Positions 1 to 64,000 of a stretch of DNA of 64,000 bases are shown here, piece by piece. This stretch comes from Eublepharis macularius (Eukaryota; Chordata; Lepidosauria; Squamata; Eublepharidae): the NCBI RefSeq assembly GCF_028583425.1, contig NC_072806.1:31914001-31978000 (forward strand), given 5' to 3'. A program made the position numbers and the translations under genes. The stretch's first letter is position 1. Each line of letters opens with the position of its first letter. Below the pieces are notes generated by a model, which did no database searches, was not told the DNA's origin, and was given only the letters and a program-made list of their open reading frames with translations.

Positions 1-2811
1 ATGCGATTCACACTGTGCCCCTGCTGCCACTAAAAAAACCCCAAAGCAGACTTAGGGGGTTGAAGCCAAGCTGAGGAATTAGGAGGGGCTGCTCCACTTT
101 TGCCCTTTCTCCATTTTTACATACAAAATGGTACCCCCTCCCTTCCCAGCCACTTTTCAACCCATGAGGGAAAAGGTGGGGATACTTCTAGCTTTCCCCA
201 GATGGGTGAGGAAGGGGGAAGCCGCTGGGGCATTTTGAATGGGAAAATAAATGGAGGGGAAAGAGTTATGCACTCTCCCACCCCCAGTTTTTTTTCTTTT
301 GCCCGCAGAATGAAATTAAATCATGTTGCAGCCTGAACAGCTATGATACAATCAATCCAGAAAACAGACACGTTTGGTTAGTTTCTTGAGGCAAGACCCA
401 GCCATCACAACAAGTTCCCCTTTCCTCACAGCGACTTGCTGTATTAATTCTGGCTGAAAGGGGGAGTGTACAAACTCTTCCTCTCTATTACCCAGGGAAA
501 TGGGATCTTCTTCATGAAAGGGAGTTTGGTGAACCCAGGAATTGTATTGCTGTATCAGACCAAACTCCCTCTGCAGAGTCTCTGGCAGCTCACAAGAAGG
601 GTGTGAAGGAAAAAGTCATTGATCTTTGTCATATGACCCTCAGAGGTAGGCTGCTTCTGAACATGGAGGATCTATTTAACTCTCAGCTCTAACCCGTTTT
701 GTTAAAGAGGCATAAATGTTTGTGGCCATCCCCCTTTACATCTTTTGTACTAGTGAACGTCACAATTTAATTTTGGGCTTTGCAAAAAAGTGGGGTTTTT
801 TTGCTTGTCCCAAGCTTTCGGCCCATTGTCATATTTGGGAGATTTCCTCCTACCCGACATCAGTGTCTGGTATTATAAGAAAGATTTCTCTATCCAGTGT
901 CTCATCATTATTAACAATTTTAGAAACTATTGTCCTCCCCACCCACCCCTGTTCAGTCATGTTTTTCTCTGGCACCATTTTTTTCTCCCAGAGAAGGTGC
1001 TCCACACACACACCCTCGACTTGGTGGATTTCCCCTTTCTGCCCCTTTTCCTCCTCTGTGAAAGACTTTTTGAGATGGGCAACCAGAATCATACAGAGTA
1101 TTCTAAATGCAGCAGCACCACAGATTACAGCACTTGCAGTTTTAAATTAAATCCTTTTCCTGATAACCTCTAACATGGAATTTTAAGAGCGCAACACAGT
1201 GGTGGCGTTGAATTGGAAAAGATCTGTTCACTAATATGTTCAGAATATACCGTCTGGAACCAATATACAAGCCCCTTATAACATCATAGCCAAACCCAAA
1301 GTGTTCAAATCTCCCTCAGTCACTAAATTCACTGGATATCCTTTTGCATATTATTTGCTGTCAACCTGGCCTACCTCACAGAGTTGTTGTGAGGATAAAG
1401 GGAGATAATCCCATAGATACAGTGCGCTGAGCTCCTTTGTGTGGGGATGGGATTCACATACTCCTTTGTCACACAAATCCTCTTTTCTTTCCAGCATTTG
1501 TACATGAATGTTCTTTTAAAACTTTTTTAGACTTACTAAAGTCACTATAAAATGTATCCTAACATCTACCTAGATTTCCAATAGTTTACCTCATCAAAAA
1601 AGAATACCACATCATAACTCTCCTGGACAATGCCAAATTTCTCAACACCAGGATTTCAACCCAGAAACTCCCATTTTGGTTCTATTGCAAAAACTGGACC
1701 CAGAGGTTTTTATTTGCACACCTGTTTCTTTTCCTTGGTGCCAATTTTTCCCAATAAACTTAAGCAATTTAGTATTGCATCAATTGCATATCAATGATAT
1801 AAAAGAAACAAACTTCTCAGGAACGTGAGAAACAAAAACAGAAAGGGCATCTCCTTCTATTTTTAAATGTCACAGATTTACATTCTTTTTCTCATATGTT
1901 ATTTATTAAAGCCTTATTATCTTGTTTATCCCGTGTGGTTTATAGGGATCCCACCCCCATCCCCCAATACACAGTGGCTTGCAATACACTTAAAAATGAC
2001 AGAAAATATATTCCAAAGGAATATCATCTGAATGAAAAGGCAAGAGTGTCCGGAGTTGAAAGAAGCTGTTATTCTTAGATCCAAAAGCTTGCCAAAATTG
2101 ACAGATCTTCAGTGGCTTTTTACAAACTGGAGCCAGGTGGGCTTTCTTGGGAAGGGAATCCAGTTACCAGAAAAGAGAAATATATTTTGGAGACTTACCG
2201 CTGTTAATGAATCCCCATCTGCTGAAAGAAGGGAAAAAAGGGGGACAGAATCTCCCCCCAAATCCAGGCTGTTATTGATTCAGTTGCAACAACCTCCAAA
2301 GTGTGAAACTGCCAAATAAATATACAGTCTCTTGTCGCTTAAAATAATCCCAGTAACGTGAGGCACCCTTCCTGTCACTTGGCTGACTTGTGGGTGCAGT
2401 TTCCCTGCCTAAGTATAGTGTTAAGAAGCTTTCAACTACACCTGATCTAAGAGAGAGACAAACGGGCTTGACCAGAAATCTCTTGGCTACTCATTGCTGG
2501 GGAGGATGGTACCTTTGACAATTACACATGAAAACAAGACTGAGTCATATGGTGACGAGTTCAGAACTCCTGTACATTATTTAAATGCATGATGGCTTTT
2601 GCAATTTGGATTTTTTCCCCCTTCCCCTTTTTTTGGAAAGCAAAGAAGTTACAGTTAAAGAAAGCTCTGCTGGTGTTGCCAGGCTGGGCAAGCCTAGCTG
2701 GTTTGTGCACATTAGGATTCTGAAATGCTTCCATACATTCATGTCATCATTTCTGTGATGGCTCCATAAGACGTAGCAAAACCTCAATGAGGGAGGCCAC
2801 TTGAGGCCACC
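1..2811. other. No gene seen; AT-rich, mostly unclassified
   Basis: No exon or long repeat is recognisable. A worn SINE-like tract (cctacctcacagagttgttg) lies near 1370-1445. Open frames here are short and show no family resemblance. Confidence 0.6.
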
Positions 2812-2814
2812 AGC

Positions 2815-3029
2815 TAGGCTTGCCAGCTCCTGGTTGTGAAATTCCTGGAGATTTGGGAGATGGAACTTGGAGAGGGTAGGGTTTGGGGAGGGACCTCAGC
2901 TGGGTATCATGCTATAGAGTCCACCTTCCAAGGAAGCCATATTCTCCAGGGGGAAGCGATATTTATCGCCTGGAGATCAGTTGTAATTCTGGGAAATCTC
3001 CAGCTACCACCTGGAGGCTGGCAACCCTA
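2815..3029 (+). mobile_element. TA-flanked MITE, copy 1
   Basis: Short non-autonomous element with inverted ends (TAGGSTTGCCAGC / GCTGGCAACCCTA) flanked by TA, as in Tc1/mariner-type elements. The inside has the recurrent motifs ATTCCTGGAGATTT and GATCAGTTGTAATTC. Nine copies are in the window; open frames across them are not genes. Confidence 0.8.
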
Positions 3030-3198
3030 CCACCAGCCCCAGCTGATTTCCCCACCCTATTTTGCCACTTTTCACTGCCCCCACCCAGAAGGTAGATGGG
3101 ATTACACTCTTCCCCCTTCGTTCCCCAGAAATTTGAAGCTACACATTTCCTAGCTCCCAGTGTTTGGATGAATAGGAAGCCCTGTTGGGCAGGCACAG

Positions 3199-3370
3199 TT
3201 ACGTATTATGTATGAGCTCTCCCTCCTGGGTGAAGGTAGCAGAGCCAACCCTGATAGTGAGCGGGAGACAGCGGAAGCCGCGGACCCCAAAATCCACCAC
3301 CTGAGGGCCACGCCTCATCATGGCCTCCTTCTGCAGCTCGAAGGCATTAGAGGCTTTAATTTCCTTTTCT
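3199..3370 (-). other. Unassigned coding-like GC-rich stretch
   Basis: A minus-strand open frame reads NAFELQKEAMMRRGPQVVDF, GVRGFRCLPLTIRVG, then TFTQEGELIHNT and a stop. It looks protein-like but I recognise no family. The upstream side is cut by a MITE at about 3371. It may be a gene fragment, an old retrocopy or chance. Confidence 0.25.
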
Positions 3371-3490
3371 GAGGTCCAAGCTACAAGTGACAAATGACAC
3401 TTGAACAGCAAGTGGATTGAGTGGAGGGCAAGTGAACAGGGAGAAATACACTTGCCGTTCAAGTGTCATTCGTCACTTGTAGCTTCGCCC
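3371..3490. mobile_element. GCCAAGCTACAAGTGA palindromic MITE, short copy
   Basis: Inverted ends CCAAGCTACAAGTGAC and GTCACTTGTAGCTT enclose CACTTGAAC/GTTCAAGTG arms. It belongs to the family also seen at 7980, 49778, 55493 and in the 48.5-49.6 kb array. Confidence 0.7.
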
Positions 3491-3920
3491 TCATTCTGAC
3501 AAATTTGGTTGTCAAATGTGGATTCTTATGGCTCTTATAGGAAGGCACTTTTTTGCTTTAGCCTCTAGGAAAATCAGAGCAAATGCTCCGCTTTCCAAGA
3601 AAGCAGTTAGATGAAATGATAGGTAACTTTTGAGTCTGGATGAGAAATTTTAGAGATGGTTGTAATACTTAAAATTTTTTTAAAAATTAGGGCTGTAAAT
3701 TTATAAGGCCTATGGCCATATAAAATAAACTTATTACCTACCTACCTACCAGAACAATACGTATATCGCCTTCTTTTCACTGTACTGCCGGTGATCTGTT
3801 ATGGTGTTCAGCTTCCATCATTTGTTATCAATTGTAGTTGTTTGGATCGTGATCATAGAATGCAAACTTATGGCCTTGCCTATGTGGTGCCCACCGCTAT
3901 TTCCCACTGCTTATCAGGCC
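3491..3920. other. No repeat or gene recognised
   Basis: AT-rich stretch with a short CTAC microsatellite near 3737-3750. Confidence 0.5.
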
Positions 3921-4139
3921 TAGGGTTGCCAGCTCCAAGTTAGGAAATTCCTGGAGATTTTGGGGGTGGGGGCTGGAGAAAGCAGGGTTTGGAGAGAGGA
4001 AGAACCTCAGGAAGGTATAATGCCACAGAGTCCACCCTCCAAAGCAGCCATTTTCTCCAGGGGAACTGATCTCTGTGGCCTAGAGATCAGTTGTAATTCT
4101 GGGAGATCTCCAGCCACCACTTGGAGCCTGGTTACCCTA
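3921..4139 (+). mobile_element. TA-flanked MITE, copy 2
   Basis: Starts TAGGGTTGCCAGC and ends GGTTACCCTA, with the same inner motifs as copy 1. Only about 90 bp separate it from copy 3. Confidence 0.8.
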
Positions 4140-4230
4140 CCAAATGTATGGGGTGGGCACTGCCCTGCTAAGTTTTCCTTAGTTGGGTGAGAGGTGGTCC
4201 TAGCCAATAAGCAACCAGGGAGGCTGTGCC

Positions 4231-4449
4231 TAGCGTTGCCAGGTCCAGGTTGGGAAATTCCTGGAGATTCTACGGGTGGAGCCTTGAGAGGGTGGGGTTT
4301 GGGGAGGGGAGGGGCCTCAGCTGGGTACACGGCCATAGAGTTCACCCTTCATAGCAGCCATTTTCTCCAGGGGAAGTAATCTCTGTCACCTGGAGATCAG
4401 TTGTAATTCCAGGAGCTCTCCAGCTACCACTTGGAGGCTGGTAACCCTA
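4231..4449 (+). mobile_element. TA-flanked MITE, copy 3
   Basis: Starts TAGCGTTGCCAGG and ends GGTAACCCTA. Length 219, the same as copies 2 and 7. Confidence 0.8.
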
Positions 4450-5014
4450 GCTGTGCCAGGCCCTGCAGTGAGGGGCGGGGGGCTGCCTACGGACCCGCCA
4501 CCCTGGATGGAAGGGCGAGGGGAAGACGAGCAGCAGCTTCCCAATGTTGTCACTCATGGCCACCTTGTTCAGGGATCATGCTGCTCACATTTTCCCAGAA
4601 TCGCTTAGGCTGCCCCTGGGGCAGTCTTACAATATTACAGGGGATGGCCTGAGCAGGAGGAAGTTCTCTTGCGATTTTGATTGGCAGGAGGATGCCCTTG
4701 CATCACCCAATCATAGAGCAGCCTTGAAATAATCCAACCAGTTTGGCTTCCACGGTAACAAGGTCCCAATTAAGCATCCCCAAAAACTGCTGATGGAAAA
4801 CTCGAGGTTGCACAACTGTCAGCTATAATTATGACAACAAAGAAGAGCTTTGCCCTCATTAGGAATTTCAGCAGCGCAAGTGGATGCCGGCTGCATCTGT
4901 GGAACTCAAAGGGAGGAGCCGGTGTTTCCGGAAGGAATGATACAAAGGCAACACCAGGAGAACACAGTTGCCAGCTCTGGTTTGGGAATTATTGGAGATT
5001 TAGGGGTAGTGCCT

Positions 5015-5588
5015 CTTGGCAGAGTATGTACACAACAATAGTCATGCAAACTTATTAAAGAGTAAAGAAAGTATATTTAGGAACTAACATACTTTATAGT
5101 TCAAGATGGGTCACCACAGTGTTAGTCTGTAGCAGTAGAAAAGAGCAAGAGTCCAGTAGCACTTATAAGATGAACAAAATTTGGGGTAGCTTTCGTGAGC
5201 CACTACTCATTTCTTCAGATACTTGATAGTAAAGTGGGAAGATATAGACTTCTTGCTATCCAGCTGACTGAGAAAGAGAGGTTCCAAGAAGAAGCAGGAT
5301 ATTGCCCTGGAAGTACCAATCTGGAGATAAGAAGGAAATGACACTCAATAGAAAGACAGGTGCTGTCCTCATATTCCTATCCAGGACCGGATCGAGGGGG
5401 GGCAGGGGGGGTAGTCTGTCCCTGGTGCTGCCGGGAGCGCATGCGCGCTCTGCACGCTCGAACAATCAGACTAGGGTTGCCCTGGGTGCTGGCAACCCTA
5501 GATCCGGCCCTGTTCCTATCTGACTAGCCTCTGCTGTAGGGTCTTCTTCTCTTTCTTTTTGTGCACCAGACATTGCTTCTTTCAACTG
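5015..5588. mobile_element. Solo-LTR-like fossil, carrying two later insertions
   Basis: Shares GGCAGAG, TTTAGGAACTA, AGAAGCAGGATAT, AGGAAATGAC and CACCAGACATTGCT in order with 51709-52037. It is an old, diverged LTR-type repeat, without internal genes. A Penelope-like 3' fragment (about 5108-5225) and a hAT element (5382-5512) sit inside it. Confidence 0.6.
5382..5512. mobile_element. hAT-like CAGGGCCGG family, 131-bp copy
   Basis: Ends CAGGACCGGATC and GATCCGGCCCTG with an exact 8-bp target duplication TTCCTATC (5374-5381 and 5513-5520). No coding capacity. Confidence 0.85.
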
Positions 5589-5890
5589 TGCCCGAGGAAG
5601 GTGGAGTTTGGGGAGGGGAGAGAGATCAGCCAGGATATACTGCTCTAGAGTTCACCTTCTGGAGCTGCCTTCCTGCCAGAGGAATTGACTTCTGCAGCCT
5701 GGAGATCAGGTGCAATTCCTGAAGAACTTCAGGCCCCACCCTGAGGTTGGTAATCCTGTTCAACAGCAAGGAATAGTAAAACAATTATTCATATGCGGGT
5801 GGAGCTGGGGTTACCACTATGCCCCTCTTTCCTATGTGAAATGCTAGTGGGTAAGTGATGGGCATGGGAATGGGCAAATGCCCAGTTCCC

Positions 5891-6109
5891 CTGGTTGCCA
5901 GCCTCCAGGAGGTGGCTGGAGATTTCCTGGAATTACAACTGATCTCCAGGCGACAGAGACCAGTTCCCCTGGAGAAAATGGCTGCTTTGGAAGGTGGACT
6001 GTATGGCATTATACCATTCTGAGGCCCGTCCCCTCCCCAAACCTCACCCTCTCCAGGCTCCACCCCCCAAAATCTCCAGGAATTTCCCAACCTGGACCTG
6101 GCAACCCTA
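5891..6109 (-). mobile_element. TA-flanked MITE, copy 5
   Basis: Reversed copy beginning GGTTGCCAGCCTCC and ending GGCAACCCTA. Inner motifs CAACTGATCTCCAG and AATCTCCAGGAATTT are clear. Confidence 0.75.
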
Positions 6110-6466
6110 CACAATTTCACTTCTTTCTGTTCCACCCTCCTTCCCAGCTGCTTCTCTTCCATGTATCTTAGACCATCACCATGAGCAGATCAGAGGCAAG
6201 GTCTACACACCTGCGTTGCCTCTTCTGCCCCACAGTCCTGAAACCTCTCATAACTTCCAAGGAGGAATGATTCTTCCCAAACTCAAAGTTTCATTCTATG
6301 ACCGATTAGGAATTAGTAAATCCTGCTATCATCATCAATTTATTCTGCTTATATGACCATAGGCCTTAAACCTAATTTAACATAATTAAAATCAAATATT
6401 AATATATAATCACCAGATAACATTACATTAAAAATACAAGAACAGAAAGTGAATGATAAATAGTAA

Positions 6467-6693
6467 CAGGGCTTTTTTCAGCTGAAACACAGTGGAACAG
6501 AGTTCTGGAACCTCTTGAAAATGGTCACATGGCTGGTGGCCCCACCCCCTGATCTCCAGACAGAGGGGAGCTTAGATTGCCCTCTGTGCCGCTCCAGTGG
6601 AGATCAGGGGGCAGGGCCACCAGCCATGTGACCATTTTTGCCAAGGGCAACCCACTGAGTTCTACCACCTCTTTTCCCAGAAAAAAAGCCCTG
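6467..6693 (-). mobile_element. hAT MITE family A, copy 1
   Basis: Ends CAGGGCTTTTTTC and GAAAAAAAGCCCTG with an exact 8-bp duplication AATAGTAA on both sides (6459-6466, 6694-6701). CAGGG termini and 8-bp duplications are hAT hallmarks. The inside folds back on itself through two GTCACATGGC / GCCATGTGAC arms. Confidence 0.9.
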
Positions 6694-7169
6694 AATAGTA
6701 ATACTTTACAGAGTAAATATTAAATAGAACCCGTATAACTAAAATTCAGCATTTAAATGTAAGGAGAATCAAAACTTTACAGATTCTAAGTGCAAATGAC
6801 AGCACAGAGTCTCACCTAAAAACTAGTTTGAGACTGATTTTGGTGTGAATCCTACTAGAACAACAACTACTACTAAATAATAAATAAATTAATAGTAATA
6901 ATAATGTTGATAGCAGACAATATCATAGTAAATTGCAAGCAAAATTTGATATGTTTGAAATTCAGTATCAGCATTCACAAAAAATAATTCTAAATGGCAA
7001 ATGTAACCAAAATATTGGCCCCACCATCTGTTTTGTTCCTTTCAGATCAGATACAAATAGGGACTATAGACTATACTACTCTTTAATATCTGTTGCTGTA
7101 AGTATGCTCCTTCTAGGTAATTTTATTTTTTAACGTCATGTTTACATGCTTAGGCTTTGTTTCAGCATT

Positions 7170-7565
7170 ATTATCAGCTTTAAGACTAACCAACTTTATT
7201 GTAGCATAAGCTTTCAAGAACCACAGTTCTCCTCATCAGGGCCGATTCCAGACGGCCCTCTGCATTCCGAAACGTCGCACATCGTCGCGCAGAAAACGCG
7301 AAATATCGCGTTTTCTCACGCGAGTTTTGCGCGAGGTCGCGCAAAACTCGTGCGAGAAAATGCGATATTTCGCGTTTTCCGCGTGACGACGCGCGACGTT
7401 TCGGAATGCAGTGGGCCGTCTGGAATCAGCCCAGATCTGACGAAGAGAGCTGTGGTTCTCAAAAGCTTATGCTACAATAAAGTTGGTTAGTCTTAAAGGT
7501 GCTACTGGACTCTTTACTATTTTGTGACGACAGACTAACATGACGAATTCCTCTAGATCTATTAT
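7170..7565. mobile_element. Penelope-like 3' repeat, inverted pair, split by a CpG-rich fold-back
   Basis: The left arm (CTAACCAACTTTATTGTAGC ...) and right arm (GACGAAGAGAGCTGTGG ... AATAAAGTTGGTTAGTC) are the same repeat head to head, with 7239-7432 inserted at the junction. The class is inferred from the ribozyme-like core shared with the Penelope fragment at 26 kb. Confidence 0.6.
7239..7432. mobile_element. CpG-rich fold-back element
   Basis: An almost perfect inverted repeat of about 95-base arms, ending GGGCCGATTCCAGACGGCC and its complement. The inside is CGCG-rich (GCGAAATATCGCG) in an otherwise CpG-poor setting, which suggests recent arrival. Its end motif matches the right end of the 44386-45119 element. 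No target duplication is clear. Confidence 0.75.
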
Positions 7566-7704
7566 CAGCTTTGTATCTGCTTGTTTCCAAATGTCCTTAT
7601 CCCAAATTCTATTGCACACTGTTTATTGGATGTTCCATCCTGTTGATTTTATTTGACTTATGCTATGTAATCTGCAGGGAGTCTCAGTGAGAAAGGCAGA
7701 CACA

Positions 7705-7734
7705 AACAAACAAACAAACAAGCAAACAAACAAA
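7705..7734. repeat. CAAA microsatellite
   Basis: Short run of CAAA units directly before a small fold-back element. Confidence 0.85.
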
Positions 7735-7869
7735 GGCCGTTTTCACATGTCTTACCAGCTCCAGCACATTGCGCAAAGCTCCCGCAAGGACAGTGTCGTC
7801 CTGGTGCGATTTCCTGGTTCTCGTACGAAATCGCACCAGGAAGAAGCGGTAAGACGTGTGAAAATGGCC
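7735..7869. mobile_element. Small fold-back MITE (GGCCGTTTTCACA ends)
   Basis: Ends GGCCGTTTTCACATGTCTTA and TAAGACGTGTGAAAATGGCC are inverted copies. The inner arms (CCTGGTGCGATTTC / GAAATCGCACCAGG) also pair, forming a second hairpin. Confidence 0.75.
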
Positions 7870-7979
7870 AAAGTATATCCCAGAAGGATTTTTGCCTACT
7901 TCCTCACCTTGAATAGGAGATTATCAGAGATGGCAAAGAGGCGCTTTGGTGAACAGACAGATGTGCTGCTGTTAAACTG

Positions 7980-8161
7980 AGAGCCAAGCTACAAGTGACG
8001 AATGACACTTGCCTGGCAAGTGAACAGACTCACGTGTATTCCGCCCTGTTCACTTGCCCTCCACTTGATCGAGTGGAGCGCAAGTGAATGGCAAGTGAAC
8101 AGGGAGGAAAACACGTGAGTCTGTTCACTTGCCAGGCAAGTGTCATTCGTAGCTTGGCTCT
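7980..8161. mobile_element. AGAGCCAAGCTACAAGTGA palindromic MITE
   Basis: Inverted ends AGAGCCAAGCTACAAG and AGCTTGGCTCT; CACTTGCC/GGCAAGTG and ACTCACGTG/CACGTGAGT arms make the whole 180 bp a hairpin. Confidence 0.85.
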
Positions 8162-8169
8162 GATTCTCA

Positions 8170-8930
8170 TAAACCAGGGAGAGGCAGATACCTTGATTCC
8201 CAAACCAGTGCTGGAATACAGTCCTCTAATATAGGGCTGTCTTCAGGGGGCAACACTGGGCAGCTGCTGGGGCAGAGCCAACCCCTGAAACTTGCAAGAG
8301 CGCAGCAGCATGTTGTAGCCATTACCACTTGCTTTCTCTCTCTGGGCCCTCTCACCCTCGAAGTGCGTGTTGGGTGGCTCTTCCTCTTCCTCGCCCTGCC
8401 AGACAACAGAAGTTGGAAGTGTGGGGCTGTCATCCAAAGAGGGCCAACTCCCCACTTTGCTACAACTGGGCTTGCTGCCCAGAGGAGAGGAACAAGAGGG
8501 CAGAGGTGGGAGGGCAGCGGCTGCTCCTAGCTGCCCTCGGCACTTGCTCCAGGAGGTGAATGGGCAAGGATGGAGAAGTGGCATCCAGGAGACGTTTTTA
8601 CCAGCAACACCTGGAGGACGGAGCAGGGTACGACACCTCCATGTTCCTCGGAGCCCCTTTGGCAGGATCAGAAGGAAGGGAAAAGAGCCATGATCGGCCC
8701 CAGGTGCCTCTTGCAAGAAATGGGAGAACATCCCAGCGGGTGGGGAGGGGGCAAGGCGTTGATCCTAAGCAGACGAATTGGGGGTTCACCAGTACACAGG
8801 ATAGTCCCTCTTTTCACTTGTCAGGTCAGAGGGTGCTGTGCGACTTTTAGTTATTTTAAGTGGAAGATTTGTCATTTAGAGATGGAAATGTTTCCTGACC
8901 CTCAGAATGTTTCTCAGAGGTAGAAAATCA
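8170..8930. other. GC-rich unassigned region, open on several frames
   Basis: Open frames of 76-162 codons overlap on both strands with no recognisable domain. GC-rich sequence stays open by chance, so I do not call a gene. No mobile-element ends were recognised. Confidence 0.35.
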
Positions 8931-8974
8931 AGGCCAGATGTTTTCTTCTTGTTTGGTGTCTTATTGCGAAAGAT

Positions 8975-9187
8975 CCAGAGGAGTTAGCCGTGTTAGTCTG
9001 TAGTAGCAAAATCAAAAAGAGTCCAGTAGCACCTTTAAGACTAACCAACTTTATTGTAGCATAAGCTTCCGAGAATCACAGTTCTCTTCGTCAGATGCAT
9101 CTGACGAAGAGAACTGTGATTCTCGAAATCTTATGCTACAATAAAGTTGGTTAGTCTTAAAGGTGCTACTGGATTCTTTTTGTTACT
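8975..9187. mobile_element. Penelope-like 3' repeat, head-to-head inverted pair
   Basis: Two copies meet at about 9096-9101 (TCAGATGCATCTGA). Each carries CTGACGAAGAGAACTGTGAT, AATAAAGTTGGTTAGTCTTA and GGTGCTACTGGA. The left arm also keeps the outer end CTGTAGTAGCAAAATC. Confidence 0.7.
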
Positions 9188-9484
9188 GAGAAAGGAAGCT
9201 TTAAAAAAGAAAAGAAAATGTCATTCTTTTGACTGGGAACACTCACTTCTGTTTGTTATAGGTTGTCTCACGCATCTGTCAAGATTTTGCTCTGGTACAT
9301 ACCTGCCCATCAATTATGATCATTTTCACAGGCCCTGCTCCACCTTCCCTATGGGGTGAAGCAGGTTGGCATGAGAAGCAAAGACTTCTCAGTTGGGGTA
9401 TCCAGAATATGAACCACTTTCCTCAAGCTACTTTCCAGTAGCAAGCCTGTTGAATGTTCAATGGTGGGTGAAAATGTATTTATT

Positions 9485-9705
9485 GAGAGCCAGTTTGGTG
9501 TAGTGGTTAAGAGTGGTGGGACTCTAATCTGGAGAACTGGGTTTGATTACCTACTTCTCTGCCTGAAGCCAGCTGGGAGACCTTGGGTCAGTCACAGCTT
9601 TTTCAGAGCTCTCTCAGCCCCACCCACGTCACATACTTTGTAAACCGCTCTGTGTGGGTGTTAAGTTGTCCTGAAGGGTGGTAGATAATTCGAATGTTGT
9701 TATTT
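9485..9705 (+). mobile_element. tRNA-derived squamate SINE
   Basis: Starts AGCCAGTTTGGTGTAGTGGT with tRNA-like A and B box regions (GGGTTTGATTA), then CTGGGAGACCTTGGGTCA, and ends TTAAGTTGTCCTGAAGGGTG. The same family recurs through the window. Confidence 0.85.
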
Positions 9706-10020
9706 GTCCAGATCTTCCTCTCGCTTCTTCCCTCTTGTTATATTTTGCCTGGAGAATATTAACCAATGTTAATGCTGCCTAATATATCTTGGGTATATCT
9801 GATTATATATATGTGATTTTAATCTCTGCTGTATTAATTTTAATTGCTGGTTTCTAATTTTTAATATTTTTTATGTTGCTGATGCTGTTTTTAAATTTTT
9901 GTTGTTAATATGGATTTTTGTTTTGTCAGTGTTTGGTTGTAATTTGTATTTGCTTTTAATTGTAAACTACCCCAAGACCCACCTGGTTGGGGACAAGAAA
10001 CACATTTTTAAAAAAATAAG
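9706..10020 (+). mobile_element. L2/CR1-type LINE 3' untranslated end
   Basis: AT-rich tract of TTTTAAT repeats ending TGTAAACTACCCCAAGACCC and a poly-A-like tail, typical of L2/CR1-group 3' ends. Confidence 0.55.
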
Positions 10021-10785
10021 CAACATACAAAGCTTGTGTTCGCACATAAGCTTAATCAAATAAAAGGAAGATGATTAAGCAGCTGAAATTATATAATGAT
10101 TTGACCGTCCAAATTTTAAAAAGCTCAACATTTTAAAAAGCTACCTGTTCTAATAACTGCAAAATCTGTCCTCAAGATTGTAGGAATGGCCTTATGGGAT
10201 CACACAAAAGCCCACCTAGTCCAATATTTTGTCTCTTTAAAAAAAAACTATTTAAGAAAGAAAAAATAAAAATTACAAATAACAATAGAAACAGAAAGTG
10301 CATAGAACCTTATACAAAATAGATTGAAGCTGCTTAGGAGATGTGAGCACAATATATAACAAAACTTGATATGATACTTTAACCTCTCCTTCAAATTAAT
10401 CTGTTATAAAAAAGGAAGGGTAAGTAGATTATAGTACTTCTAAATAGAGTATATAATAATATATTTTAAAGATTTTTTAGGGTGGGACTTTGGACATTTT
10501 ATATTCCGCATTGTGTTCGACTCACAATTGGTATATTAGTTTATTAGTTTAACTGTTTAGCTTAGTTGTTAGTCAGTGTTTTGTCTCTAATAGTGGACAG
10601 CTAGGAGTCACAGAGCCTGGCTGCCATCATGGCGCATGGTGCATAGGCGAGCATGAATTCTAAATAATCTAGAAACATTCTTGGAAGAACTAAGGCCTCC
10701 TCAAGAAACCAGACTATGAAGCTTGTGGGGTGACCAGCATCTCTCAGCTGAGTCTACCTCACTGAATTATTGTGAGTATAAAATG
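10021..10785. other. AT-rich, nothing recognised
   Basis: No exon or mobile-element ends seen. Confidence 0.5.
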
Positions 10786-11044
10786 CAGGGCTTTTTTTCT
10801 GGGAAAAGAGGTGGTGGAACTCAGGACTGCACAATGACGTCACTTTGGGTCAGCTGGAACAAGGGGGGAGTTTTTGAAAGTTTAAATTGCCCTCGGCGAA
10901 AATGGTCACATGGCCATGCGGTGTGGAGGGCAATCTCAACTCCCCTCTGTCCGGAGATCAGGGGGCGGGGCCACCAGCTATGTGACCATTTTCAAGAGGT
11001 GCCGGAACTCCTTTCCACCGCATTCCTGCTGAAAAAAAGCCCTG
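10786..11044 (+). mobile_element. hAT MITE family A, copy 2
   Basis: Ends CAGGGCTTTTTTTCTGGG and GAAAAAAAGCCCTG. The target duplication is worn. Inner arms GGTCACATGGC / GCTATGTGACC fold back. Confidence 0.85.
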
Positions 11045-11390
11045 ATATAAGAGAAGAAAGGAAATCAAGTAAGTTGGCTTGAACTTCTTGGAGACAGAGA
11101 GAGACAGAAATGTGAGGGCTAGAGATACAGAGCCCACTGAGTAACCCACATTATTGTTGATATGTGTGTGGCTCTTACAGAGTGAGGTAGGCAAATTTAA
11201 ATAAGTCCTAGTGCAGAGGAATAATAAAATATTTCACTTGTGAGGGGAAAATCAGAGAGAGGGACAAGATGATGTTGCTGTCAGTGGCTTTCAGCTCTTG
11301 AAGCTTTCCATTGTAGAAGTGGCCATGGGGATTCATATAATGGAGGGGGCCAAAACTTGCACCCAGAGTGACAGCCGCAATCCCATTTAG

Positions 11391-11822
11391 TCTCTCTCTA
11401 CATGAGACGCCTCGGTGCGCGTTCATCAAGTGTAGGGAGAAGCAATGTTAACTGGGAAGCATAGTTTAAAAAGACAGAGGCAGCGGAGATCGTTCCTAAG
11501 TGAGTTTGTTAATTTCATCTTCTCCAGAAGGCTCTGTCAATTTCACCTCTCCAGTCTAAATCTGTGTGGGATCCCTACCAGAGGGCAACGAGGAATGGAA
11601 ATGGGCTGGAGCTGCCTTCCAGAGCCAGGCTTGGAAACTGGAGAGGTTATAATGGGCTGAAGTTTCCCTTCTGGCATTTCACAGCCTCTTCACACAGCTC
11701 CAGTGTGCAGCAAAGCCTTTGCCCTGCCGCCGGCTCTGTCTTTTTAAACTGCCCTTCCCAGCTAGCATTGCATCTCCCAACTCATTTTCTTCATGGGTCA
11801 GATGTCTTGTGTAGAGAGACTC
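11391..11822. mobile_element. CTCTACACAAGACATC-type MITE, copy 1
   Basis: Inverted ends (CTCTCTACATGAGACGCC / TGTCTTGTGTAGAGAG) and inner arms AGTTTAAAAAGACAGAG / CTCTGTCTTTTTAAACT. The same plan is at 24203, 33572, and in part at 38424. Confidence 0.75.
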
Positions 11823-13363
11823 ACAGTTCTCTCATATAAAACCCCACTGTTGTGTGTGTGTCTGTGATTCCCAGGACTGGCCACACCCAAAAAGAACGAC
11901 ATGAAACCTCTCATGTCAAAAGTGTATTCCAAGTCCCTGTTTGCCTGCTTTGACCAGGAGCAGCTCTCTGGGGTCTCAGGCTGAGAGGGTCTTCCCCACC
12001 ACAAGAGATCTTTTCCAGTGGGGATGCTTGGATTGAACCTGCGCCCTTCTGCATGCAAAGCAGGTGATCCATTCATAGCCCCTCCCAGAAGCTGCAGGAA
12101 TTCCATTAGTCAAAGGTGAAAAGGGCATTTTAGCACATGGCAGAACCATCTCTGGCACCAAGCAGGCAACATCATCTTGAGAGGCATGCGAGAATTAGGC
12201 GAGTCCCAAAGGCCCGATGACAGTTCGGCCAGCAGAAGGTGATTCAGAGCTGGTCCTTCGAGTTGAGTCAGACAGAGAATAGCTTGTTTTCATTCCACTG
12301 GCTGTAGGCAAAGGATTTTTAGGAATCTTATGAAGCCTAATCGTTTCGGACCAGTCCCTAACTGTGATGTTAGCTCAAGGTCAGAGAAGGGAAGAGAGGA
12401 TTGGTTGTGCTCACCTGCTCTCTTCCCTCCATTAACAATGTTTTTAGACATTTAACAACAACCGAGTAATTTTGCGTTATGTTCAATGCAACACTTTTCC
12501 ATGTTGAAGGGTATGCTGTTTAAACTGTTTATGTCGCTTTTAATGTTTTATCAAAAATATTTTGTTGATTTTAATGATTGCAAGAATTGTTTTCTCGTTA
12601 ACGAACCTTGGAAAGGCAGAGAATAAACTTTGAAAAATAGATCTCTTGCGCTCTATACAAGAAAGGCTTTACCATTAATCAAAACGAGGCAATCGCTTCC
12701 AGAAGCTGATGGGGGTGAGACACTTCCCCTCTGTCCCATCCGATTTATGATATTCAACTGCAGTTTTTAAAAAACGTCTAGTGGTCACTGCCAGAGGACT
12801 GGGGCTGGGAAACTGCAGAGGAACTCACCACATGGAAGCCCGGTTGCAGCTGCATTGTATCGGCAGCGACCGCAGCAATGGGGGAAGCCACACAACACAT
12901 GCCTGATCCCATGCGGGAAAAAACAAAACGACTTCTTGTTTTTGCTTTGAGACTTTTGCATTGCAGCAGAAATAAAATTTCAACTTAGCGTTGGATCACC
13001 CACCACAGAAGTGGTACCGTTTACCATCTAAGGAAGTAGAATGAGGAAAAAAAGAGATAAAAACAGAGAAGACGGAGGAAAACAGACGGAGGAGACATTA
13101 ACACTTTATTTCAGAAGTGGGTCCCATGTGCCAGGGTGGAGCTGAAAACAACAAGCTGCCTGCTGTTCAGAGTCACCATTTCTTGGGCTATAGAGGGACG
13201 TGAAGGCAGCCCCCCCCCATACACTGGCCTTGATGCTTCCTTGGCTTCTCCCCGCCCGAGGCAGCCCTGGAGAATGGAGGCAACCAAATTGTGCAAAATC
13301 TTTTTGCAACAGATACTTCTGCATTTTCAGATCAATCGTTGTAATGTGCTTGATGATGATGAT
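11823..13363. other. No gene; SINE and LINE scraps
   Basis: A tRNA-like SINE piece in minus orientation is near 11990-12105 (GCATGCAAAGCAGGTGATCC). A LINE 3'-like tract with TTTTAATG runs is near 12520-12650. Otherwise unrecognised. Confidence 0.45.
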
Positions 13364-13790
13364 CATGGGTCATTTCGTAGAAAAAGAGCTGGAGGAACTC
13401 ATTAGCATAGCTCATTAGCATAGCTCATTAGCATATGCCACGCCCCTTGCCATCACCGGAAGTGTGTCATTGGCATAACTGACTTGCATATGCCACACCC
13501 CCTGACATCACCTATCCTGGCTGTTTTGGACCCATTCAAGGCCGAAATTGGGCCCAAAATGACAAAAATGGGCTGAAAATGGATGAAAAGGGGCCTAAAA
13601 TGGTCAGGATCGGGCCACTGCTGAGTGTGAGAGTGATCCACCACCTGTCAGAAGCCCAATCTGGGCCATTTCGACCCCAATCCAGGCTGAAACAGGCCCA
13701 AAATGGCCGAGGGTCAGGTGGGGCCACCTGACCTCTTTGGGGAACTACCGGAACTGTGTTCCTGTGGGTTCCCCCTCGAAATGAGCCCTG
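13364..13790 (+). mobile_element. hAT MITE family B, copy 1
   Basis: Ends CATGGGTCATTTCGTAG and CTCGAAATGAGCCCTG with duplication ATGATGAT on both sides. The inside has repeated GGGCCCAAAATG-like blocks. 427 bp, no gene. Confidence 0.88.
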
Positions 13791-14284
13791 ATGATGATGA
13801 AAATGATAATGATTCTTTAGAACAGTTTTCCTAATTTGCGGTTTAGGACTTCATGAAGGTCCTTGTATGCCTTGCTAGTTAGCTTTAAAAAATGGGATAC
13901 AGATTAGATGAACACACAGAAGTAAACTGGCCACAGGTTATCAGCAAAAGGCTGCCAGGGGGACTGGTCACTTTAGAAGATCATTTTGCCGGAACATACA
14001 GAGGTTTCCAGAATTCCGTTGAGTATGAATCCAAATCTAAAGGTGGGTGGGGGAACCACAGGCCATGGATCCGACTTGTCATAAGACTGGGCTGTAAACA
14101 AAACAAAAGTGCACCATTAGGTTCCTATTTTATTTCCAGATGGCACTAAAAGGATCAGAAAAAAACACTTTCAGCTGACACTGGGACCAGAGATAAGCCT
14201 GAGTAGGCTCAGGGGCAGAGCATCTGCTCTGTGCCTAGGTTCAACCACTGACAGCATCTCCCAGTTTGGACCCCTTCTCCCATT

Positions 14285-14872
14285 AGGGATCCCAGACCCC
14301 CGGTGGGGGTGGGGGATCCCCCGTCCCTGCTCCCCCCACCCCACCCCCACTTACCTAACCGGCGGGGGCGCAGGCACCTTTCCTGTGGGCTCCCTTGCAG
14401 TGTTGTGCACTCCTGTACACAGCAGCCACCGGGATCGAGCCCGTTTTGGCCCAGATTGGGGCCACTGCAGAGCACAGGAGTGCTCCTGCGCTCCGCAGTG
14501 CCTGAAAATGGGCCCGATCCATGGCAAAACGGGCCCGTTTTCAGGCGCTGCAGATCGCAGAAGCGCTCCTGCGCTCCACAGCACCTCAAAAACAGGCCCG
14601 ATCCGTGGCAGAACAGGCCCATTTTCAGGTGCTCCGGAGCACAGAAGTGCTCCTGCGCTCCACAGCGCCTCAAAAACGGGCCCATTTCAGCATGGATGGG
14701 GCCTGTTTTGAGCCCCTGCGGAGCCTGGATGTGCTCCCAAGAGCTGCGCAATGACGTCACTTCTGAAGTGATGTCATTGCGCCTGTGGGGGGGGCGCACA
14801 CCCCCTCCCCCCCAGGTAAGTGCCAGGCCCCTATCCCCCCCGCCCGGAGGTTGAGGGGGCCTGGCAGCCCTG
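14285..14872. mobile_element. GC-rich terminal-inverted-repeat element with inner tandem units
   Basis: The ends (AGGGATCCCAGACCCCC / GGGGGCCTGGCAGCCCT) are imperfect inverted copies. The middle (14440-14740) has about three diverged copies of a roughly 90-base unit with GTGCTCCTGCGCTCC and CAAAAACGGGCCC. The long open frames across it are low-complexity artefacts. Confidence 0.6.
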
Positions 14873-14885
14873 CTATCCATCCACT

Positions 14886-15072
14886 CTAGTCATCTTCAGA
14901 GGCCCTGCTTTGGGTACCCCTGCTATCTGAGGACAGACAGGCGGCAACGTGAGAACTGGTCTTCTCTATTGTGGTGCCAAAACTTTGGTGCGCCCTCCCC
15001 AGGGAGATTAGTCTGTCTCCTTCTACTGGTGTCTTTTGTGAAGCAGGTGAAGACTTCTTTGTTTCATCTGGC
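14886..15072 (+). mobile_element. L2/CR1-type LINE ORF2 C-terminal scrap
   Basis: Shares TCTTCAGAGGCCCTGCTTTG with the LINE at 33.4 kb and reads GALxWxTPAI-like coding remnants. Truncated on both sides. Confidence 0.6.
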
Positions 15073-15111
15073 CTATGAATCCAAACCAGTACACCACACT
15101 AACAGCATGTA

Positions 15112-15556
15112 CTAGTTTTGCCAACTTATGCTTGGGAAATACCTGGAGATTTGAGGATAGAGCTTGGGGGGGGGGTGTTGAGGAGGGGAGAGAACTTAGC
15201 AGGGAACAGCAACAACAACAGTGCTTATATACCGCTTTTCTAGACAGATTAGTGCCTTACCCACAACAGTGAACAAGTTAGTGTTACTACTAGTATCCCC
15301 ACAATTTAGCTGGGGAGCTGGGGCTGAGTAGGTTACCCAAGGCCACCTACTGAGCTCATTGCAGTAGTGGGATTCGAACCAGTAGAGTGCTGACTCACAG
15401 CCAAATCACTTAACCACTGTGCTACAGCAGCACTCTAATACCATAGCGTCCATCCTCCAAAGCAGCCATATTTTCCAGGGGAACTGATCTCTATGGTATT
15501 GAGATCAATTGTAACTCCAGGAGATCTTCAGTCCCCACCTGGAGGCTGGCAACCCG
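15112..15556 (+). mobile_element. TA-flanked MITE, copy 6, split by a SINE
   Basis: 15112-15197 is the left half (TTTTGCCAACTTATGCTTGG) and 15438-15556 the right half (CCATCCTCCAAAGCAGCC ... CTGGCAACCC). The SINE inserted between them. Confidence 0.75.
15198..15437 (-). mobile_element. tRNA-derived SINE inside the MITE
   Basis: Reads in minus as GCTGTAGCACAGTGGTTAAG, GGTTCGAATCCCACTAC, GGTGGCCTTGGGTAACC and ends in GTTGTTGTTGTT. It is the same family as the truncated SINE at the right edge of the window. Confidence 0.8.
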
Positions 15557-15905
15557 AACATGTGCCCAACCACACTGTTCCAAATGGCACTTAAGGCTGT
15601 GGAAGAGGGGGCAGCAATCTGGGAGTAGGGGACAGAGGCAGCCTTTAGGTGCCTCTGGTAGTTTTCAGTAGCCTTGAGTGAACCTCGATGGGGAAAGAGA
15701 AAGAGCCACCACCAAAAAGTCTCTCTCTGGTAGCTGTCCATGCCTCCTCTGAGATTGTGGACACACAAAGAAGGTCCTCAACCGAAGACCTCCACGTAGG
15801 CAGCCCTATAAACCTCTCCTTTGAGCCTATGCCCTTCTAGCAATCGAGAGGCGCATTTTAGCCATTGTTGGCCTCCTGGCAGCATAACTTTTGGGGTCCT
15901 ACTTT
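15557..15905. other. Nothing recognised
   Basis: No exon or element ends seen. Confidence 0.4.
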
Positions 15906-16112
15906 AATAAAGAGCCAACGTGGTGGTGTGGCTAGAGTGATGGACTAGGATGTCAATCCCCCGCTCTGCCATGGAAGCTTTCAGAGTGACCTCAGGCCGG
16001 TCATGTACATTCAGCCTCTCACCTACCTCACAGGGTTTGTTGTGAGGAAAAACATGGAGGAGAGGAGAATGACGTAAGCAGGGTCCTCATTGGGGACAAA
16101 GGTGGGCTAAAA
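15906..16112 (+). mobile_element. tRNA-derived SINE (older type)
   Basis: Starts AGAGCCAACGTGGTGGTGTG and ends GACAAAGGTGGGCTAAAAG, with CTCACCTACCTCACAGGG inside. It abuts the next SINE. Confidence 0.65.
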
Positions 16113-16618
16113 GTGAACAACAACAACAACATTCGATTTATATACTGCCCTTCAGGACAACTGAACGCCCACTCAGAGCGATTTACAAAGTGTGTTATTA
16201 TTATCCTCACGGCCAGGGCTTTTTTTCAGCAGGAACGCGGTGGAACGGAGTTCTGGCACCTCTTGAAAATGGTCACATGGCCGGTGGCCCCGCCCCCTGA
16301 TCTCCAGACAGAGGGGAGTTGAGATTGCCCTCTGCGCCGCAATCTGAACTCCCCTCTGTCTGGAGATCAGGGGGCGGGGCCACCGGCCATGTGACAATCT
16401 AAACTCCCCTCTGTCTGGAGATCGGGGGCGGGGCCACCGGCCATGTGACCATTTTTGCCGAGGGCGATTTGAACTTTAAAAAACTCCCCTCTTGTTCCAC
16501 CTGACCCAAAGTGACGTCATTGTGCGGTCCTGAGTTTCACCACCTCTTTTCCCAGAAAAAAAGCCCTGCTCACGACAACCACTCTGTGAGGCGGGTGGGG
16601 CTGAGAGAGCTCAGAGTA
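16113..16618 (-). mobile_element. tRNA-derived squamate SINE, split by a hAT MITE, inside TRPV1 3' end
   Basis: 16113-16213 (CATTCGATTTATATACTGCC ... GTTATTATTATCC) and about 16569-16618 (CAACCACTCTGTGAGGCGGG) are one SINE interrupted by 16214-16568. The right part supplies codons of the TRPV1 tail. The tRNA head is missing. Confidence 0.85.
16214..16568 (-). mobile_element. hAT MITE family A, copy 3, in the TRPV1 terminal exon
   Basis: Ends CAGGGCTTTTTTTCAGC and GAAAAAAAGCCCTG with 8-bp duplications CTCACGGC / CTCACGAC. It contributes about 17 codons and the stop of the TRPV1 frame. Confidence 0.9.
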
Positions 16619-16788
16619 AAACATGTTTAAAAAACTGAACAAAGAGTTGCAAAATGATACAAACTTTGGGAGCGACTTCTTCCGGGCCCGTTGGTCTTCT
16701 GAATCCAAGTCATCTTCTGAAATGGGCTTGAGTGAGCCTTCTCGCTTGCCATCCCGCAACATCGGAACCAAAGTCTTCCAGTTTTTCC
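16517..16788 (-). CDS. TRPV1: TRPV1 terminal coding exon 15, with mobile-element-derived tail
   Basis: Begins after TTTCAG with [18 protein letters not shown], matching chicken [15 protein letters not shown]. At KKSLPK the chicken protein ends in SV-stop (from memory); here the frame reads F-V-Ser with TCA at 16655-16657 where a TGA would be expected. It continues 46 codons to TGA at 16517. The first 13 extra codons look like old 3'UTR; the rest are antisense tRNA-SINE (16569 to about 16616) and hAT MITE (16517-16568). The splice acceptor and frame are well supported. Whether this tail is made, or another 3' exon is used, cannot be told from DNA. Confidence 0.85.
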
Positions 16789-19700
16789 CTGAAACTTTGA
16801 TTGAAACCGGCTTTTAAAACTGCTTCGGTCCTCCAGTTCTAACATCCCGCTCCGCCCACCTCATCGTTTTCTTTGGAAAAAATGATGCCAGTATCTGCGG
16901 TTCAAGTAACAACGGACTCACGTGTCCCTTTCCTGGCATGGCAATTACAGGATGGCATGTGCCCCCAGAACTACGTTTTGTAAGGTGCACAGGTTGGAGC
17001 TTGCTGGTGAAATACAGTGTTTTGGGGGGAGCATCTTGTTGCAGAGCTTTGTTAATGGCAGTGGCTATCCAAAGCAAAAGCCATTTCGACGTGGCCAGTC
17101 TTGGAGTGATGCAGGTGAGCTTGGGCTCTTGAAAAACGGGTCAGGAGCTAGATTTGCCCTGAGCCACTTGGGCAAGGCTGTGGGGTGGGAAGCAGCAGGC
17201 CAAAAGCCCACGTGCCACTGCCACCCTGCCAAAATGGCTGGAAGCCAACTCTCATGATCACAGGTACTGCTCAGCCACACCCCTCTCCCCTTATAAACAG
17301 GGCCGGCTCACTCATTGAGGCCAGGGAGGCGGTTGCCTCAGGGCATGGGGTGCTGGAGGAGGCACCGGGAGCGGAAGTGCATGCCATGAAGCTGCAGCCA
17401 CCCAGCCCTCCTGCCCCGTGCTGCCGCCGCCACCAACACACACCCCCGGCTGGGCGCAGCAGGAGAGCTGGGAGGCCACCCACGCGCCATCCCAGCCACC
17501 CGCCGCAGCAATTGGGCCAGCTCGTGCACACGCCCATGAGGACGTCACACGTGACGTCATCACGCAGGCTGGTGTTTCTGTGCACGTGTGCGCACGTGCA
17601 CAGCCGGCCAGCCGGCCACGGGTGCTGGAAATCCTGGCGCCGCTCCTGCTTATAAAACGGGGAGGGCAGACAGCATCGCTTAGACAATTGGGTTTGGTTC
17701 AGGGGATCACCAGCTGCTGACCTTGATTCTAAAAGTTAAAAATAAAACCAAGCACAAAGTGGCATGGAAGAATTGGGCTACTTGCCAGTGGTGACATCAC
17801 TGGTGTTGTCCAATAGGAGGCCATGACACCCAGATTGCACAGGCGTCATGGTAGCAACACATGACACTGTGTTTGTGTGTGCTTGCATATGAGTGTTCTT
17901 TTCTTTTACAGATTCTGGTGTAAAAATGTTATGAGTTGAGTGTTGGGGAAATGCATTTTCCCAGCAAGGGAAGGGAAGAATTCTGGATTCCCCACAGGAG
18001 CTGAGTAACGGATGTGCTTTGTTTCCTCTACCGACAAAAGTACAGAAAGGGCCTCCCTGTCCAAGCAGGACAAATACCGTCTCCTTGAATGTTTCCATCT
18101 TCCTCACCTCTCCCATACTTAAAGGCAAAACTGAGGTTGCGTTTCAGCTCTTCGCTGTATCCGCCAGGGTCTTCGTTGATACCCAGGTTGGTGTTCCATG
18201 TGGACCAGTTCACCTCATCCACCCTGTTAAGGAGAAAAAGACACCACCATTTCTGCCTGTTGCCATCCCAGGAAGTTAACCCTTGCTGCAGCCCAGAAAT
18301 AAGATGGCAGAGCAAAAGCCAAGAGAGAGTACACAATGGTTTGTTTCCCACAATATGTTACTGTCTTGTGTGACCAACACAGGATGGAGATAAGGAGGAA
18401 GAACAGGTGGCGTTAGGGTTGCTAACCCCCAGGTAGTGGCTGGAGATCTCCTGGAATTGCAACTGGTCTCCAGGCCACAGAGATCAGTTCACCTGGAGAA
18501 AATGGCTACTTCTGGGGGTGGACTCTATGGAATTATGCCATGCCAAGGTCCTTTCCCTCTTTAAATCCCACTCTCTCCAGGTTTCACTCCCCAGATCTCC
18601 AGGAATTTCCCAACTTGGAGCTGGCAACCCTAGGTGGAGTTACACAAATAGGCCTGTTTGTTACAAGGCCACCAAAGGCAAGATGTGAGTTTCTCTCTGT
18701 CTCCCAAAGGCCCCCGCAAGTGCAGTAGCTGGTTTGGGAAAAGCAAACCTGGAGGCTGTGTTTGCTTCGGGCCAAAAGGGAGCAGGGTAGGCTGGGAAAG
18801 CAAGGCCCAGACCCTGCCCCCCCTGCTCAGTCTCTTGGCTACCGCTTCAGTGATGGACAGAAAGAGGAGGTGTAACCCCTATGAGGTCATTGGTTTAGCC
18901 CATTAGGACAAAGCATGTAGCTAGAGCCGGGCAGCTGAGGAAGAAACTAGTTGTTGGGGAGCTGAATAATAATTAATATGCTCTTATCACCTTGAATAAG
19001 GGCTGTCATTCCCCAAGAAGAGGACAGAAGCCTGGGTTCCAGTTGCATCAAATTCAGGGACGGAACTAGGGTTGCCGGCGCCCATGGCAACCCTAGTCCA
19101 ACCCTTCACGCGCTCTCGGCACTGCATAATGACGTCACTTCTGTGACGTCACCATGCAGGGCGGAGCGTGCTGCCCGCATGGTGCACCGGTGGAGGCAGC
19201 GTGTGGGGCTGGGAAGCCGCCTGCGCCATTTGCCTCCCCACAGGACAGGGGGCAGCCAGCCGCCCCCTGTCCTGCGGGGCAGGCAAATGGCGTGGGCGGC
19301 CTCGCAGCCCCCTGCGCTGCCTTTTGCCTGCCCCGCGGGACAGGGGGCGCGCGGCAAGCGCCCTGGTGGCGCAGGGGGCAGACTACCTCCCCTGCCCCTC
19401 CCTCAAGCCGGCCCTGTTCAAATTGGAAGGATTGTGAAAAAGGACTGGATCACTTGGTGAGTTCTGACAAGTTGAACTGTTTACCTTTTAAAATACATGG
19501 TTGGCTTTGAAAGTGTATGGTTGCGCTTATGAGTTTAGTTAAAGAAAAAAAATAGTTGCCTTGTATTAATTGTTTAAAAGTTTAATTTTTTCCCCTTAAC
19601 TTACACTTGTGTGAAAGTTTGCCTCCTAAGCCCCATAGAACCCATACAAAGAGAAGTTACAGAGGTATAGGAGCGGGACTCTTGGTTCCACGCATCTTCA

Positions 19701-22700
19701 CTATCCCAGACCAAGACAGAGTCAAAGATTACCTGAAGCACCACCTGTAATCATCTTTGCCATCGGGGGTAATCCCTACCAAAACTCGTTTCCCAGACCG
19801 GAAAGGATTGACAATGCAGTTCCAGTAGCTATTTTCAATATTCAAGATGGTGATGGCTCGCTACACACAGAAAGAAGGAGAGAGAGAGAGAGAGAGCAAA
19901 AGAAGGAAGTGGGAGCTGCAGGCATTTATTCAGAGAGTTATAGAAGGGAAACCCGCGGCCTCCATCTGTAGAAGCAAACAGCTGCATACAGCTGCACGAG
20001 GAGAGGTCCAACTGGATTTTGCAGCCCTGCAGTTTTGATTGGGAAATCTCTTCTGTTTTCCCTTTTTTCTTGGGCAAGTTTTGCTTTTTGTATCATTTTC
20101 TGTTTCCTTGCATGTAACATTTCCCATTCGAACGTATACTTTTTTGCCGTATTATTGCGTACAAAAAGAATGGCAGCAATCTAAGTGGGCAAAATTAAAG
20201 ACACAGAACAACAGCAGATGAAAAGTGAAAAGAAACGGAGGAAGGCAAATTGGTCCATTCTTGGCCAAGATAATCCAATTTGGGCCGCTGGAAGAGGGCA
20301 AGCCGAATTCTATGTCTCACTTGACTGATGCGTATCAAGTTAAACTTGCATAGCTCTGTAAATAGATGGACATGAACTAGACTAGTCTAATCACTGCAAA
20401 TGCAAGTATTTCTCAAGGACACTGAGCATTTTCCCTAATGGGCACTTCGTGTGCAGAAAGTGGCAAATGAGTGTGTGGGGCTGGAAGGAGCAGAGAGCAA
20501 GTGAAAGGAACTTTTCCCAAATAAAGCTGATATTGCACAAGCCCAGATCTCCTCAGCACTCTTCCATCTAAAGAAAACCAAACCTGGAATTCTCAGAGCT
20601 TGGAAAGTGGGCGGCAGGTGACACTGTTTGAACTTTGCAGAATTTATCCTGCTTCTGAAATTCTGGAGAAGGGGGGCCTGGTGCTCAAGCGCCACCCCAT
20701 GGTCACAGATGGTCCTGCACTTGAGTACCCTCACGGTTCGCAAGCCACAACTCCCAAGTTCACAAAGGATATCTTCACAGCTGGCTAGAGACTGACAACA
20801 TACCCCACCCACCCCATTGAAGGTGATATGCAAGAGTTAGGGACTTGCTTTTTCACACTTCCTTTCACACACAAAGAGCTGTCAAGAGCAGCAGAGCAGC
20901 TGCATCTGGGTCTCCACCGGCTTTGGTGGGGTCTAGGTTGTTAAATGAAGAAATTGGAATTGGTTAAGATTTCCTATTCCTTTGCTCAATCATCATCCAA
21001 AGGGCAGAGAGGGAAAATATTATGTAGTTTCACTATTCTGATTTTTTTGCTTGTATTTTATATATATTCTGTTTGTTTTTTAGATGTTTCATTCATTGTT
21101 TACTGTTTAAATAATTTTTTAAATTTTTTTTTTCAAGACCTGAGCCAAAGACCTTCAGTTTTCAAGACCTGAGCAAGCCAGTTTGGTGTAGTGGTTAAGA
21201 GCGGCAGGACTGTAATCTGGACAACCAGCTTTGATTCCCCACTCCTCCGCTTGAAGCCAGCTGGGTGACCTTGGGTCAGTCACAGCTCTCTCAGACCTCT
21301 CTCAGCTCCGCCCACCTCACAGGGTGATTGTTGTGAGGATAATAACCACACACTTTGTAAACTGCTCTGTGTGTCACATTAAGTTGTCCTGTAGGGTGAT
21401 ATGTTATTATGGTTATTATTAATGATAAGACTTTTGGAGATTGTTATTCATAGGATGACCATAAGTCCGGAGCGACTTGACAACACGTCTCACACACACA
21501 CAGATACACACACACGGGTTGTTTAAAAGTTTGACGGCTAGATCAAGAGCTCCTGTGGGCTGGATATAGGCCTGCACAGGCTGTGATTTGCCCAGCACTG
21601 TTCTAACCACAACACAGCACTGGTTCTATCCTCCTCCTATTGAGAAGCCCGCAAAAGCTTCTAGGGAAGCCCAGAAAATCCTGGGAGCACAGTCTGACAA
21701 CCACAGCCCTCAACCAACCTGGAGCTTCCAAATACTTTTGCTTTCCTGGGAGATCTTGTTGACGGTTTCTCCCATGAGGGCGATGAGCATGTTTAGGAGC
21801 AGAATGTAGGTAAGGATGACGTAGATCACCAGCAGAAGGACAAAGACGGGCTTGAAACGATAGTTCTCCGTGAATTCCAAGTCGCCCATCCCGATGGTGA
21901 ACTTGAAGAGCTCCAGGCAGGTGTAGTACAGGCTGTTGTATGCCGCGGAGGTGCGGCCACGCTTGGCCTGGCATGGGTGGACACAATAGCTTTGGTTCAA
22001 CTCCTGCCCCTCTTCACCGTCCTCGATGAGGGTCACCACCGCTAGGGCAAAAGAGGAGAGCATCACGGGGGGATTGCAGAGAGAAAGAAATGCAGAAAGG
22101 GCAGAGGGATTTTGTGGGCAGAGAAGAGTTGTCCAGAATCACAGGCCGAGAGCCAGGGGGGAACAGTGGCAGACTAATTCTGGAGAGATCTGGGTTCAGA
22201 TCACGGTTTGGTCTTGAAACTCAGCTTTAACTGCCTACTCTCTCTCAACCTAACCTACCTCACAAGGTTGCTGCAAGGATGTTATGGAGGAAGGGAAACC
22301 TTTTATGCTGCCCTGAGCGCTTTGAGGGAGGGGCAGGACAAAATCAAATGGCTCCCCAGGGGAACTTCTGAATACACAAGAAAGCATTGGCGTAATCTAG
22401 CTATTGAAATTTTTTAACAGTGATTTTCACCCCAAGAATCCAGAGGAGTTTGCCGTGTTAGTCTGTAGTTGCAAAATAGTAAAGAGTCCAGTAGCACCTT
22501 TGAGACTAACCAACTTTACAGAGCTTTTTTTCTGTGAAAAGAGGTGGTGGAACTCAGTGGTTGGCAGCACATGGGGCAACTCCCAGCAGGAGGTGATACC
22601 CCTGGTACCACATGCGTGTGCACAAAGCGTGTGCGCTCCCAGGACCGTGCAGTGACGTCACTTCTGGGAAGTGATGTCATCGTGCAGGGTGCAGCCACCC

Positions 22701-25700
22701 CTGGGAACACTCCCACAAGGGGAGGAGTTTAAATTGCCCTCTGCCCCGGCTGGCATCTAAACCCCACTTGCTCCAGCTGACTACCGGCAGTCAGCTGGAG
22801 CAAGGGGGATTTTAAAGTTTAAATTGCCCGCTACCATTTTCTAGAAGGGCCGGAACGCCATTCCACCACATTCCAGCTGAAAAAAAGCCCTGATTGTAGC
22901 ATAAGCTTTTGAGAACTACAGCTCTCTTTGTCAGATGCATCTGTGTTAGTCTTAAAGGTGCTACTGGTCTCTCAACCCAAAAAAGGGCTCAAAGAAATAA
23001 AAAAAGAATACAAATAACCATTAAAAGAGAAATTAAGAGAGGTCACGCTTCCCTCACAATGGAGAAACTTCCTTCTCCCTCTGTAAGCCTGTTGGTAGCC
23101 CCCAGCCCCATTATTTCCAAATTCCTCCAATCAACTCACCCCAGGCCATTTCTGACTTGTATCCCCCCCATCTTAACAAGCTAACTGCAATACTGAGCAG
23201 ACGTTTGAGAGTGGCTCAATATTGCACATGCAGCTGAAATCGAAAGACCCCAAAACATTCAGTAGACCCATTAGACGTTGGCTACAGGCTCATAGAGTTG
23301 CAAAGGGATCATATAATCCAGTGGTCCCTGACCAATATTCAAGTGCAAGGTCTACGACCTGTTCCAAAGCAAAGACCCACTGGGCTGGAAGAGACCAGAA
23401 CGTCCTTTACAGTCACCCCCTCCCTCCGCTCCCAACTGGGATGATCCCACATTCACCAGTTCAGCCATGTTATCCATGCTGCAGCAGTAGCCAAAGAGCA
23501 GGAGAATAATTTTTATTGTACTTCATATATATCCTGCCTCTAGCTTACATCTTGCTCTTCCTCTCCATTTCCCCCTCACAACGACCCTGTGAGGTAGGCT
23601 AGGCTGAGACTGGCCCAAAGTCACCCAGAGAGCTTCCATGGCAAAGCGGGGATTCGAACCTGGGTCGCCCCAGGTAGTCCATCACTCGAGCCGCTACACT
23701 ATACTGGTTGGCATAAGCTGAGAAAAGAAATGTGATGCAGAAGCCCAAGCCCGATTCAAGAGAGGGAGGTGAAGGCACATGCTGAGAAGTTTTGAAAGCC
23801 CAGGGAGAGCTCCAGTGAAACAAACCAATTTACACCCTTGGAACCACCAAACTATCTCCCCTTAGAGGCTGCCTCCATCCCCTGCCCACCTAGACAGGCG
23901 CTCAAGTACCTGTTGAAAATCCCAAGTGGAAGAGAAGGTAGACCACGATGAAACGGAACAGATCTCTCATCATCATCTGCAGGGGAGAGAAACCATCAGG
24001 GACCGCTGGGGACAAGGGTGTGCCCTGCATGCCCCCACCTTCTTCCGAGAGCCAAGGGAGTAAACATCACGGAACAGCATCCACAGCAAGCCTCCAAGGG
24101 TGGTATCTTCAACTCAAAGAAGTACCTCACTTGGTGACCCTCTTTGGCACTCCTGGGAAGCTTTCTTCTCAGCAATGACTCGACAGGGAAGCACAACTAA
24201 GAATTTCTCTATACAAGATGGCTCGGCATGTGTCCGTCAAACGTAGGAAGATGCTATGTTAGCCAGGAAACGTAGTTTTAAAAGACAGAGCTGGTGGAGA
24301 TCGCTCCTTAGAGGATTTGTTAATTTCATCTTCACCTCCCCAAGACTCTGCCCATTTCACCTGTCCAGTTTAAAACATAGAATCGCAACCAGAGGGCAGC
24401 CAGAAATGGAAATGGGCTGGAGCTGCTTTCCAGAGCTGGGCTTGGACCTGGAGAGGTTATAATGGGCTGAAGTTTCCCTTCTGGCATTTCACAGCCCTGC
24501 CACTGGCTCTGTGTTTTTAAACTACCCTTCCTGGTAACATTGCATCTTCTGACACGTGTTCTTCACATGTCAGATGTTGTGTGTAGAGAGGCTTTTTTTA
24601 AATCAAATTTTTATCAAAGAAAGATCTGGGCTATTGGGCTCTGCCCCAGGCCTCTGCTGGAAAAGGGAGCCAGTCAGAGCTTGGTGAGAGGCTTGTCCCC
24701 TGTGCTGGATGTCTGAAGTCTTGTAGAGCTCAGAAGTCTTTGGTGAGGCTGGGGCAGCTGGAAAGAGCGTCATTGATGGACTTACCCAAGTGGTTTTGGA
24801 GGGAGGGTCCTGGAGAGGGAACTTTTGGCCTTTATATTCTAAGGTCCAACACTCGAAAAGGCTTTAAACATTGCTATTATTGTTTCAAAACTGTGTTTAC
24901 ACCTTGAGAAACATGCTAAAAAGCATAAAGTAAGGGAGCACAAAGCAAAAGGATTCCAGAATCCCAGGGACTCCAAGAACGTGTGAAAATCACTGCCACA
25001 GGATGTAGTAACAGCCACTCACAAAAATGCCTTCAAAATGGGACTGGACACATTCACAGAGATCTGTCAATGCCCAATAAGATCCTTTGTTTTTAGAGGC
25101 AGACAGGGCTTTTTTTCAGCTGGAATGCGGGGGAATGGAGTTCCGGCACCTCTTTAAAATGGTCACATGGCTGGTGGCCCCGCCCCGATCTCCAGACAGA
25201 GGGGAGTTTAGATTGCCCTCTGCGCCACGGTGCGGAGGGCAATCTAAACTCCCCTTTGTCTGGCGATCAGGGGGCGGGGCCACCGGCCATGTGACCATTT
25301 TCGCTGAGGGTGATTTAAACTTTCAAAAACTCCCCTCTTGTTCCAGCTGACCCAAAGTGACATCATTGTGCAGTCCTGAGTTCCACCACTGAGTTCCAAA
25401 AGCCCTGGAGGTGGAATACTAGTTGTTGTGGGGCAGCAACAGGAGGACATCTTGGCCTCCATGGCTTGCTTTGTAGGCCTTCTAGGGGCAGCTGATTGGC
25501 TGCTGCATGAAATATGCCATTTGACTTGATGGACCTTTGTTTGCTCTGATCCATCCGACTAAGCTCTTCTTTCTATTCTAAGCAGTCCTCTAACAGAGAA
25601 CAGCATTTAGAATTCTGAGCAGACCAGAGCGCATTGCAAATCTCAGGCCCAGAGGTTCTTGATGCTCCCCTCCCCGCAGTTTCACTTGCAAGAAAAAGAA

Positions 25701-28700
25701 AACTGGTTTCAATAGGGCATCGCGAGACATGCTTAGCACTCCGAGCAGCTCTGTGCTGGGAGGGAAGGTTGGCACGGGATGTCAGACTTTAGAAGCTGAG
25801 CAGGGTCAGTGAGACTTGGATGGGAGACCACCAAGAAGGACTCTGCGGAGGAAGGCAATGGCAAAGCATCTCACCTGACCTGAAAGCCCCTTACCGGGGT
25901 CACCATAAGTCAGTTGCAAGCTCATGGTTGCAACTTAGAAAGTTGCATGGTTGCATACTTAGGAAGCTGTGTTTCCAAGTTTAATCTCTAGACTCTCCAT
26001 CTCAGGCTGCAAGGCTAGGGAAGTCCAAGCCCTTCGGGAACTGCTGCTGGCCCAGGAATTGGTAGTCTGACTTGGGGGGAAGTGTTCATTTTGGAAGGGC
26101 CATAGCTCAGTGGGACAGAATGTGCTCAGAATCTAAGCAATTCTCAACAAAGCGTAGCATCCAGACAAGAATAAAAGAACATGAGAGACACTGCAGACTT
26201 GGACAACCTGAAAAATCAGCAGTGGCTGAACATAGCCTAACGCAAACAGGGCACAGTATCTTATTCCAGGACACCAAAATACTGGACAACACTTCCAACT
26301 ACTTTGTCAGACTGCACAGGGAAGCCATTGAAATTCACAAGCATAAGCAAAACTTCAACAGGAAAGAAGAAACCTTAAGAATGAACAGAGCATGGGCTCC
26401 AGTTCTGAAAAACACCAGGCCAACAAAACACTCCACACCCGACAATAGCCCTGCAGAGAAGATTAGCACATCAAGTACCAATCCATATGCAAAAGAACCT
26501 CCTCAGGATACAGTGAAGCCTCCCGCCATTAGCATTCCACACCCTGGGAAACTCTTACAGGATGACTCAGCTCAACCCCACCCCTCCTGAGTAGATACAA
26601 ATGACCTACATCTTTTCCACACTGTGACACTGAGAGATCTCTGTCTTTTGGTGCTACACCTCTGAAGATGCCAGCCACAGCTGCTGGCGAAACGTCAGGA
26701 ACTACAATGCCAAGACCACGGCAATACAGCCCGGAAAACCCACAACAACCATCGTTCTCCGGCCGTGAAAGCCTTCGACAATACAATTCTCAACTCAACC
26801 CTGAGGATCTCACGTGGCAAACCTCAGGGGAGAGAACCTCCTCTGTCCAAGAACTTGGGCCAGCTGGTGGAGATCCAGGGCCAGCTGGTGGAGATCCAGG
26901 GCCAGCTGGTGGAGGCAGCAGAGGGCTAGAAGGGGCAGCAGCACCACGCAACCGAAAGCAGCTGTATAACCCCGGCTGTGGTCTCTCTACCAACTTTTGC
27001 TCCAGCCCAGACTGACCTTCTCAAGCATGACCGAGTAGATGCCCATCTGCTGGAAGCCACGAGTGTAGTAGAGCAAGTTGGTCCAGCCCATCGCCAAGGC
27101 AAAAACCACAAAGGCCACGTACAGCTCTTCACCCAGGAAGTATAGCACTGCGGCGCCCAAGAGGAGAACGGAGTGGGTGAAGCTGAAAGGGAAGCAAGGC
27201 GGTCACCCTCTGAGGAAGCGCTCTTCGGCATCAAGGTAGGTTGCCGAACTACAGATCTCCCTGAATTACAACTGACCTCCGGGCTACAGAGGTCAGTTCC
27301 CCTGGAGAAAATGGGTGCTTTGAAAGGGGACTCATCGGCGTTATACCCCGCTGAGGTTCTTCCCCGCCCCAAACCAAACCCTCCCCAGGCTCAACCCCCA
27401 AAATCTCCAGGACTTTCCCAAACTGCAGGCTAATCCTCCCCCCTCCCATTTTCCTCTTTAACTAAGGGTAGAAATACACATTACTAAGTACCTAGGGACA
27501 CTCAAATGAACCTAGTTGCTCGTGTTCCCCCTTTAACTTCTGATACACTCACTCACACAGTCACACTTCAGTTTGCTCCCCGTGAGTACATTCATGCATT
27601 CAATATCAGTTCCTCCTCAACTGCTAAAAGTATTCCACTTTCCCCCACATCCGTTCATTGAAATGCAGATCTTGGCACTTCCTCACCCCTTAAAGAAATG
27701 CAAATTGGCAAGTCCAAGGAGCCCACAGTACTTGTTCTCACAATGAGAACAGCTGAACTGGCGCTCTGCACTTGAAGATGCGATCACACAAAGAGAGCTC
27801 GAAAGCGGCATTCACTTAACGAGAACAGCCTGCATGTGAACTGAGGACCACACATAAAATCCTGCACTCGAGCATCTGCAGCTAATTCGCAGCATGGATT
27901 TCCATTCTAAATCTCAGCTGCTCTCAATAGTTCCTGTCCCCTGAAGCGTGCTCAGCCCTCATTAAGCCGGTGTTGGGTTTTCTTTTTCTTTAGGCTAATG
28001 TATAAACTCATAGTCTCCTGAGTATGTAGAGAAACGTCCGAGCCGGGGGTGGGTGGGTGGGACTGGGTTTGTTGCTTTCCTGACCGGCATGGGGGGGGGC
28101 ATTAGCCCCATTGTTATGAGATACAACCAGGGGTCATTTTGTAGAAAAAGAGCTGGAGGAACTCATTAGCATAACTCATTAGCATATGCCATGCCTCTTG
28201 CCATCACCGGAAGTGTGTCATTAGCATAACTGATTTGCATATGCCACACCCCTGACATCACCTATCCTGGCTGTTTTAGACCCAATCCTGGCCATTCAGG
28301 GCTGAAATTGGGCCGAAAATGGCAAAAAGGGGCTGAAAATGGCTGAAAGGGGGCCCAAAATGGTCAGGATCAGGCCGCTGATGGCAGGAGAGTGATCCAC
28401 CACCCGTCAGAGGCCCAATCCAGGCTGAAAAAGGCCCCAAATGGCCAAGAGTCAGGTGGGCGGGGCTATGTGACATGTAACCTCTTTGGGGAACTGCTGG
28501 AACTGCGTTCCCGTGCGTTCCCCCTCGAAATGAGTCCTGGATACAACAATGAAAATAGCAGCCACAGAGAATGCATTCACGCTCCTTGTATAGACGAAGC
28601 AGGGGATGCTTACAAGAGGACTTCGCTGTGGCTGTCAGTGACGAGGGCCTTCAGGGAGGGGCGTCTCTGCTGGAAATACTTGATCTGCAAAGAGCAGGGA

Positions 28701-31700
28701 AACAAGAGAGAGAGCACTTGGTGTCGGGGGGGGGAAGGTTAAATCCAGAGAGAGAAGCAGAGGAATCAGGCAAGGGTTCTTACCCCTCTGAAAAAGAAAT
28801 AGGCGCCTCCCAGAACGCTTAGGATTTCTCCAGTGCTTCGGAGGTATTCACCAGTTGTATGATTCAGCGCAAAGGGTGGCTGCAAAGGACATGATCGAGA
28901 TGTCGGAGAATTGCAGAACAGAAGTCCAGCACCCATTACGTGAACAATCTTAAGGATTACTGTAACTGTAAAACGTATATATGCAGTACCACAAAGGCCA
29001 TGATACTTTACAGGTAGCATAAGCAAGAGTGAGCCATTAAAAATGCCAAATGAACTGGTTTCCCTCCATCCTGATTGACGGCAACAGGCGTCTGGAATGC
29101 ACATGGTGTCCAGCTGGCAAATCCAGGGCAACATGCTTGTGCATTTCATAGCAGGCAGGCAGAGATTCATCCGGCAAAGTATTTCCAAGGTGCAAAGGTG
29201 AAAAGATGAAGAGGGTTTTGCTTGCCTCACTTTGGCCCATCAGCAGGCCCAGAAACTGCAATGACAGAGGCTAAGGAAGGGTGGGTGGGGGTACTTCCAG
29301 TGGATGAATTCTAAGGCCAGGCAAGTTTTTCAAGTTGCAGAGTCTTTTGGCATAAGGGAGGGGATTGTGGGAAGGCAGCAACACCCACCAGCACTTCCTG
29401 TCTGCCTCCGGTGCTCAATGAGTGGCGGGGTGACAAATGGAGAGGGCTGCATAACATACCTCGGCAGCGTCAACCCGGAAGTGACATCACCACATTGAGC
29501 AATGCTCTAGGAATTTCTCCAGTCTCTAGAGTTTGCACAACACAGTGATGTCACTTCCTGCACCCAGAAGCGGCACTACACAACGCCATTTCTCCAGGTC
29601 TTTGCCCCCCGCCCGTTTCCCACTGATTGCCACTCGAACACACTGCGAGGGGACAAGTTCTGCTACCTTCTCGCCTTTTTTGGTTGGTCTGTAGTACGCG
29701 GCAACAGTGAGAATGATGACGTGGGCGGCGTAGATGAAGAAGTTGAAGTAGAAAAGGTGCTTCACGAAGCGGTCCCACTTGTCCTGCAGGAGCCGATTGA
29801 GCGGTTCTACCAGCAGCATTTCATGACGGTTCTGAAACGGGGCAAGAAAATACGGTTAGACCTGCCTCCACCCCAGACCAGCCTTGACTGAAGAAACAGG
29901 AAACAGCCCAGGACAAATCCAGCCCCTTTCTACAGCCTGCTGTAAAGATGATGCAGCAGGACGGAACCAAATAATTACCACAACGTTGCACGTGCCCGGC
30001 ACCTTCTTTAAACCACACACGATCAGCTGCTACACGTGCAGTGTTAGAACCCCAGAGATCCAAATGCCCAAACAGGTGTTGTGTTGGCATGCTAATGTTG
30101 CACACAAAGCCACCCAATTCAAACAAGATGTGTGCAGAGTCAGAAAGGCGAGTTCCGTTATCCTGCAGAACTTGTGTATAAGGTCGGACATTAGGGAAAT
30201 CCACACGTTTTCCCAGAAGGAAAAGCGGGGCACAGATAACTATGAGCAATGGGGCATGAGGCTCCTGCCAACCTTTCTCCCAGGGTGGCCCTGAGGTTAG
30301 ATTGGTGGCAACTCGAGAAAGGTGTTCTTGGTCATCACACTAAAATTAGGGAATTCCCTCCCCGGGCAGGTTTGTTTTGGTGTTAACGTGAATTTCTGAG
30401 GTTTTATGTTGGAAAAAGGGCCACTTCAGTAAGTTCCCAGCTGTTTGCTTGCAAATGTCCAAGTCCAGCCACCTACTTCAAGAGAATTTAAACATTGCCT
30501 CTCATCTCTAGATCCAGCTATCCATGTGCAATACGAACTATTCATAAAAGCATTCATTAGTTCTCCTAGTAGAGGTATAGGGTCATTTATGCTACTGTTC
30601 CAGGTTTTTTAAAAACTTGCTTTCTGCAGAACTAATCCACTTTGATCTCCATATATAACACTTCCAATCTTCTTCCTGAGGTTGAGAACGCAGGGAAATA
30701 GCTTAGGAGCACCAAGAAATTCACCACCTGCTGCTAATTCTCCTCTGCCGTTGCCCGGCGGTGAGGTTGGAGGAAGAAAGATAAAACTGATACAACAGGA
30801 GTTGCCCAGGCAGCTTTGTCTATCCACCTCTATCATTGCCTTCTGCTAGCAAGAGAGGGTTTCTTTTTGTTTCACCTGGAGTACCTTTACTGACCCTCTT
30901 TATGTTATTTTATTGCCCCTTTGCATACACACACACAGTTTTAAAAGTTGATTTTTTAATGTCTTTTTAACTGTGTGTCATTTTGAAGGCCAGCATTGGG
31001 TTCAAAAGTAGCATAAAGATGTTTTAAATAAAATAAAATAACATAATACGGAAATCCACCAAAGGCCCCCAAGAGCAGTGTTCCCCCTTGAGCCCTTTCC
31101 TTGGGCCCAAACACAAATATCCCATGAAAATAAAGCGCATGACTTGCTTGGTTCCTTGGGTGAGCAGAGGTCTTGGGATTCCGCCCCCCCCCCCACATAG
31201 ATGCCCCACCTCCCTGTCAAAGCAAGCCTCTGCTTCACAAGCTAGATCTCTGGCGCCTGGCACAGAGGGCCCAACCCCTTCAGATGACTCGAAAAAGCCA
31301 ATAAAAGCACCCGCTACCCAGACAGTAGAAAGAAAACCGAGTGCTTTAGAGCAGGCGCAGTATAGTGGTTATGAGCGTGAGCTGTGAACCACAGAGCTCA
31401 GAACTATTCACAACTCAGACGAGGGAACCCAAGCGAACTAGCAACCGAGCGTTAGAAGTCACCGCAAGTCAGGAAAGTCCTCACACCCACCGGTGTTTCA
31501 CTGCTGTAAGCAATTATCTCCAGAACGGAATTTCTCTCGCAGGTATCAATGCCAGAGAGGTCGTAGAGAGACGAATGGACCGGCCCATAGGCCCATTCGG
31601 TGAACTTCCGTGACAGATGCCGGCACTCGGGCTCTTTGATTTCTCGTCTGAGAATGTAGGCAAAGATCTAATCACAGGTCAAGGATAAGCAGGACAAGGT

Positions 31701-34700
31701 GGCGGGTTAGTGAAGTTGAATACCAACACGACAAAGTAAAAGATGAACAAATGGACCGATGCCCCAGTTGGCCCTTTTGTGTCTTTTTCCTTTAATAAGT
31801 AGCCGTTGCGAATCTTTTCATTTCCGCCATTTGACGAAGAGAGCTGTGGTTCTCGAAAGCTTATGCTACTATAAAGTTGGTTAGTCTTAAAGGTGCTACG
31901 GGACTCATTTCTATTTTGCAACTACAGACTAACACGGCTAACTCCTCTGGATCTAAACCAAATTGGCTCTCAGACAAGAGTCACGGTGGCTAGATTGGCT
32001 TGCCAACTTCCAAGTGGGGGCTGGAGGTCTCCCAGAATTACGATTGGTCTCCAGACTACAGAAATCAGTCCCCCTGGAGAAAACGGCTGCTTTGGAAGGT
32101 AGATTGTAGGGCATCACGTCCCTGCTGAGCTGTCTCCCGTCCCCAAACTCTACCTTTCCCACCCCCAAATGTCCAGGAATTTCCCAACCCAGAATTGACA
32201 ACCCTATGACGAAAGGGAACCTCCATATCCAGAAGCAGTAATCCTTGGGAGGCAACATTGGTCCACGTCCTTTACCTCTATGCTCTGTTTGTTTGGCCCT
32301 CCAAGGCAACTGGTGGGTCAGTGTGTGAAGCAGGATGCTGGACCTCTGGTTTGGTCTAGCGGAGCTCTTATGTTTTTTACAGATTTCTTTTCCTAGAAAG
32401 GCCTTATTGTCCACTTCCCTCCACTATACAATCTCGGATCCCAGGAAAATTCTTTCCCAGGATGCTTTAATGTTTTATAGTGTTGCAGTCTGCTAACAAT
32501 TCATTGCTTTTGCTTTGGGGCTCTTCATTGGTCCAACAGCAGCAGCCAGCTGCAGCCGCATTATTGATGGCTTTGGAGCATCCAGACCATCCCTAAACTT
32601 TACACCTGTCACTGCCAATCTTCTCAATGAGAACGGAGGCACTGCTGTGCTGTGAGGAATGCGCTCTTGTGGCACAACAGCTACATGAATTAAAGTCTCC
32701 TGCAAACACAAAATACTTATTAAAATAAAGCTTTCCCTCCCGCTACAGGAGTGAACTGCAATGGGGAGAGAAGCAGTTTTAATTAATTTTTAATTTAATT
32801 TAATTTATTATATTTATATTCCGCCCTCCCCACTTTCGCAGGCTCAGGGCGGATAACAAATACAAGCACCATTAAAAACATTTAAAACCATTAAATAATA
32901 CATTTAAAAACATTTAAAAACATTAAATATTACAGTTCATGCTGCATAGTGGTTCATACATGCCTCTGTGTTCGCGTAGGGGTGATGGTTTAACCCCCCC
33001 TTCACGGGGGGGGGGCACTGCCCGGCGTCAGCCATATGCCTGGCGGAATAGCTCTGTCTTACAGGCCCGGCGAAATGCAAGCAAATCTTGCCGGGCCCTT
33101 GTCTCGCAAGATAGAGCATTCCACCAGGTCGGGGCCAGGACCAAAAAGGCCCTGGCCCTGGTTGACGCCAGGCGGGCCTCCCTAGGGCCAGGGACACTTA
33201 AAAGATGTTTTCCACCAGAGTGGAGAGTCCTCTGGGGCTCATATGGTGAGAGACGGTCACTCAGATACGTCGGTCCCAGTCCACGTACGGCTTTGTAGGT
33301 TAACACCAAAACCTTGAACCTGATTCGGTACTCCACTGGCAGCCAATGCAGCTGGCGTAGCACCGGTGTAATTAGGGCAATTGCATATAGTCTGGGACCA
33401 ACATACCTGCCTACTCTCCTATGAACCTACCCAACCACTTCAGTCATCTTCAGAGGCCCTGCTTTGGGTACCCCTGCCATCTGGGATTAGGCAAGTGGCA
33501 ACCTCCAAGAGGGCTTTCTTGGTCATGGTACCAAAACTCCGGAACTCTCTCCCCAGGGAAACTCAGAGGCTCTCTACACAAGACATCTTACACAGGGATG
33601 CTCAAGTGTAGGGAGATGCAATGTTGGCCGGGAAGCATAGTTTAAAAAGACAGAGCTGGCAAAGATCGCTCCTCAGAGGTTTGTTAGTTTCATCTTTGCC
33701 TCCTGGAAGGGGAGATGAAACTGACAGCAGGCGAAGATGAAATTAACAAACCCTCTGACGAGCCTTTGGATCTGTCTTTTTAAGCTATGCTTCCCAGCTA
33801 GCATTGCGTCTCCCCACACTTGAACGTCTCCGTGTAAGATGTCTCGTGTAGAGAGGCTCTCATTTGTCCCCTTCTGCTGCCATCATCCACCAGTGGGTGA
33901 AGACTTCTTTGTTTCCTTTGGTGTTCCCTCAGTGATCCCTCTTTCCGGCCCAGTGTTTTAATTGTGGTTTTATGTTTTTGTATACATATTTTAAGCCCTG
34001 GCTTTAATGGTTTTAATGATGTGTTTTTGTTGGTTTTAATGGTTTTTAAGATGTACATTTTTTAATGTGTGATTTTAATTTGTTAGCTGCCTTGGTGACC
34101 CTGATGTGGGCAGAAAGGTGGGCTATAAATGTTGTTAAATAAATAAAATGGGAGTGGGATAAAAATCCTCCCTTTAGTGGTGCTGGCACTAGGGGACAAC
34201 TGAGCTGAGCTTCCACCTTTTCATAGCTCAACTCCGGCTGGGGTTGGACGTGGCTTGGGATGTCCCGTGCCCAGGGAGGATGCAGACAGGGCAGTGGGGC
34301 ATCTGGCAGGCCACAGTGAAGAAAAATAAAAGATGGAAGTCCTGCTGCTGCTCCATCAAAGTTAGGAAAGGTCTGGCGCCTGGTGCCACAGCTGCACCCA
34401 CATGCCAAAGGCATGTCGTACATGTCCCCTAAGCCAAGGAGACTTTGCTGCATGCTGCACTTGCTGAGCTATTAGGGAGGGCCTGCGCATCCGCCCACAA
34501 CGGCACCAGTTGCAAAGGACATGTTTTTAAAAGCATGCATTATTTCAGCCTCTTCATCATCTTGGTTCCACATTCCCAAAAGCTAGACTCAGGGCTCATT
34601 TCGAGGGGGAACGTGCAGGAACGCAGTTCCAGCAGTTCCCCCAAGAGGTCGCATGTCAGGTGGCCCCGCCCACCAGCTCAGAGGCCGGATTGGACCTCTG

Positions 34701-37700
34701 ACAGGTGGTGGATCACTCTCCCACTCAGCAGTGGCCCGATCTTGACAATTTTGGGCCCCTTTTCAGCCATTTTCAGCCCCTTTTTGCCATTTTGGGCCCA
34801 ATTTCGGCCCTGAATGGCCAGGGTTGGGTCCAAAACAGCCAGGATAGGTGATGCCAGGGGGTGTGGCATATGCAAATCAGTTATGCAAATGACACACTTC
34901 CGGCGATGGCAAGGGGCATGGCATATGCTAATGAGTTATGCTAATAAGTTCCTCCAGCTCTTTTTCTACAAAATGACCCCTGGCTAGACTCAACTTCCAT
35001 CTATGGCGACGAGATTACAGATCTTGTGAAAGGCCCCGCTTATTTAATTCTATCATTTATACCATTATATCATTTACATCATTTCTCCCCGATGGGAATC
35101 CCAAGAGGCTTACCCGTATCTTCCCAGTCTTTGCCGCGAGGGTCAGCGGTGCCAGTCCTCGGCGGTTGGTGATCTCTTCCAGCTTGAGGGTCGGGTTCTT
35201 CTTGGCTCCCAGGATGAGGATGTCATTGTACATCTTGGTGACAAACTTGGTGTTGTCTTCCGTGTCATCAGCGATCTCGACCAGTGCATGCAGGACTGTG
35301 TTACCCATGGAATCCTGAGCAGCGATATTGGCCGGATGGTAGGGATTCTCCAGAAGGTATTTCACTATGTTGAGCTGGTTGGTGCAGGCTGCCAAGGAGA
35401 GAGGAAGTTCGCCTAACGGCATACAAGGTGGACTGTTACACAGGGACACAATCCAGGCTCCCAGGGCTTTTTTTCTGGGAAAAGGGGTGGTGGAACTCCG
35501 TGGGTTGCCCTGGGAGAAAACAGTCACATGGCCGGTGGCCCCGCCCCCTGATCTCCAGACAGAGGGGAGTTAAGATTGCCTTCCGCGCCGCTTGGCGGCG
35601 CGGAGGGCAATCTCAACTCCCCTCTGTCTGGAGATCAGGGGGCGGGGCCACCAGCCATGTGACCATTTTCAAGAGGTTCTGGAACTCCGTTCCACCGCGT
35701 TCCAGCTGAAAAAAAGCCCTGCAGACTCCCACTTTGGTGTCTCCGCTACTCATACCCACCATCCCATTTATGGTTACTGAAGGTATCTCAGTCCCGACAT
35801 TTCGACACAAAAAGCCCCATTTTATTTCACTTCTCCCTTGTGCAAATTAAACTTACAAGATTTTAATTTTGCACCGTTTTCTGTTTCCCGTTTCATTTTA
35901 GCCATTTTCAAATGTCATTTTTGCACCCGTCGCACATAAATGGCATTAAAAACGAGCAGTACGGGAGCAGCAGCGAAGAGAAAGGGGCAAAGTGAAAATG
36001 CTAACAATGACAAGGTAGCCATTGAAAAAGGAACGAAGGTGGGGAGATTTGCTCATCTCGACTTCTGCACGGAGTCCTACCAAAATAAAATCCTGGCCTC
36101 CCTTTGGTCTTCTGGAAGAACTCGCCGTGGGCTCTTGCTTGGACATCTGCCCCATTCTTGACCAGCAATTTCACCAAGTAGATGTTTCGTCTTTCAATGG
36201 CGATGTGGAGTGCAGTCTGACCTAAAAAGTCACCCGTTAGAGGACACACAGGAGGTGTGATAGAGAGGCACCAATTGAAATGACATTTATTCCATGGCAA
36301 AATGACCAAAGAACACTCCCACGAACAAGTTTTGACATTTTCTGGGTATGCAGCAGTGTTCGCTGGGGGTGTGGGGTGGGGAGGCAGTTGTGAATTTCCT
36401 GCATTCTGCAGGGGGTCGACTAGATGACCCTCAATGTCCCTTCCAACCCTATGTTTCTATGATTCTAAGTACAGGCACCACCCATTTATAAGAACAAATT
36501 AATTAATAGATTGAAAAATGAAATCCTGCCCTCAAGTCATAGTTGACTTATGGCGCCCCCTGGTGGAGTTTTCATGGCAAGACACTGAGATGGTTTGCCA
36601 TTGCCTGCCTCTGCAAGCTTTGTCTTCATTGGAGGTCTCCCATCCAATTACTAACCAAGGCCAAGCCTGCTTAGCTTCTGGCAAGATCAGGCTCTCCTGG
36701 CCTAGCTGGAAATGGTAGGAATTGAATGGGGAGCCTTCTGCCTTCGTAACATGCCTTCTGCTACTGAGCTATGGAGCTTCCCAACCTGAACGATGCTCAG
36801 CATGTATTCCTATCAACACCTCCCAGCTACCTTTGTAGTAGTTGTCTTTGTACTCGGAATTCACAAACTCTTTCAGATTTTCGGTTTTCTCCGCAATCTC
36901 CAGCAACACAGGAATCGTGTCATTCTGGCCTCTGTGCAGATTCAACATGGCTTTCAAGAGGCAAGTTTTCCCAGTTTCTGGTTCTGTAAACACAAGTACA
37001 AGCATAGCAATAAGCAGGGATTTTTTTCTGGGGAAGGAGGTGGTGGAAACACAGTGGAATAGAGTTCCGGCACCTCTTGAAAATGGTCACACGGCTGGTG
37101 GCCCCGCCCCCTCATCTCCAGACAAAGGGGAGTTTAGATTGCCCTCTGTGCCGCTGGAGCAGGGCTGCTGGAGCGGCACGGAGGGCAGTCTAAACTCCCC
37201 TCTGTCTGGAGATCAGGGGGCGGGGCCACCAGCCATGTGACCATTTTCAAGAGGTGCCGGAACTCCGGTCCACCGTGTTCCAGCTGAAAAAAAGCCCTGG
37301 AATAAGAAGGCAGCACAAAGATACTCTGCCACTAAAGTTAGCAACCTCCAGGCCAGACTTGGAGTTCTCAACAATAATGATGTAAAGAAACACATTTATT
37401 GGAACACCAATGTCAAACAGTGACAAAAAGAATTAGGCTAACAACAACTTACGGAAACAAAAAGAGACAAAAAAGGGCAGAATATGTACATTCCCAACAG
37501 CAAAGGAGGCCCTGTCAGATTCCCTTCTTATGCCCTTGAGGTGTCTTCTCCTGTGAACAGCTGGGGGACACTGAAGGTTTTGTAAAGGCCTGCTGTTCAT
37601 TGCTGAGCAGGAGGAGGCCGGAGCCAACGGGCCATATCAGCACTGAGCTTTTGGACCCTGGCTGACCATAAAATGCTGCTCTCTTGTCAAAATGAATTTC

Positions 37701-40700
37701 CAGCCAGGAGTCTATGAGTGTGCACATATAACAGGAGCAGATACATGATTTCTGTGGTTTCTACCTGGTGTCACTCCACAAAGGTATGCATAGCCTCTGC
37801 TTCAGATTCAGTTCAATCCTTTCTCCATGCTTCGAATGGGTTGTCACAACCTTTCCCATACTTTGCTTGATTATTAAATCAAACATTTAAAAGGGGAGGG
37901 AGTGAGCTACTGTTGAAAAAACTATTCTGAGAAGCAGTAGAAAAGAGCAAGAGTTCAGTAGCACCTGTAAGACTAACAAAATTTGTGGAGCGATTACAGA
38001 AGCCAAATGAAGACAGCCAGTGAATGACAATAGCAGGTGTGATTGGATAGGGTGATTGGATAGGGTGGGGTATGCAGAGGGGTAGTGGGTGTGGAGAAAT
38101 CAGCATTGGTAATGAGACAGGAAGCCTAGGTCTTGATTTAGTCCAGGTGGATGCATTGTCTTGAGCTTCATTATCAGTTGCAATTCACCAGTCTCGCTTT
38201 CTAATCTCCCTTTGAAATTCCTCTGCAGGATAAGTGCTACTTCTGTACTCACTCCACTCAACATTTTGGCTGTATCTGAAGAAGTGAGCTGTGACTCACA
38301 AAAGCTCATACCCTACCACAAATTTTGTTGTCTTGTAGGTGCTACTGGACTCTTGCTCTTTCCTACTGCTACAGACAGACTACCAATCTTGATCTATTCT
38401 GAGAAGTGTTGGGGATTCAGAGTCTCCCTACACGAGGCATCTTTCAGAGGTATAGTCAAGTGTAAGACACGTTAGCCAGGAAGCATAGTTTAAAAAGACA
38501 GAGCCAAAGGTGCCTGTCAATTTCACCTCTTTACACAGAGCAGACAGAGATTGCTCCTCAGAGGGCTTGTTAATTTCATCTTCACTTCCCTGAAGTCTCT
38601 GTCAATTTCACCTCCCAAATCCCAAGAAGGAACAGAGGCACAATCCCCACTACCTTTGAACTCATCGTCTGTGAGTTGCTTCGTAGTGTCAAGAAGATAC
38701 GACAACAGGCCATCCAACTCGCTCGGATCACCGTTGGCCACTGCGTCAAAGAGTCTCCTTCGGTCGTAGAGCTTTAAACACTTCTCAGCATGCCCATCCA
38801 TAGGATCCATGGACAGAGGGCTGATGTGGAGAAAGGGGGCTCCAGGTTATTGATATCTGGACACCAGAGAATCAGGCCACCCTCTTCCTTTACCATACAT
38901 TTTTAGGAATAAAAGCTAGACTACAGAATCATTTAGAAAGAAAGGAAGAGGGGGCCAGCAGTAGCAAGTTAAGAGGTGCAGATCACAGCAGTGTTGTGCA
39001 GTGGTTAGAGTGTTGGACACAGATCTGGAAGACCCAAATTCAAGTCCCCACTTTCTGATGGAGGCTCACTGAGCAACTCAGACCTGTCACTCTCTCTCAG
39101 CCTAACCTACCTCACAGGGTTGTTGTGGTAAGGGTAAAATGGAGTTGGGGAGAATGATGCTGTAATAACAACATAATAATATTTGATTTATATACTGCCT
39201 TTCAGGACAACGTAATGCCACACTCAGAGTGTTTTACAAAGTGTGTTATTATTATCCTCACGACAATCACCCCGAGAGAGCTGTGACTGGCCCAAGGTCC
39301 CCCAGCTGGCTTCAAGCGGAGGAGTGGGGAATCAAACCCGGCTCTCCAGATCAGAGTCCTTCTGCTCTTAACCACTACACCAAGCTGACTTGGGTCCCCA
39401 TTGGGAAGTGGAGGTATAAATTATCTAATAACCAATTGGACTTTATGGGGGCAGAAGCCTCACTTTTTGGCATATGCTAACTTTGATAAGAGCCCTGGAT
39501 AGCCCAGGTGAACCTGATCTCGTGATCTCAGAAGCTAAGCAGGGTCAGCCTTGGTTAGTAATTGGATGGGAGACCTCCAACGAAGACCAGGATTGCAGAG
39601 GCAGGCAATGGCAAACCACCTCTTGTTAGTCTCTTGCCATGAAAACTCCACCAGGGGTTGCCATAAGTCAGCTATGGCTTGAGGGCACTCTCCATTTCCA
39701 CCAACATTGTCAAGGATCATCTATAGAGTTGTATAAACCTATATATCTAACAAAAGAAGTTAGCAACAACTATCACACTTTGCCATGGGCAAGTGAAAGA
39801 AGGTGGGGTCCAGCTAAACAGATGAAGGGGGGCATTATGCAGACAGGAGCGCTCTTGCTTCATTCTCATCTATAGAGGGGGAAAAGGGAGCTGTAATTTG
39901 GCGCATCGCTGCCAGTCCTCCCTTTCTCCCCAGCCTGAGCTGGTAGAGTAGGAGGCAAGTTTCACTCCTTCCCCACTGCAGCCCCCAAGAAACCCCCTTG
40001 AATTTCTTTTCATTGCTGTTTTTTATAGCCAACATCCTGAGATGGATAAATGTATGTTACTCTAGCCTTTTGGGTGGCATCATAAAACAAACTCCATGGC
40101 AGATGTTAGATCCTAGCCACGGAGGGCTGGTTCTTACTCCCTGGAGGGAAGAGGGTTTATAAAGGGCTGTTGCTTTTTATGGATATGTTTCAACTGGGAT
40201 AGAGAAAGCAGGGCTCTACAGATGAGATTTCCAGCAGGAGTGTTTCAGGTACTGTTTGGTAAGTTTCAAGGGATAGTTAGATATTAGACTTTTGCCTTTT
40301 CCTTCTTTTTATGAGCTGCTAAGCCTAATGCACTGCTCTTCCTATGTATCGTTGTGCTCTCTGTTTTTTATATTCTACTGTGGTGCAATAAAGATCTTTC
40401 TTTGGTTAAGTCAAGCGGTGGCAACCGTTTCCATGCCCATAGACCACCTGCTCAGCCATTTGTAAGAACTTTGCACATGCCTAAAGGTTCACCAGTTCCC
40501 TAAATGGCTGGTGACGGGTTAAGCCTTTTCAGTTTGGGTGGTGGCAGCTTACCAAAGGGACAAAAGACCTGGGGAGTCTCCTAACTTCTCTGTGGGTGGA
40601 GCCATTGTGTGGCTTTCAGATACTGTGATAATAAAATTATAAAAAAGAATCACAGAATCAAATCATAGAATCATAGGGTTGGAAGGGACCTCTAGGGTCA

Positions 40701-41031
40701 TCTAGCCCAGCCCCAAATGCTTGCATGCGAGAGCCACTCACTTGTGACCATGGTTAGAGCATCTCCCTCTTTCCAAGGAAAGGCTAAACTTGATGATGGG
40801 ATTGGACTCCAGGTGCTCCATTTGGTAGAAGGAGTCCATGGGTGCCACGTCCTTATCGCTGTCCCCAATCCCAAAGCGTGCCCGCCTGGCAAAGATGCTC
40901 TGCTTAGTCAGCTTAGTGCCGTTGGGGGTGCCGGTGGCAGAATCCTCGCCATCTGTGTGGTCATCCATCGTTTCCGAGTCCTCCAGATCTGAACTGCCCA
41001 GTTTCTTCATCTTCCCCAAGATCCCGGTCAT
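16517..41031 (-). CDS. TRPV1: TRPV1 cation channel, 15 coding exons, complete CDS
   Basis: Transient receptor potential vanilloid 1 is a tetrameric plasma-membrane cation channel of sensory neurons, gated by heat, protons and vanilloids. Fifteen exons with GT/AG borders join in consistent phase to 876 aa (chicken about 843 from memory). Order: N-terminal tail (1-97), ankyrin repeats (about 110-360), linker, S1 to S6 (about 430-690) with pore motif TIGMGDLEF, then the TRP box (IWKLQRA) and the C-terminal tail. Acid-sensing glutamates (rat E600, E648) and vanilloid-pocket M547, T550, E570, F587 and F591 equivalents are kept; rat Y511 is His515. A sequon NQS lies in the turret. The start is [10 protein letters not shown], matching chicken MSSILEKMKK; the mammalian start corresponds to the inner MKK. 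The last 46 residues are read from 3'UTR and mobile-element DNA. Introns are packed with MITEs and SINEs. Identity is very secure; the C-terminal end is less so. Confidence 0.96.
17298..17648. mobile_element. hAT-like CAGGGCCGG family, 351-bp copy, in a TRPV1 intron
   Basis: Starts CAGGGCCGGCTCA, ends CGCCGCTCCTG, with exact duplication CTTATAAA (17290-17297, 17649-17656). GC-rich with several open frames, none gene-like. Confidence 0.85.
18108..18223 (-). CDS. TRPV1: TRPV1 coding exon 14 (C-terminal domain)
   Basis: Encodes [20 protein letters not shown], then [13 protein letters not shown]. Acceptor AACAG, donor GTGAGG, phase 1 at the 3' end. Confidence 0.94.
18414..18632 (-). mobile_element. 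TA-flanked MITE, copy 7
   Basis: TAGGGTTGCTAACC ... GAGCTGGCAACCCTA, 219 bp, in the intron between TRPV1 coding exons 13 and 14. Confidence 0.8.
19055..19416. mobile_element. hAT-like CAGGGCCGG family, 362-bp copy
   Basis: Ends CAGGGACGGAAC and AAGCCGGCCCTG, with 8-bp duplication ATCAAATT / TTCAAATT. It contains a palindromic GTTGCCGGCGCCCATGGCAA near its left end and GACGTCACTTCTGTGACGTC. Confidence 0.85.
19733..19860 (-). CDS. TRPV1: TRPV1 coding exon 13 (C-terminal domain)
   Basis: Encodes [17 protein letters not shown], then [20 protein letters not shown] and WCF, matching chicken ILDIENSYLNC and [12 protein letters not shown]. No long open frame marks it; it was found by reading the strand. 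Acceptor GTAG, donor GTAATC. Confidence 0.93.
19876..19897. repeat. GA microsatellite just upstream of TRPV1 exon 13 acceptor
   Basis: An (AG)n run lies 15 bases intron-side of the acceptor; on the coding strand it is a CT-rich tract that may serve as the polypyrimidine tract. Confidence 0.8.
21174..21425 (+). mobile_element. tRNA-derived squamate SINE
   Basis: GCCAGTTTGGTGTAGTGGTT, GCTTGAAGCCAGCTGGGTGA and TAAGTTGTCCTGTAGGGTGA in order. Full-length copy. Confidence 0.85.
21719..22041 (-). CDS. TRPV1: TRPV1 coding exon 12 (pore and S6)
   Basis: Largest internal exon. Encodes AVVTLIEDG, a turret with an NQS sequon, the pore helix and filter ([19 protein letters not shown]), S6 ([20 protein letters not shown]) and the TRP-box lead-in ESKSIWKLQ. 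323 bases, donor GTTGGT. Confidence 0.97.
22150..22345 (+). mobile_element. tRNA-derived SINE (older type)
   Basis: GGGGGGAACAGTGGCAGAC, AACCTACCTCACAAGGTTGC and CTTTGAGGGAGGGGCAGGAC tail. It sits in the intron 5' of exon 12 on the gene strand. Confidence 0.55.
22436..22965. mobile_element. Penelope-like 3' repeat pieces around a hAT MITE
   Basis: 22436-22518 (GAGGAGTTTGCCGTGTTAGT ... CCAACTTTA) and 22893-22965 (TTGTAGCATAAGC ... GTGCTACTGG) are an inverted pair broken by 22519-22892. Confidence 0.65.
22519..22892 (+). mobile_element. hAT MITE family A, copy 4
   Basis: Ends CAGAGCTTTTTTTCTGTG and GAAAAAAAGCCCTG, 374 bp. Unlike its sisters it has no visible 8-bp duplication; the host sequence seems to continue across it. 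Confidence 0.8.
23514..23712 (-). mobile_element. Old tRNA-derived SINE
   Basis: In minus: GTGTAGCGGCTCGAGTGATG, GGTTCGAATCCCCGCTTTGC, GAGGGGGAAATGG tail. The B box (GGTTCGAATCC) is intact. Confidence 0.6.
23910..23976 (-). CDS. TRPV1: TRPV1 coding exon 11 (S4-S5 linker to S5)
   Basis: A 67-base exon encoding [20 protein letters not shown] then ST. It matches rat MILRDLCRFMFVYLVFLFGF, with a run of three Met and an unusual His inside S5. Acceptor CTGCAG, donor GTACTT. Confidence 0.93.
24203..24595. mobile_element. CTCTACACAAGACATC-type MITE, copy 2
   Basis: TTCTCTATACAAGATGG ... GATGTTGTGTGTAGAGAGG with inner GTTTTAAAAGACAGAGC / GCTCTGTGTTTTTAAAC. Close to copy 1 in plan (CCAGAGGGCA, GAAATGGGCTGGAGCTGC). 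Confidence 0.75.
24930..25085 (+). mobile_element. CR1-like LINE ORF2 C-terminal scrap
   Basis: ACTGCCACAGGATGTAGTAA and GGGACTGGACACATTCACAG are remnants of the common CR1 C-terminal region (compare 46.1-46.5 kb). Confidence 0.5.
25104..25407 (-). mobile_element. hAT MITE family A, copy 5
   Basis: CAGGGCTTTTTTTCAGC ... AAAAGCCCTG with duplication GAGGCAGA / GAGGTGGA. The last 30 bases are shortened relative to other copies. Confidence 0.85.
25782..25935 (+). mobile_element. 5S-rRNA-derived SINE
   Basis: GAAGCTGAGCAGGGTCAG and GACTTGGATGGGAGACC come from the 5S rRNA inner promoter, followed by GGCAATGGCAAAGCATCTC and CATAAGTCAGTTGC. Worn copy with a truncated head. Confidence 0.8.
26095..26835 (+). 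mobile_element. Penelope-like element, 3' part with GIY-YIG-type C-terminus and ribozyme-like tail
   Basis: An open stretch (about 26150-26590) reads [68 protein letters not shown]. These are the conserved C-terminal endonuclease-region blocks of Penelope-like retroelements (5' start missing). Downstream, 26659-26699 has a hammerhead-like core, then ACTACAATGCCAAGACCACG and AACCCACAACAACC. The 5' side joins a tRNA-SINE start (GGGCCATAGCTCAGTGGGAC). It lies in a TRPV1 intron, antisense to the gene. Confidence 0.8.
26659..26699 (+). ncRNA. Hammerhead-ribozyme-like motif in the Penelope-like 3' region
   Basis: CTGAAGA (26662-26668), stem II GCCAGC/GCTGGC, then GAAAC-GTC with CCT/AGG able to form stem I across the expected cut after 26696. 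One extra U lies between the first conserved box and stem II, so activity is uncertain. Penelope-like elements are known to carry hammerhead motifs. Confidence 0.55.
26850..26918 (+). repeat. 21-bp minisatellite, three units
   Basis: GGGCCAGCTGGTGGAGATCCA repeats three times, the last unit diverging to GGAGGCAGC. It lies directly after the Penelope-like tail. Confidence 0.85.
27017..27182 (-). CDS. TRPV1: TRPV1 coding exon 10 (S3-S4, S4-S5 linker)
   Basis: Encodes S3 ([16 protein letters not shown]), S4 ([18 protein letters not shown]) and [12 protein letters not shown]. Rat M547, T550 and E570 equivalents are present. Acceptor TTTCAG, donor GTCAGT. Confidence 0.96.
27237..27433 (-). mobile_element. 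TA-flanked MITE, copy 8
   Basis: TAGGTTGCCGAACTAC ... CCAAACTGCAGGCTAATCC; inner GAATTACAACTGACCTCC and AAATCTCCAGGACTTTCCC. It starts about 55 bases upstream of TRPV1 exon 10. Confidence 0.7.
27467..27890. mobile_element. Long MITE with TACCTAGGGACACTCAA ends, copy 1
   Basis: ACTAAGTACCTAGGGACACT at the left, GCACTCGAGCATCTGCAGC at the right, as worn inverted ends. Inner blocks (AAAGAAATGCAAATTGGCAA, CCCACAGTACTTGTTCTCAC) are shared with 54401-55058 and 61145-61947. Confidence 0.7.
28128..28539 (+). mobile_element. hAT MITE family B, copy 2
   Basis: CAGGGGTCATTTTGTAG ... CTCGAAATGAGTCCTG with exact duplication GATACAAC. It ends 75 bases from the donor of TRPV1 exon 9. Confidence 0.9.
28614..28684 (-). 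CDS. TRPV1: TRPV1 coding exon 9 (S2-S3 linker, vanilloid pocket)
   Basis: Encodes [20 protein letters not shown] then EVL. The residue equal to rat Y511 is His here (CAC at 28628-28630); S512 and L515 equivalents are kept. Acceptor TTTGCAG, donor GTAAGC, phase 2 at the 3' end. Confidence 0.95.
28784..28879 (-). CDS. TRPV1: TRPV1 coding exon 8 (S1-S2 loop and S2)
   Basis: Encodes [20 protein letters not shown] and [12 protein letters not shown], the start of S2. Thirty-two whole codons, acceptor TTTGCAG, donor GTAAGA. Confidence 0.96.
29667..29831 (-). CDS. TRPV1: TRPV1 coding exon 7 (S1)
   Basis: Encodes [19 protein letters not shown] and the S1 helix [19 protein letters not shown] followed by RPTKKGEK. 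Fifty-five whole codons, acceptor TTTCAG, donor GTAGCA. Confidence 0.97.
31491..31667 (-). CDS. TRPV1: TRPV1 coding exon 6 (last ankyrin repeat, pre-S1)
   Basis: Encodes [20 protein letters not shown], then [18 protein letters not shown] and ends IIAYSSETP. This is the ankyrin-to-membrane linker. Fifty-nine whole codons, acceptor ATTAG, donor GTGGGT. Confidence 0.96.
31825..31960 (+). mobile_element. Penelope-like 3' repeat fragment
   Basis: TTTGACGAAGAGAGCTGTGG, TATAAAGTTGGTTAGTCTTA and ACTAACACGGCTAACTCCTC in order; a single copy, not inverted. Confidence 0.65.
31991..32206 (-). mobile_element. TA-flanked MITE, copy 9
   Basis: TAGATTGGCTTGCCAACTTC ... AGAATTGACAACCCTA. Inner GGAGAAAACGGCTGCTTTGG. 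Confidence 0.7.
32775..33384 (-). mobile_element. L2/CR1-type LINE, ORF2 C-terminus and 3' end
   Basis: Minus frame 33028-33363 reads [37 protein letters not shown] and [20 protein letters not shown], the C-terminal region of L2-group reverse transcriptase ORFs. A 3'UTR with GCCCTGAGCCTGCGAAAG and AAATTA repeats ends at about 32775. Truncated 5'. Confidence 0.85.
33385..34150 (+). mobile_element. L2/CR1-type LINE 3' part, split by a MITE
   Basis: Coding remnants on the plus strand ([39 protein letters not shown]) end in the MITE at 33572, and resume after 33862 with GGTGAAGACTTCTTTGTTTC and the 3' tail AGCTGCCTTGGTGACCCTG. It lies tail-away from the LINE at 32775-33384. Confidence 0.75.
33572..33862. 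mobile_element. CTCTACACAAGACATC-type MITE, copy 3, inside a LINE
   Basis: CTCTCTACACAAGACATCTT ... AAGATGTCTCGTGTAGAGAG, near-perfect inverted ends, with AGTTTAAAAAGACAGAG and CTGTCTTTTTAAGCT inside. The cleanest copy of the family. Confidence 0.85.
34590..34982 (-). mobile_element. hAT MITE family B, copy 3
   Basis: CAGGGCTCATTTCGAGG ... TACAAAATGACCCCTG with exact duplication GCTAGACT. Reverse orientation to copies 1, 2 and 4. Confidence 0.9.
35114..35412 (-). CDS. TRPV1: TRPV1 coding exon 5 (ankyrin repeats)
   Basis: Encodes [14 protein letters not shown] through [11 protein letters not shown], the later ankyrin repeats. The last codon is CGG (Arg) where chicken has Gly before IFAY. Donor GTAAGC, acceptor GTTAG. 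Confidence 0.96.
35462..35722 (+). mobile_element. hAT MITE family A, copy 6
   Basis: CAGGGCTTTTTTTCTGGG ... GAAAAAAAGCCCTG, duplication CAGGCTCC / CAGACTCC. The centre is a GC-rich hairpin (GCGCCGCTTGGCGGCGC). It begins 50 bases upstream of TRPV1 exon 5 on the gene strand. Confidence 0.9.
36081..36221 (-). CDS. TRPV1: TRPV1 coding exon 4 (ankyrin repeats)
   Basis: Encodes [20 protein letters not shown] ... [10 protein letters not shown], covering an ankyrin repeat and the long finger loop. Acceptor TTTTTAG, donor GTAGGA, phases 1/1. Confidence 0.96.
36345..36478 (+). mobile_element. CR1 LINE 3' end
   Basis: GGGGGTCGACTAGATGACCC, CCCTTCCAACCCTATG and TTTCTATGATTCT are the standard CR1 3' terminus with its short ATTCTATG-type tail. 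Confidence 0.85.
36515..36780 (-). mobile_element. 5S-rRNA-derived SINE
   Basis: In minus: GCTAAGCAGGCTTGGCCTTG, AATTGGATGGGAGACCTCC, GGCAATGGCAAACCATCTC. It ends about 50 bases from TRPV1 exon 3. Confidence 0.85.
36831..36983 (-). CDS. TRPV1: TRPV1 coding exon 3 (ankyrin repeats)
   Basis: Encodes [17 protein letters not shown] through NYYK, a near-invariant TRPV1 segment. Acceptor TTACAG, donor GTAGCT, phases 1/1. A hAT MITE lies 31 bases upstream of the acceptor (37015-37299). Confidence 0.96.
37015..37299 (-). mobile_element. hAT MITE family A, copy 7
   Basis: CAGGGATTTTTTTCTGGG ... GAAAAAAAGCCCTG; flanks CAATAAG / GAATAAG. Inner hairpin GCCGCTGGAGCAG. Confidence 0.85.
37930..38410. mobile_element. 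Penelope-like 3' repeat (AGTGAGCTGTGACTCAC subtype), inverted ends around a spacer
   Basis: Minus-sense piece at 37935-37985 (GTTCAGTAGCACCTGTAAGA) and plus-sense piece at 38270-38395 (CTGAAGAAGTGAGCTGTGAC, TGTAGGTGCTACTGGACTCT). About 285 bases between them are unclassified. Confidence 0.55.
38424..38620. mobile_element. CTCTACACAAGACATC-type MITE, partial copy 4, beside TRPV1 exon 2
   Basis: CTCCCTACACGAGGCATCTT, AGTTTAAAAAGACAGAGCC and TTTGTTAATTTCATCTTCAC-like blocks. The right half is missing or worn. Confidence 0.65.
38654..38820 (-). CDS. TRPV1: TRPV1 coding exon 2
   Basis: Encodes the entry to the ankyrin domain ([16 protein letters not shown] ... LTDDEFK), aligning with chicken FYDRRRIFDAVA and DDEFKEPETGK. 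Acceptor ATCAG, donor GTAGTG. A MITE (38424-38620) ends about 35 bases beyond the donor, so the intron start is mostly mobile-element sequence. Confidence 0.95.
38985..39165 (+). mobile_element. tRNA-derived SINE (older type)
   Basis: GTTGTGCAGTGGTTAGAGTG, ATTCAAGTCCCCAC and AACCTACCTCACAGGGTTGT; a further SINE follows directly in the opposite orientation. Confidence 0.7.
39166..39395 (-). mobile_element. tRNA-derived squamate SINE
   Basis: In minus: AGCTTGGTGTAGTGGTTAAG, GGGTTTGATTCCCCACTCC, AGCCAGCTGGGGGACCTTGG, and AAGGCAGTATATAAATC tail. Confidence 0.85.
39492..39715 (+). mobile_element. 5S-rRNA-derived SINE, best copy
   Basis: AGCCCAGGTGAACCTGATCT, CAGAAGCTAAGCAGGGTCAG, TTGGATGGGAGACCTCC and GGCAATGGCAAACCACCTC. 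The 5S-type A box, intermediate element and C box are all readable. Confidence 0.9.
40640..40715 (-). mobile_element. CR1 LINE 3' end fragment
   Basis: AATCATAGAATCATAGGGTT and GGAAGGGACCTCTAGGGTCA, reverse of the CR1 3' terminus. It ends about 27 bases from the donor of TRPV1 exon 1. Confidence 0.8.
40742..41031 (-). CDS. TRPV1: TRPV1 coding exon 1 (N-terminus)
   Basis: Starts at ATG with A at -3. The exon probably begins at 41040 after CCTAG, leaving 9 bases of 5'UTR, so at least one upstream non-coding exon is expected. It encodes the cytosolic N-terminal tail including [16 protein letters not shown], close to chicken [16 protein letters not shown]. It ends in phase 2 at a strong donor, GTGAGT. 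Confidence 0.93.
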
Positions 41032-41394
41032 GATTGGTACCTAGGAGACGCCAAAACGCTTGATCTCTGTCTCCCTCTAGAAGCTAGGAGGAAACACCTG
41101 TGAAATATAAAACAATGGTCTCCTTAAAGTCACGAGATCGCCTGTGACATCAGGTATGACTAAGGCTGGTAGAAGCCCTAAAGAGTAGCCTACTTTGCTC
41201 CCTCTGAGATCTAGAGCCCCTTACTGCAGGTGTTTATACACCATCTTTCTCCCAAAAAGGATTCTGTGTGCTATGATTTAAAAGTTCCCTCTTAATCTAG
41301 AATGGCAGGATATGCAAATAGGACTCCCACATGCTGCCTCCAATCTTTTGGGGCACTTTATGCAATGAGAGAATGTCAAGAACATCAGAATAGC

Positions 41395-41970
41395 AAAGAG
41401 TCCAGTAGACCTTTAAGACTAACCAACTTTATTGTAGCATAAGCTTTCGAGAGCCACAGCTCTCTTCGTCAGATGCAACCATCCGGTTGCATCTGACGAA
41501 GAGAGCTGTGGCTCTCGAAAGCTTATGCTACAATAAAGTTGCATCTGACAAAGAGACGGTTGCATCTGACGAAGAGAGCTGTGGCTCTCGAAAGCTTATG
41601 CAACCGGATGGTTGCATCTGACGAAGAGAGCTGTGGCTCTTGAAAGCTTATGCTACAATAAAGTTGCATCTGACGAAGAGACGGTTGCATCTGACGAAGA
41701 GAGCTGTGGCTCTCGAAAGCTTATGCTACAATAAAGTTGCATCTGACAAAGAGAGCTGTGGCTCTCAAAAGCTTATGCTACAATAAAGTTGCATCTGATG
41801 AAGAGAGCTGTGGCTCTCGAAAGCTTATGCGACAATAAAGTTGCATCTGACAAAGAGAGCTGCGGCTCTCGAAAGCTTATGCCACAATCAAGTTGGTTAG
41901 TCTTAAAGGTGCTACTGGACTCTTTACTATTTTGCGACTACAGACGGACACGGCGAACTCCTCGGGATCT
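41395..41970. repeat. Tandem array of Penelope-like ribozyme-like units with an inverted head
   Basis: A reversed copy (to about 41478) is followed by about seven near-complete and some truncated plus-strand units. Each has GTTGCATCTGACGAAGAG, a perfect GAGAGC/GCTCTC stem, then GAAAGCTTATGCTACAATAA. The array closes with AAGTTGGTTAGTCTTAAAGG and CTACAGACGGACACGGCG. Unit length is mostly about 50-56 bases. Confidence 0.85.
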
Positions 41971-42539
41971 AAGAACATCAGAAGAGCTCTGCTGGGTCAG
42001 ATGGGGGCGGGGCATCTAGTTCACCAGCCAACCAGTTGCCCTGGAGGCCAATAAATAAGGTGGAAAGGCCTTCCCCTCTTGCTGCTTCTAGCATTAGGAC
42101 TCAGGCTTGTTGCTTTTGAATGTAGAGATTCCTTTTCTTCACCATGGCAAGTAGCCACGGATGGACTGCATTAAATCCACCCCTGCTTATGACCCTCACT
42201 ATGTGCCCTGGCAGTGAAAGCCATAATTTAATTACTGATTAAGAGGTCCTGCCTTTTGACCCCAAATCTCGATCGATTGATCTATGGCACAGGGAAATCT
42301 GGGACCAATACTTCATGGAAAGGATTACAGACCAACTTAAGCATCTAAGAATCTGATTACTTCCGATCAAGTGTTTTGGAAGTCTCGTTGCCCATTATAG
42401 ACTACATGTCTGATCTGGGTATAAAGCCTACCAAGTCATACCCAATCAACCCTTTTATATTTTAAGCTGCTCGTCAACATTATAATATTTCTTCTTCTGA
42501 ATGTAGTCCGATGTATGATATAACATGCATAGGTAAAAA

Positions 42540-42838
42540 TTTAAAGGTAGGCCCCTGTGCAAGCATCGAGTCGTTACTGACCCATGGGGGGACGTCCCAT
42601 TGCAACGTTTTCTTGGCAGACTTTTTGATACGGGGTGGTTTGCCATTGCTTTCCCCAGTCATCTACACTTTACCCCCAGGAAACTGGGTACTTATTTTGC
42701 CAACCTTGGAAGGACGGAAGGCTGAGTCAACCTTGAGCCGGCTACCTGAACCCGGCTTCTGCCAGGATCGAACTCAGGTCGCAAGCAGAGCTTGGGCTGC
42801 AGTACTGCAGCTTACCACTCTGTGCCACGGGGCTCTTA
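42540..42838 (-). mobile_element. Long tRNA-derived SINE
   Basis: In minus: GTGGCACAGAGTGGTAAGCT, GAGTTCGATCCTGGCAGAAG, GGTTGACTCAGCCTTCCGTC, GGCAATGGCAAACCACCCC and GGTCAGTAACGACTCGATGC. About 300 bp with a clear B box. Confidence 0.85.
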
Positions 42839-43463
42839 TAACATGTATAACAATTTACAATTTACTCTTGTTCTTGTATGTAGTTATATGTTTAAATTTT
42901 GTATTGATATTTTGGTTTTGTTATGAAAAGTTAAAAATTAAATTAAAAAGTTTTTAAAAAAATCCTTCCTTTTGTCTGTTCAGACTAGCACTATGGGAGA
43001 GAGAAAAGAAGCTCTCTCAACCCACTTTTTCTAGTCCATGCATAATTTTATAAACCTCTATCTGATACAATCTGTCATGTCCCCTCTTCTCATACTGCAG
43101 CTACTCAGCTGGTTCTGGGAAACTTTTAATGCACAGACATTAAAGATTCTATCTTTCAAATGAGTTCTACTCACAGTTCATATCATCAGTGCAGATATGG
43201 TTCAAACGGACTAAATCCTTTTATGCATTTAGCCAAATCCATTCAAGACTTACGATTAAAAAAAGATGGATTCCTCCATCCCTTGTTGGGGAAAATTAGT
43301 GAAACAAAGACAGAAAAAAAGGCAATAAAAGGCTCATATGTCCCATGCATCCCAAAAGGAAAAGGGGCAGAAAGGAGTATCTGACTACCGTTCTCATAAG
43401 TCTGTTCTTAAAGACACAGACCCTATTCCCTATTGATTTCTGTTGCCAATACGTAGGCATTTC
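42839..43463. other. Nothing recognised
   Basis: AT-rich; no exon or element ends seen. Confidence 0.4.
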
Positions 43464-43831
43464 CAGGGCTTTTTTTCAGCTGGAACGTGGTGGAACGGAG
43501 TTCCGGCACCTCTTGAAAATGGTCACATGGCTGGTGGCCCCGCCTCCTGATCCCCAAACAGTTTAGATTGATCTAAACTCCCCTCTGCCTGGAGATCGGG
43601 GGCAGGGCCACTGGCCATGTGACCATTTTCACTGAGCGCAATTTAAACTTTAAAAAACTTCCCCCTTGTTCCAGCTGAGCCAAAGTGACGTCATGGCATG
43701 GTCCGGGAAGCGTGTGCGCACTTTGCACGTGCGCATGTGGTACCAGGGGCACCACTTCCCGCCAGGAGTTGCCCCTTGTGCTGGCAACCCACTGAGTTCC
43801 GCCACCTCTTTTCCCAGAAAAAAAAGCCCTG
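43464..43831 (-). mobile_element. hAT MITE family A, copy 8
   Basis: CAGGGCTTTTTTTCAGCTGG ... GAAAAAAAAGCCCTG with exact duplication GGCATTTC. Includes the extra GC-rich block with GTGCGCACTTTGCACGTGCG seen also in copies 4 and 10. Confidence 0.9.
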
Positions 43832-43914
43832 GGCATTTCTATTCTGCTGTAACAGCACATCCCCCCCTTAGCTGCCTTTTTTCAAAACTGAAAAGTCCCA
43901 AATACACGTGAAGC

Positions 43915-44102
43915 TCCCTTATACTGAGCCCGACCATTGGTCCATCGGAGTCGATATTGTCTGCTCCGACTGGCAGCAGATCTCGAGGCTGTCAGGAAGA
44001 GGTCTTTCACGTCACCTACTGCCTGGTCCTTTTAATTGGAGATGCCAGTGTTTGGGCCTGGGACCTTTTGCACCCAAACCACTGAGCCATAGCCCCTCCC
44101 AC
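43915..44102 (-). mobile_element. tRNA-derived SINE
   Basis: In minus: GGGAGGGGCTATGGCTCAGT, GGTCCCAGGCCC and TGGACCAATGGTCGGGCTCA. The tRNA head and body are recognisable. Confidence 0.7.
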
Positions 44103-44385
44103 TTTATCCTTTCCTCCTAGGAAAGGCCCTCCAACCCCTTAATTGCCTTGGGGCTGTTTTCTGCACTTTCCCCAGCTCTGCAATATCCTACTGCTGAGGA
44201 CTGCATCAGATGCCTCCAAGTCAGTCCTAGCAGCAAGGGGGCCGATGCGGACACCTTTTTCATACTTAGCACAGGTTTCAAAGAATGCAAATATATTCTG
44301 AACAGATTGGTTGCGATCTGTGAGTCTTTTAGAGTAATGTAGTTCTTAAGAAGGTCGCCTGCCCTGTCAGCCTACTGGGTGGATT

Positions 44386-45119
44386 CAGGGCTAGTCCAAA
44401 TGACCGGTTGTGCTTCCTGCGCAAGACACAACCCCGGGAATGTGGAAGGGGTCCCTGCAAAAGTCTGGGAGAGACATGCAGGACAGCAGCCACCCTGCTC
44501 CCATGCAAGTTGACAATGGCTGCGCGCTTCAGACTGCAAGGAAAACTAACTGCCTGTACAAATCGCTTGGCAAAACCTCTCGTGGAGGGATTCCAGATGG
44601 GCACAAATAGAGCGAGTGCTTTCGCTTTTTCAGCGACCTCACTCGTAAAAACCCGCAATTTCCCATCCCAGCTTACCTGCGGTCCATGGCGCTCAGTTGC
44701 GCTCTATAAGCGGACGGTGTGAACGCGGTATTGCGGGTTTGCACACTTCTGGACGCTTCATCGCCGCGGAGAGGCACGTTTGCGCACATCAAACTGCGCA
44801 AATGGGCACAAACGCACAAAAGTGTACAAAAGTCAATGCTGCATATTCGTATACCTGCGTGTTTGCGCATTTGCGCAAACACGTACATTTTTTTTTTTTA
44901 AAAAACCGAAATGTGAACCAATGAAGGCCCCTGACGTCAACTGTGACGGGGAGGAAACAACCAATCCCGGGTACCTCAGTTGGCCGTGTGAACATCCGGA
45001 AGCGGGACGGCACGGCACGCTGCGAGACAAAGCGGATGGAGACGAAAGTGAACGCGTGGCCGGTAAGCGATTATTTCCGCAGAAAAACCGCAATTTCTGG
45101 CCATCTGGAATCGGCCCTG
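44386..45119. mobile_element. CpG-rich TIR element, 734 bp
   Basis: Starts CAGGGCTAGTCCAAATGACC and ends CTGGAATCGGCCCTG; its right end matches the 7239-7432 element. Very CpG-rich inside (GCGGACGGTGTGAACGCGG, TTTGCGCATTTGCGCAAAC). Overlapping open frames on both strands show no transposase motif. No target duplication found. Confidence 0.65.
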
Positions 45120-45224
45120 GTGCCAGCTGCAAAGTTAGTCACATATACTGAAATCCAAGCTGCTCAAGTATCTGATTCATCTCAAGATGAAATTGTCAGT
45201 GGTGCAAACACAGAACCTCTTATG

Positions 45225-45483
45225 CAGGGCTTTTTTCTGGGAAAAGAGGTGGTGGAACTCAGTGGGTTGCCCTCGGAGAAAATGGTCACATGGCTGGTGG
45301 CCCCGCCCCCTGATCTCCAGACAGAGGGGAGTTGAGATTGCCTTCTGCGCCGCCAAGCGGCGCAGAGGGCAATCTCAACTCCCCTCTGTCTGGAGATCAG
45401 GGGGCGGGGCCACCAGCCATGTGACCATTTTCAAGAGGTTCCGGAACTCCGTTCCACCACCTTCCAGCTGAAAAAAAGCCCTG
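45225..45483 (+). mobile_element. hAT MITE family A, copy 9
   Basis: CAGGGCTTTTTTCTGGG ... GAAAAAAAGCCCTG; duplication CTCTTATG / CTCTTACG. Nearly the same inner sequence as copy 6 (central GCGCCGCCAAGCGGCGC hairpin), so probably the same subfamily. Confidence 0.9.
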
Positions 45484-45505
45484 CTCTTACGGCTGGTTCA
45501 CCTGC

Positions 45506-45532
45506 AACGCACCTATGAGAAATAGGTGCGTT
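45506..45532. repeat. Perfect 11-bp hairpin
   Basis: AACGCACCTAT, loop GAGAA, ATAGGTGCGTT. Right beside hAT copy 9; origin unknown. Confidence 0.9.
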
Positions 45533-46102
45533 GAAAGCCTTCAAGGTGCTCTTGAAAACCTCAACAGGCTTGATTTGGAGAGAAAGGAACAGAAAACAAT
45601 TCACAGGGGCAAGGAACAGGGCAGTTTCTACCCCCAAAAAGCAGCTTAGCCTCACCTGGAGGCCCCAATCCGTAATCCTTGATGGTGGTGGAACTATCAT
45701 TCTTGGGCAGGAGGAAGAACAAAAAGTCTCACGAAAGAATCCTGGCCCGTGATGCGGAGAGTCCACACCACAGGACTTGTGGAGATCGTGTGAGTGCTCA
45801 AAATTCTGCCAGAGATCTCAGATTTCACACTCCAGTATTATAATTCTCAGGGGGTCGCCAGGAAAAAAGCGAATGGACAATAACTGAATTTCAGGTTGAA
45901 AGATCAAGTTCCTTTCCTGGCTTCTCCACACACAGGATGACGCTGCAGTGTTTATTTTCTTATAAACCGTGTGAACAAAATCGGTTAGAAATATCACCGC
46001 TGACTTTTGTGTGTGTCGATGGCATAAAAAAAACAAAAGGAAGATGGGAAATGTGATGAAGAAGACAGGTTTCCTTGCTGGTGTCATATAATACCCCCGT
46101 AT
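45533..46102. other. Nothing recognised
   Basis: No element ends. On the minus strand GGGGCCTCCAG|GTGAGG near 45655 looks like a donor, but nothing else supports an exon. Confidence 0.35.
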
Positions 46103-46480
46103 CGATCTAAAGCACAGCCATATTTGGAATAGGGCGCATATTTCTGGTTGCCGTATGTCAAAAAGGATATTGTAGCACTGGAAAAGGTGCAGAAAAGCGA
46201 CCCCAAAGATGATCGAGGGGTTGGAGTATTTTCCCTACAACAAAAGGGTTAGGAATTTGGGGCTTTTTAGTTTACAGAGAAGACTAAGAAGGGCAGGTAG
46301 GGATTTCTACAATTATGCACAGGGTGAAGAAACTGAGGAAAGTTTTTTCTTTATTTCCCATAATTGTAGAACTGGGCGGAGGGGGACAGAGAATGGAGTT
46401 GATGAGTTCAGGATTCAGGATCTGAGAAAAAGAAACTACTTCTTTACACAAAATGTAATTAACTGGTGGAAAATTAAAAG
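46103..46480 (+). mobile_element. CR1-like LINE ORF2 C-terminal fragment
   Basis: Coding remnants match the common CR1-group C-terminal region: RRLRRAGRDFYNY, FFFISHNCRTGRRG, FRIQDLRKRNYFFTQNVINW. Truncated both sides. Confidence 0.65.
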
Positions 46481-47289
46481 AAAAAAAAACAATACAACAT
46501 ATTGGTAACTCCCTGCTTTTAAGCGTATTGAATTCTGCTCTGTAGACGGACCCTTAGATTTTCTCAGCATTTGAGCTTTCTTGTTTTGACAGATGGACTC
46601 CTGAGATAGAGGAACAGCTATAGGCAGGATGAGGCCGTTGAGTACACTTCTCCGCAGAGCACTAATTCAACCCACCTGAGAATTTTTTGGAACTTAAGCT
46701 TTATAATCCATCATTACAACTTGCCATTTGAAGAGCAGGAGGTTGTTTTCACAGGAGGAACATTTCTGGTCAGAACGGGAGGCGCAAAGGGCGGTGCCCT
46801 CAAGACAAGGCAACGTGCCCAAATCCCCCCTCCTGACCTTCTCAGCTGTGCCACCCACTTCTGCCTCCGGTACTTATAAATTATCTGGGCAAAACCCCAT
46901 CCCCTTAGGTACTGCCGGCTTAGCATGGTTCTTAAAGGAGATTTAAAAGTAAGTTAAAGTGATCGTTACATTTAAGCAAATGTTTTGGAAGGTTAAAAAA
47001 ACCCATTATGCTATTATTGTATTCTGTTTATTGCCTCAAGCAACGGCTGAAGGCACTCTTCTACAGTTTCTCCCAAAGGAACTGGAAGTTGGAGGTAAAC
47101 TGAAGCGCCACTTATCTCTAGTAGCTAAGACATAAAAGCCCGGCTGATTCAGAGCAAAAGGTCCCTCTTGTTCGGCATGCTGTCTTGCTCAGGGGTCAGT
47201 TAAAAGCTTCAGGAAAACCCACAAGCAGGGGCACACAGGCCAAATATCCTCAGCAGTCGGTATCTGTAAGGATGCTGTCGCTGAACATC
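46481..47289. other. Nothing recognised
   Basis: No exon or element ends seen. Confidence 0.4.
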
Positions 47290-47600
47290 GAGGTCCCGTT
47301 TAGCCATCACTACCAACAGCTGTTGAAAAAACCCTCTTTCATTAATTGGTTGAATGTACCTTTAAAGCCAACTAGGTTAGTGGTCCTCCCCACTTCCTGT
47401 GGCAGTGAGTTCCAAGAGTTAATTGTGAACTGTGTAATGCACTGACTTCTGTCTGTCCTGAATCTACTGCCCATCAAATTGGTTGGATGACCTCTAATCT
47501 TAATATCACCTCTCGCGCACTTTCTCCATACTACGCACAATTTTTCAAAACCTTCCAACACTGCAAAGCTCCAACTAATTCCTGAACACAAGGTGCTTCA
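47290..47600 (-). mobile_element. LINE-like C-terminal fragment
   Basis: Minus frame reads DIKIRGHPTNLMGSRFRTDR, ITQFTINSWNSLPQEVGRTT and GFKGTFNQLM, the same domain as the fragment at 46.1 kb but another family. Possibly CR1-group. Confidence 0.55.
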
Positions 47601-48483
47601 ACCTTTTCATAGTTTTGGTTGCCCAAGTCAAGATTAAATATCCCCTCCCACCTGATCACCTGTAAACTCCATCAAAGGATGCCCAAATCCAAAGCGAACA
47701 TTATGAGCCAAGCAAAAGTTAAAATGCAGGACTTACAATCTCACAAGAGGCTGCTGTCTGTTCACGAGTCCTTGTGTCCACAACCCTTTTCTGAACCACA
47801 GCAATGTCAAGTCCCTTACACTTTCCAAATCTTCTCCTTCTTAGGCGTTGGCTGGAGGGAAAAAAATGTTTCATTTGCTCACAGATTGGTCCCTACAGTG
47901 GTGGTTTTGATAGGCGGGCAGCGATGATTTCGAAGAACAGACACTGCTAACACAATAATGAAGAAATCCTGGAAAAGCAGAAGCGATCACTTCTCCCAGG
48001 AGTCTAGCAAAGCTTTTTGTAAAAAATCTCCCTGTGTTTTGGATTTAAGACCGTTTTGTTTCAATTTAGCAGGAGACATTTCTCATCAAATTTCCTTTCG
48101 GTGGAAACACATTCAGATCCAGCGCTTTTTCTGGAGCTCAGGTCTCGCTTGACAAACAAACAACTTTGAAACAAATCCTCTTCTTGCGTTTTCCCTTTGT
48201 CTGGTACAATAATGTGGACATGGCATGAAAAGACACATTTGATTTCTAATTCGGGACTTTGACTTGGAGGTAGCAATCCAGATGCCGCTGTTATGCACAT
48301 TCCATTTCCTCAAGAGGTGGGAAGTTCCAGCGGCATTGCTTCCTGGGTTTTGAGCACTTTGGGAATGTTTACTTTAAATAGCATACTGGTGGAGAACCAG
48401 AGTCCTTTTATGAGACAGCAGATCCACTGCCCCACGTCAGACCGCTCCCCACTTGCTATCCAGCTCTCAGCTCTACTTCTCTC
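47601..48483. other. Nothing recognised
   Basis: No exon or element ends seen. Confidence 0.4.
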
Positions 48484-49590
48484 AACATGTGAACAGACTC
48501 ACATGTATTCCTCCCTGTTCACTTGCGCTCCACTTGCACTCCACTCGATCATGTGCACAGTGACTGTCTCCAGGGGCCAAGCTACAAGTGACGAATGACA
48601 CTTGGACGGCACGTGAACAGACTCACATGTATTCCTCCCTGTTCACTTGCGCTCCACTCGATCACATGCCCAGTGACTGTCTCCAAGTATTTGTATTTCT
48701 CCCTGTTCACTTACACTCCACTCGATCACATGCCCAATGACTGTCTCCAAGTATTTGTATTTCTCCCTATTCACTTGCACTCCACTTGATCACGTGCCCA
48801 GTGACCAAGCTACACATGGCGAATGGGCCAAGGGCCAAGCTACAAGTCACGAATGACACTTGAACGGCAAGTGAACAGACTCACATGTATTCCTCCCTTC
48901 ACTTGCACTCCACTTGCCATTCAAATGTCATTCATCACTTGTAGCTTGGCCCCAAGTATTTGTATTCCTCCCCGTTTTCTTGCGCTCCACTTGCACTCCG
49001 CTCGATCACGTGCCCAGTGATTGTCTCCAAGTATTTGTATTTCTCCCTATTCACTTGCACTCCACTTGATCACGTGCCCAGTGACCAAGCTACACGTGAC
49101 GAATGGGCCAAGGGCCAAGCTACAAGTCACGAATGACACTTGAACGGCAAGTGAACAGACTCACATGTATTCCTCCCTTCACTTGCACTCCACTTGCCAT
49201 TCAAGTGTCATTCATCACTTGTAGCTTGGCCCCAAGTATTTGTATTCCTCCCCGTTTGCTTGCGCTCCACTTGCACTCCGCTCGATCACGTGCCCAGTGA
49301 TTGTCTCCAAGTATTTGTATTTCTCCCTATTCACTTGCACTCCACTTGATCACGTGCCCAGTGACCAAGCTACACGTGACGAATGGGCCAAGGGCCAAGC
49401 TACAAGTCACGAATGACACTTGAACGGCAAGTGAACAGACTCACATGTATTCCTCCCTTCACTTGCACTCCACTTGCCATTCAAGTGTCATTCATCACTT
49501 GTAGCTTGGCCCCAAGTATTTGTATTCCTCCCTGTTTGCTTGCGCTCCACTTGCACTCCGCTCGATCACCTGCCCAGTGATTGTCTCGAA
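48484..49590. repeat. 280-bp tandem array derived from the GCCAAGCTACAAGTGA MITE
   Basis: Three near-identical units start at 48834, 49114 and 49394, exactly 280 bases apart (GGCCAAGCTACAAGTCACGA). Each unit holds a MITE hairpin plus a CACTTGATCACGTGCCCAGT spacer. 48484-48833 has shorter, diverged units. Repeated open frames are by-products. Confidence 0.92.
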
Positions 49591-49777
49591 GTATCTGTAT
49601 GTTCCCCAGATGAGCAGCAACTTACATGGAAGAAAATAAAGGCATATATGTAGAAGCTTTTTTGGTAAAGCTAGGAACATGCTTCATCCTGTGACCTGAG
49701 GGTATAACAACGTGATATACCTGACGTATTGGGTCACAGGTTGCAATGGGATTCCTGGTCAGAAGGACAAGGAACAC

Positions 49778-49955
49778 AGAGCCAAGCTACAAGTGAGGAA
49801 TGACACTTGCCTGGCAAGTGAACAGACTCACCTGTATTCCTCCCTGTTCACTTGCCCTCCACTTGCACTCCACTCGATCAAGTGAACAGGGAGGAATACA
49901 GGTGAGTCTGTTCACTTGCCAGGCAAGTGTCATTCCTCACTTGTAGCTTGGCTCT
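49778..49955. mobile_element. AGAGCCAAGCTACAAGTGA palindromic MITE, intact hairpin
   Basis: AGAGCCAAGCTACAAGTGAG to CTCACTTGTAGCTTGGCTCT; arms of about 75 bases pair almost perfectly. Confidence 0.88.
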
Positions 49956-50367
49956 CACTTGAAAAAGTGCTCGTTCACTTGCTGCTACAAGGGAATGCTG
50001 CAAGAAGGGAGAACAAACTTCCATTTCCTCTCTCACTCTGCTTTTGCCAGTAGAAAGGGTTACTTGCCCCTTTCCTGATACCACGTTCAAGAAAAGGGGC
50101 AAAAAGCCCCCCAGCCCCTGCTGCCATTTTTACTGCTGGAAGCAGGATGGGAGGGAAACTAGAAGCTCCTTCTCTTCCCGAACAGAATTCCCTTGCAGAG
50201 CTGAGCAAATAAGCACTTTTAAAAGAGGAGTTCCTTTAATATACATCGGACTATGAATCCGAGCGCGTATTTGCTACCCAACACATGTTGGACATATTAT
50301 GTAGTTATGCCCTGATTGAATTTTGCCTTGGGAATGAGTTAGGAAAGAGTCATTTGAGATGTTACCC
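49956..50367. other. Nothing recognised
   Basis: No exon or element ends seen. Confidence 0.4.
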
Positions 50368-50585
50368 ACTTCGTGGTGGAGAGTGCCCTCAAGTCATAGC
50401 TGACTTACAGCAACCCCTGGTGGGGTTTTCATGGTAAGAGACTAACAGAGGTGGTTTGCCATTGCCTGCCTCTGCAGCCCTGGTCTTCATTGGAGGTCTC
50501 CCATCCAATTGCTAACCAAGGCCAACCCTGCTTAGCTTCTGAGATCTGACGAGATCAGGCTCACCTGGGCTATTCAGATCAGGGC
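50368..50585 (-). mobile_element. 5S-rRNA-derived SINE
   Basis: In minus: AGCCCAGGTGAGCCTGATCT, AGAAGCTAAGCAGGGTTGGC, AATTGGATGGGAGACCTCC; tail GAGGGCACTCTCC. Confidence 0.88.
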
Positions 50586-50819
50586 ATTACTCACTTTACC
50601 ATCACAGTATTTTAGTTAGAAAATTCCAGTTTCTGCCACGCTTTCTTCCTGCTTGGGACTGAGGAACAGTTACCTTTTTGCCTGGACTGTGCTAAAAAAG
50701 TTCAGTAGCAACTACCATTCAAAATTGACACCCATTTCTGGAGTTGTGTAAAAACACCATATAATATTGTAACGATGTAGAAGGTAAACTAGCAAAGCAA
50801 AGAGGTAGGACAAAAACAT

Positions 50820-51284
50820 TCACAAATGTCTGAAAGTTGTGGTGTACTCAGACATCTCCTGCTGTTGGCTTTGGCAGTGTGCGCACACAAAAAAACCTTT
50901 GGGGCTCCATGGGACTGTTGTTGAAGACTTCTCCCACTGCTCCTCGCTTGTGCTTGGCTTGGTTGTTCCAGGAGGAGTGGAATAGGCCGCTGTGCTCCTT
51001 CCCAGCTCTCTGCCTCCTGGCTGCGTCCGCGACGGCGTAGCACCGTAGTGCCTTTCAAAGCCAGACATCTGTCTGCAATGTTCCTGTGCAATAAACCCAT
51101 GCTTCCAAAGATCCCTCCAAGGAATAATTTGAAAAAAATCAAATAAAAAGAAACAGAAACTCAATTTCCACTTGGGAAGCTTTTCAATGAGATCATGATG
51201 GAAAGATCGTCCAGTTGGCACAAGATAGTCTTTCGTGACTAACAAACACTCCAGCATTCCCTGGGATGGAGACTTCCTCGACAT
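50820..51284 (-). other. Unassigned 154-codon open frame
   Basis: A minus-strand frame begins MSRKSPSQGMLECLLVTKDY and includes FHHDLIEKLPKWKLSFCFFL. It resembles no family I know, and overlaps a second frame of similar length. No mobile-element ends flank it. It may be chance or a decayed gene or retrocopy. Confidence 0.2.
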
Positions 51285-51708
51285 GGAGGCGAGTCATCAA
51301 AACCCCAACAGACAGCAGGAGTTCCATCTAAACCATCTTTGTGGGGGGACGAAGAGAGAAATCAAAGCATACCCTGGGAGAAGAATCTTCTTACAGTTCT
51401 TAAAAATGATTTGGACAAAACTGTGCTGCTTACATCTGCTGGCAGCTCTTTCAAAGGTAGCTCTCACATTACACAAAAAGGATACTACTGAGTGGAAATG
51501 GTGGGAAGAAAAGAACAAAGGAAGGACATAATCTTCTTTGCCATTTGTGGGATTCTTGGACACAGTCGTAGCTGGGAATTGGAAGCAGGACCTTGGCCTG
51601 ATCCAACAAGGCTGATATGACTGGAGCTCTGGGAACATCTCATCCCTCATAGCAGAAAAGAGCAAGAGTCCAGTAGCACCTGTAAGACTAACATTTGTGG
51701 TAGGGTAT

Positions 51709-52037
51709 TGTTAGGCAGAGTGTAAATAAAGCACAGTGGATTCACGCTGTGCTGGTTAAAGAGGTTAAAAAGTTTATTTAGGAACTACACACTTGAGAGT
51801 AAAGGGGAGAGATAGAAATAGGTCCTCGCTATCTGACTACATCTTAGAGAAGAGACAGAGAGGAGAGAGAAGCAGCAGGATATGGCCCTGATTAGCCCGA
51901 TAGGAGACAAGGAAATGACCCCCCAGGAAACAAGAGAGATGCTACCCCCACTATCCTAACTAAGTGATCCTTGCTGCCCCCTGTATGGAAGGCTCCTCTT
52001 CTTCCTTCTTGTACACCAGACATTGCTATTTTCAACA
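51709..52037. mobile_element. Solo-LTR-like fossil
   Basis: Runs from TGTTAGGCAGAG to TTTTCAACA (TG...CA ends), 329 bp, with AATAAA near its left end. Flanks GGTAT / GGAAC are only loosely alike. Related to the older copy at 5015-5588. Confidence 0.65.
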
Positions 52038-52128
52038 GGAACGAGCTTTCATGAACCACAGCTCACTTCTTCAGATACCTGAAGATACCTGTTAGTCTTT
52101 TAGGTGCTACTGGACTCTTGCTCTTTTC

Positions 52129-52501
52129 AAGGGCTTTTTTTCTGGGAAAAGAGGTGGTGGAACTCAGTGGGTTGCCAGCACAGGGGGCAACTCTTGGCGG
52201 GAGGTGGTGCACCTGGTACCACATGTGCACGCACAAAGTGTACACATGCTCTCAGGGCCAATGACATCACTTTGTGTCAGCTGGAACAAGGGGGGAGTTT
52301 TTAAAAGTTTAAATTGCACTCGGTGAAAATGGTCACATGGCCGGTGGCCCCGCCCCCTGATCTCCGGACAGAGGGAAGTTTAGATTGCAATCTCAACTCG
52401 CCTCTGTCTGGAGATCAGGGGGCGGGGCCACCAGCCATGTGACCATTTTCAAGAGGTGCCGGAACTCCGTTCCTCCACGTTCCAGCTGAAAAAAAGCCAT
52501 G
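52129..52501 (+). mobile_element. hAT MITE family A, copy 10
   Basis: AAGGGCTTTTTTTCTGGG ... GAAAAAAAGCCATG with exact duplication CTCTTTTC, so the ends are clear although each has one changed base. Confidence 0.9.
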
Positions 52502-53039
52502 CTCTTTTCTATTGCTACAGACAGAGGGCCGCCCATCTTGATTCATCCTGCATAGTTTAAGTATGTGGTGCAAGAGCAAGATACAGCTGCTTCCACAAAG
52601 GAAGATTCTTCCCAATCCCCTGCCAACCCCAAGGACCAAGAGGATTTGGGAAGCCTGGAAGGAAGCCCACCATGCAGGAAGAGGTTCTTGTCTAAGGAGC
52701 CAGTTAAGGTGGGGTCCAGGGATTCCTTCTCCAACAGGATTTGCCTGCCTCTCAAGGCCGTCCTCTGCAGCTGTCTCTGGGTTCTCACAGACAGAGAAAT
52801 GGGCGCAGAAGTCTGGACCAGAAGATGAAGTACACACCGAGGAGCTGAGAGCAACCCATCGTGTGGTACTACTCAGAAGGAGAAAGCAGGTTTATTTATT
52901 GAAGTCGTTTATGGCCAGCCTTTCTTGGGGAGACTCAAGGCACATTACAAAAGAAAAAACAAATTGCAACCAGGCAGCAAAAAGCATCCAGCGAACAATT
53001 CAATAGCATTAAGATTACAAAATCAGGCAGCCTCCAAAA

Positions 53040-53205
53040 ATCCAGAGGAGTTAGCCGTGTTAGTCTGTAGTCGCAAAATAGTAAAGAGTCCAGTAGCGCC
53101 TTTAAGACTAACCAACTTACTTGTCGCAAAAGCTTTCGAGAAGAGAGCTGTGGTTCTCGAAAGCTTATGCTACAAATAAGTTGGTTCATCTTAAAGGTGC
53201 TAGCA
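53040..53205. mobile_element. Penelope-like 3' repeat, compact inverted pair
   Basis: TCCAGAGGAGTTAGCCGTGT to TAAGACTAACCAACTTACTT, then TCGAGAAGAGAGCTGTGG and GTTGGTTCATCTTAAAGGTG. Confidence 0.7.
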
Positions 53206-53632
53206 GACCTCCAAAAAGGTTAAGATGTGGCACAATTTAAGAAAATAGATTAAAGACAGACAATACAAGCAATAAACTCTGCAACAGACTACAATCCTAT
53301 ACCCTTATAAAAGTGTTTTCCAGAAGCATTCCATTATCCTCCAGCCATATCATTTGTAGGTGTTGTATTTAATATGCGATATATTACATCAGACCTTTTG
53401 ACCCCCCCCCCCCATTTGATTCTATGGCAGCTCTATTCCCTTTATAAAAATGCCCTTCTGAACATTTCTGTTTGCACATTATGCAAAACAACAGAAGTGT
53501 GGGAGCCTTCCTGATGGCCTCAGGCAGGCTGTTCCACAAAGTGCAGTCACAGCAAAGAACGCACGGGTGTGGGCCACTAAGCTTGCAGGGCGGTACCTTC
53601 AGAAGGCTTTGCTCAGATGAGTGAAGTTGTCA

Positions 53633-53948
53633 TAACAACAACAACATTCAATTTATATACCACGCTTCAGGACAACTTAACACCCACTCAGAGCAGTTTA
53701 CAAAGTATGTTATTATTATCTCCGCAACAATCACCCTGGGAGGTGGGTGGGGCTGAGAGAGCTCTGAGAGAGCTGTGACTGGTCCAAGGCCACCCAGCTG
53801 GCTTCAAGTGGGGGATTGGGGAATCAAATCTGGCTCTCCACAGTCCCGCGCTCTTAACCACTACACCAAACTAGAAAAGAGTCCAGTAGCACCTTTAAGA
53901 CTAACCAGCTTTATAGAGTCCCGCGCTCTTAACCACTACACCAAACTG
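53633..53948 (-). mobile_element. tRNA-derived squamate SINE with a small insertion and end duplication
   Basis: In minus: GTGTAGTGGTTAAGAGCGCG, AGCCAGCTGGGTGGCC. The tRNA end CTCTTAACCACTACACC appears twice (53855 and 53930) around a 40-base Penelope-like scrap (GTCCAGTAGCACCTTTAAGA). Confidence 0.8.
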
Positions 53949-54400
53949 TCTCTCTCATGGCAGAGCACAGCAGGAAAAATGGTCCCGAGGCTATGTGGGT
54001 CCAAGCGGAGCTTGAGCCTTGCCAAGAACAGGCCCCACTCAAGTCAACAAGAAGGGTGGAGCAGTGTCTTGGCTGAAGTGTGACTTTTGCTGGTATGCTA
54101 GTGCCCCAAGGTCAGTTCTTGCCCTAATGCTCTGCCGGACAGCACCACTGCAGTCTGCTCCCAGCTCTTGAAAATCTCCCAGCTTCCAGATCTGTTGCAT
54201 TATCTCCTGTGTTGACTGAAGTCCACCCACCAGCCAGTAACCTTGCTTCCCTGATTGACTGGGGTCACCAGTGATAACAGCTGTACTGGAGATAGGAAGA
54301 ACTGCTCCTCAAATCCTACTGTGATACAGTCACCAACAGCCTTCTGAGGCCATTCCAATGGCCCGCCAGCCCTAAAATCAGGGTTCTTCTCGCAATCTCT

Positions 54401-55058
54401 ACACATTACAAAGCACTTAGGGACGCTCAAGTGAACCTCATTTCATGTGCCCCCCCTCCAACTTTCCATGCACTCACTCGTACAGTCACACCTCAATTTG
54501 CTCCACATGAATAGATTCACACGTTCTATATCAGTTCCGCCTCAACTGCTAAAAGTATCCCGGTTTCCCCCACATCCATTCATAGAAATGCCACTTTCTT
54601 GCTACTTCCTCACACCTTAAAGAAATGCAAATTGGCAGTTCAAAGGAGCCTACAGTACTTGTTCACACAGCGAAAATAGAGCTGAATTGGTGCTTTGCCC
54701 TCCGGAATCACTTGCAGATGAAGTCACACAATAATTATATTAATAACAACATTCGATTTATATACTGCCCTTCAGGACAACTTAATGCCCACTCAGAGCA
54801 GTTTACAAAGTATGCCATTATTATCCCCGCAACAAAACACCCTGTGAGGTGGGTGGAGCCGAGAGAGCTCCAGAGAGCTGTGACTAGCCCAAGGTCACCC
54901 AGTCCCACGCTCTTAACCGCTACACCAAACTGGCTGTCCTGGAGCTTCCGTGTAAGTGGCATTCACGTGTGCCGAGCTAGAACAGCCTGCATGTGAATTG
55001 AGGACTACATGAACAATCTGGCACTTGAGCATCCCTAGGTACTTAGCAAGGTGTAGAA
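54401..55058. mobile_element. Long MITE with TACCTAGGGA ends, copy 2, split by a SINE
   Basis: Left CAAAGCACTTAGGGACGCTC, right GAGCATCCCTAGGTACTTAG are inverted copies. A squamate SINE (54738-54945) lies inside. Inner blocks equal those of copies 1 and 3. Confidence 0.8.
54738..54945 (-). mobile_element. tRNA-derived squamate SINE inside a MITE
   Basis: In minus: CAGTTTGGTGTAGCGGTTAA; ends ATAAATCGAATGTTGTTAT. Part of the tRNA-body junction is shortened. Confidence 0.8.
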
Positions 55059-55492
55059 AGACTCTCAGAGTTGCATCTTCATGCAATTTGAACTCTTTTA
55101 TCTTAATTGGTGCACAGGCATGGGGGAGAATAACAGACCCCTCCCTCGTTTTTGTCACCCTTTTGTGCACCAGATGATTTCTCAAGTCCCTTTCCAGCAT
55201 TCTCTTCTCAAAGCTTGGCATAGCCCACTGCTCTGAACTAAGCCTCCTGAAAATATATCTCGTGCTAAAATAGATCTAGTGCTGTCCAGGGGCTCAAAAA
55301 CATCTCCAAGTGACACATTCATTTCCCCTAAAGTGCACCATAAACTCAAAAGAAGACTTGCGCATATCACATGCTTTGCAATTTGATAAATGCTCAGACA
55401 TATAAAATGTACTGAGAAAGTAGAACTAAAATAAGGGGGTTCCCCTACCTTGTTGAGTCTGTGGGAACTTTTGAAAATCAGAATACAGTCTT

Positions 55493-55691
55493 AGAGCCAA
55501 GCTACAAGTGACGAATGACACTTGCCAGGCAAGTGAACAGATTCACGTGTATTCCTCCCTGTTCACTTGCCATTCACTGATTCATTCACTGATCAAGTGG
55601 AGCGCAAGTGAATGGCAAGTGAACAGGGAGGAATACACGTGAGTCTGTTCACTTGCCAGGCAAGTGTCATTCGTCACTTGTAGCTTGGCTC
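55493..55691. mobile_element. AGAGCCAAGCTACAAGTGA palindromic MITE
   Basis: AGAGCCAAGCTACAAGTGAC to GTCACTTGTAGCTTGGCT, with a slightly expanded centre (ATTCACTGATTCATTCACTG). Confidence 0.85.
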
Positions 55692-56799
55692 ACAGGGGCC
55701 ATCACAAAATGACTGTCTGGGTAGGGGGGGGGGATTGCATCTTTGCTTTGCAAAGGAAGGGGAAGGTTTCCTCCCTGCAAGGCCACAGAGAAACACTGCC
55801 AAGATGCATATGGAAGTTTATGCCTGCCAGCTGCTTGCAGGTGGCTATGATGAGAATACCCAGAAGATTGGTGCTTTTTTAGTCCATCAGCTGGCAGAGT
55901 AACTTGAAATGCCGTTTTTTCCTTTTACATCTGAGACTGCTTGGATTTCATCCCCTAGACTCAAGCAGATGCAAGGAAACACATCTGCAGATGTCCCTCT
56001 CAATCAGATGTTAAGCTGATTTTTAGAATGGTTTAAATAGGTTTTTTTCCTAATTTGCAATTGATGCACGTCTTCTTAGAAGAGGCATTCCCTCCTGAAA
56101 AAAAAGAGGATGCCTCTTCTCAGGGCTGCGTGGCATTCGTGCTGTGAATTTCATGGGAACAGCTCATGCGGCATCTCTCTGCAGCACAAATGTTTGCATG
56201 GCACAATGCTCTTGTAGTTCCTTTGGTGTGGGACAGAGCTCTCCCCTCCCACTCTTTTCCAGTATCGGTCATTTCTGGAACGTTAAAAGTGGACTGAAGC
56301 AAACAGTATCCTATCCAGCGGAGTGCAGTGCAGTGCCTGAAAAACTGGCCAAAGTGGGTGAGAAGCCACAGAACGCCAGGATGACACAGCCTTTCAATGA
56401 AAACCTGATTGCTGGGAGGACTAATTACCCTGGAGCGCGCATGATCATGTGGGTGTATTTATTTATTCAATTGTTTGTACTGCAAATGTTTATACCGTGC
56501 CTCTTCCTGGACAAGCTCAAGATGGCTCATAGCAGGAACACCGAAATGACCGCCCTAAAATCAATGATAAAATCCAAGTAACATCATCACATAAAAGCCA
56601 AGCCACTGGACTCAGAGCAGAGCAAGATCTCTCCAGCTGCATTTCAAAAGAGTCACTGAAAAGCCCCAGAGAATAAAGCAGCTTTGCATTTCTTGCAGAA
56701 AACCACAGCCAAGGGGTCTCCCAGTCCTTACCCTCCTCTGACAAACCAGTCCATAAAGTTGGTGCCGCAACAAGGCACAGTTTCTGGAAGCGTCAGACC
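55692..56799. other. Nothing recognised
   Basis: No exon, SINE or MITE ends seen. The plus-strand 145-codon open frame has no known resemblance. Confidence 0.4.
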
Positions 56800-57126
56800 C
56801 AGGGCTTTTTTTCAGCAGGAACGCGGTGAAACAGAGTTCCGGCACCTCTTGAAAATGGTCACATGGCCGGTGGCCCCGCCCCCTGATCTCCAGAGGCGAG
56901 TTTAGATTGCCCTCCGCGCTGCTGGAGCAGCATGGAGGGCAATCTAAACTCCCCCCTGTCTGGAGATCAGGGGGTGGGGCTACTGGCCATGTGACCATTT
57001 TTGCCAAGGGCGATTTAAACTTTAAAAACTCCCCCCTTGTTCCAGCTGACCCAAAGTGACATCATTGTGCGGTCCTGGGTTCCACCACTGAGTTCCACCA
57101 CCTCTTTTCCCAGAAAAAAAGCCCTG
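56800..57126 (-). mobile_element. hAT MITE family A, copy 11
   Basis: CAGGGCTTTTTTTCAGC ... GAAAAAAAGCCCTG with exact duplication GTCAGACC. Confidence 0.92.
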
Positions 57127-57714
57127 GTCAGACCTAAGAACTGCGAGGAGCAGAGATGGGCAGCAGCAACTGATGTGAACACAGCTGGCACACTGCTTCC
57201 TACATGAGTACCAACAAGCCAGCCCCCAGGCACATAGGCAACACATAAAAGTGGAAAAACAAGGGTTGTTTAAGACCTACGAGGTTTGCTAAAAGTGACT
57301 GATGGCAATTAAATTTTTTAAAAAACCCTGTGGCAACAGTGAAATTGTGAAATGTACAAAGAGATGTGCTGTATGAGTAAGGTTCACATCATTTCAAAAG
57401 TATATTTGCAAATCCCAAGCTGACGATGCTACATGTTAAGTAAGATGCATGCTTAGAAAGAAGGCAGGTGTTTTTCTTTACAGAGGGTGGGTTCTTCCCA
57501 TGCGGAAATCAATTCGAAATGAATGACCTTAAATCAAGTAATTAAAAAAATGGGACACAGCTTTACAAAAATATGATTTCATTCTGTTTGGCATGTCCTC
57601 AATAACGGTTATTGGCCTCCTCTGATTTTTGGAGTTATGTTTGTTTATATATGTTTATTGAATTCATTGTACATATACTTGATTTTAATTTTAAAAAAAT
57701 AATAGTAATAACAT
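57127..57714. other. Nothing recognised
   Basis: AT-rich; no exon or element ends seen. Confidence 0.4.
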
Positions 57715-58112
57715 TCAATTTATATACTGCCCTTCAGGACAACTTAATGAAGTCCAGTAGCACCTATAAGACTAACAACATTTGTGGTAGGGTATGAGCT
57801 TTCATGAGTCACTGTTCACTTCTTCAGATACAGCTAGAACGTGAGTCCATCTGTCCTTATATTTTAATAACGTAACATTATAACAACATTCAATTTGTAT
57901 ACCGCCCTTCAGGACAACTTAACGCCCACTCAGAGCAGTTTACAAAGTGTGCTATTATTATTCTCGTGACAATCACCCTGTGAGGTGGGTGGGGCTGAGA
58001 GAGCTCTGAGGAAGCTGATTGGCCCAAGGTCACCCAGCTGGCTTCAAGCGGAGAATCAAACCCGGCTCTCCAGATTAGAGTCCTGCTGCTCTTAACCACT
58101 ACACCAAACTGT
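57715..58112 (-). mobile_element. Squamate SINE pieces with an inserted Penelope-like 3' repeat
   Basis: A SINE tail piece at 57715-57747, a Penelope-like fragment to about 57840 (GTCCAGTAGCACCTATAAGA, GGTATGAGCTTTCATGAGTC), then a near-full minus SINE at 57880-58112 (CAGTTTGGTGTAGTGGTTAA in minus). Confidence 0.75.
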
Positions 58113-58482
58113 TGAAACGTTTTAATGTTTAAGGCTCACCTGCTTGGGGACCCTATTTGGGTAGAAAGGCAGTGTAGAAAGGTTTTAAATAAATAAATAA
58201 ATAGTTTTGGTACCAGGAGGGTTTTCAGGATCACCCTTCAAGAAACTTCTTCAGGTTCTCACAGCTAGAGAGAGAAAGATCCTCTGAGCGTCCTTCCAGG
58301 CTGCACTTTACCCCCTCTGTGTGGCTGTTTCCATCTTTCTGCTCTCCCACAGTTCAGGCTCTGGCCTTCTTCTTTCCTCTCAACCTCTGAGAAATACAAG
58401 AGAGGGCAGCCAGTATGCAGGGGGAGAGGCAGAGACAAAGCTAAACGCAGCACAGGAGCAGCAGCAAGGGAGTCTTTTACTA

Positions 58483-58829
58483 AGAGCCAAGCGACAAGAG
58501 ACGAATTACACGAGGAGGTGCACGTGAAGGGAGCTGCATTGTTATTTAAGAGCTGAGTTTTAAGAGTGATTTGTCCATCTCCCCTCTCTACAGAGCCATT
58601 GCTGCTCAGAAGGTTTGTTCATTTCCTACGGCTCGGTCAGTTTCACTTCCCCTTCTAAAGAGGCAAAGAGGAAATAAGCAAACCCTCTGAGCAGGGATCT
58701 CCCTGGCTCTGTCAAGAAGGGAAATTGACAGAGCCTTCTGAGCTTTTTTAAAACTCAGCTTCCCGGCTAACAATGCAACTCCCTTCACGTGCTCCTCCTC
58801 GTGTAATTCATCTCTTGTAGCTTAGCTCT
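58483..58829. mobile_element. Long palindromic element, AGAGCCAAGC family relative
   Basis: AGAGCCAAGCGACAAGAGAC and TCTCTTGTAGCTTAGCTCT ends; the next 60 bases (TTACACGAGGAG, CACGTGAAGGGAG, TGCATTGTTA) also pair. The middle has its own inverted pair (CAGAAGGTTTGTTC / CAGAGCCTTCTGAG). Confidence 0.8.
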
Positions 58830-59284
58830 AACTTCTACCACTGAACCAGAGGCATCTGCAGCCCCCACCAAGCGGAGCCATCACCCCCCTTTCTGAGGCT
58901 GTGCACGTGTCCCAAGAACCGGCAGGATAGGGGACACGAAGGTACATTCCCCACCGAAGCTGCAAGGGACCCTTGACCCGAAGCCTTCCAGACCAAATCC
59001 AACTCTCTTTCTCCTGTTTCTATCATGTCTCTTGCTATTACACGGAGCGCCACTGTTCTCCCCCTCAACTCGATCCAACTCACTGTTCTTTACCACCCCC
59101 CACCTCCATGAAACTCATTGCACTGACGGGTCAGAAAGTGTTGCTTGGGGCCAGTGTCAGGAGAGCAACACCAGCAACACCATCTGAGCATTGCCAAGGC
59201 GGAGAGAAGAAGGGACGCAGAAGGAAGCCGTGGCAGACAGCTGGCTACAGTCAGGGACGGAAACCAGGAAGACGTCTTTGGGGC

Positions 59285-59842
59285 TTTTTTATTATGAACA
59301 CAAGAATGAACACTGGAGACTATGCAGTTCCACTAAGACCTGAAATTATATTGTTAAGCCACTGGAAAGACCCTTAAATACCGGAAGTCAGGATTAAGTT
59401 AATTGGGATTCTCTTGTCAATAACCAAATCAGCAATTGCATCAAAATGAAACAGAAAACTTCTCCAACAATTACTGATTGGTATAACCAACTCTGGGACT
59501 ATTTCATAATGGGAAAAATAGCGGATCGTCTAGCACACTACGAAAATCAGAGATACAGATCCCATTTTTCAGAACAGTGGCTCCCGATTCTAGAGCACCT
59601 ATCATCAAATGAAGCAATGTTACAAGCAAACCTCAAAGGAGATCAATATAAACAACTGTTATACTACTAAGGAGAAGAAAATTTGTCTCGGTATAAAGAA
59701 ATTGTCTACTCATTAAAGAAATACCAAGTATTTTTTCTTATAGTTACTTTGGATAACTGTTTGTTGTTGAATGTACTGTCTATGTTTATTGTGTTCTGTA
59801 AATTCTATAGAATCAAATAAAAACTGTAAATTAAAAAAAATT
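59285..59842 (+). mobile_element. L1-type LINE 3' end
   Basis: The plus frame ending at 59670 reads TDWYNQLWDYFIMGKIADRL and FSEQWLPILEHLSSNEAML, as in L1-group ORF2 C-termini (compare W-xx-FxxxW-xP). A 3'UTR and AATAAA (59814) precede an A-rich tail. Confidence 0.75.
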
Positions 59843-60275
59843 AACACTGGAGAATAATTTACGAAAGTGGAATGTTTCCTTCGCCTCCAGGGAGATTCAA
59901 GGCTAATTTGCTCCCTAACCCATTCAAAAGGGGAGGGGGGCTCCCTTTCATTACTGAAAGGATCCCTTGGGGGGGAGGATGGAGCTCAGGGAAGGTATCA
60001 CACAGGTGCAGCTCCTATGAGACCCATTTATACATCTGGAACACAGGATGAAGGCTTAAATCCCAACCATCAGGTAGCTGATGGCAGATTGCAGGGATCT
60101 CTGTTGCCAGCGATGTTCTGTGGCACCACCAGTCGACCCACATATGCAACCCTCTTAAACGGAAGGGGTTGGGGCTGCCACATCTTCCTGCAAAGAGCAG
60201 GTGTCTCCCTGGGCATCTGCATGAAGCACATCCGCTTCCCAAGCAGAGGGAGCTTTGCCATCCTGTGCTTCAACC

Positions 60276-60670
60276 TTACTGCCTGTGTAGCATCACCAAG
60301 GCGGCCCCCACTGCGGCGTCCATGTCTTTCCCATAAACCACAGGAAAGGGGTACATCTTCTCTACTTCCTGCCTCAACACTTCGTTCCTGGAGAGTGCGC
60401 TGCCGCTGGCCAGGATCCGCTTTGCCCCCATCTCCAACAAGCGCTCGGAAGGCAACATGGAGTTCAGGTTCTGGACCACGCCACGGCACAGGGCTCGAGT
60501 CACGTGCCCCAAAGAGAGGTCAGAGGCCACGATGTCCGTCACGGAGCCTCGCTGCTCGGGGACGTGCCTTTCGCCAAAGACGGTTGGGCGAATGGAGAGA
60601 GCGGTGTCGGCTTGGGCCAAGGCGGCTTGTATAGCTCGCGGGAAGAGGACCGAATGTGGGACTTCGAGTC
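60276..60670 (-). CDS. SHPK: SHPK last coding exon
   Basis: Acceptor TTGGCAG at 60671-60672. Encodes LEVPHSVLFPRAIQAALAQA through PTVFGERHVPEQRGSVTDI, LGHVTRALCRGVVQNLNSML, the nucleotide-site-like GSALSRNEVL and DMDAAVGAALVMLHRQ-stop. Confidence 0.96.
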
Positions 60671-63480
60671 CTGCCAATAAACACGCCGAGAAAAGAAATC
60701 AAGAAAGGACAGGGCAGAACTTCGTGGCTGGAGAGATGAGGCATAAAATAAACAGACAGGGCTGGTTAATCCAGAGGGGAACAGGATGCCCTAGAGGGAC
60801 CGGGCCTTGGACTGGAGGGAAAGTTCAGCTACGAAGACCAGTTTGTCTATAACAACATCCTGTAAAGACACGGGTTTTAGAAAACAGGCCTCATCTCTGA
60901 GAAGCCAGCTGGGTGACCTTGAGTCAGTCCCAGCTTCTCGGAGCTCTCTCAGCCCCACCCACCCCACAGGGTATTTTGTTGTGGGGATAATCATGCCCGC
61001 TCTGAGTGGGCATTAAGTTGTCCTGAAGGGCAGTATATAAATCAAATGTTATTATTATTAAGATTACACCTAGGAAAAGGGGCCTAGAAGAGGCCACAGA
61101 AGCGTGTGCAGTTTTGAAATCCAAAATGGCTGAGCAATCACAGTGTCTCTACACATTACGAAGTACCTCAGGATGCTCAAGTGAACCTCATTTCATGTGC
61201 CCCCCCCTCCAACTTCCCATGCTCTCTCAGTTCCACAATCACACTTCAATTTGCTCCCTGTCAGTACATTCATATAACCAGGGGTCATTTTGTAGAAAAA
61301 GAGCTGGAGGAACTCATTAGCACAACTCATTAGCATATGCCACGCCCCTTGACAACACCAGAAGTGTGTCGTTAGCATAACTGATTTGCATATGCCACAC
61401 CCCCTAACATCACCTATCCTGGCTGTTTTGGAGCCAATCCTGGCCATTCAGGGCCAAAATTGGGCCCAAAATGGCAAAAAGGGGCTGAAAATGGCTGGAA
61501 AAGGGGCCTAAAATGGTCAGGATTGGGCCGCTGCTGAGTGGGAGAGTGATTCACCACCCGTCAGAGGCCCAATCCGGGCCGTTTCGACCCCAATCCAGGC
61601 TGAAACGGGCCCCAAATGGCCAAGAGTCAGGTGGGTGGGGCCACCTGACATGTGACCTCTTTGGGGAACTGCCGGAACTGCATTCCGGCACGTTCCCCCT
61701 CAAAATGAGCCCTGCATGTAACTGCTAAAAGTATCCCAGTTTCTAAATAAATACAAATTGGCAAGTCAAAGAAGCCCACAGTACTGTTTCTCACACTGAA
61801 AAGCGAGCTGAGTTGGCTCTCTGCACTCAAAGATGCAATCGCACAAAAGGAGCTCCCATGAAAGCGGTATGCACGTGCGCCGAGCAAGAACTGAGGACCA
61901 CACATAAAATCCTGCACTTGAGCATACCCATGTAATTTGCAATGTATAGGGAAACTGTCAATTATGAGCCACATTCATGTGCCCAACCCCAGTCCTGCCC
62001 ACTGTACCCGAATCCTGCCCTCCCTTCAAGAAGGCATACGTGGTGCCTGCCCCACATCCTTCTCACCACCAGAGCCAACCCACAAGCTTCACAGGCAAAT
62101 TGGGATTTGAATCCAGGCCTGCATAGTTCCAGTATGGCCCTCCCTGTAGTACATCATGCTGGCTAGAAAGGCACTGTGGGAGGGGAATTGGGGTTCGGGG
62201 AGGCCAGGAAGGGGTGGCCGAGCCGAGCCCTCTTCCCTCCAGCCAAGAGGCAGTGCAGATACAGTAATTGTGGGTGGAGGAAGGAGGAGGCAAGAAACTA
62301 AATAAATGACTTAATAGCATCCAGCCCATTAAGCACTTGAAATGGTAATAAAGCTGGAAAAGTAATTGAAAATCCTCATTAACGCGGTCTTTCAAGGCTC
62401 CGCTAAAAGCAGAGAGGGGGGCTGTTCTATGGTTTAGGGAAGATTTAGATGTTTACCTTCAAAAAAGCCTTTTTGTTGGGATTTAAACCACAAAAAGAAA
62501 AGGGGGGGATCCAACTGATTAGTCCCAACAACCCCTTCTCCCCTGCAAAACACTCTGGGGAGAGGATGCTTCGGAGAGGAGAAAAGGGCCAGAGGAGAGC
62601 TTGCAAATTATGCATTTGAAAGTGAACCCTCCCTTTTCCAGGTCTGTGCCTGGCAGACCAGGTCCTGAAAAAGGCAACCGTTCTGGAGGGCGGGAAGGGG
62701 CGGGGCAGATGTTCACCAGGAAATGGACTGAAGGGTTGAAGTCTGCCTTGCGCTGCCTCTCTGGCGAAAAACGGCTCCTACCCACAGCGCTTTGGAAGAG
62801 AGAAGAGGCTGTCAGGTCTTCCTTGTACATAGCTGAAGGTCGCTGGCACTTCCCATTTAGCTGTTCACTGAAACGAGCCCCCCCCCCCCCCGCAGTGCCT
62901 TTTCAAACCCACCAGCATTGCAAGACCAGGATCGCCCCTCCGTACACATGAGAATCCCAGCTCGGCAAAGGAAACTGGCTAGTGGTAGATTTGGCACAGA
63001 TGAACGAAAGGAAGCCCTTCTTCTGCAGGGCAATGCTGTTGCAAAAGCGCCTCCCCAATAAGCAGGGGCTGAATCCAAGCAATAGGGGTCTGGCCCTCAT
63101 CCTTTGCTTGCCAACTCCCCAGGGAACCGGCTACTGGTAAGGACAGAGCACTGGATCTTGGTCTGATCTGGCAAGGACGTTATTTTGGCAGAAGCTGAAA
63201 ATCACTCTTTACGTTGCTCCTCGCAATCTCCTGCCCACTGCCACTCTAAGCCCTTGTCTCCCCCCTGCAAATACTTTACCCAACTCAGCCATCCATTCAG
63301 CCAACATGTCCACAAATGTCGCCAGGACATTTCCGCCGTTAAGCGAGGCTGCCACGGCCAGATAGCGGTTGCCAAAATACGGAAAGTAGGCCACAGGCGA
63401 ACAAGGGTCCGGAGAGTCTCCTGGCTGGAAGCCAAAGGGTGCCTGCATGGTGAGCTGAGCAGAAGTGCCAAAGTTGAGGA
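60276..63480 (-). CDS. SHPK: SHPK sedoheptulokinase, last two coding exons (partial gene)
   Basis: Sedoheptulokinase (CARKL) is a cytosolic FGGY-family kinase that phosphorylates sedoheptulose to sedoheptulose 7-phosphate with ATP, feeding the non-oxidative pentose phosphate pathway. Two exons (63280-63480 and 60276-60670) join in phase (G|GA) across a 2.6-kb intron. They give the C-terminal kinase lobe: NFGTSAQL, VAYFPYFGNRYL, SLNGGNVLATFVDML, then SDLSLGHVTRALCRG, GSALSRN and DAAVGAALVML before the stop. The protein ends six or so residues earlier than the human one. Upstream exons are off the right edge. Same strand and order as human TRPV1-SHPK. Confidence 0.96.
60893..61060 (+). mobile_element. 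tRNA-derived squamate SINE, 5'-truncated, in the last SHPK intron
   Basis: AGCCAGCTGGGTGACCTTGA, TAAGTTGTCCTGAAGGGCAG and ATAAATCAAATGTTATTATT; the tRNA head is absent. Confidence 0.8.
61145..61947. mobile_element. Long MITE with TACCTAGGGA ends, copy 3, split by hAT family B
   Basis: Left ACACATTACGAAGTACCTCA, right GCACTTGAGCATACCCATG, with family inner blocks on both sides of the hAT insertion at 61279-61714. Confidence 0.8.
61279..61714 (+). mobile_element. hAT MITE family B, copy 4
   Basis: CAGGGGTCATTTTGTAG ... CTCAAAATGAGCCCTG with duplication CATATAAC / CATGTAAC. Confidence 0.9.
61948..63279. other. SHPK intron, remainder; nothing recognised
   Basis: No further exons are seen on the minus strand; the joined phase of the two flanking exons makes a missing exon unlikely. 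Confidence 0.5.
63280..63480 (-). CDS. SHPK: SHPK penultimate coding exon
   Basis: Encodes LNFGTSAQLTMQAPFGFQPG, then PVAYFPYFGNRYLAVAASLN and FVDMLAEWMAELG. Acceptor CTCCTAG, donor GTAAAG. The GTSAQL stretch is a conserved loop of the FGGY kinase fold. Confidence 0.95.
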
Positions 63481-63865
63481 CTAGGAGGATAAAAAAAAAA
63501 GAAGAAGGGGGGATGATATAAGAACATCAGAAAAGAAGTTGGGGGTACCAAACCAAAGGATCCGAGATTGGTCCCTGAAGCAGCAGCTGCCCAGCGCCCC
63601 GAATAGCCTAGAAACTGCCAGCCAGAATTCTCTGAGCAGAAACACATTTTGGACCCCACCATAAAAGAACTTTGAACCCTGGATCCACAGTTTGGATTCA
63701 AGAGTATGAGAAGAAACCTTCAAAGCTGGAAGCCACCATCTGCATTCTGGTGTGGCACAGACCATTCTACCACCTCCAGAAGCTGCATTTTCATTTACTT
63801 GCATGTATGACCACCTCCAGGATCTCAGTTCTAGCACTCAGGGGAGGAGTCCACCCCAGAGAACT

Positions 63866-64000
63866 GCTGTAGCATAGTGGTTAAGCGGTTCGGCTGCGAA
63901 TCAGCACGCTATTGGTTCGAATCCCACTATTGCCATGAGCTCAGTAGGTGGCCTTGGGTCAGCTGCGTCTCTCAGCCCCAGCTCCCCAGCTGTATTGTGG
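63866..64000 (+). mobile_element. tRNA-derived SINE, cut by window edge
   Basis: GCTGTAGCATAGTGGTTAAG, TTGGTTCGAATCCCACTATT and GGTGGCCTTGGGTCAGC: A and B boxes are intact. Same family as 15198-15437. Confidence 0.85.

Follow-up and report, generated by a model that had tools for sequence, protein, structure and literature searches.

The window, a stretch of 64,000 nucleotides of Eublepharis macularius DNA in which the count of N is zero, carries the TRPV1 coding region on its minus strand at 41031..16517, running from an ATG at 41031 to a TGA at 16517. The coding parts were placed by frame, homology and splice sites, with joins picked to fit the TRPV1 protein; joined by script in this manner, they comprise 15 coding exons and 878 codons, with all 14 introns GT-AG, consistent intron phases and no internal stops. 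The ankyrin repeats, the membrane segments, the pore motif GMGD and the TRP domain are all in frame, and a short coding exon lies between S2 and S3 (28684-28614, minus strand). A search of solved structures used a hand-joined TRPV1 of 832 residues, in which a short exon was missing and a few of the joins were placed differently. Among the best 60 of its 74 matches, TRPV1 chains occupied the top 20 rows (one of them bearing the name Osm-9-like TRP channel 1) and TRPV4, TRPV2 and TRPV3 ranked below; the five printed chains align to query residues 8-479 and about 472-757. By best match among the TRPV channels, the gene is TRPV1, and it is intact. The pore exon had zero matches among viral contigs, as expected of a virus collection.

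Two small differences from the five printed chains were seen on the minus strand at 18223-18108 and 31667-31491: the conserved stretch NTNVGIINEDP of those chains has one isoleucine fewer here, and the end of exon 6 reads SSETP here and SSSETP in the chains. Elsewhere in the window, an open frame on the minus strand at 60279-60698 (...SVTDIVASDLSLGHVTRALCRGVVQNLNSMLPSERLLEMGAKRILASGSALSRN...) resembles the last exon of SHPK; it is upstream of TRPV1, the position that SHPK also has in other amniotes.

The last coding exon and its 46 added codons

As read, the last TRPV1 coding exon spans 16794..16517 on the minus strand, from the acceptor ...atcaaag|TTTCAG to the stop TGA at 16519-16517. The pyrimidine tract of this acceptor is weak by eye, and an alternative acceptor six bases inward, just past TTTCAG, would preserve the frame as well. 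The exon encodes a peptide beginning VSGKNWK and continuing through KKSLPKFV to SFCN and, immediately before the stop, RTAQ. The first-pass annotation had described a frame that stays open past KKSLPK, adds 46 residues and ends at the TGA at 16517; frame, coordinates and peptide agree with our reading, and the peptide given earlier misses only the final six residues, KLRTAQ. The 46 added codons occupy 16657..16520 on the minus strand, from TCA at 16657-16655 to CAA at 16522-16520; 13 of them come from unique, T-rich sequence, and about 16 each from a truncated SINE and a MITE.

The TCA at 16657-16655 (minus strand) lies at the position where we infer that the stop codon formerly stood. Chicken TRPV1 ends SLPKSV-stop; the SLPK-x-V of the gecko exon aligns well with the chicken end and its valine adjoins the TCA. 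Both TGA and TAA are one transversion from TCA. The annotation had proposed that TGA became TCA at these bases; the loss of a stop is the best reading here too, but TGA is one of two candidates for the former codon, as TAA fits equally well. The printed alignments to solved TRPV1 chains end at residue 757 of the query, ahead of SLPK, and the last exon searched alone against the solved structures gave zero matches up to E 10. Among prokaryote genome contigs the last-exon peptide found no vertebrate orthologue, as expected of such a collection; its only match was a 20-residue stretch (50%) in a bacterial metagenome genome, which we took to be a chance match.

The composition of the exon changes sharply at 16663, where T, which makes up 18% of the exon body, climbs to 55% over 16663-16617. 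A shift at this point matches the expected border between coding sequence and UTR, and it supports a former stop at 16657-16655 without proving it. BLAST matches elsewhere in the window (E 1e-3) start only at 16619, and the unique, T-rich first part of the extension (16657..16617, minus strand) is presumably former 3′ UTR. None of the poly(A)-signal hexamers AATAAA, ATTAAA, AGTAAA and TATAAA occurs from 16664 to the new stop, so that the transcript may well include this stop; the first such hexamers downstream are TATAAA at 16142, ATTAAA at 15908 and AATAAA at 14134. The new stop is followed by C (16519-16516, minus strand), and read-through would add a further 49 codons; TGA followed by C is a leaky stop context.

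Mobile elements at the end of the reading frame

Beyond its unique part the frame enters the left piece of a truncated, putatively tRNA-type SINE (approximately 16616..16569, minus strand), which matches other copies in the window at 80-90%. The right piece of the same SINE lies past the MITE and one copy of the target duplication, at approximately 16205..16117 on the minus strand, its right end being approximate. The copy in TRPV1 consists of the 3′ part of the element only and lacks the putative tRNA-like head. By eye, six of the seven other aligned SINE copies carry GTAG(T/C)GGTTAAGAG, most of them followed by GGTTTGATT or something near it, and we take these sequences to resemble A and B boxes.

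The MITE that interrupts the SINE is 355 bp long (16568..16214, minus strand) and has 14-bp terminal inverted repeats that are 100% complementary. It is flanked on the minus strand by a target-site duplication whose left copy is GTCGTGAG (16569..16576) and whose right copy, GCCGTGAG (16206..16213), is identical to it at seven of eight positions. We presume the element to belong to the hAT superfamily from the length of the duplication and its CAGGG ends. Its first 49 bases lie in the tail, where they provide about the last 16 codons and the stop. As regards the elements, the first-pass annotation, which described a stop inside a hAT MITE nested in a tRNA-SINE, holds; it can be supplemented by the truncation of the SINE.

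Other full and partial copies of the MITE are present in the window. The long copy most similar to it lies at 10786-11044, with 93.8% identity across 130 bases and 93.0% across another 128, and the match of greatest length is that at 57126-56800 (78.9%, 369 columns). The family is dense in the window and occurs on both strands with internal deletions, e.g., at 10786-11044, 25389-25104, 35462-35721, 45225-45483 and 57126-56800. Within the TRPV1 copy, 16269-16398 forms two 60-nt arms that are 97% complementary and spaced by 10 nt; a stretch of about 55 bp is repeated, in a form absent from the nine other copies aligned. As RNA, the MITE with its duplications (371 nt) is predicted to fold into a hairpin of -220.4 kcal/mol (z -15.2), better than all of 100 shuffles, which sits at the new stop and beyond.

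Reconstruction of the empty site, by taking out the MITE together with one of the two duplication copies, gives an extension of 88 codons. The MITE as the opener of the long frame is thereby ruled out; it supplies the stop, and so ends the frame rather than opening it. The length of the present extension is also ordinary. Stop triplets of the minus strand were counted in all frames, leaving aside the TRPV1 coding exons and the final 600 bases; of these 2575 triplets, 369 (a fraction of 0.1433) would on their loss give at least 46 codons, the median being 15, so that chance yields an extension of at least this length in about one case in seven.

Origin and likely fate of the extension

We consider it probable that one base change abolished the stop codon of a TRPV1 gene that is intact in other respects, converting TGA or TAA to TCA at 16657-16655. 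If assembly and transcript are as drawn, translation would then continue through 13 codons of old 3′ UTR, cross approximately 16 codons of the SINE remnant and approximately 16 of the MITE that landed in it, and halt at the first in-frame TGA, within the MITE. The extension would be a by-product of the sequence that happened to lie downstream and not a creation of the MITE, and the added residues would be appended to the cytosolic C-terminal tail. Since all 15 exons are in frame, decay into a pseudogene is rejected as an explanation for the loss of the stop. The tail would most likely be neutral or tolerated, or else mildly destabilizing; the latter outcome is proposed because its first part is hydrophobic.

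The whole claim hangs on one base, and an unlikely alternative is that the letter at 16656 reflects an error of sequencing or assembly, or else an uncommon allele carried by the animal sequenced, and that TRPV1 of the species ends SLPKFV. There is a precedent for replicated assembly errors producing a false gene fusion (PMC4494051). Against an error, however, a window without N and a TRPV1 frame that is clean over 878 codons indicate a good assembly.

Ranking after an erroneous or rare base, and also doubtful, is the alternative that the extension is real in the DNA but seldom made, either because another terminal exon or poly(A) site is used or because a hydrophobic tail triggers breakdown. 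The acceptor at 16795, weak by eye, makes another terminal exon conceivable, and the very stable hairpin at and beyond the new stop also fits with low production. The most hydrophobic stretch of the tail is the 19 residues after SLPK (mean Kyte-Doolittle value 1.0), and longer, more hydrophobic nonstop extensions have been linked to lower protein level (PMC11502859 and PMC12817085). However, averaged over all 46 residues the hydrophobicity is an ordinary 0.18: of 9687 open 46-codon stretches of the minus strand that start outside the TRPV1 coding exons, 27% have a mean at least as high. In addition, serine takes the place of the stop here; it was the mildest of the three PTEN replacements described in PMC11502859, and it is commoner in benign extensions (PMC12817085).

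That the tail is a selected, functional addition altering the gating, trafficking or anchoring of TRPV1 seems improbable. In its favor, C-terminal changes shift the heat threshold of TRPV1 (PMC10175561 and PMC11864123), and the tail, if real, would sit in the region where such changes act. Four of the seven differences between the tail and the element consensus (the majority of the other copies) are synonymous; however, three or fewer nonsynonymous differences out of seven arose in 10-20% of neutral simulations under six settings. Divergence from the consensus is likewise similar inside and outside the tail. Once gap columns are excluded (none in either part of the SINE; 4 in the tail part of the MITE and 48 in its remainder), the tail departs from the consensus at 6 of 48 SINE positions and 1 of 45 MITE positions, and the sequence outside it at 8 of 89 SINE positions and 17 of 259 MITE positions; when pooled, these are 7 of 93 inside versus 25 of 348 outside (Fisher P = 1.0). 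No signature of selection in the tail was therefore found by the divergence or the synonymous test, both of which draw on few sites and have low power. For the 91-residue peptide of the last exon, a structure model computed from the single sequence predicts one long helix at residues 31-62, followed by two strands (mean pLDDT 66.6), but as it was built without an alignment and has a pTM of 0.32 it deserves little weight. We regard as very unlikely the combined proposal that a TRPV1 with an element-derived tail is both fixed in the species and translated, and that the hydrophobic part of this tail lies against the membrane and shifts the heat threshold or the surface level of the channel. The expression "transposon-built tail" in the first-pass annotation is too strong: unique sequence makes up the first 13 codons, the extension would have 88 codons if the MITE were absent, the part derived from elements gives no indication of constraint, and the length is within chance.

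Least probable of all is that the long frame is old and lineage-wide, with a coding end that has long lain beyond SLPK, an idea that sits poorly with the sharp composition change at 16663 and with the SINE and MITE ends that fall within the tail.

The loss of the stop by a single substitution, the reading we prefer, would be an event of an ordinary kind in an interesting gene, the production of the tail being putative and any usefulness hypothetical. If the tail is both fixed and translated, the locus would clearly exemplify the entry of noncoding sequence and mobile elements into a sensory channel that has been well studied. If it is not, the locus would be instructive in showing how one base, taken without reads or relatives, can mimic an innovation.

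Comparison with known C-terminal changes

No report of a TRPV1 extension of this kind was found in the open-licence literature, within a search of titles and the starts of abstracts, and term searches inside PMC9664204, PMC7116210, PMC3322131, PMC11864123 and PMC10175561 gave no mention of one. The route itself is known: C-terminal extension by stop loss turns noncoding into coding sequence, and PMC4494051 describes 54 such extensions from Saccharomyces and 28 from Drosophila and also cites the mouse and rat cases of Giacomelli et al. (2007). Nine of the 54 yeast extensions arose by point mutation, and one addition amounts to 70 residues (PMC4494051). The length added to the gecko TRPV1 is of the same order as in those yeast and Drosophila extensions, whereas the sequence added here derives for the most part from remnants of mobile elements.

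The human nonstop variants (PMC11502859 and PMC12817085) likewise combine the loss of a stop through a single base with a hydrophobic stretch in the resulting tail; in contrast, the TRPV1 case is seen in one genome sequence. Transposable elements taken up by vertebrate genes, the subject of a review (PMC7786948), similarly place element sequence in a coding frame, but the TRPV1 extension involves no new splicing, and its elements lie at the 3′ end of the last exon.

The closest comparison within TRPV1 itself concerns changes at the same terminus. Truncation of the TRPV1 C-terminus lowers the heat threshold (PMC10175561), and the vampire-bat form TRPV1-S, a truncation produced by splicing, is active at about 30 instead of 40°C (PMC11864123). 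The bat and the gecko share a changed C-terminus, the former shortened by splicing and the latter, as read here, extended. Should the gecko tail be fixed and translated, and should it shift the heat threshold or the surface level of the channel, it would be a natural counterpart of the shortened TRPV1 of the vampire bat.
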